Source: Phytophthora sp. 'mugwort' (Eukaryota; Oomycota; Peronosporomycetes; Peronosporales; Peronosporaceae). Taken from it: 64,000 bases of DNA. The stretch is taken from contig JAUCEF010000011.1 in the NCBI GenBank assembly GCA_033558025.1, positions 620,001 through 684,000 of the forward strand, written 5' to 3'. The notes under the pieces were generated by a model. That model searched no databases, had not been told where the DNA came from, and was given only the letters and a program-made list of their open reading frames with translations. The position numbers and the translations under genes were made by a program. The stretch's first letter is position 1. Each line of letters begins with the position of its first letter. Shown here one piece after another: positions 1 to 64,000 of this stretch.

Positions 1-3000
1 CCTTTGCGAGAAACAGTTCATTTGCTTAAACTACACGGTATTAACGTCGAGGACACGAAGATTGGAGACCACGCTGTGCAAGACTATCTGGAAGCCGCTC
101 CGATGCAGTGGGAAGCCATAGTGAACAAGACATTCAAAAAAAAGGAAGAGATTATGCCACTACAAATGGCTGAGGTTGAGTCTATCAAGGAGGAACTCGA
201 GTCTTTTTTCCTCGACATGCGCAAGTTCCGTAATGAATTCCGTACGACAGCACCGTTCAGTTTCCAAGGCTCTCCCAAGGATGCGTACACACAGATGAAT
301 CATTTTGCGTCTGCGTTGCACAAGAAGATGCAACAAGCTCGAGAATTTAACGAACTCGAAGAGTTATTTGAGCTTCAAGTGTCCAAATATCAAGAAACAA
401 CCGATACTTTGTATGAATTACAGCAATTGAAAAAGTGCTGGGATCTCAAGGATCTCGTGCTTGCCACGTTTGAAGACTGGAAGAGCACGCTTTGGAGTAG
501 TATCCAGACGGATACGTTTGAGGCATATACACGTGCGTTTATGAAGCAACTCAAGATGGAGGCAACAGAGCACCAGCTCATTAAAGGGTGGCAAGTGTAT
601 AAAGACACAGAACAACTCGTGAAGAATATGGCGACGGTCTTGCCGTTGATTAATGATTTACACTCAGAAGCGATGCAAGATCGTCACTGGAAGGCGCTTT
701 CGACCATTTGCCACGTTAAAGCAATTGAGCCAAAAGACCCCAAATTCTGTCTCGCAGATCTGATAAAACTCAATCTTCACTTACATGTCGACGACGTTGG
801 GGAGATCGTTGAGACTGCCAACAAAGAGCAAAAGATCGAAAAGAAACTCAAAATGATTGAGGAATTGTGGCAGCGACTGACGCTCGAGTACGTGCCACAT
901 AAAGATTCCGGCACATTTGTCGTAAAACCTTCGGAAGAAGTGGTCGAGTCGCTTGAAAGTAACCAACTTGAGCTGCAGACGATGATTGGCATGGGCAAAT
1001 TCGTTGAGTTTTTCAAGGACCGCGTCTTGACGTCTCAAAAGACACTCGGCCACGTAGAAGAAGTCTTGAAAGAATGGGTCTCTGTCTCGAAGCAATGGGC
1101 TTCACTTGAGAGTATCTTTTTGAGTTCACCCGATATCCGCAACCAGCTGCCCGACGACACGCGAACGTTTGAGTCTATTGACTCGAACTTCAAGGATCTC
1201 ATGAAGAATGCCGTGATGGAACCTAACGTGGTCTTGGCTTGTTCCGTAGATAACCGACTCGAGTCACTCAAGGACATGACGGCTATGCTTGAAAAATGTC
1301 AGAAATCACTCAACGAATATCTCGACAAGAAGAAGAAAATCTTCCCTCGTTTCTACTTCGTGTCGAATGTAGCACTGCTCGAGATTCTGTCCAATGGCAA
1401 CAATCCCAAGCGGATCATGCCATTTCTCGGTGATTGCTACGATTCGCTCTGTAATCTCGTGTTTCAAGACGACTCGCCTAATACAGCACATACTATGGTG
1501 GCTAAAGACGGTGAGACCGTTGAATTCCCTAAAATTTTCATCATGGCTGGAGCAGTGGAAAGCTGGCTCAATGAACTGACTGAAGCCATGCGGTTCTGTC
1601 TCCGGAAGGAGATGCACGACTCGATTGAAACTGCAGCCAACTGGGACGTCGAAAAGCCTCGTCATCAATGGCTTTTTGATTATCCAGCTCAGATTGTACT
1701 CAATTCTACACAAATTTATTGGACGGAGGAGACCGAAATGGCATTGGAAGAGTTTGAGAATGGACAGGAAGATTCAGTGAAGCGATACTTGACAGTGTGT
1801 AATCAACGTCTTGAACAACTCATTAACTTGGTGCTGGGCAACCTCTCGAGTCCCGATAGGTGCAAAATTATCGCTCTTATCACTCTGGATGTTCACTCAC
1901 GTGATGTGGTAAAAAAACTCGTGGATGAAAAGGTTGAAGGTCCACTTAGTTTCATGTGGCAGCAACAGCTTCGATTCATTTGGCGACAAGAGAATTATGA
2001 TGTGGACATTCGCATCACAGATTTCCGCTCGAAATACTCGTACGAATGGATTGGCAATACGGGTCGTCTCGTGATCACACCTTTGACAGATCGATGTTAT
2101 ATTACGCTCACAATGGCCTTGCGATTGTTCCTAGGAGGAGCACCAGCTGGTCCTGCGGGCACTGGCAAGACAGAAACGACCAAAGATTTGGCTCGTGCCA
2201 TGGCTTTGTGTTGTTATGTGTTTAACTGCTCAGATCAAATGAACTACCAGACCATGGCTGATATTTTCCGTGGTCTATGCCAGACAGGGACCTGGGGCTG
2301 CTTTGATGAGTTCAATCGAATTAATATTGAAGTACTCAGTGTCGTTGCCACTCAAGTCAAATGTATCCAAGACGCTATTGTGTTTAACGCTGTTCCTGCC
2401 AATCGAGAGATCAAATATCAGTCATTACCAGCAGGGACTCCACCTCTTGTCGTGGGTGAGTTTGAGTTCATGGGGGCATCCGACCGGATCACGCTCATCC
2501 CAACGTGTGGCTTCTTTATCACGATGAATCCAGGATATGCTGGTCGAACAGAACTCCCAGAGAACCTTAAGGTGCTTTTCCGCTCGTGTGCCATGATTCG
2601 ACCCGATTTGAAGCCAATTTGCGAGAATATGTTGATGTCTGAAGGCTTCCAACAGGCTCGTACACTAGCCATCAAGTTTGTGACACTCTATGAGCTTAGT
2701 GCTGAGCTGTTGTCGAAACAATTCCACTATGATTGGGGTCTCCGTGCTGTCAAGTCGGTGCTTCGAGTCGCTGGGATTCTCAAACGTGCCGAGCCCGACG
2801 TGGAGGAAGATAAAGTACTGATGCGAGCACTACGAGACTTTAACACGCCCAAGATTCCACACCACGACACGCCCATTTTCCTCCGTCTTATTAACGATCT
2901 GTTCATTGGCGTGGAAGTGGCTCCTAAGGTTAATATGGAGCTACGTGAGAAGGCAGTGGCGGTGTGTAAAGCCAACAATTTGCAGCACGATGACTCGTTC

Positions 3001-6000
3001 ATTCTCAAGATTTGCCAGCTGCAAGAACTCATCGATGTACGGCATTCCGTCATGCTTCTTGGTCCTGCTGGTTGTGCCAAGACTACAACATGGCAAGCTC
3101 TTGCCAAGTGCTGGAACTTGGCCAAAGAGAAGAAGATTTGCGTCTATGAGACGTTAAACCCGAAGGCTGTCACGTCGGATGAACTCTATGGTTATATGAC
3201 GCTGTCAAAAGACTGGAAAGACGGTGTGCTGTCCATTATCATGCGTGGGATGGCCAAAAACTACTCGGAGCAGGGTTTCTACGAGAGCCAAACGTACAAA
3301 TGGGTGGTACTTGATGGTGACATTGATGCCGTGTGGATTGAGTCGATGAACACAGTCATGGATGACAATAAAGTGCTGACACTGGTGTCAAATGAACGGA
3401 TCCCACTGAGTAATGCCATGCGAATGGTCTTTGAAATTAATTCCCTCAAGAATGCCACCCCCGCGACAGTCTCTCGAGCTGGGATCCTCTTTATCAATGA
3501 GATTGATATCGGATGGCGTCCATTCATGGAGTCGTGGGTGGCAAAGCGAGAGGAAGAGGTGGAACGCACGTATTTGCCTGGTCTCTTTGACAAATACGTC
3601 GACCCAATCTATGACCTCATGCGGAAAGGCTACAAACAAGTGGCACCAGTGCGTTTAATCAACCAGGTATCGACAGTTTGCTACTTACTTGAAGGTCTAC
3701 TTGGTAATATTCCAGTGGACAAGAAGAATCCTGAAGTAATTGAGTCAATCTTTGTCTTCTGTGCGACGTGGGCATTTGGTGGCCCACTCATTGTCGACAA
3801 GAGCATAGATTATCGTAAAAATTTCCATGAACTTTGGTGTTCGACGTTCACAAACGTCAAATATCCCAAAGAAGGTTTGTGTTTTGATTATTTTTACAAT
3901 CTCGAGTCGGGAGAGTTCGAGAGTTGGAGTACAAAAGTACCAAAATACACACCAGGCTCGATCGGGAATGGGCCAGTAGATACACCATTCAACTCAATTG
4001 TCATCAGTACCAACGACTCGGTACGGATCCGTTTCCTCGTGGAGACGCTCGTGGCCCGTCAACGACCTGCGATGCTCGTGGGCGGCAGCGGCACTGGGAA
4101 GACGACAATACTCAAGAATTTTTTGCGTGAACTGGGCGACGACATGCTTTTCTCGACCATTAACATGAATTACTACACAGACTCAGCCAAGCTCCAGCAA
4201 CAGCTCGAGTCCGTCATTGACAAGCGTTCAGGACGCATGTTCGGGCCTCCTGCCACAAAAAAGTTGATTTATTTCATTGATGACTTGAATTTGCCTTATA
4301 TTGAAACGTATGGCACACAGAACTCGCTGGCTTTGCTGCGTCAACATTTGGACTACAAAACCTTCTTTGACCGTGTCGATTTGGGTTTCCGCAAGGAGAT
4401 TGTGGACGTTCAGTACCTGTCAGCGATGAATCCTACGGCTGGTTCGTTCATTATTGACGAGCGATTGCAACGACATTACGCGCTCTTTGCGTGTATGATG
4501 CCAGGACGAGAAGACCTTAAAACTATTTACAACTCAATCTTAAAAGGTCACATGCAGAACGCTGGCTTTGCTCCACAAGTGGTGGCAATCTGTGAAAATA
4601 TCGTCAGTGTCTCGATTCTACTGCACGAAGAAATGGTTAATCGGTTCCTGCCGAGTGCCACCAAGTTCGTCTACAACTGGAACATGCGGGAATTATCCAA
4701 TATTTTTCAAGGTCTCACACGTTCCAAGGGCGAATTCTTTTCCACGGCGTATTCGTTTGCTCGACTTTGGGTACATGAAGCTACGCGTGTGTTTTGTGAC
4801 CGTCTTATCAATGACGAGGACATTGTCAAGTTTGGAGACCGACTTCGAGAGGTGACGAAGAAAACGCTGCCAGATTTGGACCAAGTCGCTCTTTTCAATG
4901 ATCAACCGCCTTCAGGCTCGGAAGACAATACATCAATGGTCCCTGTGAATATTTTTACAACGTTTGCCACTCCAGTAGCCGGAGGAGACAGTGTCTATAT
5001 GCCGGTATCCTCCATGAAGGCATTAAACAAGGTACTGGTCGAGCAACTCGATGACTACAATTCCAAGTATTCCATGATGAATCTCGAACTATTTGACAAC
5101 GCCATGGAACACGTGACTCGCATTTGTCGCATCATTGGCAATCCTGGTGGCAATGCCATGCTCATTGGAGTAGGTGGGAGTGGCAAACAGTCCCTCTCTC
5201 GTCTCGCATCTCATATTTGTGGATTTGATGTACGTCAATTATCCGTCACGTCGAATTTCCGTATTGACGACCTTAAAGAAAGTTTGGCCGAGATGTTTAA
5301 AATTGCAGGTGTCCAAGGTTTACCCTTGGTTTTCCTTATTACTGACTCCCAGATTGTTAACGAACGGTTCCTTGTCTACATTAACGATATGCTCTCATCC
5401 GGATGGATCCCAGATCTCTTCCCAAAAGAAGATCTGGATGGATTACTAGGTGCCCTACGTAGTGAAGCCAAAGCGAATGGGATTCCTGATGCTCTGGACG
5501 CTCTAATGGACTTTTTACTGCTTCGTATTCGTCTTAACTTTCGTGTTGTCATGTGCTTCTCACCCGTCGGTGCCGTTTTTCGTGTCCGTGCTCGTCGTTT
5601 CCCGGGTTTAGTGAACTGTACCGTCATCGATTGGTTCCATCCATGGCCTCGTGAGGCTTTGGTACGTGTCGCGTCGAGTTTTCTCGAGAAATTTGAAGAA
5701 ATTGGAGACATTACGCTCCAGTCGAGCCTGTCGAACCACATGGCCGATGTGCACATTTCCGTGACAGAAATGAGTAAAACGTACTTTGAGACACAACGAC
5801 GCTACAATTACGTGACACCCAAGAGTTTCCTCGAACTTATTAGTTTCTACGAAATTTTACTCAAACAACGCAAAGAAGACATTCAACGTCAGATTTCTCG
5901 TCTGGATGATGGTCTCTCGACGCTACGGAAGACGTCGGCGGATGTGGCAGAGCTGCAAGTGGATCTCAAGCACACAATGGTCAAAGTGGCAGAGAAACAG

Positions 6001-9000
6001 GCGTCCACGGATCAATTATTGGAGCAAATGGGGCGAGAAAAAGCCGGAGCGGAAGTGCAGCAAGAAAATGCCAACAAGGAAAAGCTCAAGGCCGAAGCCG
6101 CCAGTGCCGCCGCCGCTGAGCTCGCAGCTGAAGCTGAAAAGGAATTAAGCCAAGCCAAACCTGCTATGGATGCGGCTGCTGCTGCCGTGGATTGTCTGTC
6201 GAAATCGGCCATTACAGAGCTTAAAAGTCTACCGAAACCACCCGCAGGAGTGGACAATGTGACGAAAGCGTGTCTAATTTTAGTCGAAAAAGAGTACAAA
6301 AACCACAAATGGGATCGAGCCAAAAAGATGATGAACAATGCCGGGGCTTTTCTCGATGCACTTAAAGTATTCAAAGGCGAAGACATTCCCGAAGCCGATA
6401 TTGCACGTATTGAGCCGTTGATTGCCGACCCCGAGTTCACTGCTGAGAAAATGGCGTCCAAGAGTTCAGCTGCTGCTAATATTTGCTCCTGGGTCGTCAA
6501 TATTTACACATTCAATCGCATTTACGTACGTGTTAAGCCTCTAATGGACTCACTTGAAGCGTCCAAAAAGAAAAAAGAAGAGGCGGAAGAGCAACTCGCA
6601 CGTGCAATGGGTCAAGTGGCTGAGGTGCAAAAACGTCTTGAAGCATTGGAAAATACACTGCGTCAAGCGACAGAAGAGAAACTTAAAGTCGAAGAGATGA
6701 AAGAGTCGTGTGAGAACCGTCTGCTACTCGCTGGGAAGCTCGTGAATGGACTGGCAAGTGAAAATGAACGTTGGGGGATTGAGATTGAGCAGCTCAAGAA
6801 CTCGGGCATTATGGTCGTTGGGAACTCATTGCTGGCTGCAGCTTTTGTCTCGTATATTGGCGCTTTCGACCAAGCTGTGCGGAAAGAATTGTGGCAACAC
6901 ACGTGGTTCCCAGATCTTGTGGCTAAAGGGATTCCTATCACAGACGGCATTGATCCACTCTCTATGCTCACGACTGAAGGCAAAAATGCCAAAATGATGA
7001 GTGAAGGGTTACCAGCTGATCGCATTTCCATTGAGAATGGAGCCATTATCACGAGTTGCAAGCGGTGGCCATTAGTGATTGACCCGCAATTGCAAGGTAT
7101 CAAATGGCTTCGTGAGAAGGAAAAAGACCGTGGCCTTGTAGTGTTGCAATTGAGTCAGAATCAATGGCTACGGAAGACCGAGACGGCAATTGTGAATGGC
7201 CACGTCCTCATTATTGAGAACATTGGGGAAGAAATTGACGCGACATTGGACCCGGTGCTTGGACGTGCCGTGTACAAAAAGGGGTCGAATCTCTTTTTGA
7301 AGCTGGCAGGTGAGGAAGTGCAGTACGACCCAAACTTTTTCATGTATTTACAGACGAAACTGTCGAATCCGCACTACAAACCTGAAATTGCAGCTCAATG
7401 TACCTTGATTAACTTTATCGCTACGGAGAGTGGTCTAGAAGATCAATTATTGGAAAAGGTGGTCAAGAAGGAGCAACCAGAGCTCGAAGCTCGGAAGCAA
7501 GAGCTCGTACTGGCGTTCCAGAAGTTCAAGATTGATCTCGTGGAACTCGAAGACCAGCTACTTGAGCGTCTAGCGAACGCACCTGACGATATTCTGAGCG
7601 ATGTACCATTGATTGAAAGTCTCGAAGAGACTAAGAAGAAAGCGACGGATATCTCCGTCTCCGTAAAAAAGAACCAGGAGACGGAGGTAGTCATCAATAA
7701 TACGCGAGAATTGTACCGACCCGTGGCTGCTGAAGGTGCCATGCTTTACTTCTTGCTCACAACACTCAGTGCTATCGACCACATGTATCGCTATAGTCTC
7801 GATTCATTCATCACATTCTTCTACAATTCAATCGACCGCGCACCACAGAGCGACAAGCAGAGCGAACGTGTACTCAATCTACGGGAGTCATTGCGTATCA
7901 CCATCTACACGTGGGTCTCTCGTGGCCTCTTTGAGGCACATAAACTCATTTTCCTCTCGCAACTCACATTTAATCTCATGCGTCGTGGCATTTTGGGTGA
8001 AGACGTGCGAGTCCACGAAGCATACATGCAATTCCTCTTACGTGGGCCCAAAAAAGCCGCAGTAGGTGGAACTTCTGAAGAAGAAGTCAACCCAATTGAC
8101 TGGTTGCCACCAACTCAATGGAGCGCTATCAACATGTTGGCTCAACTCGAAGAGTTCCAGAAAATGCCGCAAGACCTCAAAGAGGCGTCGTCACGTTTCC
8201 GTGAATGGTACAACCACGTGACCCCGGAGTCGGAAAAGCTTCCTCTTGATTGGGCAGGACTCGACCGGACACCATTTCTTAAGCTTCTTGTGGTGCGTTG
8301 TTTACGTCCTGACCGAATGACGGTAGCAGTGAATGAATTTGTGCGTCAAGTTTTACCCAACGGAAGCAATTATTGCGACTGTGACTCGGCACTGAACGCT
8401 CTGCAGGTCATGGACAATTCGTACTTGGATTCAACTCCTACGACGCCTTTGTACTTTATTTTGTCACCTGGTGCTGATGTCGTGGCCGGTGTCGACAAAC
8501 TGAGTGTCAAGTACGGCTTTGAACGAGGTGTGAGTTATCACAACGTGTCCATGGGTCAGGGACAGGATGTGTTTGCTATGGACCGACTCGAAGTGGCACA
8601 TCGTAATGGCCATTGGGTTATCCTCAACAATATTCATCTCATGCCTCGTTGGTTGCTGGCACTCGAGAAAAAACTCGATGAATTTGCACTTGAAGGTTCG
8701 CACAAGAATTTCCGTTTATTTCTCACGTCCGACCCGTCCAACTCGATCCCCATTGGAGTTCTCAATCGTTGTATCAAGTTGACAAATGAGCCGCCGTCTG
8801 GTCTCAAGGCTAACCTCAAACGCGCCTTTGTGAGTTTCCCCAAGGAATATATTGAAGAAGCTGAGGGAAAAGTCAAGTCCATTCTTTTTGGACTGTGCCA
8901 CTTCCATGCTGTGCTCATGGAACGAAAGATGTACGGACCGTTGGGTTTCAACATGATGTATCCCTTTTCACTTGGAGACTTGCGGGACTCGGCCATTTGT

Positions 9001-10227
9001 TTGCAAAATTATCTGGAAAGTTCGGCCGGTGGTAAAATTCCGTGGGCTGATCTTCGCTATATTTTTGGAGAAATCATGTACGGTGGTCATATTGTCAATG
9101 ATTTTGACAGGTTATTGGCCAATACGTACCTGGATTTTTACATGCGTGACGAACTTTTGGACGAAATGGAAATGTTCCCATTTGTCGGGGATGAAAAGGG
9201 TCCGTCTTTCATGTGTCTAGCTCCGTCATCATATGATAAATATTTGGAGCATATTGAGACAGAGCTTAAAACGGACTCACCGCTTGCCTTTGGACTCCAC
9301 CCGAACGCTGAGATTGATTTCCGTACGACACAGTCGGAGAATCTTTTCCGTACATTGATGGAGCTACAGCCTCGAGATGCCGCCGCGGGTGACGCTGTCA
9401 TGAGTCCACTCGAGCTGGCAAAACAGGGACTGGAAATGGTCTTATCTCGTATTGGTGAGAAAAAGTTTGAGTGTGATGACATTTCACGAAACTTAGAAGA
9501 AATGGGACCGTACCAGAATGTTTTCGTCCAAGAGTGCGAAGCCATGAACGGATTACTGGCTGAAGTTGTGCGGTCACTGAACGAATTATCGCTCGGTTTC
9601 GCTGGTGAACTCACCATGTCGGACGCGATGGAGGCTGTGCAGGAGTCTTTATTTCTCGACCGGGTGCCCAAATCATGGGAGAAACTCGCCTTCCCGTCCT
9701 TGCGTCCGCTTGGCTCGTGGCTCACAAACCTCGAAGCTCGTCTGCAGCAGCTTGAAGAATGGACGCAGAATCCGGCCGATATCCCACGCGTCACGTGGCT
9801 CTCCGGGATGATCAATCCGCAGTCATTTCTCACAGCCATCATGCAGGTCACGGCGCAGAAGAACCAATGGGAACTCGACAAGCTCGTGATCCAGACGGAT
9901 GTCCTCAAGCGTCGCAACGGCGAAGTGGACGCGCCATCGCGGGACGGCGCGTACATTCACGGCCTCTCGCTCATGGGCGCGCGGTGGGATATCCAGAACA
10001 ACTCGGTGGATCGATCGCACCCTAAGGAAATGTTCTCACCCATGCCGGTTATTAACTGCAAGGCTGTAGCAGCCGATAAACTGGACGTTAAAGGCTCGTA
10101 CGTTTGCCCGTGCTACAAGACCGAGTTCCGTGGACCCACATACGTCTTCTCGGCTCAGCTCAAATCCAAGTCACCGCCGTCCCGTTGGATTCTTGCAGGT
10201 GTCGCCCTCATCATGGATATCGTGTAG
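1..10227 (+). CDS. Axonemal dynein heavy chain, outer-arm alpha/beta type, 5' end outside window
   Basis: Motor heavy chain that hydrolyses ATP to drive microtubule sliding in the zoospore flagellum. The frame is open from the left edge to a TAG at 10225-10227 (about 3,407 codons); full-length chains have about 4,500, so the N-terminal tail lies upstream. Counting from nt 4, AAA1 has GPAGTGKTE at residues 716-724 followed by CFDEFNRI; AAA2 has GPAGCAKTT at 1020; AAA3 GGSGTGKTT at 1360; AAA4 GVGGSGKQS at 1722. The coiled-coil stalk with the microtubule-binding domain spans about 1950-2260, then AAA5, AAA6 and a C-terminal domain ending RWILAGVALIMDIV. The AAA1-AAA2 linker RALRDFNTPKI and the AAA4 loop resemble the DNAH9/11/17 (outer-arm beta) group; assignment within axonemal dyneins is inference. 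No internal intron is apparent across 10.2 kb. Confidence 0.95.
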   Translation, partial: PLRETVHLLKLHGINVEDTKIGDHAVQDYLEAAPMQWEAIVNKTFKKKEEIMPLQMAEVESIKEELESFFLDMRKFRNEFRTTAPFSFQGSPKDAYTQMNHFASALHKKMQQAREFNELEELFELQVSKYQETTDTLYELQQLKKCWDLKDLVLATFEDWKSTLWSSIQTDTFEAYTRAFMKQLKMEATEHQLIKGWQVYKDTEQLVKNMATVLPLINDLHSEAMQDRHWKALSTICHVKAIEPKDPKFCLADLIKLNLHLHVDDVGEIVETANKEQKIEKKLKMIEELWQRLTLEYVPHKDSGTFVVKPSEEVVESLESNQLELQTMIGMGKFVEFFKDRVLTSQKTLGHVEEVLKEWVSVSKQWASLESIFLSSPDIRNQLPDDTRTFESIDSNFKDLMKNAVMEPNVVLACSVDNRLESLKDMTAMLEKCQKSLNEYLDKKKKIFPRFYFVSNVALLEILSNGNNPKRIMPFLGDCYDSLCNLVFQDDSPNTAHTMVAKDGETVEFPKIFIMAGAVESWLNELTEAMRFCLRKEMHDSIETAANWDVEKPRHQWLFDYPAQIVLNSTQIYWTEETEMALEEFENGQEDSVKRYLTVCNQRLEQLINLVLGNLSSPDRCKIIALITLDVHSRDVVKKLVDEKVEGPLSFMWQQQLRFIWRQENYDVDIRITDFRSKYSYEWIGNTGRLVITPLTDRCYITLTMALRLFLGGAPAGPAGTGKTETTKDLARAMALCCYVFNCSDQMNYQTMADIFRGLCQTGTWGCFDEFNRINIEVLSVVATQVKCIQDAIVFNAVPANREIKYQSLPAGTPPLVVGEFEFMGASDRITLIPTCGFFITMNPGYAGRTELPENLKVLFRSCAMIRPDLKPICENMLMSEGFQQARTLAIKFVTLYELSAELLSKQFHYDWGLRAVKSVLRVAGILKRAEPDVEEDKVLMRALRDFNTPKIPHHDTPIFLRLINDLFIGVEVAPKVNMELREKAVAVCKANNLQHDDSFILKICQLQELIDVRHSVMLLGPAGCAKTTTWQALAKCWNLAKEKKICVYETLNPKAVTSDELYGYMTLSKDWKDGVLSIIMRGMAKNYSEQGFYESQTYKWVVLDGDIDAVWIESMNTVMDDNKVLTLVSNERIPLSNAMRMVFEINSLKNATPATVSRAGILFINEIDIGWRPFMESWVAKREEEVERTYLPGLFDKYVDPIYDLMRKGYKQVAPVRLINQVSTVCYLLEGLLGNIPVDKKNPEVIESIFVFCATWAFGGPLIVDKSIDYRKNFHELWCSTFTNVKYPKEGLCFDYFYNLESGEFESWSTKVPKYTPGSIGNGPVDTPFNSIVISTNDSVRIRFLVETLVARQRPAMLVGGSGTGKTTILKNFLRELGDDMLFSTINMNYYTDSAKLQQQLESVIDKRSGRMFGPPATKKLIYFIDDLNLPYIETYGTQNSLALLRQHLDYKTFFDRVDLGFRKEIVDVQYLSAMNPTAGSFIIDERLQRHYALFACMMPGREDLKTIYNSILKGHMQNAGFAPQVVAICENIVSVSILLHEEMVNRFLPSATKFVYNWNMRELSNIFQGLTRSKGEFFSTAYSFARLWVHEATRVFCDRLINDEDIVKFGDRLREVTKKTLPDLDQVALFNDQPPSGSEDNTSMVPVNIFTTFATPVAGGDSVYMPVSSMKALNKVLVEQLDDYNSKYSMMNLELFDNAMEHVTRICRIIGNPGGNAMLIGVGGSGKQSLSRLASHICGFDVRQLSVTSNFRIDDLKESLAEMFKIAGVQGLPLVFLITDSQIVNERFLVYINDMLSSGWIPDLFPKEDLDGLLGALRSEAKANGIPDALDALMDFLLLRIRLNFRVVMCFSPVGAVFRVRARRFPGLVNCTVIDWFHPWPREALVRVASSFLEKFEEIGDITLQSSLSNHMADVHISVTEMSKTYFETQRRYNYVTPKSFLELISFYEILLKQRKEDIQRQISRLDDGLSTLRKTSADVAELQVDLKHTMVKVAEKQASTDQLLEQMGREKAGAEVQQENANKEKLKAEAASAAAAELAAEAEKELSQAKPAMDAAAAAVDCLSKSAITELKSLPKPPAGVDNVTKACLILVEKEYKNHKWDRAKKMMNNAGAFLDALKVFKGEDIPEADIARIEPLIADPEFTAEKMASKSSAAANICSWVVNIYTFNRIYVRVKPLMDSLEASKKKKEEAEEQLARAMGQVAEVQKRLEALENTLRQATEEKLKVEEMKESCENRLLLAGKLVNGLASENERWGIEIEQLKNSGIMVVGNSLLAAAFVSYIGAFDQAVRKELWQHTWFPDLVAKGIPITDGIDPLSMLTTEGKNAKMMSEGLPADRISIENGAIITSCKRWPLVIDPQLQGIKWLREKEKDRGLVVLQLSQNQWLRKTETAIVNGHVLIIENIGEEIDATLDPVLGRAVYKKGSNLFLKLAGEEVQYDPNFFMYLQTKLSNPHYKPEIAAQCTLINFIATESGLEDQLLEKVVKKEQPELEARKQELVLAFQKFKIDLVELEDQLLERLANAPDDILSDVPLIESLEETKKKATDISVSVKKNQETEVVINNTRELYRPVAAEGAMLYFLLTTLSAIDHMYRYSLDSFITFFYNSIDRAPQSDKQSERVLNLRESLRITIYTWVSRGLFEAHKLIFLSQLTFNLMRRGILGEDVRVHEAYMQFLLRGPKKAAVGGTSEEEVNPIDWLPPTQWSAINMLAQLEEFQKMPQDLKEASSRFREWYNHVTPESEKLPLDWAGLDRTPFLKLLVVRCLRPDRMTVAVNEFVRQVLPNGSNYCDCDSALNALQVMDNSYLDSTPTTPLYFILSPGADVVAGVDKLSVKYGFERGVSYHNVSMGQGQDVFAMDRLEVAHRNGHWVILNNIHLMPRWLLALEKKLDEFALEGSHKNFRLFLTSDPSNSIPIGVLNRCIKLTNEPPSGLKANLKRAFVSFPKEYIEEAEGKVKSILFGLCHFHAVLMERKMYGPLGFNMMYPFSLGDLRDSAICLQNYLESSAGGKIPWADLRYIFGEIMYGGHIVNDFDRLLANTYLDFYMRDELLDEMEMFPFVGDEKGPSFMCLAPSSYDKYLEHIETELKTDSPLAFGLHPNAEIDFRTTQSENLFRTLMELQPRDAAAGDAVMSPLELAKQGLEMVLSRIGEKKFECDDISRNLEEMGPYQNVFVQECEAMNGLLAEVVRSLNELSLGFAGELTMSDAMEAVQESLFLDRVPKSWEKLAFPSLRPLGSWLTNLEARLQQLEEWTQNPADIPRVTWLSGMINPQSFLTAIMQVTAQKNQWELDKLVIQTDVLKRRNGEVDAPSRDGAYIHGLSLMGARWDIQNNSVDRSHPKEMFSPMPVINCKAVAADKLDVKGSYVCPCYKTEFRGPTYVFSAQLKSKSPPSRWILAGVALIMDIV

Positions 10228-10634
10228 TGAAAAGCTTCGTTATCTTTTTTGCACCACTCAAATCCAATGCAAATAAATAAATGCATTACTGCATTCGTTT
10301 AGTGCACTCAAGAAAGCAAGTGAGATGATTTCGTTGTGATCATAGAAGGTGAATGACTTGTTGGGGGGAGGTGTGTATAGGGAGTCGTCATCGAGCCTAG
10401 TAGCTCCCGTTGTACATGTACATGTACGACATTATTTCCTGGTTAGGCTACACAGTGTCAGCATTCTTATGGGTTGGTATATAATATATACTTACATATT
10501 ATCAAGTCAGATATTCTGTAAGAACTCCATAAAATAATGGAAGTAATATACTTGAGCCAAAACACAGAAGATGTCTATATTACATTTATTATCAAGCTAG
10601 TTATGTCTCATTTTGTTTTGCCAGCTCTTTGTTA
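10228..10634. other. Intergenic spacer after dynein
   Basis: No coding signal seen. It holds an AAATAAATAAATGCAT stretch about 45 bases after the dynein stop, which could serve 3' end formation, and a short GTACATGTACATGTAC palindrome near 10418. Polinton-derived sequence begins at its right side. Confidence 0.5.
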
Positions 10635-11580
10635 AATCCCAATACTCCTTCAACCTCCTACTCTTTTTTAACTAATCTGGAATAATCTTGCAGCTCCCAG
10701 GAATCAGGTTCATTTCCAAGCCGCCAACCTAAGTATTTAAACTTACCAGTTCGCATATTTTTGTAATCTAAGATCTTCTCAGCTTCAAAGGTATCGCCTC
10801 GATTGATTGTAGCATCAGTTTTCTCTGATTAAACCTTTCTGTGGTCCTTTGGAGCCTTGTAAAGCGTATGCCCATTTTTTGTGCGGATTTGCATTCGATA
10901 GCCATCAATCCCTACCACAATATACAGCCCTGCTCCAATATGCAGCTTCCTTAAATATCCTTTCTTAAGTCGGTAAAGCACATTTAAAACCAACGCTGAA
11001 CTCGTTCTCAATCTTATCGACTTCACCTTGTTATGCGTTAGTTCTGCCTCCATTACTTGGTATCTGGCTTCATTGGCGTCATTCCAATCGATCGTTGAAC
11101 AGTATTGTTGTAGTTGCCAATAATGTCGCTGACTAGCTTTTGTGTAATCTCTTAGGCGACATCTTGGTTAGTCTCCGCTTTATAGTTCGGTTGAAACGCT
11201 CGGTTTTACCCATAGTCCCGTAATCACCGGGCTCGTTGTTGAAATGCTCTATCTTTTTGGTTCAAAATCCTTGGGCTTTCATGATTCACTTCTTATTCAC
11301 CAAGTGTGTTGCGTAGCCGATGCGGGAGTTGATGTTGAGTCAGAATCGATTGTTGCAAGATCTATCTGCCAGGAGTTGGGTTATGAGAGGCAATCTTGAA
11401 TTCATCAAAGCCTTTCTTTTGGTCTTGAAATCTCTGAATATTTGACTGAGTAGCATACCAATTCTTCACATTATTTAACGTTATTTAGGATATAACTCTT
11501 GAGCTTTCTGATAAAGCGCTTGAGCCCAAACATAACCAGTTTTGGCGTTATATAAAGTTTGCTTAGTACCTCATTGAGCT
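10635..11580 (-). pseudogene. Relic of a Polinton-type integrase with C-terminal chromodomain
   Basis: Read on the minus strand with several frame changes, this stretch matches the integrase of the large Polinton in this window (32913-33960) from end to end. Matching pieces are an N-terminal segment containing NAKTGYVW, a central piece with FDEFKIASHNP, the catalytic-core segment YGTMGKTERFNRTIK, a GIDGYRMQIRTKNGHTLYK segment (longest open part 10829-11053), and a chromodomain-like tail FEAEKILDYKNMRTGKFKY. No polymerase or capsid sequence was recognised around it, so it is a solo fragment. It has many stops and shifts and is not functional. Some residues, such as ERFNRTIK, look more canonical than in the larger copy, suggesting a different Polinton lineage (inference). 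Confidence 0.75.
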
Positions 11581-12060
11581 GTTTGCTCTCAATTATGCGT
11601 GTGATCAGCGACCTCACCCTCATGATTCATATATAATATTCAAACAAAAAAAAATCATGTGAGAGGTTGGAGAACGTCCAGATATCAAGTGAGGTGGTAC
11701 TAACTCCATCTTCAAGCACTTGCCGAAATATGATAGGGCAGTTCTGGTCTGACTGCATGTGATGATTGATTTAGTGTGACGAGGCATACAACACCTTGCC
11801 CGCAGGAACTGTGACTTCCGGAGAGTGTACAAACTCTCCGTGAACGGCAGTTCACAAGTCCCTGGTTTAGGGGACAGTTACGAAATTAGGTAGACTTAAG
11901 ATTGGATATGTTTATAGATGACACAAAATGAATTCGGTATTAGTGTACACGCCAAGCAAGCAGGAGGATTGGGGCTGGCATCGGTGCTGTTAGCTTGTAA
12001 AACCCGGCGAGCCAAACGTACCATATAGAGGCTATTCTAGGGCAAAGATGTCTACTGGGC
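11581..12060. other. Non-coding repeat-region spacer
   Basis: No gene recognised. A short hairpin GGAGAGTGTACAAACTCTCC lies near 11819-11838. Otherwise nothing supportable. Confidence 0.4.
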
Positions 12061-12063
12061 CGC

Positions 12064-13760
12064 GTGGAAGGCATGGATGTTCAGAGGAGCAACGCCGATG
12101 TAGAAGGACGCGATTTAGCCGCACAGGAAGAAGTCAACCGGAATGAGAACATCCAGCAACAAGCTCCAGCAGCTCATTGGGGAATGGATGCAACCAGAGG
12201 TGAATCACTCAGCAGAAGAAATCCAGCAGTACCGGCAAGACACGGAGGAACTGGAAATGGAAGCAATTAGTTGGACGGTGGCCACGGAATGGCCGATCGA
12301 GCTGCCAAGGGCACTGCCACCGCCACAAGTCAGAATGAAAGCGGAGGAAGAACGGTTCCGGCCGACGTTCAGCTGGAACGACAACCCGGGGATAGTCGAC
12401 AAGGACGGAAATATGCTCACTACCAAGAAGTTCGCGAGGATCCAGGTACGCACCATCGTGGACCTTAATATTCGGTGCCTGGGTGAAAACACGTACTCCC
12501 TTACCATTCCAGCGGATGTTATGAAGGCGCATCAGCAAGCTAAAACTCCGGGGTTGGGGCATCGCGGTTTTAAAGAATGCGCCGAGGGTAGCTACAGGAG
12601 CTAGCCTCCAGGTGAAGACGGATCTGCACTTAAGGCATCCCACTCACCTCGAACACGCGTGCAAGAGGGAAACCTCTGCAGCCGACAGGGCCACCAGAAC
12701 GATGGTGAAGTCGCAGCGGGAACCACGTAGCACAATCACAGTGGAGCGGAGAGCAACGGCATTCAGTGGAGAGTTCAGGAATTTAACCAGGAGAACCCCG
12801 AAACAGCAGAGGACAGGAATAAGTTGCAGGGGTACGCGGAAAGCGGCAGCATAGTATTTTATGCGCATCCGTTGATTCATGGGTTCCAATGGCGAGTACC
12901 GGAAAATATCGCGAACAAACATGTTTAGTTAGATCTCAAAATAGCAGCCTTCAAAAGATACAAAGGAGATGGAGGCGGGTTGGAGAAGCAACTCAACGGG
13001 CTCCAAGAGCTAATCCGGAATAGTGAGTGGCAAAAAGCAGCGATGCAGCAGATGCCTAAACAAATGTGGGCACACCGCAATGAGTTGACAGAATATCAAG
13101 TGTGGGTCGTGTATCGGATAGCGGTCAGATAACTAAACCTGTATCATGACGGGCGAAGCCAAGCCAACAGCTGCAGAAAGATGTATACTTGCATTGGCAC
13201 CTAAGAAACCATGGAGCAAATCTTCTAGGACTGCGCTTCTGCACAAATGTACTGGCTACAACTTATCCAGTATTGGACGGGTGAACAGAGGAAGCTCGGA
13301 AAAACCACCAGCTTCAGAACCAACTATGCCAACCGGCAAGCATCGGAACTATCGGTTGGAACCAACGCCAGGCTGCAGGCGACCTACCCGGACGAGGCGA
13401 AGGACTACACGGTTGAGTGGAAGCGGATGTTACTCATTTTGAGCAGTGTGTGAATTACCAGCTTATGGATACAGAGGATAGAGTGGTATTTCAACAGGAA
13501 GAGGTGACGGCAGAAACCAGCATGGAGGAATTCTGGGCGACAGCAATGAGGCAGCTAAAAGCACTCGTAAAGCGAGAGCGCAGACAGGCAGAAAAATAAT
13601 ACAAGGAACGAGACTGATTCTGTGCCAGCATGCATTGGAGCGTCGTCCACGAGAGCATTCACTACAGGTGATAAGCCCCGTACAACTACCCGCCCTGCAC
13701 CAGGCACCGGCGCTGCTAACCAGACTTAGGACATACAAGACATCTAGTCGCCAATAAGGC
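12064..13760 (+). pseudogene. Degenerate transposon-derived coding sequence, possibly the tail of a LINE-like element
   Basis: Several overlapping forward frames appear to be pieces of one decayed protein. The upstream part (open 12143-12604) contains FRPTFSWNDNPGIVD and is not recognised. The downstream part (13150-13600) reads across frames as a cysteine/histidine cluster followed by EQIFWDCAFAQMYWLQ and a tryptophan-rich tail, the pattern of the zf-RVT domain at the end of non-LTR retrotransposon reverse transcriptases. No reverse transcriptase core was found, so the class is uncertain. Frames break repeatedly; no protein is expected. A 20-base G run lies just downstream. Confidence 0.4.
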
Positions 13761-13827
13761 CAAATAGGCAAGTCTGCCTCTCTCTCTCAATGAGTTCTAG
13801 CGTTCTGACTCAGAGGCCGAGGTCATT

Positions 13828-13847
13828 GGGGGGGGGGGGGGGGGGGG
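13828..13847. repeat. Homopolymer run of 20 G
   Basis: Uninterrupted G20 between a decayed transposon gene and the Harbinger remnant. It is the longest of several G runs in the repeat block, all of which read G on the plus strand. It may be real or an assembly artefact. Confidence 0.9.
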
Positions 13848-14631
13848 CACACTGAGGCGTTCCGGGATAAAATGAAGAAACCGGCGTGTTCACAGTGCAC
13901 CCGCCTCGGTATAGCCGTGTGTTGATATACCGGAAGATGCACATAAATAATTTGAAAATACCCCCATCGCAACACCAGGGGGGTATTGGATCAGCAAACG
14001 ATCACACTTCGTTTGGAACAAGGCGTCGAAAGGTGAGGAACCAACCTGCCCTTGTCTGGGTAACTGCATTCTGAACTGATTGTGTTCTCGTGTGCTACCT
14101 ACAGGAGTCGGCAGACACCAACACGAAGACGAGGTCTGGCTTCAAGACCCCTTCCAGCCAGCCGCTGCGCTCACCAAGGCGCCAAGATGAACGCCATCGC
14201 TGCTCCCATAGATACACTCAACAACAAAAGGGGGACCAGGGGGTATCTTGAGCGGAAGCATGGTCGAGGGCACTGCGGTTGTCACTGCCGTTAAGGAAAG
14301 CTGCGCGGTCAGGAGCGCAGCCAGTACCCGCAACGAATGGCTGTATGGTGGATGGCAGCGCAGCGGAAGGCTATGCGGCCTGTAGATGGTTTGCGAAAGG
14401 CCTAGCAGTTAGCAAGAGTATGAAGGATAGCGCCCGGAGCCCTCTGTATTGAAGAGCGATGCGGTGGTGGGCATCAGAGAGGAGAATGACGAGGTCCGTG
14501 AAGACGGAGTGGGAGAAGTGGTGGCTACGAGGGGTGCATGTGATAGTTCTGGTTCGAGGAAATGCTACACACAAGCCCGACATATAGACTCCAGCAAGGA
14601 TCGTACGCATTGTTCTGACTGGTTGATTTAA
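13848..14631. other. Non-coding stretch upstream of Harbinger transposase
   Basis: No gene supported; small open frames here have no recognisable content. It may contain the left end of the Harbinger element, but no convincing terminal inverted repeat was found. Confidence 0.4.
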
Positions 14632-15945
14632 ATGTCGCCTATAACGATGAGTGGTCCTCTGTCTGCTATCTGTAGTGTGAAATTGAAAATAGTACGTTTC
14701 TTGCAGGAGCTTTTGCTTCGCCAAGAGCTAGTACAAAGATCTAGAAGCTATATTCAAAAGGCTGGATTGTTGCTGATTGCTATTCCATTGTATGCTTCGG
14801 CTTCATGTCAACGTTCAGAAGCCAGGCGCAAGATTCTGCTTACCTGGCACTGGTGGAGTTATATTTTCAGTCAAAACACTGACGACATCAAGTTCCGCAA
14901 GACCTTCAGAATGCCGAGGCGCGCATTTTGGAGGTTACTGGATATCATCGAGCCCGATATCACACGAAAGCTGCTGCATCCCTCTATCCCCGGCGATTCG
15001 GCTCTGTGTATTTCTCTACTACACTGGCACGGAAGCTCCTTGCAGCAGATTAGCGATCAGTTTGGTATCGGTCGGAGCACAGCTTCTGGAATCATCAAGT
15101 GTGTTAGGAGTCGATCGCATCCCGAATGAAGAACGGGATTTTCTTTCCTGAGACGCGTGCTGAGCTGCTGCGTCTGTCAAGAGAAATTGAGCATTCATAT
15201 CGGCTGCCTGGTTGCGTTGCTGCGATCGACGATTGTCACATTCCCATCACACAGCCCGCTGTTCCAAAGAGCACAAATTTTACAACAGAATGTTTTTTAC
15301 TCGATCAATATGAGCGCTGCGTCGACACCAAGCGCCGCTTCTCGATGTTGACATTCGTTGGCGGGGCTCTGCTGGAGATAGCCGAGTGTTCAGCAACAGT
15401 GAGCTCGGGCGGCGACACGGGGAACTATTTCGTGCGGCAGGAGGGACAGAAGGTGCGGCTGCGATGCAGATGGGCTGGTACACGTGCGAGCGTGTACTAT
15501 TCTACCTACTAGCTGATTCAGCTTACGGAAACTCCAAACATGTGGTAACGATCAACGAAATTGCAGAAGCACAAGCAGACGTAGTGGTTGCTCGTCTGAA
15601 CCAGAAACTAGCGGGAATGAGATACACAGTCGAGTGTGCTTTTATATTCTTGGGGGGGAGGGGGGGGGGGGGCGATTGCTTGGCCAACCTATCGAGATGG
15701 CGTGAAACAATATCGATTGGGATCCTTCAGTCATATGTCGCTATGCATCCTGCATAACTTCTTGATAGAGTACGGTGGCAAGGTTTGGGACCCGGAAGAA
15801 GAACGGAAGCGCAAGTCCTACTACGATACCAACTACTTGTATATCAATTGCCAAGGTGCCGGCATGACACAGACGCCTGCAGGAACGACAAAGGATGGAT
15901 TGCTGACGGTGGATGCATTTTTCGATTCGGTTAGATCTGCTAGCT
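14632..15945 (+). pseudogene. Harbinger DDE transposase, frameshifted
   Basis: Successive frames (14632-15129, 15126-15400, about 15480-15650, 15690-15945) form one DDE_4-type transposase. Visible are the N-terminal region with FRMPRRAFWRLLDII, a helix-turn-helix-like QQISDQFGIGRSTAS, the first catalytic aspartate in AAIDDCHIPI, the second in YLLADSAYGNS, and the glutamate in YTVECAF. The usual sequence after the glutamate is replaced by a G-rich run at 15652-15672, after which LHNFLIEYGG and the C-terminus resume in another frame. At least three frame changes make it inactive. It is convergent with the partner gene, whose stop lies at 15940. Confidence 0.8.
15652..15672. repeat. G7-A-G13 run inside transposase gene
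   Basis: Seven Gs, one A and thirteen Gs sit where the transposase should continue after its catalytic glutamate. The frame is lost here. Confidence 0.85.
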
Positions 15946-16756
15946 GAGTGAAGCTGTAAGCGTTTCAACACTAATTTCTACCGAATCGCAATCGAAGTAG
16001 CTCTCTGTTCTCCTCGTTCTCTTATTTTGGTGCAGGATAAAATTTTCTCGATCCTCTGAGGCAGTAGCACGCATGTTTTCCATGGCTCCGTCCATAATAC
16101 CCTGCATAATTTCTGCTAGATCATTGGCCTTAGTTTTTGTTTTTGCAGAGCCTCCTTGTATACTTTCCCCGACTATTACATTTTTGGGAGCCCGAGGCCA
16201 CTCCACCAGCAAATTGGAGCAACCGAAAGGATCGTCTTCGAAGATGTTCATCAAAGGTGTAAAGCACGTCTCGCTGAGGGCTACGCGCTTCCACTTCTTC
16301 AGAATCGAGGCAGGCTCTTCCTTACTCATTTCGAACCAAGCTAGGCGTCCAGTGATACCTACGAGTGAGTCGTTATTGTGGTCAGAGATGAGCGTGAATG
16401 ATTGCTTCAGCGGTGCCGTCTTGTCATCCGCCGAGCGAAGAGAACAGGGTCGAGCGCTCCGAGCTCACGTCGAGCCCACCCTCCGCACCTTCGTTAGCGC
16501 AGGTTACTCTAAAGTCTGCCGGGGCTAGCAGGGTCGTGCCCGTAGCGACCGTCTTTAGCTTCGCAAGGCTAGCTAGGTAGGTTTTGTAGATGACCTGGCC
16601 TAGCATCTTGGACGCCGAGCCGACCGGCATTTCCTGCAAGGACGCCACTATCCATGCTGAAATCAACAATTGCATCTCGTCGTCGCCCCAGGCTTTATCC
16701 CGAGTTGACATCTTCTTCTTCTCTGCTGCCTTGTCCACGCTGCCTTCCTCTGTCAT
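15940..16756 (-). pseudogene. Harbinger-associated SANT/Myb-like protein, frameshifted
   Basis: Reads from an ATG at 16756 (MTEEGSVDKAAEKKK). The N-terminal domain has WGDDEMQLLISAWIVAS followed by SASKMLGQVIYKTYLA, the trihelix/SANT-like pattern of the second protein of Harbinger elements. A single-base frame change near 16430 joins this to the C-terminal part ending at 15940, which contains GRLAWFEMSKEE and a KRTRR basic patch. The role, assisting transposase DNA binding and nuclear import, is known for the family and not shown here. Confidence 0.65.
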
Positions 16757-17365
16757 CGCTCCACCGCGTAAATGAAGGCTGTCAGGCCAATGCATTGTCC
16801 ATAGTAAGCCCTTCCAAATTTGTATGTACCCTCTCAAATATGTTAACTGCAGCATAGCTCAGTGGGAACAAATCAACTGCATAGAAAAACATAAACACTG
16901 AATGGGTATCCGATTCGCCTCGGTATAGTTTTTTTTGCCGGTACCCCAAGCGTTGGCAGGGCCATTGACCAGTCCCTTCGTTGAAACCTTACCATCGCAC
17001 TATTAATAGAAATGTCTTAAACCTACCCTCCTAGTAAGACAAATATATAAAAAATTGCAGGTGTTATATGCTGCGACCCACTATTCATACTGCTCTTGCA
17101 GCGCAGCGAGCGCTATAGCTGAGCCGGTGTGGCTTCGTTGGACGGTCCTCTGAACCGTGCTTAAACTTGTGCTCACTATGGCGAATACCGCGCGGAGTGC
17201 AGCCATGTAGACACACCAAGCGTCGAGCACTTCACCAAGAGCGGAAGGCTGAGTAAGTTTTCGTCTTACCCTGTCTGGAGGCAATAAACACAGTACCTGT
17301 CCTGTCTTCACATGTGTATGAGTTATGCATGGGGGCACATGGTGGACGCTACAAGACTAGAGAGA
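16757..17365. other. Non-coding spacer
   Basis: No recognisable gene. It may include the right end of the Harbinger element. A CGCCTCGGTATAG motif at about 16916 also occurs near 13904, but in direct, not inverted, orientation. Confidence 0.35.
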
Positions 17366-17491
17366 CCACTTGTCGCTTCACCCAAGTGGGCTACAACATA
17401 TAGAAGCTCATGTATCTCTAAGTATATATGTATATAGATATACAAGCTTTTATATGTCGTAGCCAACTTGGGTGAAGCGATGGAAAAGTGG
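17366..17491. repeat. 126-bp foldback (MITE-like) element
   Basis: Two arms of about 43-47 bases beginning CCACTT are imperfect inverted copies sharing CGCTTCACCCAAG, GGCTAC and ACATATA. The loop is TA-rich and itself partly palindromic. No target duplication was recognised. Probably a short non-autonomous foldback transposon; it could also be a structured remnant of a larger element. Confidence 0.6.
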
Positions 17492-17499
17492 AAGTGATA

Positions 17500-17706
17500 C
17501 CTTTAGTCTTAGCTCCAGCACTTGGCACTATTCCTGGAATTTCTCAAGGTCGTCTCCTATTACTGCAATCTCCTGATCTTGGCGGGAATTCCTCTCGCAT
17601 CATGACATATCCCCTAAGCGATCTCGTGTGTGCGCTGATAGTATCGCTTTTGGGCCTCCTTGATACGCTCTTTGTTAGCCAAGTATTGTTCGGGAGAGTA
17701 CGCCAT
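17500..17706 (-). pseudogene. Relic of a Polinton small basic gene
   Basis: From ATG at 17706 the minus strand reads MAYSPEQYLANKERI and EAQKRYYQRTHE before a stop. This closely matches the start of the small ORF at 28622 in the large Polinton (MTYSPEKYQSNKAAI, AAQKRYYEKNRE). The A/T-rich sequence just before both start codons also looks alike. It is therefore a second, independent Polinton fragment, inserted between the foldback and the CRN relic. Confidence 0.6.
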
Positions 17707-17924
17707 CTTTGTATATTAATAACTTTATATTTGTTAGGATAAAAAAAGTAAGGGGATGCAAAATCACATTCATTACTTGCTGGAATGGCACTCAGTTGTT
17801 CAAAGTGATCGGTTCCGCGTTTTCGACTAGTCCAGAAATGCCGAATTACTCTTGAAATGCGCCAACGTCTGCTGTCAATTGAAGACGGGAGATGATCCGT
17901 CATCTTATTTCGTGACCTGCATGT

Positions 17925-19907
17925 GGCTTAACTCGAAGTCGACTGGATTGACCCAAGTCGATAGCTCGCAACGTACAGAGGGATATGCTGCAATACCTCT
18001 GGATTTGAGATCACGGCAGGTTCCAATCGGAAATCGGATCTGATTTTTTCGTCTGGCAACGACAGAGTGCGATGTAACACACATTTGCTTTGCCGACAAA
18101 TGTTTGCGCGAGCCTCCAGAGAATGTCAGCATCACACGTGTGCTTCTGGGCCTTCGTCAACTGCAGGAGACAAATACGGCTATCTCCCTCGCTCGGGAAC
18201 TAACATTTGGCAACCGCATCGATTACTTCACGCAAATTATCCGCCGGAATCCAGTAATCTGCAATTGGCAGGTCGACGGCCCATTCTTCCATCACTCGGA
18301 CGCATTTTTCGACGCTGTTACCACTACTTCAATTTGCTTGCCGGCCCATGTCGTAGTTGAATGTAGTTTATGATAATCGATTGTCCACGGCGCACTAGTG
18401 CATGGAAATATCCCTCCAGGGCGACACCTTCGAGGCAATCATCCTTCATCCCCGCACATTTCCAATAAGATCTTCAAAAACCCTTGGCCCCATCATAATT
18501 GTCAGGTGCCGCAACACTAACACGGAAGTCACAGCGGCTATTCACATTGATGGTTTTACGTAGTCTGTTGGATTTGCAACGTCCGCCACACCCCGCATAC
18601 GTAGGCGATCAATCTGCTTTTTTGAGGTGCATCCAACTGGAGTGAGTAGACTTCTCGCATGATCAGGTGTTTTGACTTTAGTCAAGGCGAGCTGCACACT
18701 ATCTCTCGCAAGAAATCGCCCAAAAAATCACGAAGGCATCCACCTGACGCGAAATACCGATTAGCAATGTCCTCATCTGTCAGCTCCTCGAATGCACGGG
18801 CCAGAAGCTCCAAGTCTGCTCGCTTCCAGTGTGGCGTTAAGCAGAGTGTAACGAGACGAAAACCCTCACCTTTCACATCAAATTGTCCCGAGGTTACCAA
18901 AAACGTAAAGTCGGCTACGCGCCGCTAATGACTGGAAGATACACTTTTTTGATCGGAACCGTCCAGACACGGCCAGAAGACACCATTCGTACCGGACTTC
19001 ATTTCGTTTCGACTAAGTCGTATGTCTCACCGTCGTCGCCATCCCATTGGTAGTATTTTTCTTATAAGAAGCGCGTGACACGCCCGGCCCGTCCACGACT
19101 AACTTTACGAAACCACAATACTGGTTGATCGGTCATGAATGCGATATAAAAACACAGCAAGACTAAGACGCAACTCTTGTCTGTCCCTGGGATCCCCAGT
19201 AAAACAAACTGCTTGTTATGGTCGCCGGAATCAAAGTTCTCTTTAAAACGCTAGAGATTTTCCAGTATACAAAGGACCTCCTTCCGCACGAAAAACTTGG
19301 ATGCAGTAAAACTAACGATGTCGGCAGTCGCTTAGATGTCCTTCACTTCTCCACAGCTTTGGTCATTCCACTCGAACAAGAAGTCTATGTCCAATCATTT
19401 CTTCAGAAAACTCGTCAAAATTTCTTGTTTTCTTCTCTTGTGCGGTCTCCGCATCAAATGCAGTCGTTTTCTTCGAGAAATTTGAAACGAGAAATTTTGA
19501 CGAGTTTCTGAAGAAATGACCAATCATTTCTTCAGAAACTCGTCAAAATTTCCACCAGCACGTGAACTTCGTCCTCACCCGGAGTAAAGCTCTCTCGAAA
19601 GTACTTGGCGTTCTTAAGCCACAGCAAGGGATACATCAGCTCGGAGCCTTGCCGTTTTCCACGCTCATCGAGCATCACAGGTACCGTATCAGCCTCATCA
19701 AGCGTCATAGCTGCCGCACCAGCCCCATCCAGCCACGCGTCACCCTTTTTCGCCAGGGAGAGCTGCAGCTGGTCGGCTCGCCCGGTGAAATTCAGCTCAT
19801 CCGTTACCGCCTTCTTTAGGAGAGCCACCGTCTACCAGTCTTCAATGATGATAGAGATCACGCTTTCATCATTAACAATCACGCCGTTCTGCAGCACGAT
19901 CTTTCAT
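17925..19907 (-). pseudogene. Decayed Crinkler (CRN) effector gene
   Basis: CRN proteins are oomycete effectors with a conserved N-terminal delivery region and exchangeable C-terminal domains acting in the host nucleus. On the minus strand the N-terminal part starts near 19907, where a one-base insertion follows the start codon. It shows a variant of the LFLAK motif (LQLSLAK), the DWL-type segment GDAWLDGAGAAA, then HVLV at 19564-19553. Downstream, pieces such as YYQWDGDDGETYD, VTSGQFDVKGEGFR, NRYFASGGCLRDFLG and DYWIPADNLREV match a common CRN C-terminal domain. Stops, frameshifts and an inverted-repeat insertion break it throughout. It sits in the repeat-rich zone, as CRN genes commonly do. 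The 3' limit is approximate. Confidence 0.75.
19395..19552. repeat. Triplicated segment with a perfect 29-bp palindrome inside the CRN relic
   Basis: A segment TCATTTCTTCAGAAACTCG... occurs three times: direct at 19395-19424 (one extra A), inverted at 19491-19519, and direct at 19524-19552. The last two form a perfect 29-bp palindrome around a 4-base spacer. Its right edge touches the codons of the CRN HVLV motif (19553-19564) exactly. Confidence 0.85.
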
Positions 19908-20034
19908 CGACGCAGCAGATTAAAGAAAGAGAGTAATTCGTGTGCCCACCTGATAATGGAGGGGGTAAACGTCACATAAAGCGACCAACGGAGGAGAGCG
20001 GTTGCGAGCGCGCGTAGCTACAGCAAACCCGCGC

Positions 20035-20167
20035 TGTCCGCGATAGCCAATCACCGTTTAGAGTAAATCAATGGCTGGGAGGTGCCGACACTTGACACCG
20101 TCCCGTCAATCAATCAGTCAAATTTGCCTACTGTATAAGCTAAGTAACGGGCCTTTACCCAGTTGCA
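20035..20167 (+). repeat. 5' LTR of forward Gypsy
   Basis: 133 bp, beginning TG and ending GTTGCA. It shares CCAATCACCGTTTAGAGTAA, CAATCAATCAG and AGCTAAGTAACGGGCC with the 3' LTR. It lacks a segment of about 16-19 bases present in the 3' copy. A CTGGTAGCA sequence directly after it could be a primer-binding site. Confidence 0.85.
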
Positions 20168-20202
20168 CCTGGTAGCACTTAGTAATCTGTCCAACAACCA
20201 AG

Positions 20203-21240
20203 ATGAACGACACGTCGATGAGCGATGCGTCCAACTTGGCGGGGCGACAGGCACATCGCTCGAGCACGCCAGCTTTCCTCACCTGCCGCTGATCGAGTGG
20301 GAGGCGCTTCGCCGCCTTGCTGCGGTATCCGGCGAAGGCGTCATCAAGACATTTCTGACTGCCGGCCCCGGAACAAGATCAACGCCTGGTCACCCAGGAG
20401 TTCATGGCACGTGAACTCGCCGCCCTTCGTCGGCGAGTGTCGACTCCCACGTTGCCCAAGAACAAGACCGACATCGTGAAGCTCGATGTCTCGATCTACA
20501 GTGGCGAAGGCGCCGCTCGCCTTCACTTGAACCGGTGGTTCTGCAAGATGGACATGCTGCCGAACCCGGCAGCTGTCTACCGACCTAGCGAGAACTCGCT
20601 TCCTCCTCTCCAAGTTGGGGGGGGGGGAGGAATGGGCACTCGACAAGCTCGTTGCCGACGCCACCTGCTTCCCAATCATGGCGTCCATGAAGTCCGAATT
20701 GCGGCTCGCGTTCGAGCCGCCCTAATCCGAGAACGTACAACGAACGGCTTTCTTGTCGCTGAAGCAGGGATGCCTGTCCATGCTCGAGTACATCCAGTGT
20801 GCCCGTCACCTCGTATCATTCATCACGACGAAGCCGAAGGACATGGCGACGCAAGTCCACGTTTTTATCTCCGGCATGAATGCTGGCTACCAGCGTCTCT
20901 ATTTGACGAGGAAGCCACCGAGCACATCGGAAGAGGCCTTCGCGGTTGCACTCCGCGAAGACTACAGCGTTACGGCATCGCAAGCATTCAACTTCTCCCG
21001 TCCTCTGTCCACTGCTGAGCCAGAGCCGACTCCCATGGAGGTCGATGCCATTCAACAACACTACGGCGGACGTCGGGAGCCGACATCATTCCAACGGTAT
21101 TCTCACTCGTCTCGACGCGCGGGTCGCGTCCGGAGCGGTGCTTCCTTTGTCGGAAGCCGGGATATCGCGCGGCAGAGTGCCGCGCGTCGGCGCCTGTAGT
21201 GGCGAACGTCACGATCGAGAACGACGTCGCCGCACCAAAA
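20203..21240 (+). pseudogene. Gag of forward Gypsy, frameshifted
   Basis: Begins at ATG 20203 (MNDTSMSDASNLAGRQ). Reading passes through several frames. Retrotransposon gag core segments include KLDVSIYSGEGAARLHLNRW and EWALDKLVADATCF, followed by MLEYIQCARHLVSF. A broken CCHC-type knuckle region lies near 21140-21200. An 11-G run at 20617-20627 disrupts the core at the point between those segments. Confidence 0.7.
20617..20627. repeat. G11 run in gag
   Basis: Eleven Gs followed by AGG, at a point where the gag reading frame changes. Confidence 0.85.
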
Positions 21241-21379
21241 ACCGGCGACACCCAGTAGGCGCGGGGCGTCCTACTGGGCATGGAAAGATAGACGGATCTC
21301 TGGTGGCAGATCCTCCTCCTAGCCCTCATGTGCTTCACGCACAACTCTCTGTCACCACCTCCGGCAGCGACTCGAGACT

Positions 21380-24300
21380 GGTCATACTCAGTCTCCATGT
21401 TGAAGGCGCACAGCGCCTGATACGTGCACTGCTGGATTCGGGCGCGACAAACAACTTTGTTCGCGCCGATGCTTTGTCGGTATTACCGACGGACACGCGT
21501 ATTCGCGAAGGTCCTGGTCACATGATCGTCAAGTAATGCTGACGGTAAACCATGCCGGATGCCCCGCGCTCGGCCACCCTCGCATACGAGTTCGATGGAT
21601 TCTCTTGATCAGATGACTTTCTTGTAATTGAGCTGGGAGGCTCCTTCGATTGCGTCTTCGGGATCCCGTGGCTCGCTCGCCACCAACCACACATCGACTG
21701 GTTGACACGGACTGTCCGCCCCCGCGACATCGACGTGAATGCGGTGTTAGCGTTCCTGAGCGGAACGCCCAACCTTTGGCCACACGTTGCAGTCATGGAT
21801 CCAGACTCCATTACCACTGTTGCGCCTGAAGTGAGCGATGGCCCTTCATGTGCAGTTTGTGAAAGTTCAGCTTGTACCGGTCCTAAGCAGGAGCCTCAGA
21901 AAGAGTGTGACGCGGTCGAGCAGGAGTTCCCGTCTCCTGATGAGCAGTGGCGCACGAACAAGTCGTGGTTGAGCGTGGACTCCCACACGCCGTCGAACAG
22001 GGGTTCCCGCGCGTGGTCGAGCAGGAGCTCTCCGAAGTTGAACAAGTTGATGTGTTTGAGCATGGCCTCCTACGCGCGGTCGAGCATGGGTTCCCGCGAG
22101 TTGTAGAGCGGGAGCTCCCTGATGAAATGGACGCGGTCGAGATGTGTGACCTGCGTCCTGGCGCCGATGAAGTGTCCCGGCGCCCAAGTTCAACAGATGT
22201 GATCGAGCGTGGGTTCTCACAGTCTCTTGTTGCGGATGGTATTCCACGTCCCGTCCGTCGTACGCCTCGATGACCTCGCACCGTGTCAGAAGACTCAGTG
22301 GTTACTGAGTGCGAGGTCATATCGGTTCTGGCGTCCTGCGATGAAGGCATGTCTCAGCGTGTACGAGACGTCGAGGTCGCACGGCCCCCGTGCGACACCG
22401 CTGCCATCACTGCGCTTCCCGGCTTGTCGTGGAAACACTTCCTCCGCGACCTGAAGGGCGGCGAGATCGAGCAAGAGTGCATGATCGTAGCAGATGATTC
22501 TGCGTCCCTCGCAACGGTCGAAGTCAAGGCCGAGGACCCCGCGTCCGACGCTCGGACACGACCGAAAGGGGCAGAGTAGAAGAGCGCGCGCACTACGCTG
22601 CCCAGTCGTTGCGGGCACTAGAAGCATCCGGCAGCCCTGCCGCCCCCCTCGTCCGCAAGTTCGTCGATGTCTTCCCGGACAAGGTCCCAGCCGACTTGCC
22701 TCCCGACTGTGGAGTTCGGCGTGAGGCTGATCTCACGCCTGATGCGGAGTATTGCGTGACGCGCAGTGGCCGCTTCCACGCGATCAAGTAGAAGCCATCG
22801 ACTCCTTCTTCTAGAACCGCCAACAGGCTGGCCACATTCGCGAAAGCCTGTCACCGCACTCAAGCCCGACCTTCTGCGTGAAGAAGGCCATCGGCGGATG
22901 GCGGATCGTCCACGCCTTCAACAAGCTGAACGATGCCACCATCCCGGCACAGACCCCGATACCGAGGAAGTACATGGTGTTGGACACCATGTCTGGCAGT
23001 ACCCAGTACAGCACGATTGACCTGATGGACGGCTTGTACCAAATCTTGATGCGAAGACGACGTACCGTTGACAGCTGTCAGCACACCTAACGGAATGTTG
23101 TGAGTGTGGCTTGTAATGCCGCAGGGGCTCAAGAACGCCCCGGCCGCTTTCAACCGGATGGTCTCCAACCTGCTGCGACCATTTTGTGACTTCACACCCA
23201 GCTACTTCGATGACATATTTATCCACAATCATGCCGTGCCCGGCATGACTAATGCGAGTGGGGTGATCACCTCCGCCAAGTGTTCGAAGTGATGCGACAG
23301 AACAAGCTGTACGCCAACTTGAAGAAGTGTATCTTCTGCGCTCCCGAGATCCCTGTGCCCGGGAGCTACGTCAGCAAGGACCGCGTCCGCACTGATCCGG
23401 AGAAGGTGGAAGCCATCTGCGCGTGGCCAGCGCCACAGTACCAGAAGCAACTTCGCCAGTGGCTAGGTCTGGCCACCTACCTCCATCACTATCGAAGAAC
23501 TTTGCTTCGACTGTCCGTCCATTGTCGCAGCTCCTCAAGGCCGACACCTGTGGTCGTGGCGTCCTGAGCACCAAGCCGCCTTCGACGCGGTGAAGCAAAG
23601 CGTGTCCACCGCGCCCGTCTTGATGCTGGCCGACCACTCGAAGCCCTTCCATGTGGTGTGACGCCAGCGACTTTGCGGTCGGGTGGGCGCTGATGCAGCA
23701 CGACGATGAGGGGCGCGAGCGAGTGGTGAGTTATCAATCGCGCCAACTGAAGCCAGCAGAGCGAAATTATCCTGTCCACGACAAGGAGCTGCTGGCCATG
23801 CGCTACGCACTCATCAAGTTTCGGATCTATCTCCTGGGCGAACGGACATTCGCCCTCTACACCGACCACGCGTCGCTGCGGACAGCGACGAAGAGCACAC
23901 ATTTGTCCGAGCGCATGGCGCGCTGGCTCTCTCTATTCTCTGAGTACAACTTCGTCGTTCATTGCAAGCCTGGCAAGACCAACATCTTCACCGACGCGCT
24001 CTCGCGTCGGCCAGACTACGCGCAGACAGGTCGCCATGCAGACGAGTGCGCCATGTGTATCGCCGAGAACGTCGCTGCAGTCGAGATCGCAGCGACCAGT
24101 CCGCTCCGCGACGCGGTATGTTACGAGATGATCAAGTACTTGAAGGATCCGTCGGATACGGCACGATGCCGATTGTCCCCGCGCAGTCGTGCCCACGTCG
24201 ATCGCTACACACTAGATGGGAATCTCCTGATGTTCTGCGTCGACCGCGCAGACCATCCACGTGTCGTCGTCCCGCTTGACGACGACCTTCATGCTCGCCT

Positions 24301-25890
24301 AATCCACGAATTTCACGACTCGCCAAGCGGCGGATACCTCGGCCGCGAGAAGACATTCACGGCGCTCACACGCGATTTCAAGATGGTGCACCTTGCTCCC
24401 GTAGCACCCACCATCACCGCGGTCTAAACTGCGGCGATCTTCGTCGACATAGTGTACCGGCACCATGGCATCCCGACATCGATCGTGTCCGACCGAGACC
24501 CCCGCTTCACAGCTGCGTTTTGGCAGGAACCCTTCAACCTCCTCGGCACACGACTGCAGATGTCCACTGCAGGCCACCCGGAGATGGACGGACAGACAGA
24601 GCGCGCAAACCGCGTCCTCGAGGACGTGCTACGCAGCTACGCCACGTCATTCAAGTCATGGAGTACGTTCTTGCCCATCATCTAGTTCGCCATTAACAAC
24701 GCCGTCCACGCTTCGACGGGGCTGACACCGTTCTTCGTGAACAACGGCCGCCATCCACGAGTTCCAGCGCTCCTTGAATTGGAGCGCTCAAGTACAACAC
24801 GCGAGAGCAATGAAGGCGACGCAGACGAGTTCACACCCACAGCGCCGGGTTCGCTCTCGACCTCCTATGGCGTGAACGCCGTGGCGACACGGTCTGCGAA
24901 GAAGCATCCTGTGCCAGGTGTGCGCACATACGCTGCCACGAGGGCGGCGCCACAACGCGTAGCAGACTAAACTTCCCGGACGCTGATTCGTCCACGACAG
25001 CAGCGTCGCGCTATTGCGCTCCAAGACGAGCCCGACGCGGAATAACCGGCCGCGTCAATTCAAGCGAACTTCGATCCACTGCCCGCAACGCAACCGCGCG
25101 ATGTCGCCGCGGTTACCGAGTTCTTACAACAGCGCGAGTCCGTCGTTCGCTGTGTGCGCGATACGATCGCGTCTGCCGTCCATCGCCAAAAGGAGAATAC
25201 TAATTGTCGAGGTCGCAAGAACCTCGACAAGTTGCGGTGGGCGACCGTGTGTTGTTATCCACGGTCGACATTACACCTTATTCTGTGACGAATTTGGGTG
25301 CAAATAAGCTCGCGCCAAGATACCTTGGACCATGAAAAGTGACAAGAGTGCTAGGAGACGCCTACACGCTACAATTACCCACCGCGCTCCGCCTACATCC
25401 TACATTCTACGTCGGCCGCCAACGTCGCTATCATCCAGCGACTATCCCCAGTGACGCGGGTAATCACCAGCGCCCGTGTTCCCCGCTCTCTCGCGCGATT
25501 CATTTCGACGCGGCACGCGATGCCGAAGCTCCTGCTTCTCGCGCTCCACCTGATCCAGACGCCGCGCAAGCCGATCGAGACGTTGTGAGTGCACGGCGTC
25601 ATCATAGCGGTCGCGATCCCCCACTCGAGCGCGACGGTCCCGCTCCTCTCGTGGAGCGCGGGTAATATCCGCCATATCGTGGATCGTATTCTGAGCATGA
25701 CAATGCTCACGCTGTTCGTCGGGTCTCGCGTACGCGTACGCGTCGCGGCGACGGCCGCCGCGACGAGGGGCTCCCTCCCGATCGCCGTTACCTTGTGCGT
25801 TGGCTGGGACCAATGCCGGATAGTTGGGAGCCGCGCGAGATTCTTCAGCAGGACGTTCCTGACGTGGCGGCAGCGTACGAGGCAAGCCTC
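21380..25890 (+). pseudogene. Pol of forward Gypsy (protease, RT, RNase H, integrase, chromodomain), broken
   Basis: Protease active site ALLDSGATNN lies at about 21425. Reverse transcriptase has GGWRIVHAFNKLNDATIP, the MPQGLKNAPAAFNRM region and the catalytic YFDD at 23203-23214. RNase H starts WCDASDFAVGWAL near 23655. The integrase is internally deleted: the residues LTRDF are joined directly to KMVHLAPVAP near 24379, removing the zinc-binding arm and the first catalytic aspartate. The later part retains IVSDRDPRF and GQTERANRVLED. A chromodomain with YLVRWLGPMPDSWEPREIL follows at about 25785-25845. Stops are frequent; the element cannot move on its own. Confidence 0.8.
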
Positions 25891-26067
25891 GTACCGGTGA
25901 CAGATCCGTGCGAGGGCGCGGCTGTCCGCCGCGCCTAGCCTCATACCAGGCCCTTCGGAAGAGCTCAATCACATCTCCCTCCGCGACTTCGAATCCAAAC
26001 GGACCGGCTTCTCTCATCTGAATTGAGCGGTGGTGTGACGGGCCTCTATCACACAGTTGCCATCGCG

Positions 26068-26219
26068 CTTCTGCGATATCCAATCACCGTTTAGAGTAAA
26101 TCAATAGCTGGGACGGTGTCGACACTCGACATCATCCCGTCAATCAATCAGAGTCAAATTTGCCTACTGGTTCCTACGTTAACAGTGTAAGCTAAGTAAC
26201 GGGCCTTTACCCGGTTACA
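26068..26219 (+). repeat. 3' LTR of forward Gypsy
   Basis: 152 bp ending GTTACA, followed by the CGCGC target duplication. The initial TG has decayed to CT. It differs from the 5' LTR by substitutions and at least two indels, so the insertion is not recent. Confidence 0.85.
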
Positions 26220-26224
26220 CGCGC

Positions 26225-26875
26225 GGGGTGCCCGCGAAGCAGGGCCGCGCGGTATTTGCGGGGGTGGGCCCAGCACCGAGCTTTCCAGCGAGCCGAATAC
26301 TGTAGCGGGCCGAGCTTAGAATCTTTTCCTCGCAAGAGTGCAGCGACTACACTCTCTCGTCCAAGTCGAAGCTCAACAATTCAACACAATGCGCTATCAA
26401 CTCTGTATCATCTTTTCTTGTTAAAAAATGATTTTGGGATAACAAGGATTTCACTCTTTGCCTGAAAATTCGTCCTAGTTTTGGTACAAAACCTAGGCCA
26501 TGTTGGGGTTTAAAGTCAGAGCCCGACTTGAATTGAATGCTAACCCCGTTCGGTCCCTTGTTGTTGTTGTCGCTGCAGCAGCGGCTACTGGCGATGGGTT
26601 CGTCGGGTATTCCCATGGTCACGTCGTACGAGTTCGTCAAGCGCGTGTGCCGCAAGCCGCAAAAGACGGACGCCGATGCCTAACTCCTGTATACCGTATC
26701 CACTCCAGTTTTTGCAGCCATCCTCTAGACCCAGAGAGAAGACACATAACGTCAGTTTATAGACTGACAACCCTTGTCTTGCAGCGGGGTCTTAAGCAAG
26801 ATTTATCTGGGTCGTGGCTTGCAGAGGACCTCTGGTTTTGCAGGGGGAAAAGGAGGTGATATTGTTTGTTGTCAG
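26225..26875. other. Spacer between the two Gypsy elements
   Basis: No gene recognised. An open frame of 102 codons on the minus strand (26347-26655) has no recognisable domain. The sequence was presumably continuous with the CRN flank before the forward Gypsy inserted. Confidence 0.35.
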
Positions 26876-27039
26876 CTATGCTTCGTAGGCCGACCTCGTT
26901 GGCTCTCGCTTCTTTAAAGAGAAAAGGAATCTGATCTTCAACCTTACCGGGTGAGACCAAACGAGCAGACTTTCCACGACGGCGTTCAGTTTGCTATTGT
27001 TGGCATCGGTAACATCGTCCGGTGGCGGCCAGTGTTGTC
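26876..27039 (-). repeat. 3' LTR of reverse Gypsy
   Basis: About 164 bp, sharing GGAATCTGATCTTCA, GAGACCAAACGAGCAGAC and CATCGTCCGGTGGCGGCC with the copy at 46144. The outer ends are approximate. Confidence 0.75.
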
Positions 27040-27436
27040 TCTCTGTCCCATGCTGTTGCCGCTTAGCATGGAAATAGTCTGCGAATGTTCACTTGTTGGT
27101 TGGTGGCACCGTAGCCGAGTGTCACCGTTCCGTTGTCATGCACTGCCGTGATTGCAAACGGTCTTTTGCAACTTCCCGATGTTTGTTTTCTTGGTCTTTG
27201 GGAGTTACACGCACATGACATGATCTCCGATCTGGTAGATATGTTGGATCCGCGTAGCGTTTTTCTCGGTCGTTATCTTTTAGGATTGCATCAAATCTCC
27301 GCTTGGTTAGATAACTTCAGTTCGCTTCATAGAGCTGATGAGTTATCGTGTCTTGGTCAAATATCAATTGTGTTGGCGTCGTTCCTAAAATAGTGTGATA
27401 GCTTGCCCGACTTGCGGACGCTGCGTATTGCATAAC
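27040..27436 (-). pseudogene. 3' end of reverse Gypsy pol (integrase C-terminus)
   Basis: Minus-strand reading from the target duplication gives QYAASASRASYHT, then LGTTPTQLIFDQD and a NIRR-type terminal motif typical of the end of oomycete Gypsy integrases. It is the continuation of the integrase at 42495-42993. Several stops are present. Confidence 0.75.
27431..27436. repeat. Left target-site duplication CATAAC
   Basis: Six bases directly before the left inverted repeat, identical to the six after the right one. On the minus strand they belong to the Gypsy integrase coding sequence. Confidence 0.95.
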
Positions 27437-27645
27437 AGTAGTGGGCAACAACCGTTTATCCTACCGTTTTTTTAATACATCGAACATAACCCGCCCAAGA
27501 GCTCCGTCTTACACAAAGTTGCACCCTTTCGCTGTGGAAGAGACAGAGCACCATTCCTATTGTTAATATTTATATGAGCTATTTTTGTTTTCGAGAATTT
27601 CATAGCATCGAACACAATTACCAGATAGTTCTCGAACCCTCACAT
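27437..27645 (+). repeat. Left terminal inverted repeat of Polinton
   Basis: Begins AGTAGTGGGCAACAACCG and matches the reverse complement of 42282-42488 with scattered substitutions and small indels. Shared blocks include CGTTTATCCTACCGTTTTT, CCCAAGAGCTCCGTCT, GAGACAGAGCACCATTCCTA and TCGAGAATTTCATAGCAT. Confidence 0.95.
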
Positions 27646-27664
27646 CAAAAGAGAGTACTCTAAA

Positions 27665-27783
27665 GCTATGAAGGAGTTAGAGCACCTATAACATAGTCAT
27701 TATTAAGAGGAAAATATTATATCGCTGTGAAGGAGGTAGAGCACCGATCATATAGCACAAATGAGGAGGAACAATATTTGAAT
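27665..27783 (+). repeat. Two tandem 59-60-bp units inside the left end
   Basis: Units 27665-27723 and 27724-27783 share GCTRTGAAGGAG, AGAGCACC, an ATAG and a terminal A/T-rich AGGAAMAATATT. The first 22 bases also occur once inside the inverted repeat at 27531-27552 (and its right-hand mirror). The left end therefore holds three copies of the motif, the right end one. Confidence 0.8.
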
Positions 27784-27891
27784 AACTTTTTCCATCCTAT
27801 TTAAACAGATGAATGTTAAAGATATAAAATACTACTACCACTTCTACTACTGAACAAGCAGAAATGTGTAATATCATTCTCAGGAATCGTA

Positions 27892-28167
27892 ATGTCTGCT
27901 CCAAAGCTCCGACAAAGTTTGCTGCATGGGAAAACATTCGATAGTTGTTTCAAATGCTGAGAAAGCTGAGAAGATATGCTCAATATTTTCAAAGCTGACC
28001 TCTATGAGGAGGTCTCATGTCCTTGCGGTTATATCGGAAAACGGTGGAACTACGCTCATCATCGGAAGACAAAAAGACATACATCATGGCCTTCATCGCT
28101 GCCAGAATCGGAGAACGGTCACGCTTGGAGATCTCCAACTCTTGAGGAGATAGAGAACTATAAATGA
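27892..28167 (+). pseudogene. Polinton small Cys/His protein, two in-frame stops
   Basis: ATG at 27892 opens a frame of 91 codons interrupted by two TGA codons near 27958 and 27967. The C-terminal half (from 27976) contains CPCGYIGKRWNYAHHRKTKRH, a CC-HH-like arrangement suggestive of zinc binding. First gene after the left end. Function unknown. Confidence 0.5.
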
Positions 28168-28267
28168 TAATGCGTAATCATTCAACCAATCCTTTTTTTC
28201 TCGAAATCTTGTGGTATAAGAAGGAAAAGGTTCCATATTTAACACTCGAATACTAAGTTATATAATC

Positions 28268-28548
28268 ATGGTTCAGCTATCGTTCAACTCAAAGTATGCA
28301 TTCATCGAAGACATGCTTAAGGATCGGACATATTGCATTCGATTGATGACATTTACTTGGTTTAAGGATCGGAGGAAATACCCGATCGTCATTACCAATG
28401 TGAAGGCGATCTTATCGGAGGTAATCAGGAGATAGAATGTTATGTACCTCGCGATAGGACTTGGTATCGTCCCGACAAGAGCTGTTGCTACACAACTGCT
28501 TTTGAGTATAAATGTCGGAGTTGTGGATATTACGAGATACGTAAATAA
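28268..28548 (+). pseudogene. Polinton small protein with C-terminal zinc-ribbon-like motif, one frameshift
   Basis: ATG at 28268 gives MVQLSFNSKYAFIEDML. A frame change near 28405 leads to IECYVPRDRTWYRPDKSCCY and a terminal YKCRSCGYYEIRK, half of a zinc ribbon. Downstream of the first small gene and in the same direction. Function unknown. Confidence 0.45.
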
Positions 28549-28621
28549 TCGGAATCAATTTTTTTTACCTGTCTTAACAAATGATTACTTCGTATATAGA
28601 TACTATTAATAATCTACAGAA

Positions 28622-28813
28622 ATGACTTACTCACCCGAGAAGTATCAATCCAACAAGGCAGCCATCGCAGCTGCGCAGAAGCGATATTACGAGAAGAACC
28701 GCGAACGGATTCTCGCTCGTCAGAAAGCGTACGATGAGAAGCATCGTGAGGAGATAAGCGAACACCAGAAGAAATACTATGTTAAGCGCGCTGGTAGGAT
28801 TGCTCTCGACTAA
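28622..28813 (+). CDS. Small highly charged Polinton protein
   Basis: Intact 63-codon frame rich in Lys, Arg, Glu and Tyr, with repeated KxYYEKNRERI / KAYDEKHREEI / KKYYVKR units that would form a charged helix. Such repeats occur in DNA-virus and phage proteins, often near DNA-binding domains. A related fragment lies at 17500-17706, which supports it as a genuine conserved Polinton gene. Function unknown. Confidence 0.65.
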   Translation: MTYSPEKYQSNKAAIAAAQKRYYEKNRERILARQKAYDEKHREEISEHQKKYYVKRAGRIALD

Positions 28814-28920
28814 ATACTAACTTTTTATCGGTGGATGGAAAAGTTTCTATTTAAAGCAAACCCTGATACAATATACCAAGTAGATAAACGAATATTTTAT
28901 CTTTTACCTCATAAACTCTC

Positions 28921-31900
28921 CATGTTGTCCTACTGACTCGATGCTCTCAAGCGACTTAATATCCAGTCAAGCGATGGGGTTCTTCCTTCCGTGTCAAGGT
29001 GAAGAACCAAAACGGTCGCGTCGTATATATCTCATCATTCGAGAAGGGTAAGAACCGCGAGCTTCTGTCGAAGCAGTACAAGCTCTCTGAGTCTCGTATC
29101 TCGAAACACTTCACGCCCAACTACAAGGAGCCTTCCAACTTCAGCTTTCGTAAGACCAAAGTCTATGATGAATACCTATACGAGAATCACTCGTGTAAGG
29201 ACATCATGTCCAACATCCGTTCTGTACGGGCTAAGGAAAACAAAGCCTTCAAGGCTCAAGTACAGCTCCGCTACAAGCTGGTCGATCGAATCACCGGTCT
29301 GGAGAGAAACTACCAGCCATCGACGAATACGGGTGTATTCTACAAGTTGATTCCAATCAATTCTAAGGCTGGTATGGAGAAGAGATCATGTCTGAGATAG
29401 AATCGAAGGATTTCACGGAGAGAATCAGCTTTCCTTCTTCGAGCTATCAGCCCAAAAGAGATTACCATGACTAAGATCATGATCTACAAGCGCGACCACA
29501 CCCTCGGAGATTCGGAGATTATCATCCCCGGGCTACAAGAAAAACAAGTTCATCACCAATTTTCCTAAGCCAAACAAGTGTGTATTTTACTGTATCGCCT
29601 ATCATCTTGAGAATGATGCTCGCGCCGATCAAATGATTGGACCGGTCAAAGACCGTGTATCAAGGAGTATTGTTCATACAAGGTTATCAAGTACTCTGCC
29701 AAGTTCTTCAATGCTACAACCTATCGATATCATGCAGTTCGATGAGCTGGAAGAATGTTTCCAACTCTCGATCAATGTGTTTAAGATGGATCAGAGAACT
29801 CTCGAGATTTCGAAGATTTCTGAATCTGAGAAGAGCTACGAAAACGTGATCAATATTCTCGACTACAAGGGACACGCCATGTAGATCAAGAACATTGACA
29901 CCATTCTCTCTAAGTATCCATGCAACGTGTGTGATGCTATCTTCACTACGTATGAGAATATTTGGAGCCACAAGAAGACGAAGTGTGAATTTGAGGTCCT
30001 CGAATCATTCCCAAGTGAACCAACCATATACCGGCCTCAGCAGAACCAAGTGAAGAATCTCCTTACCAAGTATCGAGTCAAGGATGTCGACCATACATCG
30101 ACCACTTCATCGTATATGATTTTGAAGCTATCTTGATGCCGACAGCTACTCAGCGTGGAGAGAGTACTATCTACACTAATAAGCATTATCCCTGTCTCGA
30201 TGAGTGTATGCGATAGTCTTACAAACGAGGTTCGATGATTTATCAATGAATCACCTATCCAACTACTTAGGGATATGTTCAATTATATTAGTGGAGAGAG
30301 CGATAGGATCGGACTATACAACGAACACAAGTTCATGCCTCTCATCGAAGCTATCGATGGTAAGATTAACTATCTGGCAAAGATGAACCCTGGAATCAGG
30401 GATGGAGTTAATTTCGGCAACATTAAGAAGATGCGTAAGGAGAAGCCGAAGCTGAAAGTATTTCTGGATAAGAACTCACGCTTTGGGAGAGAGATTGAGT
30501 CGATCGAGAGCATTATCTATCAAGCCCCACTCGTTGGCTTCAACAGCGGTAGCTATGATATCAACCTCATCAAGAATGATTTATTCGTTCTGGTGTTCAG
30601 AATATCAAGAACGTTATCAAGAATCCAAGCTACATGTGTATCTCAACTAATTCTTACAAGATCCTCGATATCTGCAACTATCTTCCACCAGGAACGAGCT
30701 ATGAATAGTATCTCGAAACGTATCTTGAAGCATGTGAATGCGGTGACAAGATTCGTTGCATCTGCGGTCTTGGCAAGGGGTTTTTCCCATACGAGCTCAT
30801 TTCTTCATTCAAAGTACTTAGTCAGACTTGCATTTCATCAAACAGAGATTTTGATAACGAGTTTCGAGAAACTGCCATCAATGAAGATGACTACGAGCGA
30901 GTCAAAATCGTTTGGGAACACTGTGGGATGAAGTCAGTGAAAGAGCTATTGATTGGGTACAACAATCTCGATGTCAAGTTATTTGTGAAGGCAATTCAAG
31001 CTCAACGTGAATGGTTTAAGCAATTGACCTCGACATCTTCACTGATGGTGTCAGTCTCCCTGGTCTATCCGAAAAGGTTATGTACCAAACCTGCTTCAAG
31101 AACCTTGAGAAGCCACCAATGCTTGCAGCGGCACCGTTCAACTTCCTTGAGCAGCGGTACAACGGATATTATGACCAAGACAAGAAGGCTAAGCGCGATG
31201 TTGTAACGACTATGCAGCATTTCGATAAGATTACTGAAGAAGCAGAAGTTTCTATACGGACTCTGTTACTGCCAGCTAACGCTTGAGACTGCATCTGCCG
31301 ATCGAATCAACATCAAGCTTGGACATGAAGATGGCAAGGTGTCCTCATCGGTTGCATTTCTTGCAGTGTAGCACGTAAGGATATACCTCTGAAAGCGTTC
31401 AGATACAAGAAGTTACTCGACTTCAACAGCAACAAGCTTGTTTACTCAATCGACGCGGAAGAGAAGGAGATCTACCACAAGGTGAAGGCTAACATCGTTG
31501 GTGGCCTATCAATCATATTCAATCGATATGCCAAGCGCAACGAGACGAAGATTCGTGGCGGAAAACTCTGTAAGAAGCTCATCGGATACGATGCTAATGC
31601 CATTTACCTTTAGTTCTCGGGAATGAGATGCCATACGGACGTCTCACAATGATCGAGGCCTATGAAGGAATCATCGATGATATCGAGGCTGACAAGATCT
31701 TCGGTTTTCTCGAGTGTGATACCAGAACGCCAGAGCACCTCAAAGACTACTTCTCAGAGATGACTCCCATCTTCAAGAATGTTGAGATCGACTGCAACGA
31801 TGAGAACATTATCGGATCTCACATGTACGAGTACAACCAATCCCGTGAGTCAAGTCGCGCAAAACTGGCTCGCAAGCTGATTGGAAGCTACTTCGGCGAG

Positions 31901-32859
31901 AAGATCCTGATCTACACATCTCTGGTCAAGTGGTATATGGAGCATGGCATTGAGATCAACAATACCTACAGCTTCATCGAGGCAAGCTCTCACTGCGCCT
32001 CTAAACCATTCATGGAGGAAGTCTCAAACGCTCGTTCGCGAAGGTGATGCTGATAAGAAAAAGGCAATGATTGCTAAGATGATGAAGCTGGTCGGCAACA
32101 GCGCTTTCGGTCTGGTATGGACAAGAGCAAAGACAAAGAGGTTAAGTATGAAAGCTCCGACGCAAAGGTTAAAGCCCTCATTGAGAAGCACAATTTCCAC
32201 GATGTTGAGGAACTGGCTGGCTCATACGAGGTCAGGCTCAAGAAGCGCCGCATCAAGCTCAACAGCCCGATCCATCTCTCGATCGCAATCTATTAATTAG
32301 CTAAGCTGCGTATGCTCCAATTCTACTACGACTACATCGACAAATCTTTCGATCGCTCTGACCTTCAGTATCAACAATAAACACTAATAGTGCTTAACTC
32401 GCCTTCAGCTGTGAAAATCCTTCAGCGAGGTAATCAAGCCGGAGCTCCAGGATCACTGCCAACACAAGTACGAATGGTTTCCTCGCGATCAGACTCGGAA
32501 GTACCCAAGTTCGACCGTCGTACACCTGGCCTGTTGAAAACAAAGTCGTCGGGTGAGCTGTGATTTCGCTATCATCCAAGAAATACATCTGCAACATGCC
32601 AGATGAGACATACAAGGTTAAGGTCTCTGCCAAGGTTCTTCAGCAGGGTCGCGGTGGCAACAGTGATGTGTTGAACCCTGCTGGATTCGAGTTTGTTGTC
32701 AATGACATATCACTCTCTCGGGAACGAACAAGGGCTTCCGTATCTGTAAGGAGAGCAGAGGTATTATCACCTACACAGCAGAAGGCTCCTCTGAATCATT
32801 GGTACGACAAGCGACAAGAGCTCTCGGATGGGGTTTCAACGATTCCTCTAGAGATCTAA
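28921..32859 (+). pseudogene. Protein-primed DNA polymerase B of Polinton, inactivated
   Basis: Replicates the element in intact relatives. The N-terminal extension (28999-29990) contains FPKPNKCVFYCIAYHLE, a Cys-containing segment common in this position, then a CxxC...HxxxxxC finger near 29920. Exonuclease motifs: YDFEA at 30115-30129, FNSGSYDINLI near 30540, YNNLD near 30958. Polymerase motif A is GYDANAIYL at 31584-31610 and motif B is KLVGNSAFG near 32090. Motif C, normally DTDS, reads N-T-N-S at 32380-32391. The C-terminus has LNHWYDKRQELSDG. Premature stops include TAG 29882, TGA 30236, TAG 30706 and TAA 32294, with several frameshifts. About 1,300 codons originally. Confidence 0.9.
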
Positions 32860-32912
32860 AAGTGCTGTAAACACATATCCTTTTTTGCTCGATCTATATA
32901 TAGGTGGCTACG

Positions 32913-33960
32913 ATGGAACTACTCTCCAAGCTCTTCAACGATCCCAAAACAGGTTTCGCGGTGTCCAGAGCCTGTATGAGAAGGCTAAAAGCATCGACAG
33001 CTCAATCGGTCTCAAGGATATGAAATGGTACGCGAGCAACTCCGATACGCTGATACTCAACAGTTTCAGGATCAGCGACGCCGCTTCGATCAGTTCCACA
33101 TCGCAAGCAACAATCCAGATTCATGGCAGATGGACTTAACTTTCTGAGAAGGGAGAACGCTACTCACAGCCGTCAATATCAATAGTCGATTGGGGTACGT
33201 AGAGCTAATCCCCAACAAACAAGCAGACACCGTTCTGAGAGCTCTCAAACGTTTCGTAAAACTTCACAAACCGAGCGTTATAACGAGCGACAACGGATCT
33301 GAATTCATGAATCAACAAGTCCAAGAGCTATTTCAAGAAGTCGAAATTACTTATTTCAACAATGAACGTGGGGAACACTCAACGATGGGGAAGAGCGATA
33401 CAATCGAACGATCAAGCAACCTTGCTGCGTTCAGGGCTTACTCTAAGCAAGCGATTAGTATCCGACTTGATTGACACCTACAATTTAGCTCAGCATAGTG
33501 CCATTGGCATGACTCCAAATGAAGCGAGAGGAAGCGTCATTCAAGTGGAGCTCGATCTTAATCAAAAACTACAATAAATTCACTACGGGTGAGCAGTTGT
33601 TTATCGTCTGAAATCGAAACAATTTGGTAAGGAAACAGCGAAGTGGAGTACTCTCGTCTATGAAGTTGCAGGAATGGATGGATATCGCATCCAAATACGC
33701 TTCAAGAACGACCACGTGCTTTATAAGTCCCCCCAACGAGCTCAAACGCGTCAAGCTTGCTATCGCGGATACGGATGTTGAACCTGGTCAGATATATGAA
33801 GCGGAGGCGATTCTGAATCATAAACAAATGCACAGCGGCAAGTACAAATCTTTTATCAAGTGGAAAGCGTATGACGAGCCGTCATAGGATAGTCAGGACA
33901 GTCTCCGGCTAATCAACAAAAATGATGTGAGCACGCTGGAGAAGCAGTACTGGGGTACAG
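32913..33960 (+). pseudogene. Polinton retroviral-type integrase with chromodomain, frameshifted
   Basis: ATG at 32913 (MELLSKLFNDPKTGF). The rve core is split over frames: a QMDLTF segment with the likely first Asp, NINSRLGYVELIPN, VITSDNGSEFMNQQ with the second Asp, and HSTMGKSDTIERS with the Glu. Then GMDGYRIQIRFKNDHVLYKS and a C-terminal chromodomain EAEAILNHKQMHSGKYKSF with KWKAYDEPS. A TAG at 33885 stands where the chromodomain usually has Trp. Chromodomain integrases of this kind are known from Polintons. It follows polB closely, and overlaps a small reverse-strand gene at its 3' end. Confidence 0.85.
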
Positions 33961-34157
33961 ATCAAGCTTCGCCGGAGGCGGTCATCTGACTGGCTTGGAG
34001 GCGCCAATCGCGCAATTTCAATTCGTGCTGTCTCAGCTCGTCTCCTAAGCTCTACATATTTTTTGACAATAAGTTGAGCTTCTTCCTCATCATCAGTGTT
34101 GTCATAGACTCCAGCGGCATCAAGAGCATCGTATTCTATGTACTGGATCTCATCCAT
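33909..34157 (-). CDS. Small acidic-to-basic Polinton protein
   Basis: Start ATG at 34157 (MDEIQYIEYDALDAAGVYDN), 82 codons, acidic N-terminus with DDEEEAQ, then a charged helix VKKYVELRRRAETARIE. It is divergent from the gene at 34202 and its 3' end overlaps the integrase 3' end. Not recognised. Confidence 0.45.
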   Translation of the reverse strand: MDEIQYIEYDALDAAGVYDNTDDEEEAQLIVKKYVELRRRAETARIEIARLAPPSQSDDRLRRSLICTPVLLLQRAHIIFVD

Positions 34158-34201
34158 TGCAAAAATATTTGGTGATATATATAGATAGCGATAAATTTGA
34201 T

Positions 34202-34537
34202 ATGAGGAAATGCCAAGCAACCACTAAAAGCAACGTTCCGTGCTCTCGCAATGCTCTCAAAATAGGGTATTGCTTTCAGCACGATATAGATAAACAGATC
34301 GTTATGTACCGCAGGGAGCTCGCGAAGATGCCTCAGCGAGTCAGGCGATACATTGAGATAAGCAACGATCTAAAAGAAAAGCTTGATGTAGTACAGAAAC
34401 TCGACTACATCAAATCGGAACTGATCAAAATTGGTGGCGATAATCATTCATATCGAGCAATTATCGATAGTCCGTTCTTTCGAGGGCATATTGAGAAACT
34501 ATTTGATATGACAGCCGTGGAGGCTCGAGATGAGTAG
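34202..34537 (+). CDS. Small Cys/His-motif Polinton protein
   Basis: Intact frame of 111 codons from ATG 34202 (the reading frame is open further upstream). It starts with a C-x9-C-x10-C-x3-H motif (CQATTKSNVPCSRN...YCFQHD), a small zinc-knuckle type seen in viral and transposon proteins, then a predicted helical region. Divergent to the reverse-strand gene by 44 bases. Role unknown; possibly nucleic-acid binding. Confidence 0.6.
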   Translation: MRKCQATTKSNVPCSRNALKIGYCFQHDIDKQIVMYRRELAKMPQRVRRYIEISNDLKEKLDVVQKLDYIKSELIKIGGDNHSYRAIIDSPFFRGHIEKLFDMTAVEARDE

Positions 34538-34693
34538 GATCGATTGCTCACGAGGCGAAACGCTCTCATCCATCCACATACTTGTGATCGATGGAGATTC
34601 CATAAATTTACCACTAACCAGTATTCTTAGTAAAATTATATATTGAATATTTTTAGTCAATACCATCTCTGCTATTGTATAATCAAAAAAAAA

Positions 34694-35203
34694 ATGTTTC
34701 CGTCATTCTCTAGTCTATCACAGCGCGAACGCAAGCGACAAGAACTACTCCACAACGCTGAGCGCGAGATATCTATCGATAATCATCTAAAGCAACGATA
34801 TGCGGAGATGATGTGGACCACTGATAACGAAGCGAGCATAATTCCGATAGCATCAAGCATGTTATCGACTGGAACTCAAACAACTACATCAGAGAACAAT
34901 TCAGCTCAGACGACTACATCTACCATAGGTGAGGATGAGAACCGCCAGATGAAAACTTACCAGGCAATAGTCGATTTGTTCAAGCTCCAGCCTGACCTCG
35001 CATCATGGGATCTTCATCCAATGTTTGATCCGTTACTGGTAACTGATGCTAAAGCGAAACGAGACATGTACTTCCTGGGCCCTGACGCTAGGATTTATTA
35101 CCGATCGTCTCGGATCGCCGTTCGAAACGATAAGCAAAGTGAACTTGTCGGTATCACGCTTGGGAAGCTACTCTCGAGTACATCCTCACCTGAAGTAGAT
35201 TAG
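34694..35203 (+). CDS. Polinton protein of unknown function
   Basis: 169-codon frame from ATG 34694 after an A-rich stretch. Basic helical N-terminus (RERKRQELLHNAEREIS), a Thr/Ser/Gln-rich middle and a C-terminal globular part with FLGPDARIYYRSS. It ends in TAG at 35201; the same frame continues after the stop with WMVRFELESYERNRLLYALRS, so the protein may have been longer. Its position before the capsid cluster matches the unassigned PX/PY-type genes of Polintons. Confidence 0.55.
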   Translation: MFPSFSSLSQRERKRQELLHNAEREISIDNHLKQRYAEMMWTTDNEASIIPIASSMLSTGTQTTTSENNSAQTTTSTIGEDENRQMKTYQAIVDLFKLQPDLASWDLHPMFDPLLVTDAKAKRDMYFLGPDARIYYRSSRIAVRNDKQSELVGITLGKLLSSTSSPEVD

Positions 35204-36190
35204 TGGATGGTCAGGTTCGAGCTCGAGAGCTACGAGAGAAATCGTCTGCTCTATGCACTGCGTTCAATGCGCTGAAGAATAACGTCGGTAGTGAGACGCT
35301 GGGTGAGAGTCGCTCCGCTCTAAACTCGATCATCAATCAAGCTATTGATGAGAATATGTCAAACGACTCGCGAACTGATGATATCGCTCAAGAATCGAAA
35401 AAGCACTCATCAAAGTCATAGAAAACAGCAGAGAAGGTCGTTAAGAGTAAGCTCCTGCATAGCTTCAATGGCAAACCTGGGTTCTATACGGGGGACGCTC
35501 GGATAATCTTCAGGGATTGCCAGAGCCACTCAGTGAATATTACATCGATTCAACCAATTTCAAGCTCCGTCAAATCTCGAATCATCGTCATCCGATAAGA
35601 AAGAGCATTCTCTTCTATCATCCCCAACACTCTCCAGTTTCTCTTCCAAAGCGCTCAGAACCGAGCAATCGTACTGGGTACTAGCGGAACCGAGATAAAA
35701 TCAGCAATAAAACGACCACTCGAGGATAGCGCTGTATCTGGCTTAACCATCGATCAAAAGCGACCGAACCTCAACGAGCTGAGTCGATCGGTTGGGAGCA
35801 ATTTTGATATGGTCGAGGCCGTGGTGATTATAAGAAGCTCGTTCAAGATCTATACACAGATAATCCTTGGTTGCTTCGAGAATATTTACCTCTGGCAGTA
35901 TCGAAGCTGAATAAGCAATACGATTCGAGTGGATACTACCTGGACCTATTTGGCGGTATCGTCGGATCAAAGCCAAAACCAGAGACGGCACGTCGGTGAC
36001 GAATCTGACAGAGGATCCGCTTGCTACGGCGGAAGCGTTGACTCGTATGGATCTTAGCTGGCCTCTAACCTTTCAAGGTGTTATCGAATATCCAACCCAG
36101 GCTGTGAAATACTACAACGATAATCCTGACAAGATCGAGAGCATCGATTCGGACCTCAGCTTCAGCAAATCCACGATAGTTTGAGAAAGT
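35203..36190 (+). pseudogene. Polinton ORF remnant(s) of unknown function
   Basis: Three reading frames with coding character succeed each other: 35203-35600 (with LNSIINQAIDENM and FNGKPGFYTGDARIIFRD, broken by TAG at 35419), about 35690-35995 (SAIKRPLEDSAVSGLTIDQK, then YTDNPWLLREYLPLAVSKLN after a frame change), and 35996-36184 (LTRMDLSWPLTFQGVIEYP). They may be one or two genes. No known domain recognised. Confidence 0.45.
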
Positions 36191-36191
36191 T

Positions 36192-36860
36192 CAATATTAT
36201 TATCCCGAGCGATGGTCCATCGATTGATATGATTCTTGAGATGAAACCAGCCGTAACCGAGCGGGGCCTCCTGATGCTGGATACGTTAATAAAACCCGAT
36301 CCAGTATCACTCCAACGGGGGCTATAATCTCACGCAGCTGGAGGGCACCGGTTCCTACTCAGCGCTGGTATACAAGCGGATTGGGACTAAAATTTGTCCA
36401 TCTCCCGAAGCTCAATGAGTGTCTCCTAAACGTAGTTTATCGTAATTGCTTAACCGTCGGAGCATATCGCGAAATTTGTAAGGCTTTGTCGGAGCTGATC
36501 AAGACTCTGGTATTCGATGGCTCCATCAACCAGCAGCTGTATGAATCACTGTCCATGGATGACAATGAGTCTTTCATGAGCTGCTTCGTATCACGCATAC
36601 TCAGCACGCGCTACGCGATCCGATCAAGGATCCACGCGATGTACTCACGCAAGAGTACTTGAAGCTGAAGGGAGAGCTCAATGCTCGGAAACGATATCCC
36701 GTCGTGATTCGTGAGCTCAAGCGAGTGCTCGTGGAAATGTACAACATCTCCTGGGCTATAAAAAAAAAAAAAAAAAAAAACCAATAGAGCGTCGATTATC
36801 CTGCTTCCAAGTGAAGGCGCAGGCGCATCGCAAGCACTGTATCTAGACCATATAGGATAT
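36192..36860 (+). pseudogene. Polinton ORF remnant of unknown function
   Basis: Reads as TERGLLMLDTLIKPDPVSLQ, then in another frame LPKLNECLLNVVYRNCLTVG and EICKALSELIKTLVFDG up to 36660, and in a third frame VLTQEYLKLKGELNARKRYP until an A21 run at 36760. Convergent with the fibre-like gene. Not recognised; possibly a virion protein, given its neighbours. Confidence 0.45.
36760..36780. repeat. Homopolymer run of 21 A
   Basis: A21 near the 3' end of a rightward Polinton gene and between convergent genes. It is not followed by a target duplication and is not evidence of retroposition. Confidence 0.85.
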
Positions 36861-36863
36861 CGT

Positions 36864-37893
36864 TTATATCCTTTTTGTAATCGTGGTTGCACTCGAACTA
36901 CCGCGAACCCCCTGCTCCATCTGATAGTAGCTGACGATGTTCATAGAGGCTGAATATGTCATATTATCGTTTTGGATCACGAGAGCTTTGCTCGTGCTTC
37001 CTCCTGAAATCGAGAGGTATCGAAGACCAATGATACCATAACCAGCGTCCACGACCAGATCCTTGCTTGGTTCAACCTCACCAAGCGTTGTCAGTGATCG
37101 AGGAAAGAGCGATAGATGAGCTTGGGTACCGTTGACGTATAGGCTCGTGCAATTGAATGATCCGATCACATCGAGCTTATAACTTGTCGAAGCTCCAACA
37201 ATTGAGATGTTTCCTGATGCATCCATGAGCAATCGATCGCTATTACCATACCTAATGAAGAATCTATTCGCTTCAGAGGCGTGAGCGGACCCGCGTACTC
37301 CAATCTTGCATTGATAGAAGCTCGCGATGTTTATAGAGGCTGCAGATGCCGTATTATCGTTCTGGATTACGAGAGACTTGTTTTGAGGAGCCTCTGGTAA
37401 TCGAGAGGTAGTGGAGGCCAGATATAGCATACTCGGTATCAGCGACCAGAGTCTTGCTTGGCTAGACTATACCTAAACTGGTCGACAACCGGCTGATATC
37501 GTAAGCAACGCCATCCTGCTTGTACAAGATAGATTCGATGCTGTTGAGAGTCGCGATCGCTTTGTTAAAATTCAATATGATAGCCTTAGATGGTGTTGCT
37601 TGACCGGCTAGGCTGATAGTAAAGATAAATTGCTGAGGTCGAGCCATTGAGAATGAGTGATACACAATCGAGAGAATTGATAGCTCCAATGTCTCGATTT
37701 GAATCGACAACGAGAGCTGACATGGGTGCTGCTTCTCCCAGCGTGGTCCCAGAAATAAAACTTAATCTATAGTCAGTCTTGCTAAGAAATAGGGCGTCAG
37801 CCATCTCGAGGCTCAAAACGTCTGTTCCGCTCGCATAGTAATTTGGATTAGAAGATTGTTGATTCTTGCGAGGGAGGACGAGCTGTAAATCCC
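36864..37893 (-). pseudogene. Repetitive fibre-like Polinton protein, frameshifted
   Basis: Read leftward from about 37893 with two or more frame changes. It consists of repeated modules: PSKALVVD-type segments (variants PMSALVVDSNRDIGAINSL, PSKTLVADTEYAISGL, PSKDLVVDAGYGIIGLRYL), each followed by YLSI, then LVIQNDN, SASxNI, YQ and GVRGS. Such short beta-rich repeats with polar turns resemble virus tail-fibre or adhesin proteins; this is inference from pattern only. It lies beside the ATPase and capsid genes on the opposite strand, divergent from the ATPase. The open C-terminal part is 36864-37430. Confidence 0.6.
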
Positions 37894-37950
37894 ATTACGG
37901 TGGCTTGATTTTTTTATATATATCATTGAATATACTTTCAGAGCTTGCGG

Positions 37951-38633
37951 ATGACGAAGCAAATTAATAACTGGGGAGCAGCACTCCCAAAAAAGTACCG
38001 TTCAGACTCTGTCGGTGATATTAAGGCGTTTGGAATCAAGAGACTATTTCGAGGAATCATTCTTGCGCCTTCCAACGCGGGAAAGACCAGTCTCGTCTTT
38101 CATATCGTTAAGAACAGCCCTAAAGGTTTTAGCCATCTACATATCATCGCCCGCAACCCTGATCAAGAACTATACAATTATATGAAGGACAAATTGAATG
38201 GCTTCATGGCTGTATGAGCCATCACTCCACCGTCGGTTGATGATTTTCAGAAAGATTCCAGGGGTGGCATCCAGCTCGACATCATTGATGACTGCAGCTC
38301 GGATATATAAGAAGCTTCAGAAGGATCTCTTCAGCCGTCACTTCATCCGCGGTCGCCACAAATGGTTCTAACACTCTTTCTGACGCATTCGTGGTTCAGC
38401 ACGGACAAGTTTATTAGGCTCAACTCGAGTACCTCTGGATCCTCAAGGCGAACAGCAGACGAGACTTAAGAATGGTCATCAGCGACTTCAGTCTCCTAGG
38501 AATTACGCTTGAGAAGCTAATTAGCGATTACAATGAAGCCACTAAAGAAAAGGGTCAAGCATTGCTGACCGACAATGTTAGAGGCGTATTGAGATATAAT
38601 TTTAACGAACATGCAATTCGTTTCAGTGATTGA
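37951..38633 (+). pseudogene. Polinton genome-packaging ATPase (FtsK/HerA, A32-like), frameshifted
   Basis: ATG at 37951 (MTKQINNWGAALPKKY). Walker A is ILAPSNAGKTSLVF near 38065-38100 and Walker B LDIIDDCSSD near 38275. Then FLTHSWFSTDKFIRLN carries the sensor-like region, and the C-terminus reads DLRMVISDFSLLGITLEKLI and ends at 38633. At least three frame changes and a stop after FMAV (38215) inactivate it. In related viruses this enzyme pumps DNA into the capsid. It precedes the capsid genes. Confidence 0.8.
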
Positions 38634-38647
38634 ATATACAAAAATCA

Positions 38648-39104
38648 TGTCGAATATCATTACCCTATCTACCCGCCATATCATTTCCAATAGATTTAAC
38701 AATGCTCCGATACGAGTTCCCTGGCAGCTCTGTCGAGTTCGTCAATACCGAAATTGCTATCCACAGCATCAACATGTATAATTCTCAATTCAACATCGAC
38801 TCCACTTCATATGGCAATAATTCTTTCAAGATTTTGATGCCAACCGGCAATGACTACTCGACGATCCAAATCGTACTTCGTGACGGATATTACAGCTATG
38901 CCAATATCAATGCATCGGTTCAAGCAGCGACGATGAGCGCCGGAGCGTACCTGATCAATGCTGATGGCGACAATGTGTTTTATTTTAATTTGTCTGAGAA
39001 CCCTACATTCTACTCCTGTCAGGTTGATCTCTCGCCTGGGCCGACGACCTTTTTCGGGCTGGTCTCGACCGCCTACTGGGCTATACTCGGACAGTGGCTC
39101 TGGA
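38648..39104 (+). pseudogene. Polinton minor capsid (penton-type) protein, truncated
   Basis: ATG at 38648 (MSNIITLSTRHIISNRF), 15 bases after the ATPase stop. After a frame change it reads YEFPGSSVEFVNTEIAIHSI and NMYNSQFNI, the characteristic start of Polinton minor capsid proteins (single jelly roll, penton vertex). The similarity fades at about residue 140, around CQVDLSPGPTTFF, while family members are about 230-250 residues. A deletion seems to have fused the gene to the end of the convergent neighbour. Confidence 0.65.
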
Positions 39105-39615
39105 TTACCGCTTGGGTTCTTGTACCCCATCTCCGGAGAACCCTTGGCTCAAGCGTCGGGAGGGTTTAGCCTCGGCAACTCCGACTCCTGTAAATTTCTT
39201 CAACGCTTGGCGAGCAACGCCGACGAGAGCCGAATCGCGACTCGTCGATGCTATGTACGCAGATACTATGCTGGCGGTCCGTCTGCGGCAGTCGATAGAG
39301 CAGGTTTGATTACTGGTTTTCAAGCACGCTTGAGGCCAGCCCAGATGGTTCTCCATGCTGACGAACCTTGAAGACTGCCCCCAATAGTTTCCATTGGGTA
39401 CTCAGTCTCGCGCGGCGTAATACTGATGCGAACGCCTCTGTTAGCCTTCTTAGCTTTCACAACCTTAGCGTACGATTCTGGTGTAATTGCAGAGTTGTGC
39501 CAGAGCCAGCCAGATCAGCTTTGGTCAGCTACAGGAAAAGGTTGCCAGACTGGGCAGCCCTAAGGAGGCGAGCCGCTGGGATAGCATAGGAAACGGATAG
39601 GTCCTTGTAAAGCAT
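39105..39615 (-). pseudogene. Small basic Polinton virion-type protein, frameshifted
   Basis: Leftward reading from ATG 39615 (MLYKDLSVSYAIPAARLL) through LTKADLAGSGTTLQLHQNR, then KKANRGVRISITPRETEYPM and a final alanine/serine-rich basic part ending VQEPKR. The order TK-G-LxLxxxQ followed by a KxGxxIxIT segment recalls a conserved small protein found beside capsid genes in Polintons and related viruses (from memory of the family; not verified). Two frame changes and a stop are present. Confidence 0.5.
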
Positions 39616-39653
39616 GATTGATATATTAGCTTGAGAGTTATAACCTCAAAAAA

Positions 39654-40028
39654 TTAAATAACATTAATATCCAAATCCATGAACCTATCCATTAGGTGTA
39701 TTGTTTTGTGATGGCGGCAGTAGAGCCACACGAGGCACCGGACTCCACAATATTCAGCTGTGGAAGCTTCGATCTGCCTGTCAAACTACGGGAGATTTCC
39801 TAACGCGGTCGGAGGTGGGACGCCCATGCAATCGAAGTAACTACAATCACATACAGCGACCCAATGTCCGACCCCAGGGCTCGTTCTAAGCAGTACCAAA
39901 TGGCTTCCCTTCGCGGGGAGCGGGCGTTCGATCTCGGAAAGCTCGACTATGTCATCAATCCGTACTCCGATGCGCTTGCTCAGCTCGATTAGATCGTGAT
40001 CAGAGGTGACACCTTTGACTAGCTCCAT
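39654..40028 (-). pseudogene. Polinton adenovirus-type cysteine protease, one premature stop
   Basis: ATG at 40028 (MELVKGVTSDHDLIELSKRI), 124 codons to TAA at 39654. The catalytic His lies in VGHWVAV near 39864, followed by YFDCMGVPPP; the catalytic Cys is in AEYCGVRCLVWLYC near 39745. This is the order of the C5/ULP1-like maturation proteases that cleave capsid proteins. A TAG at 39786 interrupts the frame between the two, otherwise the reading is continuous. It is divergent from the major capsid gene, with 46 bases between start codons. Confidence 0.8.
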
Positions 40029-40074
40029 TAATTATTTTCTCACCTGATTATATCAGCCGCAATGTACTTCCAGC

Positions 40075-41850
40075 ATGTCCGACACTACCCAATTAGCGAA
40101 CGCCTATTTACTGCAATAAGCCCTCAAATCCGAGGCACCCGTCAATGTATCTAAGGGTAAGTCCATATCAGTCATCTATGATGGCAACCAGGGATCGTAC
40201 AACTCGAGATTGATCATGATTGATGCTACCTCGCAGCTAACAGGCTCATAAGGATATGCTAGCCTAAAGGATGGCTACCTTTTACTACCGTATGTTATAT
40301 TACTGCTAAGAGCACCGGCAATGCTGACCTCAACAAGAGCACTATCTCTAGATTTGCGTGTGCGCTCAATGTAACGTCACCAAGGTCGTCGACTCTCTGA
40401 CTGTCGAACTCAACGGTAAAACAAAATGTCACGGAATCTGAATACAAAGGCTTTTGGAATAACCTACGAGCGATGAGTGAACTTTCTCAGGATGAGGTGG
40501 CAAAGCATGGGGCTAACATGCATTTATATCATGATACGTGGTCAGGTATCAACTTTAGTGGACGGGCGATGGCTACTCAAACAACCAGATTGGTGTGACA
40601 TCGCCAGACGACACAACGTTATCTCAAGCCCAGGAGCCGTGGGCATACAGCAGTGGGTTCTTCAAGCGTCTGCGAACACTCCCGCTCCCGTTGACTCTAC
40701 TGAGGCCAGTGGACCTTCTCGTGGGCCTCGTTCGGTACTACGGCTACCAAACAGATCCTTCAGCAGAACGGGCGCGGCTGTTTTAAGGAGTCGGATGTAA
40801 CCTCGTTTGGCAACGACAAAATTGTTGGTCACTGGTTTCATATGCTAAAATCAAGCTCATAGATCTACACTCCATTTTCAAGGAAATCGATATTTGCGCT
40901 AATCCACAGCTAAAGCTCCGCTTGCGTATTAATGCTGTTACGGTTGCTCTATCGGGTACGACTTCGACTATGAAGCTCGACTCGACCACGATGACCTCCG
41001 GCAGACTGTTCCTATCATAATTGCCTCGGCTGCAGCTGCTGCTAAGTCTGTGGCTAGTGACACGATCACTCCAGCCGCGCCAATGAACGATGTACTGGTG
41101 ACTGTTGGTTCTCAGCTTTCATTCTCATTCGGCCCGATTGGCAACGCATTCACGTCTACCAGCCCGGTTGGCGAGTATTTCCCATTCACAACCAGCCGTT
41201 TAATGACCCCCTTCTATCATTTACGCAACCCGACATCTATCATCCAGAAGCCGGTGAAGACCGTTCGCTACCAGGGCTGTTCCGCCCAGATGTTTCGCAA
41301 GGGCACTAGTACGTCTCTGCGTCGCCTACTGGCCAGTTAAAAAATGCTCCTTTCGATCTCGACATTTTTGAATACAAGAAAAATGTTAATTTCGTGGCTC
41401 TTATCCCGTTCGCTGAGACGAGCGCTGGCCACTTCGCCACTCAGCACGGCACGCCGCAGTATCAGAGTCCCTTCTAGTGATCCCTCGACTTGCATGCCTG
41501 GGTCTAGCATCCATAATTTCCAGGTAACCATCGGTGACACAAACGTGTTCGATAAGAGCCAGGAGTATGATTTTGAATCCTTCCGCCGCGAGTTCAGCAA
41601 ACTGGGAGCCATTAATGGAGATCTCAGCGGTGAGATCTTAAACGGATTGATTGATTCACAGCAGTGGTCGATGGCTCAACGCATCCTCGTAGCTGACTGT
41701 TCGTGTCTCACACAGAATGAGGTGCCTCAGGCCATTCAGGTGTCGAGAATCAACAGCTCGGCGACCGGCATGGATCTGCTCGTGCTCATTATTTACGAGC
41801 GAGAATTTGAGATCGACCGTCACATGGGAAACGTTCATAGAACTGATTGA
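40075..41850 (+). pseudogene. Polinton major capsid protein (double jelly roll), broken
   Basis: ATG at 40075 (MSDTTQLANAYLLQ, then TAA). Joined across frames it contains KSISVIYDGNQGSYNSRLIM, an alanine-rich central part near 41035, SFGPIGNAFTSTSPVGEYFP at 41130, FDLDIFEYKKNVNFVALIPF near 41350, and a conserved C-terminal region with VFDKSQEYDFESF, INGDLSGEILNGLID and LLVLIIYEREFEID. This C-terminal pattern matches Polinton major capsid proteins, whose trimers form the icosahedral shell. Length about 590 codons, with stops and at least three frameshifts. Confidence 0.8.
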
Positions 41851-41923
41851 ACACCTCACGTTGAATGCTAATTAATTAAATTTAATTAATAGAAATGATC
41901 TGGCTACCTGTATAGAGAGCATA

Positions 41924-42234
41924 ATGAGTACATTAAATTTTGGAAAGCATTAGTCAATGACTATTGAGGAGGTATATGCCTCTGATCCAGGATACTCCGC
42001 TGGTTATCGAATCAAAAGAGTTTCGTTGAATGCAGCAGTGATATTGGCAAGTTCCTGGATTAGAAACTTAGCAATGATGGATCATACATCATGTCGTGGG
42101 GAAAATAACGCAATAAGACGATTAAACAGATCCAAACCATTGACCCTGATTACCTTGAATAGTTGAGTAAAAACGACTTCGTTAAGTCGAAGATTCCGAA
42201 GCTGAAGATTGAGGTCGATGAACCCCTGAAGTAA
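41924..42234 (+). pseudogene. Polinton DUF3820-like protein, broken
   Basis: ATG at 41924 gives MSTLNFGKH, a TAG at 41951, then SMTIEEVYASDPGY; after a frame change FLD-TAG-KLSNDGSYIMSWGK, IQTIDPDYLE-TAG and DFVKSKIPKLKIEVDEPLK. The LNFGKH...TIEEVxxxDPxY pattern, repeated twice, is that of small DUF3820-type proteins found in many viruses and phages. Last gene before the right inverted repeat. Confidence 0.6.
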
Positions 42235-42281
42235 GCGTGTTGATATTTTTTAATTAATTCAGCAAAATATTGTTCCTCTGG

Positions 42282-42488
42282 ATATGAGGGTTCGAGAATA
42301 TTTGGTGATTGTGTTAAATGCTATGAAATTCTCGAAAATAGCTCATGAATATTAGCAATAGGAATGGTGCTCTGTCTCTTCCACAGCAAAAGGGTGAAAC
42401 TTTGTGTGTAATGGTATAGACGGAGCTCTTGGGCGGTTTATGTTCGATGTGTTAAAAACGGTAGGATAAACGGTTATTACCCTCTACT
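42282..42488 (-). repeat. Right terminal inverted repeat of Polinton
   Basis: Reverse complement begins AGTAGAGGGTAATAACCG. It corresponds to the left repeat over about 207 bp. The two copies differ at roughly one base in ten by eye. Confidence 0.95.
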
Positions 42489-42494
42489 CATAAC
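42489..42494. repeat. Right target-site duplication CATAAC
   Basis: Exact copy of 27431-27436 immediately after the right inverted repeat. Confidence 0.95.
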
Positions 42495-43648
42495 TTGTCT
42501 GCAGTTTATGTCCGGATTGCATCGGATACAGTTGTTCAGCTCCAGGTGTACACGTTCACAGATTGCATTGGCTTGAGGATTCTTGGCCGAGATTGGCTTG
42601 GGCCTAATACCATAGCTAGCTAGCATATCTCGAAATTTACTAGTATTAAACTCGTTGCTGCGATCGAAGACGACTTCTTTCGGGCGCGGATATCGACATA
42701 TCCATCCAGGCTGCATCAAAATTCTCTGCAGTAGTTTTTCCACGATTGCCTTGTTGGATCGAGACTTCCAGCCACCGCGTTGCCTCGTCGATCACCGTGA
42801 GCGCATACTGGCGATCGTTACCGTACGGCCCCATCGTGTCGAGCTGAACTACATTAAAAGGATCGATGGTGTTCATGTCTCGAGGTGGTAGCTTGTCATA
42901 CGCTTGAGCTCTTCCATGTAGCTTAGCGCGCTTACATGTCATGCTTTTCTGCACATATTCTACCACTGATCTTTCCATTCCATTCCAGACCAATAGAATG
43001 TGGGCTTCATCATGTGATATTGGCGCTTAGCTCCCGGGTGTAGAAGGTTGTTGTGATACCATTCTACAAGCTCGCTTCGTAGTGCTTCCGGATTAACAAT
43101 TCGTTTCTGGTAAGTTAATAATCTTGAACCCATCACATTCAGAATCTGATAGTCGGGATCATTGGAATTGTTCAGACACGAACGATTATCACTTGCAAGG
43201 CTTCATCTTCATGTTGGTGTTGCTTGATGTATCCATCATCCACAACACAGTCAACTGATTCAATAAGTAAGGCCTCAAGCTCTGCATCTTGTCTCCAAAT
43301 CCCCGCATATTTCATTCGAGAAAACGCGTCTGCCGCAATATTGGCGCGTCCTTGCATGTATTAATATGTAAGGTTGTACTCTGATAGTACTAACTTCCAC
43401 CCTTTCACTCGCAACAAGTTTCTCCATAGGAAATACGAGGTTTTTGTGGCCCGTGTGAACTACTACTGGAAATCAAAGTAGCATTGTTCTGTACTCCTCG
43501 AGAATCTCCACTACCGATGACAATTTCAGTTCCATAGTAGTATAGTTTCTTTGCGCTGGTGGGAGACTTCGGGAATAGCATGCAAACAATTTCCCTGTTG
43601 TTGGATCTGTTCTCCAACTTGTTTTCCGCTCGCGTCTGCGTAAAGCCT

Positions 43649-43657
43649 GGGGGGGGG
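43649..43657. repeat. G9 run in RNase H region of reverse Gypsy
   Basis: Nine Gs then AGGG on the plus strand, where the minus-strand RNase H frame changes. It has the same G-then-AGG form as the run in the forward Gypsy gag. Confidence 0.8.
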
Positions 43658-45377
43658 AGGGACAGTAGAACGGCTTTTGCCAATGCCTTCTTAATTCCTT
43701 CGAAAGCTTCGCTCTCCCCTGATGTCCAAACAAACGCTGCTTTCGGTGACGTCAATCTTGTCAACGGCTTTAATAACGCCGATTTGTTCGGCACCATTTC
43801 CCGGTAATAATTAATGGTCCCGAGAAATCTACGTATTTTTCGCTTGTTCTATGGCTTCTTCAGCTGGGTTTTGGCGCGGATTTTCTTTTCTTGGGGCTTA
43901 ATCCCGTCAGAGCTGATAGTAAAGCCTAGATATTCCACACTTAGACAGAAGATATGGCATCTTGTCGTTTAGTGTCACGTTGTATTCTTGCAGGCGAGTG
44001 GATATAGCCCGCAGGTGTTCCAATTGATCTTCCTCTGTCTTGGAAAAGATGAGATTATCGTCTAAATAAACGATTACGAAATCCAATTCTCCCAGGATTT
44101 TTGACATGCACGCTTGATTCTCATCTGGCGCTGTTGATATATATCCCCATGGGTAGTCTTTTATATTAAAACTTGCCAAATGTCGTCATAACGCTGTCAG
44201 CGGTCGGCTTATTTTTGTCAACTGTCTAGCCTAATTAATGTTCCATGTTCGCGTCGAGAGACGAATTTTGCTCCACCTAGACGTATCAACACTTCATGAA
44301 TGAGAGGGACGTAGTACGGGTGTCGCTTCAGGAACTTATTCAACGCCTTGAAATCCGTCAACAATCGAAGTCGCCCATCTGGCTTCTTCAAAAAGAAAGC
44401 TGGAGATGCCCAGTCACTATCGTAGATCTGTTCCAACACGTCCAGCTTAATAAGACGCTGGATCTCTTCTCGTGCAGCCGTTTCTTCACTTCTCGGCGTC
44501 GGGGACGGCCTAGCATGCACGGGTGTGGATTCCTCTGCCATGGACAGAATGTAATCTGGAAACTTCATACACCCCAAGTGCCCATTTTACAACTTCTGGA
44601 AGTGAGTAAGTAGCGCAATAATTCGATCGTACGTGGACTGATCAGTTTCTGCTGTTCTAACCATTTCTTTCTGGTCTCACTGCCGTGTCGTTGATTTACT
44701 TCAGTGGTGCTCACATCAGACTCGCCGTCGGCCTTCTTCTGGACAGCACCCGTGTTGACAGCCACTGTGTTGCCGTTCCATTCAATAGTTCCATCTCGAA
44801 AATTAACTATTATTCCCAGTGCGTTCATCAGGTCTCGTCCAATGACCATCTCGTCCTTCGCGTTCTTAATGACGGGAAATGTGTGCGTAATGCGCGTACC
44901 ATAGTTTAAATCCATAAATCGAAACTTCACTGAAATTGAGCATTCAGCATCCACGAAGCCCTCGACCTGCTTATAAATCAAGTTCGAAGGGGATATCTTG
45001 AACCCGCACTTCTGATTTGCTGCTAGCACTTCTGCATTGCAATAACTCGTTCTGCAGCCCATGTCCACCAAAGCGGCACGTTCATCTTGCGTCTTTGACA
45101 GGCGGAAACGAAGACTCATCTGCGGCTTCTTAGCTGGCTTCGCCCTCAGAACGTTACTGATGGATTTACACTCGCTCTCGTCGCTGAATGCGTACTCCGA
45201 GTCCGAATCTTCCATATACGTCTTAACCTCCTCTGTTTTTCTGGCTTGGTATGTCCGCTGACTGTTGCCATTCATGGCGTTCTTCTTCTGGGTAAAACAC
45301 CCGCTGTCACTGTGGACCTTCGTATGGTATAAGTTGCACCATTTATCACCATATTGCTTGTCTCGTACTTGAACTTG

Positions 45378-46120
45378 CTACGATTGATTATTCCACTTCT
45401 TATTGTACTTGCCGCGGATATCTTGCTTCCCGGAACTCTTCGTCGCGCCTTGTTTTCCAACATTCTGTTTCCAGTTCCTGATTCGTCTGTCCTTGCCTTG
45501 ACGACGTATCTCCGATTGCTCCAAACGCTGGAAATATTGCACCGCCTTGATTATCGAGGCAAGAAGGGCTCCGTCCATCTCATATGCGGTTGTCCACTCC
45601 CTGGGCATGGCGCGCTTAAATATGCGAATCAGCATCTGCTCATCTATCTCGAGATCATTATATAGAAGATGCTTCAACATGCGCAAAATCTCTCGCATTC
45701 GTAACAAACATTCAGACACCGTCTCATTCCGTCTCTTGGTGAACTACTCCAGCTCCTCTTCAAGACGCCCATGGTACATAGTGGGCACAAACATACGACC
45801 ACACGTCATGTAGGCATCCTCGAACGCATCTTGATCGCTGACATCAACCTTGTTCGAAGCAGTCGTCCATGCGTCAAGTGCTTCGTCGTCCAACAGCAGA
45901 TTCAACTGCTGTGTCTTCTCTGCGGACGTCCACGCCTTTAGCGTGCTAATGCGTTCAAACTCTTTATACCATCTCAGCCATTCCTTCGCCGAGCCCCCAC
46001 TAAAGCGCGCAAGGCTGATCTTGATGAACTCCCGTTCGTGATTGCCGTCTTCTTCTTGGTGGTGATCTGGAATGTCACCATCTTCGGCATATCTGTGCCG
46101 TCGTTGCCTTCTCCGTTCAT
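45378..46120 (-). pseudogene. Gag of reverse Gypsy, frameshifted
   Basis: Starts at ATG 46120 (MNGEGNDGTDMPKMVTF), just inside the 5' LTR. The C-terminal open part (45378-45719) has RMREILRMLKHLLYNDLE and FKRAMPREW, the retrotransposon gag pattern, and ends in a basic Lys/Gln/Asn-rich tail. At least two frame changes lie between. Confidence 0.7.
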
Positions 46121-46143
46121 ATTACTTGCTTTTGTCTTGTTAT

Positions 46144-46309
46144 CTATGCTTCGTAGGCCGACCGCGTTGACTCTCGAAGCTTCTTCAAAGAGAAAAGGAA
46201 TCTGATCTTCACCTAACCGGATGAGACCAAACGAGCAGACTTTCCACAACGACGTTCAGTTTGCCAACGCTGGCATCGGTAACATCGTCCGGTGGCGGCC
46301 AGTGTTGTC
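46144..46309 (-). repeat. 5' LTR of reverse Gypsy
   Basis: About 166 bp, a diverged direct copy of 26876-27039. Sequence to its right (after 46310) is unrelated to that next to the left copy, marking the element's edge. Confidence 0.75.
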
Positions 46310-47099
46310 AAGACACGCTATTCCAGAGCTGCTCTAGCTTGTGCACGTTTAGTCCACTCATCGCCACCGTGATGGTGCAGCTTGGCACGAGAATTGACGT
46401 TGCTTTCCTCTGTCATAGGGCCAGTTACTGGCGTGATGCTAATTTACAGGACTCTTTACGATTCCCAGTCCTGTAATCTTTGGATGTTTTCAGAGTTTGA
46501 CTGCCCAGTGTGTACAATATAACTTGAATCCGAGACAAGAGATAGAATAGAATAGTACTCACTTTAATGCAAACTGCACAATCTCGTAGGTGTTGCTATG
46601 GCGAGAAATGGCAGCTGAATCTACTCGCAGCCTAAATTTCGATTGGTACAGTTCTCAGTGATTGCTATCCCTCGTTTTCCACGGCAAAGCATTGAAGCGA
46701 TGATGGGAGCCGATTTTCGAAGGGGCCGCTAACAAGACTGATTGGGAGAAGACATAAACACAATTTCCTGTGCGCACAGAGTGCTACATGTCCATGACTG
46801 CGTCAGGAAGCTGTTAGTCAGAATCTTGCACGGGAAACGATTGCATGACGTACTAGAAAGGGGATAAAGACTTTTGTCATCGCTTGTTGCAGTAACCCTT
46901 GGTTTGCATGACGTCCAGCATCAACTTGCAAACCATGTTATAAGTTGCTGCCGTCGCGCTGACCAGATTGGCCGGCTCCTCCAGCTCCTCCGACATGATG
47001 CCTGCTCCATGTTGCAGCAATTATCCGCTTTCGTTACGCTCGCGGGGCTACTGGACGTGGGCTCGTTCTCCGGACGCGTGCCACGCCGGCGAAATTGAA
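46310..47099. other. Transition from repeat block to gene island
   Basis: No repeat family recognised after the Gypsy LTR. A GTAAGT donor at 47100 paired with TTTCCAG at 47160-47166 suggests a 67-bp intron, so the end of this stretch (to 47099) may be a 5' exon of the TPR gene. Confidence 0.45.
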
Positions 47100-47178
47100 G
47101 TAAGTTGAAGTTACGTAACCGAAGGGTACGCATGGGTTACTCTCTAGGGTATTGCATCATTTCCAGAATACGATCCCG

Positions 47179-47766
47179 ATGGAAGTGACCGACGAGGAGC
47201 TCCAGGGCGGATGGAAGCCGCGCCTAGGCCCGTTATCCGTGGCCGAGAAGGTGGAACAGGCTGAGCTGCTCAAGCGCCAGGGCAACCTGCACGTCAAGCA
47301 AGGCGAGTTCAAGCGTGCGTTGGTGTCGTATGCCAGAGTGTTCGCGTACGTGAACGGCTTGTCCGTGACGGGTGATGCCATGTCCCAGTACGCACAGGGG
47401 GCGGCGGGCATGACGGCCACGCAGGAGCAGGGTGCTCAGATTCAGTCCGTCAAGGTGGCCGCGTGGTCCAACATGGCGCTCTGCCACCTTAAGCTCGGCG
47501 CGCAACCGGAGCAGGCGATGAGCTACTGCGACAAGGTGCTGGAACTCGAGCCGCAGCACAGCAAGGCCCGCTTCCGCAAGGCGCAGGCCATGGTACAGCT
47601 CGCGCACTACGAACGCGCCTACAAGATGCTGACCGAATTGCTGGAAGAGGAGCCTAAGAACGCGGGCGTGCGCAATGAAATCCGCGCGTTGCAGGTCAAG
47701 AAGCGCGCGTACGACGCCAACGCGAAGGCCAAGGAGAAGAGCACGTTCGGCAACATGTTCAAGTAG
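47179..47766 (+). CDS. TPR protein, Hsp90 co-chaperone-like
   Basis: 195-codon protein starting MEVTDEELQGGWKPRLG. It contains three TPR units: about residues 25-60 (LLKRQGNLHVKQGEFKRAL), 95-130 (AAWSNMALCHLKLGAQPEQA) and 132-165 (SKARFRKAQAMVQLAHYERA), with a basic C-terminus. The K-GN, NMAL and KARFRK residues are those of the carboxylate clamp that holds the EEVD tail of Hsp90/Hsp70, as in FKBP/AIP-type co-chaperones; no PPIase domain is present. A possible upstream exon could extend the N-terminus, with an in-frame ATG at 46995. Convergent with the hydrolase, 107 bases apart. Confidence 0.8.
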   Translation: MEVTDEELQGGWKPRLGPLSVAEKVEQAELLKRQGNLHVKQGEFKRALVSYARVFAYVNGLSVTGDAMSQYAQGAAGMTATQEQGAQIQSVKVAAWSNMALCHLKLGAQPEQAMSYCDKVLELEPQHSKARFRKAQAMVQLAHYERAYKMLTELLEEEPKNAGVRNEIRALQVKKRAYDANAKAKEKSTFGNMFK

Positions 47767-47873
47767 ACGGAGAGAGCGAAGGTGCAACATTTAATACAGA
47801 GGAGATCCTTAGTTAGATAATGGGGCGTCCTCCAGCGTCATTCTTTAGGTGTCTGCCTGTTGTGTGGACTCTC

Positions 47874-48716
47874 TTACGCCCGGAAAAGATGAGGCAGCAC
47901 GCAAGACTTGATGGTTTCCATGAAGTGCTGGTAGCCGTGACCAAAGTGGTTCTCCACGCGAGGTGTCACCAGGTCCGACACGTCCACGTTCACGCAACTA
48001 GCGGCGGCCGCAGCGGCGAAGGCGACGGCCTGGCAGCCAGCGGCTCCCGGGCCGTTCGGACCGGGTAGCTGCAGCGCCCAGAACAGCTTGGACAGCACGC
48101 CGTCGCGGGTCGAAAACACGTTGATGAATTTGCCTCCGTTCGGGTCAAGCGCGTTCGTGAGGTTCTCTAGTCCCTGTGTACCAGGGATGAACGCGCCGGC
48201 AAAGCTCACGGCGTTGGCGATCAGTGGCAGGTCGTCGCCTTTCTTCTCTGCTCGCAGCTTAGCCATCTCTTGGAAGACGCTGTAGATAACGGCGCCGCCC
48301 AGCGAGTGGCCTAGCATGGAGATCTTGCGGCCGCGTAGCAACGTCGGACGCTCCGCCAGCACGTGTGCGAGGAGCACACCCACCTGCTCCGCTTTGCCTT
48401 GAGCACTGTGCCACGGATTGTTTGCAAAATGCGCGACCATGGCCGACACCGACGAGCTACCGAGGTTGTCGTTGACGTGCGTGCAGAACTCGTTCCATGC
48501 GGCGGCGTCGCCGGCCTCCCATTGCACGGCGAAGACGGCGGCATTCTCGTCCTCCTGTATCCACTCGCGCCAGTTGCGCGTCGGATCGTCATTCTGCGTC
48601 ATGAAGCCGTTGATGCAGAGCACCACGTGGTTGCAGGTGGCCACGTCCCCGCTCACCAGCTTGAGTTGTAGCTGCTGTACGCGGCGCTTGCGCTTGGCCA
48701 CGTTGAGAGTTGCCAT
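47874..48716 (-). CDS. Alpha/beta hydrolase of the DUF726/TMCO4 type
   Basis: 280 codons from ATG 48716 (MATLNVAKRKRRVQQ). NHVVLCINGFMTQNDD is the first beta strand region; the nucleophile elbow is MLGHSLGGAVIY, with the catalytic Ser; a late Asp and His are likely in VNVFSTRDG and ENHFGHGYQH. This pattern is known from DUF726 proteins, putative lipases. The protein probably starts further upstream: another frame (48589-48933) contains GGALGALNAWLRFTPD, which could continue in the main frame as TSTAKATTLWASAYDGA after a frame change near 48775 (intron, frameshift or sequence error). Start therefore uncertain. Confidence 0.75.
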   Translation of the reverse strand: MATLNVAKRKRRVQQLQLKLVSGDVATCNHVVLCINGFMTQNDDPTRNWREWIQEDENAAVFAVQWEAGDAAAWNEFCTHVNDNLGSSSVSAMVAHFANNPWHSAQGKAEQVGVLLAHVLAERPTLLRGRKISMLGHSLGGAVIYSVFQEMAKLRAEKKGDDLPLIANAVSFAGAFIPGTQGLENLTNALDPNGGKFINVFSTRDGVLSKLFWALQLPGPNGPGAAGCQAVAFAAAAAASCVNVDVSDLVTPRVENHFGHGYQHFMETIKSCVLPHLFRA

Positions 48717-49214
48717 GGCGCCATCGTACGCGCTGGCCCATAACGTGGTGGCCTTGGCCGTAGACGTCGGGGTCTGGCGTAAATCGCAGCCAGGCGTTCA
48801 ACGCGCCTAAGGCACCGCCCACAGCCACGGCCGCCAACTCTGAGTTGCCGATCGTGTCCTGATCCTGCTGGTTGCCCTGCACGCGAACATGTTCCACAAC
48901 GGCGACCGCTTCTTGCACGAGGAGAGAGGACACGCGCTCACGGAGGGAGTCGGGCGGGGCGGAGGTAAAGCTCAGGGTCGACTCGTACTCCTAAAGCTAA
49001 GCAGGCCGCGACGCTGCAGCTCGCGGCAGTCGGCCAGAAAGCTCTAATTGATGTACCCTAATTCATACATGGAATGCACGTCGCATGGCCCCGACCAGGT
49101 TGTTTTCCGGTCGTTACGCCTCTTGAACGGCTGCCTTGAAGCTCATTTCACTTGCACGCGTGCATCTGACGACCGATCACGGCCAGGCTTTTGTTGCACG
49201 GTGCGTGTGTTGAC

Positions 49215-50757
49215 ATGGCGACCAGCATCGAGCGATTGCCCGACCATTTGCTGCTGGTGCATGTGTGCCGCTTCGTGCACCTGCAAGACCGTTGGCACGG
49301 CCTGGCGCGGGTTTCGAAGCGCTGGCGACAGCTCACACTCGCGTCCGTGCATCGGGAGCAGCATGTAGACTTGGTACGTCCTCTTGGAGACTTTGCACAC
49401 ACGGAAACATGGCCAACCGATGTGTGTTTTACGATTGCAGACGTGGTGCACGGGCGAGCACGAGCTGGAGGCCACCGCGGCCGTGTTGCTGGAACGGCAG
49501 CCGCAGCGCAGCAAAAGCGGCCGGAACTTGTCGCTGGAAGCCTCACATCTGCAGAGCGTAGCGCTTTACGGTCCGCGAGTCACGTCGCCGCTGCTGTCGC
49601 ACCTGGTCAAAGGCCTCGGCAGCGACCAACTGCGGCACGTGGACGTCGAGTCCAAGCAGATCTCAGACGCGGCACTCGAGCAGCTCTGCCGCTGCGTGAG
49701 TTTGCAGACGCTGTCCTTGCACTGCATCAAGCTCACGGACGAGTCGCTGGTGGCCATCTCGCGTGCATGTCAGAAGCTCACCAAGGTCGACCTGTCCGGC
49801 TGCTCACGTGTGCGCGACGGCGGCATCGTCGCCATCGCTGTCAACTGCCCAAAGCTGCAGAAGATCAACGTCACCATGTGCCGACGGATCACCGACAGAT
49901 CGGTCGTAGCACTGGCCCAACATGCATCGCTGTCTCTGGAGGAGGTGATCCTCGACCGGTGTCTGAAGGTACGCACCTCTACGACTTGAGGTTGTTCCTT
50001 TTTAAAACGGACTCACTAACGGACTGCTCTCCGCTAGATCACGGGACCCGCGATACGCTTCCTCATGAAAATGCAGCGCAATCTTCGATCGTTCTCGTGC
50101 GCGCGCTGCCCGAAGGTGCAAGGTGCTGACTTGTATACCCTCGCACAAGCTGCTCAGGCAAAGGCGACTGTCTCGATCTGTGAGCTCACCACACTTGACT
50201 TGAGCGGGTGTGCAGGGCTGGACGATGACGGCGTGGCTGCACTAGTCATGATCAACCGACACACGTTACACTGTCTCAACCTCGGGGCTCTGCACGCTCT
50301 TGGTAGCGCCACTTTCGCAGCTATTGCACGATGCGCCGAGCTCGAGTCGCTCAATCTTTCGCTGTGTCGGACACTACAGAACAATGACCTCGTGGCTATT
50401 GTATCAGGATGCACGCAGCTTTCGACATTGTTGCTGCAGGGCTGCGTGGCTCTTGACGACGCTGGTCTCAAGGCGATGGCTCCTCAAGCTATCAACCTAC
50501 AGCGACTGTCGCTCGAGTTCTGCTACAACATGACAGACGAAGGCTTTGCAGCTGTAATTACACGCTGTCAGCACTTGCTCCACCTGAACCTCAAGGCTTG
50601 CAACCAGCTCACGGTCGCAGCCTTCCGCACGTTAGCTCGTCGAAAGGCCCCGCTTGAAACGCTATACATCGGCGCTTGTGCTGATACAGAGACCACGGCA
50701 GTGTACTTCTCCATCGTCAAGCACGAGTTCCCTCGATGCCGCATCCACTGGGTCTGA
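49215..50757 (+). CDS. F-box and leucine-rich repeat protein (three exons)
   Basis: Substrate receptor type for SCF ubiquitin ligases. Exons by splice signals: 49215-49373, 49441-49968, 50038-50757; both introns begin GTACG and are about 68 bp, keeping phase 0; total about 468 residues. Exon 1 is the F-box (MATSIERLPDHLLLVHVC...VSKRWRQL). Exons 2 and 3 hold cysteine-containing LRRs with repeated LTxLDLSGC / LxxLNLSLC / LLQGCVALDDAGL units, as in the FBXL2/FBXL20/AMN1 group. It is divergently arranged to the hydrolase gene. Confidence 0.85.
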
Positions 50758-51032
50758 GCTGTCCTCGCCGCTCTGTGTAGAGTAATAATTATGCACATTT
50801 ACCTTATCCTTAACTACATAAGACGAGACGATAGTTAGAAGCTACTAGCGGCCAGCACTTGAGGTGTGAGTTATCGTTAGAGGAATAAATTTAACAAGGG
50901 ACGGCGTGGGTGTCCTATGTCCGTCGTCTTTATTTATCACATCGACGTAGGACGTTTTATCCATCGATCACTTTAAGAAAAGAGCACGAGGTGAAAGCGT
51001 TGTTTCATCACTCAGAGTTTTCTTTTTGAACC

Positions 51033-52379
51033 ATGTCGGGCCGCATCCCCAACGTCAGCACACGGATCGTACCAAAGAGCATCACGTTGCCCGAAACGGG
51101 AAGCTGTTTCGACACGACCACGGTGGTCTCCAAGGTAAGACGCTACTAGATAGCTAAGCCCAGTTGGAAACACGAAACTAAACGTACTCTTCATGGTTAA
51201 GCGACGTCCGATAATCGACAAAGTGGACGACTCGGCACATGTCAGTGCCTTCTCCTTGTCCAAACCGACCAAACCACACACGGCCGATGGTTTCCTTCGT
51301 AAGGGCCAAGGCACAGGAGGAAATCTTGATCTGGAGAAAACGCTCAAGGTTTGGGAAAGTGGTCGAGTGTTGCTGCGGAGAAACTCGTGAAACTCACTCA
51401 ATTGCTTAATTCTTTAGGCGGAGAAGCACGAGAATCTGTCGCCCCGTTCCCGGCACCAGCAACCGTTAGCATTTCGGGAGCGGGCTAACCCACCCGACAC
51501 TTCTTTCAGAAGGTAAACTTGTCATGTGCTCATCGTTCCTTATTCACAAAACTCACTCTTTTCTTTTCAATCGTTCAGATTCTATGAACGTGGCGACCTA
51601 CCGATCCAGATTGACCACGGTGGCGTACGCAATATGGTGGCGTGGAAAGTGGACATCACGAAGGTATTTACCTTGCAAGCAGAGTTCAACGACCCCATCT
51701 CCACGTTCTAACCGCTCTTCGCTCTGGATTTTATAGCTCGACTTTCATCACTATCTTCCCATTTTCTTTGACGGACTCCGTGAAGTAGAAGAGCCCTACG
51801 CGTTCCTGTCGGAGCAGGGCATTAAAGACATGCTCATCAACGCCAGCAACAAAGTGCTTCCAGTAATCCCGCAGCTCATCATTCCGATCAAAAGTACGTC
51901 AACCAACAGACCAAATAAGTGTCCATACTCACCTTTTTAACTCGTTTTATTGACCTTCTTCAGACGCGCTCAACACTCGCAACGCAGGGATCATCGTCAA
52001 GACGCTGCATATTTTACAGCTCATGGTGACGTGCGAGTCGGTGGCACAACCCGGTAGTGGCCCAGGACTTATCGGTCAGGCCCTCGTGCCGTACTACCGA
52101 CAAATTCTACCCGTACTCAACATTTTCATCCGGAAGAATGGTACCGTCCATGTTAGAGTTCTACTTTGGACGTAGATTTCTAACCGATTGTTCCCTTGTC
52201 TTGTTCTTAATGTTGTAGACAACATGGGCGATGCCATTGACTATGGACAGCGCAAGCAGCTGAATCTGGGTGACCTCATCCAGCAGACGCTGGAGATCAT
52301 GGAATCTCACGGTGGCGATGATGCCTTTATCAACATTAAATACCTCATCCCGACCTACCAAAGCGTGTGTGTAGGCTAA
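51033..52379 (+). CDS. PACRG: Parkin co-regulated gene protein (PACRG), axonemal inner junction
   Basis: PACRG bridges the A and B tubules of ciliary doublets. Seven exons inferred from GT-AG sites that keep frame: 51033-51134, 51202-51348, 51418-51512, 51579-51663, 51737-51893, 51964-52140, 52219-52379; about 307 residues. From exon 3 the protein follows the family closely: [92 protein letters not shown] and [14 protein letters not shown]. The N-terminal 120 residues are less conserved. An extra short insertion ([12 protein letters not shown]) precedes [10 protein letters not shown]. Convergent with CFAP57. Confidence 0.93.
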
Positions 52380-52487
52380 GAAGCGACCACATTGCCAGCT
52401 AAAAGAGAGCGCAGGTAGTATAACGCCAGCTTTTAAAGACTTGAGCAAAGTAAAACATGGTAGAATTTCACCACTCACTGCTTCTTA

Positions 52488-55400
52488 CTATGAGATTGAT
52501 AGATTTCTTCTCGTTCCTCCTACTGCTGCTGACTTGGGGCGTGGCTTGACTCTTGGCGGGGGTTCACGTCGACCCGTCAAGAACTGTGTATTGCTATCAC
52601 CTGAGCAGGTCACAAGCTCTTCCACTTGCGTTGTGTGCGTCACTGTTCGGCCATCGACCTCCTCAGTCTCGGGACCTTCTGAGAGCCTTGTCTCCACTCG
52701 ATTCGAGGCTGCATTTCGTGCTGTTCGACTGGATTTGGCTTCTAGCTCTTCGTACCGTCGAAGTCTCCGCTCCAACTCCTTGTTTGTCTTACGATACGTG
52801 TTGAGTTCCGTCACGAGCGAGGCATTTTGATAAGACAATGCTGCTGCAAGTTGGTGCTTCTCTCGGTTCCCAGCTTCCACTTGACGACGCAGCGAGTGTT
52901 TATTCTGCAGCAAAAAGCGGTTTTGACGGTGCAACTCGGCATTCACCTCGTCGGCCGAGTCGCCACGAGCTTGAAGAGCGTCCCGTTGCCGAGTTATCCG
53001 CTTGTGCAGACGACCAATCTCCGTCACGAGCGTACTCTTCTCGTGCACGGCGCTGCGTCTTACGAGCTCACCGAGTTCTTCTTCTAGCACCACAATCGAG
53101 TGTCGTACTCGTTCCAAGCGCTTGAGCGTCGTCTCGAGATCCTGCTCGTGCTTTCTCGCTAGTGACGACGTCTTGACCCGTAGTCGGTCACTGATGTTTG
53201 CTTGTACTACAACCTCTTGATTAGCTTCATGAAGTTGACTGAGATGCTCCTGCATGTGGGCCAGCTCACGGTCTTTAGGCACTAAATGTTTCTGTAGAAG
53301 TTCCAGCTGCGAACGGTGCACGCCATCTAACCGCTGCAAGTTGTCGAACATCCGTCGCTGTTCAGCCAGTTGAGCGGCATTTTCCTCTTTCTCGCGTGTC
53401 AGTCTCTTGGTTAGAGCTCTCTCGTCTGCGAGCTTCTCGCGTAGTATCTCTAGGTCATGCAAGCGTGTGTCATAGTCACACGACAGCTGCTGGAGCTCGC
53501 CGTCCTTGTCATTAAGAGCTCCAAGCAGCATTTTCACTTGTTGATTCCGAGCGGCTGCCTTCCCGTTCTGTTCTGCGAGTTGCGTGGCTCCTTTTTGCTT
53601 CTCGGCATCAATCGTACGGGCCAGAACCCCCATGTGCACAAGCTGGTCCTGGTCTTGCTGTCGGAGCACTTCTTGAAGCTTCCGCTGTGTCAATTCGAGC
53701 TCTTCAGCCACTTTCTTGTGCGTCGCAGTGTACTGCATCTTGGCTTCCTGAAGCTTCGTCCTTCCTTCAAGTTCCAACTGCAGTGCGTGCTCTTGAGCTC
53801 GCTTCTGCTCCTCTTCTAGATCAAGTTTGGTAGCGTGTAGCTGCTCTCGAAGTGAGTCGCACTCGCGTTGCAGCTTGTCCAGCGTCACTAAGTAATGATC
53901 CTGTGCGGCACGGGCATCCTCGGATAATACACGCAGTTTGCTCTCACGTTCGTCAATGGCGCCGTCAAATCTACCATGCAATTCTGCACGTAGAGTCTTT
54001 TGCTGCTCTTCGGCTGTCCTCGCATACGCCGCTAGTTCACCTTGTAGTGTCTTCTCAAACGTCATTCGTTCTTCACTCACCTGTCTGTTCAGCCTTTCAT
54101 TCTCCTTCTTGAATTGCTGCAACTCGCCGTCCAGATCCAGCACATTGAGTCGACTGAGTTCCACCTTGTTGCGGTCGTACACTGCCAGTTCTTCAGGCTG
54201 ACAACTACTTGTAAAGGCCGTACTGGACACATCATGGAGGTTCTGTTCGTCTCGGATGGCCGTGGTGATGGCGGACGTGCTCTCGCCGTCTCCTGAACGC
54301 TCTCGACAGAGTTTACAGGCGAGAACGACGCCATTCTTCCCATTCGAGAGTAATAAGCGAGACCGGGCAGCGTAGAATAATCCCACGACTGGCGCTGTGT
54401 GTAAGTCGACACGCTTAATAGCTCGTGAAAGGAGGATCGTCGAGTGACTCTCACCACTTCGAGGCCCACGTTTCCAACTGAAAATCACCACCGAACCGTG
54501 TGCTGTACCAGTAAAGAGCAGATTCAGATACGTGTTGCCCGTGCTCGCGCTTAAACCCGGCCCTGTCTCGAGTGAAGTGATCTGAAATGGCAAACGTTCG
54601 CCTCTATTCTCTCCGCCATTGGAGCTACGCAGAGCATCAAATGCTAACTCGCCATTGATCCATGCGCGTACGATACTGGAAGTGCCACCAGCTCGAACAA
54701 GCTGCTTTTCCGCTACAAACACGACGTACTCGTGGCTTTCGTGGCCCACGTAGCTGCTCGTAAAGGCTCCAATGACATTGTCTGGTGCAAGTGCCTGCGT
54801 GATGCTGTGTGTTCCAATTAGGTCCTCGACGTCTCCACCCGTTTGCCATCGCAACTGGCAGTGACGGATTTCTCCCGTCGCATCCACAGCGAAGAAGCTG
54901 CTGTCGTGGACGGCCCAGTGAAATCCTTCGACAGTGTCGCGAAAGTCCCGGAAGACGCCGACGAGCTGCGGTTCGCGCTGCACGCGGGACAATGCACGAT
55001 AGACAAACACGGCTTTGTTGGTAGCGTGGACAGCTGCAAAGAGGCCACCACTGGGACTGTATTGAGCAAGAGAGAGCTGTTTCTGCAGCATTTCGAAGCC
55101 AAGACGCAGCGAGTCTTGTAGCAGAAAGAAAATCTGAAGCTTGGACGGGAACGTCACGAGCAATTCGGACCCGGTAGGGTGAATATCTACGCTCAGTGGC
55201 GTCTGTTGCTCGAGCGGGTGCGCGATGAAACACTCGTGGCAATCCGTTTGATTCCACACGTGAATCGCAGCGTCTCCGTCTGGTAAACGACAAGCCGCCG
55301 CGACACAAGGCCGTCTGGACGCTGCACTCAGTCGCTCCATTTGCTGCGACAATGGCGTGGACGACAACAAGCTGAGCGAGATGGTCTCATCATCGCCGCG

Positions 55401-56556
55401 AAGTAAACACAAGTTACTGAGGTCGTACGCTCCGTAGCCTCGTTCCGTACAGCAAAGCAGCATGACCGCAGCAGGATCCGTTGTGACGCTGACGATCCGC
55501 TCCCTTTTGGACAGCACAAAGGAGTTAGTTTCCTCTACAGATGAACGACACGATACGAACAGCAACGTACGTGCTTGGAACTCGCATACGACGCTGAAGA
55601 TACAGCTCCTTCTCGTTCACTTTATGCAGTTTCGACGTCACCCGTACGACCGAGACGAGACCGTGAGTGCCACCTACGACGACACCTTCGCCAGTAGTCA
55701 GTGGACTCATGCACACTAAACGGCCCACGCCATTATGAACTGCACGAAGTGTTTGAACCAGCTCAGCGTTCACTATAAACTGCACGTCTCCGTCTTCAAG
55801 CAATCCGACCAGCACATCAGACGGTAGCCACGCGTGGTCGGCGTACTTCACGACATTCTTGACTTTCGTCTCGTCGCCAGACTTGAAACTCGCCAGCGGC
55901 TTGAGCGTGTACTCACAAAGCGTCCAGATACGCAAGAGATTGCCTCCACTCGTGGACAATTGAGCCATATCAATGACGTTAAAGCGGACGCGAGATACTC
56001 GACAGTGCACGTCCGAGAGAGCGACTTGACGGCCTCGTCCCCAATCCCAGACACTGAGACTCCAGCTCGCGTTGGCCGCTTGAGCGCTCACTAACTTCCC
56101 GTCGGGTGACAAGGCCGTCCCAACAAATCGCTCCGTCCAAGTGACAGTCAAAGTCTTGAGTAATACAAGGCGTCGTTCACTTGGACGTTTCCCCGTACTC
56201 GGATCACTTCGATCCGTTCGTGTCGTGACGCCGTACAGAGCGATGGAAGCCGGTGCGTCCGGGTTCCCTTCGTTGGCTTTCACTGCTGCTCGACAGACGG
56301 AAAGATGCTGACGTTTGCTACACAAGGCCATGGCTGTGATCTGTCCAAGAGAGACGACAGACGGTTGGTCCTGTCCCGGCACGAAGCTCAATTCTTGGGT
56401 CTGAGTATTCTGTAACACGACGTATTTACCGATGGCCAGCACGAGTTCCTGTCGACTTAGAGGCAGAATCACATCACGGAACGACGTGTCCAGACCATTG
56501 CCATTCACAGGTATCAACGTCGGGGGCGGAGGAGACTCAGAAAGGTCTTCACGCAT
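52488..56556 (-). CDS. CFAP57: CFAP57-like WD-repeat and coiled-coil flagellar protein
   Basis: In Chlamydomonas FAP57 helps place inner-arm dyneins. Two exons on the minus strand: 56556-55590 and 55534-52488, separated by a 55-bp intron (GTATGC...CTGTAG) that joins the frames as YLQRQETNSFVLSKRE; total about 1,337 residues. The first ~720 residues form WD40-type beta-propellers (LSVWDWGRGRQV, IHVWNQTDCHECF, VVIFSWKRG); the rest, from about ELQQFKKENERLNRQ, is an almost continuous coiled coil, ending in a Pro/Arg-rich tail. This architecture and length fit CFAP57; the symbol rests on architecture rather than a search. Confidence 0.8.
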
Positions 56557-56649
56557 AGTTAAGAGTCGACGTACGAGGAGCGAGTACTAGTCTTCCATGC
56601 GTTGTTGACCTCCCTATTAATACGTCGTCTGTCCCCGGACAAACTCGAA
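56557..56649. promoter_or_regulatory. Bidirectional promoter between CFAP57 and the coiled-coil gene
   Basis: Only 93 bases separate the two divergent ATGs, so both genes must be initiated from this stretch or from within the opposite 5' UTR. No specific motif identified. Confidence 0.4.
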
Positions 56650-57692
56650 ATGGCGAGCTCCAGGATGGTGACGTCTTCACTGTATTTGCCGATCCGATCA
56701 CGGCTCGACGAGCTTAAACGGCAGTGCAGGAGCTCTGTGGAACTTCCGATAATGGTCACATGAAGAGACCGTCTCAGTCGGGATTGCAGCCTTTGCACGG
56801 CTTGTTTTCGAGTGTGCAGTTCTGGAAAGAGCGTTCACTGCTTCGCACACTGGAGTCGTTGGATCAAGCGAGCGTCTCATCCATTGACAGCCACGTGGAG
56901 GCGATAGAAGACCATGAGAAAGCTGCGACAGATTGTCTTAAACATGACGCGCGTATTTCTCGCTCGTACCTGGCACGATATGAACCTCCATTTCGAGAGC
57001 TTTGCACAAGACTTCGTAGGTCTCATAGACGAGTTAGTTACGTCCAGACTGGATCAACAGCAGATAGTGCATGAGAATGTTCTACAAGGCTGGAAAGAGG
57101 ACATCCAACAAATGGCTACAACTTGTCACGACTTAACAAGTGCCAAGACATCTCTAGAAGAGCGTCTCCACGTGCTCGAACTCGCTCCAGACACTGCAGG
57201 AGACGTCACTTTGTGCAAAAAATGCGTGCTCGAGTACGGCACCTGATGATTCGACAGCACGAGCTTTCTATGGAGCTGGAACGTGCTGCAGAAGAGTGTG
57301 TGAATCATCGACGAGAGCTCGAGAAGACCAAGATACTACTAACAGACTAGCAAAGGACCTTGACCTTGACGCGAGCCATGCACGATAAAGAGGCCAGACA
57401 ACTGGCGGCATTAATCCACCTTAATCAAGCTCAAATTGTCGAGATTCTAGACGCGTCTCGAGCCAACGCACGACATCATCAATCTCTTGAGATATTTGAC
57501 CCGCTTTCGGGGTGTTTAATTGTCCACGTGACCCCCATTTCAACGCCACAAAAAACCGCCAGGTTCCCCCATCAACTCCCACGACGTGGAAGCTCATCAG
57601 GTCTAACAATGTCATTAACTAGACGACCCAAGTCTGCTATGACTCGAGGACAACAAACAATTAGAGCTCCTAGGGTCAAACCTACCGACTAA
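56650..57692 (+). CDS. Coiled-coil protein, exon structure unresolved
   Basis: A likely start at 56650 (MASSRMVTSSLYLPIRSRLD) opens a frame that closes at 56764. Coding character resumes in the same frame at about 56914-57246 (FESFAQDFVGLIDELVTSRL, KTSLEERLHVLELA), then in another frame at about 57249-57350 (HELSMELERAAEECVNHRRE) and 57351-57692 (LAALIHLNQAQIVEILDASR, Arg/Pro-rich tail). An in-frame TAG at 57348 may be the end of a 51-bp intron, since TACTAAC and AG precede CAAAGG. The other joins could be introns or frameshifts. No domain beyond coiled coil. Convergent with the ankyrin gene, 19 bases apart. Confidence 0.5.
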
Positions 57693-57711
57693 AATGCCTT
57701 TAAAATTCCAG

Positions 57712-59367
57712 TTAAACCATGGGCAAGAAGGCCCCCAGTTTGTCCACTTGTCCGCTGGTTGGTTCTTCCTCTATCTGTGGGTAACTTGCGGTCTTTTGCC
57801 TCATTTCGCACAAGAAATCCGCGTGTCTGCGCAGCTCCATACACGACGTTGCTGGTCGTAAAGCTCCTGCTTCGTCCGTTTGAGGCAGCGGTAACGCGTA
57901 CTTGCGGTACAAACTGAAGTCGAGCGTTCCTTCTGAGCCAGATACCGAGTCAACCAGCAATGGAGCCGTCGAAATCGGTCGAGCGAGTGTCGTGGCCGCG
58001 ACTCGCGCTTGTCGAGCTCGTTCACGCTTGAGATGGAGCCATTTGTCGCTCCGAGATGACGCAAAGGCGCGAATTGTCGACACAAACTCGTCCTGGAACA
58101 CCTCGGCGTCCACCACAGGAGCTCGAAAGCCGTGTGCTCGATACTGATTCTCTACTTTCTGCTGCTGTTGACCACGACCACGGCGTTTCTTGTGCTCTTG
58201 GCGACTCACTCGGTCTCGATACTCCCGAGCAGCGAGTGAAAACATTTTCTTGGGTGTCGCTCTCGCTACTTGGAGAAGCTCTTGAACATCTTCAGCTGTT
58301 CGTGCTTTTGTGATCTCAACTGTGTTTGGTCGGTGACGACCTTGAAGCAGTTTGTCTTCACAACATGAAGCTTGAGCTTGAGTTGCGTGCTTTCGGTTGC
58401 GTTTTTCTCGCTTCATGTCGAAAATATGCTCGGCCAAGTCGGTCTTGAGCGTCATGAGTTCGTCTTCAGCAGCTCCAAGTCGCTCCGTCGTCACGAGAAG
58501 CTCCGCTAACGTCGCAAGTTGCGCTCGGTGGCGTTGATCTCGCTCAGCGAACGCGAAATTCCGCTGTGAGTCGGAAATGGCCGCCGCGATTTCAGCACGC
58601 TGCCAATTGTGCGTCGCCTCTTCTTGCTGCCTTACACTGACCTGCATCTGTACCAAGACGTCGTCTCGATGAGCTTTCATTGCTGTCAGATCTTCCCGGA
58701 TCCCGGTACTCGCTCTCTGGGCATCCCCCAACGCCACTCGAGACTCTTTCAACTGGTCCAGAAGATTTGCTTTGTCGTGTTGAAGCTGCTGCGCTGCATC
58801 TGTTTGAATGACGAGCTGACGTCGAATTCGCTCCAGTGACGCTCTTGTGAGTGCATGACCGCTCTTTTCCTCATCTAGTTGTGTCTGTACAGACTGCAAT
58901 TCCTGTGTCATTGTCTCGAGTCGACGGCGTTTGTCAGTGTTCTGCATCTCGAGGTGTTGGGCTTGTAGACTGAGGTCTTGGAGCTCAACTTGAAGTGAAC
59001 CGAGTTTGTCTTCCCACACGCTGCTGCCTCCTCGTAGTCGAATGACTTCAGCAACTGCTGAATGACCCCAATGGGTGGCCAAGTCAAGTGCTGTACACCC
59101 CGCAGCGTTCTTTGTCTTGAGACTCGCACCTGCTGCTAAGAGCAATTTGGTCAACTCCATTCGTCCCCAGAAACACGCAAGATGCAGCAGCGTTTGGCCG
59201 CCAGCATCCAAGTGATCAACGTCGACGCCTGGCACGGCGAGCAATTCCGTCATACGAATACGGTCATTGTCGAAAATGGCGTCGCGAATGAACTCGTAAT
59301 GGGTCTCGGAGACTGCAGGCATCGCTTCATGTGGTCTCAGTCCATCAAGTGGAACGCTTGAAGCCAT
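57712..59367 (-). CDS. Ankyrin-repeat and coiled-coil protein
   Basis: 551 codons, single exon, from ATG 59367 (MASSVPLDGLRPHEAM). Residues about 25-115 form three ankyrin repeats (GGQTLLHLACFWGRMELTKL, AAGCTALDLATHWGHSAVAE). About 125-350 is coiled coil with many Gln and Glu. A Lys/Arg-rich patch (HKKRRGRGQQQQK) follows, and then a tail without recognised domain. The partner is unknown. Its neighbours suggest a structural or flagellar role, but nothing in the protein shows this. Divergent from the tubby-like gene with 83 bases between start codons. Confidence 0.8.
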   Translation of the reverse strand: MASSVPLDGLRPHEAMPAVSETHYEFIRDAIFDNDRIRMTELLAVPGVDVDHLDAGGQTLLHLACFWGRMELTKLLLAAGASLKTKNAAGCTALDLATHWGHSAVAEVIRLRGGSSVWEDKLGSLQVELQDLSLQAQHLEMQNTDKRRRLETMTQELQSVQTQLDEEKSGHALTRASLERIRRQLVIQTDAAQQLQHDKANLLDQLKESRVALGDAQRASTGIREDLTAMKAHRDDVLVQMQVSVRQQEEATHNWQRAEIAAAISDSQRNFAFAERDQRHRAQLATLAELLVTTERLGAAEDELMTLKTDLAEHIFDMKREKRNRKHATQAQASCCEDKLLQGRHRPNTVEITKARTAEDVQELLQVARATPKKMFSLAAREYRDRVSRQEHKKRRGRGQQQQKVENQYRAHGFRAPVVDAEVFQDEFVSTIRAFASSRSDKWLHLKRERARQARVAATTLARPISTAPLLVDSVSGSEGTLDFSLYRKYALPLPQTDEAGALRPATSCMELRRHADFLCEMRQKTASYPQIEEEPTSGQVDKLGAFLPMV

Positions 59368-59450
59368 CAAGAGAGGCCTATTTCAGCCCAGACTAGGACG
59401 TTATTCTCCGTTTCGCTCAGAACTTGAGAGCTTGACGAGGACGCTCCATT

Positions 59451-60959
59451 ATGATGGAAGAGAGCGCCATGGGCGACTTTGCCAACCGGTAAGACATGAC
59501 TATGATACAACTACAAGTTGCTTGACTAGTGGTGACTGACTTTCTGATGCAGACTCCAGCACGAATTTGAGGACCGAGACTCGAATGACAGCGACAGCGA
59601 CGAATGCCAAGACTGGTTTGTCAATGATTCGCCTCAGAAGGAGAGAATTGCGCCTCCGATAGATGGAGAATTATCTCTTAAGTGTGACGGTACGAGGGTC
59701 GCATCGATTCCTCCTGCTTCAGGAGCTACAAGGACGACTCGTTCTATGAGCAATCCAGCCCCACCAGTCGATACTAAAGCAGTCATCGATGAGGTTTGTA
59801 TAGTGAATTGAAAAGACAAAAATACAATGGACTGACGTATTTCCAACGGACAGGAACACGGCACATGCACGTTTAGTGGTCCGATGGCGTTCTTGCACCA
59901 CATGCCACCGACGTTCTCGATTCTTGTCATGGAGCTAGTAACTGGAATTGAGGTAGAGCTTAAGCCAAGCCAGACATGACAACACAGATACTAACAAGTT
60001 GTCCTGATGTGGCAGGTTCCTCGTTACGGGACAAAGTTTTTCCGGATCTACATCCCCCAAGTGGACAACAGTCAGACGGACTTTTGTCTCTTTGCACGGA
60101 AACGACTCAATAAGAACAAATATCGATTCAGGTACTGAAGTGTAGTAAAAATTGATGATATTGGTAGATTGCTTATCGACTCATTATCATTTTATTTCGT
60201 AGTTTGGACGAGAGTTTTACAACTAGCTGGACGGACTCGTACTATGGAGGTAAAATGCTCATGACGGCGTCAGCAGACACGAAGCTTTTCCGACTCGTGG
60301 CCACGAAATCGGCGGGTCGAGTGCATTTTGACATTAAGCAAGAGACGAGAAAACAGGAACTGAGTGTCCGTTTGAACTCATCGGTACGGGATTGTCACTA
60401 ATTATGTGGTATCGATTGTAATCTGAATGAACCTTTGGCACATGACGATGTAGGCCACTCGATTCAACTTTTTCCGAGCAAGAGCAACGTCTGTGGATAG
60501 TAAAAACGACATCTATCGCTCAAACATTCAGGTGACTTTTATTAAGGGTTTCTCCTGGTGATAACTAGATGTTGTACTAATATGTTGTATGTTTTATCAT
60601 AGAAATTCATTAACCCTTTGGCGGACGTCCGATGCTCAAAAACCAACTATACGTTGTTTAAGATGGAGAAAGAGGGGGTGAGTGGACTATTTCCAGCGTT
60701 AAAATGCTCCGCGTCATTCTTTAACCTTGTTGTGATTTATGGTCTATGAACAGGAAGTCGGCATGCAGAAGTACATCATCTCCTACGTGCGGCCATTTTC
60801 ACTTTTCCTTAGGTAAGCAAATGGCTACATTTTTTATCTCTCCTTAATAATGGAGTTAAAAGACAGGGAAAAAGCTAAATTGTGATGATGTGTGTGTTGT
60901 ATTGTACTTGGATTAGCTGCTGTATCGCTGTGGGCGTCGAAGCCCATCTTCTGGAGTAA
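59451..60959 (+). CDS. Tubby-like-fold protein (nine exons)
   Basis: Exons inferred from GT-AG sites with preserved frame: 59451-59488, 59553-59793, 59854-59952, 60016-60131, 60203-60383, 60454-60531, 60603-60677, 60754-60812, 60917-60959; about 309 residues. The N-terminus is acidic and Ser/Asp-rich. From residue ~95 the protein is beta-rich: FSILVMELVTGIEVPRYGTK, KNKYRFSLDESF, YYGGKMLMTASADTKLFRLV, then FINPLADV, YIISYVRPFSLFLSCCIAVG and an end at HLLE. The alternation and final YxxPxxxFxxCIA element recall the tubby C-terminal domain, which binds phosphoinositides and works in ciliary trafficking. Similarity is remote; assignment tentative. Confidence 0.6.
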
Positions 60960-61052
60960 ATACGGACCAACCGCCTGCAATAAATACAGAAACATTCATG
61001 TAAAAAAAACACATTTTTTCAAGAATCGCTGCGTCTTAACGGCCCTCACGTC

Positions 61053-63993
61053 CTAACGAGACAAGACTGCAGGACGGTTCTTAAGTGACTGGCTCACTGA
61101 CATCATCATCTCGATCCCACGCAGATCGCGGACGGTATCTTTCACGTGGGGATCGGCCTGACACAACTTTGCTAATAGAATGGCTACATTCTTGCGAGCT
61201 ATTCCATCCGGTACTTGTTGCAGAGCGTTCACGAGAACAGCGAGGTTTTCTTTCGTCCGAAATGCCTGAGTATCTATCGAATCAATGTCAGACTGCATAG
61301 CGATCAACACCTTGACGATATTCCCTACTAATCGCTCGCAAGCAGTTGGCTCGCCGGAAGGCCGACGGTAGGCGTCTTGGCCACTTGCTAGAGCAATCAC
61401 TTGAAGCAGCAAAGGCACGGCATTTCTCTCACGTAAGAAAGCTCGAACGTTCGCGAGGTGCGCGCACCAGCCCAAATGGCACCAGATTTGGGCACAAAGT
61501 TGCCAAAGTTCGTCCGGAATTGCGGACGTTTTGCCACGAAAGCCCGAGTTGGCGTATTCACACACAGTGTAGAGCTTTGTGAGCAAGTTGACGCTAGTAA
61601 GACGACCACATAGTTCTTCATTCGCCACGTGCTCACTGCGACAAGCAGAATGGAGACGACAGAGAAGACTCGCGGTACGAGACAAAATGACGATCGAGTC
61701 GGCGAAACTCGACGGATTCACTTCTGTGAGAATTCTCTCGATGGTTTCGACAGCTCCGAATTCCACGAGATCGTGACTTCGCACTTGTGAAGCTTCAGCG
61801 AACGAGAGATTTAGCAACACGCCAAGAGCTCGTTTAGAAGACACGTCGTCGTTTGAAGTTGCTGGCTTCGGTTGGTCTCCGTCGCGTGCAATTTGAAGCA
61901 AGACCCGCACGAGTTTGCGGCGAGTTGCTTCGCAGTTGTTGCTCTCGACAGTCTTGTGGAGCGCTTTGTCTGTGGATAAATTGGACATGAAACCCAGTAC
62001 GTTGCGCAACAAGTCCGTCGACTTGGCCTCGTATTGTGTCTCGAGCGCTTGAGCGACGGCTGCAAGACTGGCGACGCCACGCCCACTAAATGCCAGAATA
62101 CCAGCGCGATCGCTGCTCAGAGTGAAGCAAATGCTCGATGCAGCTAGAGCCACTGCGGCTTTCAAGGTGCTGTCGTCACTTGGTTCATTTGTATCGTCAG
62201 TGCCAAGACACAAAGCGACAACGAGTGAAGAAAGCACCTCATTCGATGAGATCATCGCGTTTCGCCAGCTTTTCGAGTCCATTACCTGCTCCAGATAGCG
62301 AACAAGGCTTGCGAGAACGATTCCGGGCGTGTTATTGGTCGTGGAAGCAGCCGACTTGCTGAGGGCTCCAAATGAGGCCAAAACCCGATTCCGGAAAGCC
62401 ACATTACGAAACATTACAACTTGGTTACGCGGAGTGTTGGCCACTGCAGCTGTCGCGCAGTTGATCATGACGTTTAGGATCATTTCTTCCGTCTGGTGGC
62501 GTGACGTGTCGACTTCATCTCGCTCTTCTAGCGACGTTAACGCGATCAAAATGCGCTCACAAAGTTTATCCATCTCGCCACAAATCCTGAAGTTGGCGCG
62601 GACATATTCGTTCTTTTCCATGAATGGCAGGATGAGGTCATAGGCTACCCAAGCGTCTTGCACACGACGTTGTTGTCCTTCCACACTTAAACTATCGGCT
62701 GTTGTTTGGCCGTTCATCTTGTTGTAGAGCGCGCGCGAGAAGCGCAACTCGTCAATAGATGACGGATCAAGAGAAATGGTACGAGGACTGTCGACTTTCG
62801 CTGTGCTTAAAGCTGTATCCAGCTCGCTGCTGGTGATGGAGTCTTCGTAATCTCCAACGATAATAGAATGCTGTTCTGCGATGTCGGGGTTCTCTCCGTC
62901 TAGCGTGAAGGCCTTTTGCATCTCATCAGCAGCTTCTTTGAACTTCTTCTGACGATGCCAAGCTGTAGCACGACGAGAAAGCGCCTTCACGCACTTCTCA
63001 TCGACGTACAATGTACGGGTACAGAACTCCACGCACTCGTCCAGCTCATCAAGTCGCAGATAACACTGTGAAATATTGGCCAGCACTGCCACATTGAAGG
63101 GCGAGGCCGTCAAAGCTTCCATGTAGCTCTTGATGGCGTCCTCATAGAGCTTTTTCTTGTAGAAACAGTTGCCCTTTTGTTTCAAACCTGACACAAAACA
63201 CAAGAGCGTCATCAATTGAGTTGAAGCCATGTTTCCAAGCTGGCAAAACTCACGTTCAGCCACGCGGGTCTTTTCTTCCTGCGAACGCTGCCGCTCCTCC
63301 ATGTCTTGCTTGAATTGGGTGCAAAACTCGGGGTTATTGCTCTCAAACTCGCGGTTGCGCAGCTTTTCCAGTTCAGCCTCACGCTCCGCCTTCTCCTGCA
63401 TCGAGACGGGGTCTTCGGGTTCCCACTGGTTCCACAACGAGTAATCGTTGACATCGCGTGTCTTGTAGGCCGCGAGGATGCGATTAGCCCACCGTTCGCT
63501 CTTACTCTTACTCTTCTTGTCCTTGTCCTCTTGTCCCTCCTCTTCGATGTCTCGCATTGAGTAACGTAACTCGGCTCTGTGCCACCAGTTGTCTTGTTCC
63601 TCCTTCTTCTCTTTGAGCTTGCGCTGCTCCTCCCGCTTGCGTCGCTCCTCATCTCGCTTGACGCGCTGCTGGCGTTCTAGTTCCTCCTGCTCCGGCGTCT
63701 TGTACCCCGGAATCTGCAGCGATCAGAACACTGTCAGCATACGATTGTCGGTCTCCACCCATGTAGCCGCTTAAAGCCCTTACGTCACACGTAAGTGGAT
63801 CAAACGTGCCGTTCTTGATGTCCTCCATGGCCTTGGCGATCTGCATCCAACGTCGGTGAGACGAGACCTCTTACCACGCAGTCGTAGAGACAAAACAAAC
63901 GCGTACCAGGTCCATGCGGCTGGCAAAGTCCTCCACCTCCTGCTGCGAGATACCCGAGCGGTGCTCCATGTCCAGCGCCTTGATTGGATCCAT
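61053..63993 (-). CDS. TPR and armadillo-repeat protein, SPAG1/TTC12-like dynein-assembly candidate
   Basis: Minus-strand exons inferred: 63993-63907, 63840-63784, 63713-63254, 63187-61053, with introns of 66, 70 and 66 bp; about 912 residues. The start at 63993 (MDPIKALDMEHRSG) is close to the window edge, so the protein could begin further out. Order: helix EVEDFASRMDL, charged coiled coil with EEQRKLKEKKE, a DYSLWNQWEPEDPVSM segment recalling the DYxxWDKFD box of SPAG1/RPAP3, three TPRs (KGNCFYKKKLYEDAIKSYME; VLANISQCYLRLDELDECVE; VKALSRRATAWHRQKKFKEA), then about 550 residues of helical ARM-like repeats (VALAASSICFTLS, GVLLNLSFAEAS). TPR plus ARM is the TTC12 layout. Convergent with the tubby-like gene. 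Confidence 0.75.
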
Positions 63994-64000
63994 CTTTGTC

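Follow-up and report, generated by a model that had tools for sequence, protein, structure and literature searches.

A decayed virus-like element of the Polinton/Polinton-like virus kind inserted in a Gypsy retrotransposon of Phytophthora sp. 'mugwort'

Ends of the element and the interrupted Gypsy copy

The window analyzed is a stretch of 64,000 nucleotides from Phytophthora sp. 'mugwort' (contig JAUCEF010000011.1). A virus-like element of 15,052 bp spans its positions 27437 to 42488. On both sides it is flanked by the hexamer CATAAC (27431..27436 and 42489..42494, no strand assigned), read from the sequence as a target-site duplication with 6/6 identical bases. The left terminal inverted repeat is at 27437..27651 (plus strand) and the right one at 42276..42488 (minus strand). 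The left end reads AGTAGTGGGC and the right end, on the opposite strand, AGTAGAGGGT. The arms, ~213–215 bp long, matched in five ungapped pieces with 87–95% complementarity, and by blastn were 84.0% identical over 219 columns with gaps counted. Of the first 215 alignment columns, 183 were ungapped, and 13 of these differed (10 by transition, 3 by transversion). The inverted match scored 227.0 bits at the real ends, whereas 197 random places in the window gave no more than 22.9. The element thus has terminal inverted repeats and a 6-bp target duplication, as Polintons/Mavericks do, and the base-exact ends given in the preliminary description were confirmed.

The outer ends of sister copies in the same genome often share AGTAGTGG. 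Three elements kept both outer ends. The duplication was identical at 6/6 bases in the window element and at 5/6 in a second copy (TGCGAG/TGCGAA), while no matching duplication was recognized by eye in the third, so the rule of a 6-bp duplication is drawn from few copies. The remaining family copies were rearranged or had one end missing. Separate left-type and right-type arm repeats, seen in a first arm tree (support 0.995), were dropped. The six sites diagnostic of the arm types were all at alignment columns 227–240, the inner edge of the repeat, and both window arms clustered weakly (0.716) when the alignment was cut to 215 columns; nothing is therefore claimed from this tree.

The element lies in a Gypsy retrotransposon on the minus strand. 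The upstream part of the Gypsy copy, with gag-pol remnants, is at 42489..45377, and the downstream part of its integrase region at 27040..27436. As had been proposed, removal of the element and one duplication restored the integrase frame, ...ERVHLELNNCIRCNPDINCRQVM | QYAASASRASYHTILGTTPTQLIFDQD..., with 58 stop-free codons on the right, counting the duplication; on the left, the frame stays open for 37 codons until it meets a stop.

Empty sites, whose search had been recommended, were found in three other Gypsy copies. The right (42489–43488) and left (26800–27436) flanks were searched separately in the same genome. On contig C17 they matched back to back on the minus strand, the right flank at 183314 (87% identity) and the left at 183311 (83%), and likewise back to back on C16 (82% over a short right part, 77% left). 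With 140 bases of joined flanks, the three copies were 91% identical over 138 columns, 78% over 133 and 70% over 132, the junction being gap-free in all. The empty paralogues have the duplicated hexamer once, in the variant forms CATAA-A or GTAAC. A 132-aa frame, ...ERVHLELMNSIRCYPEGDWWQVIQYAAFVVGGSNHSILGTTPAHLIFGQD..., crosses the corresponding point in a fourth Gypsy copy, L048, which is more distant. The empty paralogues and this frame identify the target as a Ty3/Gypsy integrase gene, interrupted behind its catalytic core.

The domain evidence came from paralogues. The paralogue L046, 85–87% identical to the upstream part, had RT_RNaseH_2 (E = 5.8e-20) and Integrase_H2C2 (E = 2e-16) above the Pfam cut-off. 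L048 had the same two domains, plus a sub-threshold rve match. In both, RT-RNaseH and integrase followed each other in the pol order of Ty3/Gypsy elements. The window's own Gypsy pieces scored under the Pfam cut-offs, and the window Gypsy itself is damaged, with a change of frame in the integrase upstream of the insertion site. A direct repeat of 174 columns with 90.2% identity (26869..27039 and 46137..46309, minus strand) is probably the LTR pair of this Gypsy, a tentative assignment; neither TG..CA ends nor an LTR target duplication were recognized in it by eye.

Targeting of Gypsy elements by the whole family was considered and rejected on the left flanks of two other copies, one of which was single in the genome and the other part of a repeat found at 40 or more places.

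Elsewhere in the window, a second Gypsy-like stretch was found at 20000–26100 on the plus strand (G + C ~0.6; RT_RNaseH, E = 3.3e-31, at 23624–24424). Host-like ORFs with DUF726, F-box-like plus leucine-rich repeats, ankyrin repeats and tetratricopeptide repeats were at 47874–63722. Rfam and tRNA scans within the window found nothing.

Gene content of the element

From the replication genes, we detected a PolB pseudogene (29786..32421, plus strand; tblastn with oomycete relatives), presumably of the protein-primed type. It is broken by stops and split among four or more frame segments, and its identity was given by PF03175 on 11 of 89 rows of oomycete relatives. An rve integrase core fragment was found at 33148..33471 (plus strand; Pfam PF00665, E = 1.6e-8, 35.2 bits against a cut-off of 32.6), with a chromodomain hint below the cut-off at 33612–33884 (E = 0.022). 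Both PolB and integrase had been listed as recognizable, and both are. Besides rve, the only Pfam family above cut-off on the element's open pieces was DUF5763, in a small ORF at 34157..34537 (plus strand; PF19067, E = 3.5e-7, 30 bits against 26.3). The first open piece of a putative gene is at 34634..35203 (plus strand). It is longer in a sister copy (L013:6646–7995), and neither version had a Pfam family above the cut-off.

A major capsid protein (MCP) pseudogene with several stops and frame changes was recognized at 40075..41847 (plus strand; tblastn with P0001, E = 3e-170 over residues 1–590). The 72 related proteins found were from oomycetes where named, the rest being from unnamed metagenome sources. 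A packaging ATPase pseudogene at 37951..38630 (plus strand), with one frame change and two stops, was 69% and 76% identical to P0073, a carrier of PF04665; a PDB profile search with the ATPase gave nothing useful. The preliminary description had made capsid and ATPase subject to an HMM test. The answer to it was mixed: Pfam gave no capsid, ATPase, protease or minor capsid match on the window pieces, but both genes were recognized by other means, the MCP by tblastn and the fold of P0001 and the ATPase by homology to relatives with PF04665.

A putative minor capsid (penton-like) gene (38630..39169, plus strand) adjoins the ATPase and is cut by a deletion at 39125. A 123-aa piece gave an all-beta predicted model of low confidence (mean pLDDT 53), and the gene had no Pfam match and no PDB profile match of note. 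A putative cysteine protease fragment (39789..40031, minus strand) has a GHW...YFD..G motif, and the sister copy L016 has Q...CGVWC at this gene; we take these motifs to be those of a cysteine protease. No Pfam match on the window pieces and no PDB profile match at E up to 10 was found for it, so that the protease, also listed earlier as recognizable, is so by motif.

On the minus strand, a fibre-like gene has left a Peptidase_S74 (endosialidase chaperone) remnant at 36732..36912 (tblastn, 52–83% identity), broken by two deletions. In sister copies the domain had E = 5e-11 and 3.9e-11. Repeat-bearing, shaft-like ORFs at 36922..37894, with a 150-bp internal direct repeat (74% identical), are probably part of the same gene. 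An ORF at 39105..39401 (minus strand) shares, by eye, a stretch with an unnamed sister-copy gene of ~200 codons.

One capsid piece, searched by tblastn, had no match in the phage collection. Scans of viral_contigs gave 3 (capsid ORF), 73 (capsid alignment) and 7 (ATPase alignment) pattern matches; none was confirmed, and absence there thus says nothing about wider distribution.

A gene-content definition of Polintons is quoted in PMC7805220: pPolB, RVE, MCP, mCP and ATPase. Of these, the window element has rve above the Pfam cut-off, PolB as a pseudogene, a double jelly-roll MCP by homology and the fold of its relative, and an A32-like packaging ATPase by its relatives.

Related copies and decay

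The genome has 86.26 Mb in 154 contigs. In it, the capsid search gave at least 89 matches (74 of 462 candidates scored) and the ATPase search at least 154 (150 of 241 candidates scored). Twenty stretches around other matches were compared, and 18 contained parts of the window family, at 11 loci besides the window. At the family's loci there were 16 capsid rows, the longest stop-free match among those listed being 143 residues. A second capsid lineage had at least seven rows with near-full frames, stop-free over residues 4–586 of the query with 47–48% identity. Outside the window, at ~2.34–2.51 Mb of contig C12, capsid and ATPase matches recurred at 26.4-kb and 29.3-kb steps, a spacing that would fit tandem duplication of a segment with virus-like genes.

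Compared with its sister copies, the window copy lacks sequence at three internal points: 434–461 bp at 36742–36777 (5/5 fetched stretches holding both sides), 1,046–1,056 bp at 36882/36883 (6/6) and 253–542 bp, mostly 470–490, at 39125/39128 (7/7). Since these segments were common to all copies, including one more diverged, loss in the window copy is the simpler reading. In total, ~2.0 kb of the fibre-like gene and of the ATPase–protease interval are missing. The 15-kb element can therefore no longer be called full-length. Likewise, the claim of a nearly complete map stands for capsid, ATPase, PolB and integrase, but not for the fibre gene, which is a remnant, or the putative minor capsid gene, which is cut. 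One other copy with both ends was 16.1 kb long, with gaps of its own, and lacked stretches present in the window copy; no intact family copy was found among those compared. In the sister copy L027, a 1,318-aa open frame (3326–7279) is flanked by pieces that match positions 13758 and 13754 of the window element, suggesting that this copy in turn carries a nested element.

The Gypsy must be older than the virus-like element it contains. Divergence between the arms is 13 in 183 ungapped columns, and the presumed LTR pair has 13 mismatches in a 174-column alignment. The two divergences are indistinguishable: the element followed the Gypsy closely in time, unless the sample is too small to tell.

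Origin of the element and relation to known systems

Very probably, a Polinton or Polinton-like virus (PLV) element inserted in the Gypsy copy behind the integrase core and then decayed. A linear double-stranded DNA form, which PolB would have replicated given the gene set and what is established for such elements, may have been joined into the Gypsy copy by its own rve integrase, just behind the integrase core on the minus strand. A staggered cut would have produced the 6-bp CATAAC duplication. Afterwards capsid, ATPase and PolB gathered stops and frame changes, and the three internal deletions removed ~2.0 kb. The capsid and ATPase genes may be signs of a packaged stage in the element's ancestors; the window copy is now a fossil.

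An assembly chimera is extremely improbable as the source of the junctions, as a mis-join would not be expected to leave an exact 6-bp duplication, ends matching those of sister copies and gap-free empty sites in three paralogues. Nearly as improbable is that some genes were kept by the host, in an antiviral or other role, instead of decaying neutrally. Such antiviral roles are suggested for some protist elements in PMC12220804, none of them for the element here, and stops or frame changes interrupt its MCP, ATPase and PolB alike; the 143-residue limit on stop-free capsid matches among the 16 rows at family loci also argues against it.

Polintons/Mavericks of animals are reportedly the subject of Pritham 2007 and Kapitonov 2006. 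That the element is a Polinton in this strict sense (Polintoviricetes or adintovirus-like), as the wording of the preliminary description suggests, is unlikely, though better placed than the two readings above. Its gene content of PolB, rve, MCP and ATPase, its inverted repeats and its 6-bp duplication would fit, and the top match of the capsid fold in the viral structure library was an Adintovirus protein. The Foldseek E-values of adintovirus, virophage and MELD capsids were close together, however, so the fold does not decide the group. PolB, rve, packaging ATPase, capsid, inverted repeats starting with AG and the 6-bp duplication are shared with animal Polintons as portrayed in passages of PMC4028283, the protease by motif only. 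Unlike in those, the capsid relatives here were oomycete and metagenome proteins, with no named animal element among the 72. Oomycete capsids are moreover placed in the Gossevirus group, apart from animal Maverick-Polintons, in the relevant parts of PMC7805220 and PMC10120064. The label Polinton thus holds by gene content, whereas the capsid belongs with those of oomycete PLVs.

The Polinton-like virus reading also agrees with the host, as the best named MCP, ATPase and PolB relatives were from Phytophthora and other oomycetes, and the Gossevirus group has stramenopile hosts. With the oomycete PLVs of this group, as outlined in the same two sources, the element shares the host, a distinct double-jelly-roll MCP group, ATPase and inverted repeats. 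Many of them have a cysteine protease, present here as a motif, and unlike them the window copy is decayed and ~2.0 kb short. It is placed in the group provisionally, by host and homology. Peptidase_S74 on the fibre-like gene of sister copies resembles the endosialidase-chaperone fibres of PLVs noted in PMC12220804, with the difference that the window copy retains a remnant only.

Oomycetes are already known to carry such virus-like elements. The sections of PMC7805220 cited here list 15 oomycete elements with Gossevirus-group MCPs, four of them with both RVE and pPolB, seven with inverted repeats and three with duplications of 5–7 bp. PMC10120064 gives up to 299 MCP copies in a single oomycete genome, nearly always of the Gossevirus group, and PMC8204020 lists fragments of Polintons and Gypsy elements next to each other in Phytophthora parasitica, each as far as the portions cited go. 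A title and abstract search of the literature did not find a Polinton nested in a Gypsy in Phytophthora, and we do not claim such nesting as unreported. Mavirus-like virophages are said to lie beside retrotransposons in Cafeteria (Hackl 2021, cited by PMC10120064 and PMC12220804). Virus-like elements and retrotransposons are nested there too, with the retrotransposons inside the virophages, and inside PLVs, in passages of PMC12220804, whereas here the virus-like element is inside the retrotransposon.

Existing knowledge of the oomycete virus-like group is unchanged by the window element. The clean nested insertion and the empty paralogous sites establish the family's ends and 6-bp duplication at one locus, and the order of events is given: Gypsy first, virus-like element second. 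The family lets the decay of virus genes be followed copy by copy. Chances are about even that traces of two or more waves of related virus-like elements are preserved in this genome: an earlier one, the window family with its Polinton-type gene set, and another represented by the second capsid lineage. The window copy would then be a fossil of the earlier wave, and datable, with its arms and the Gypsy LTR pair as brackets on its age.
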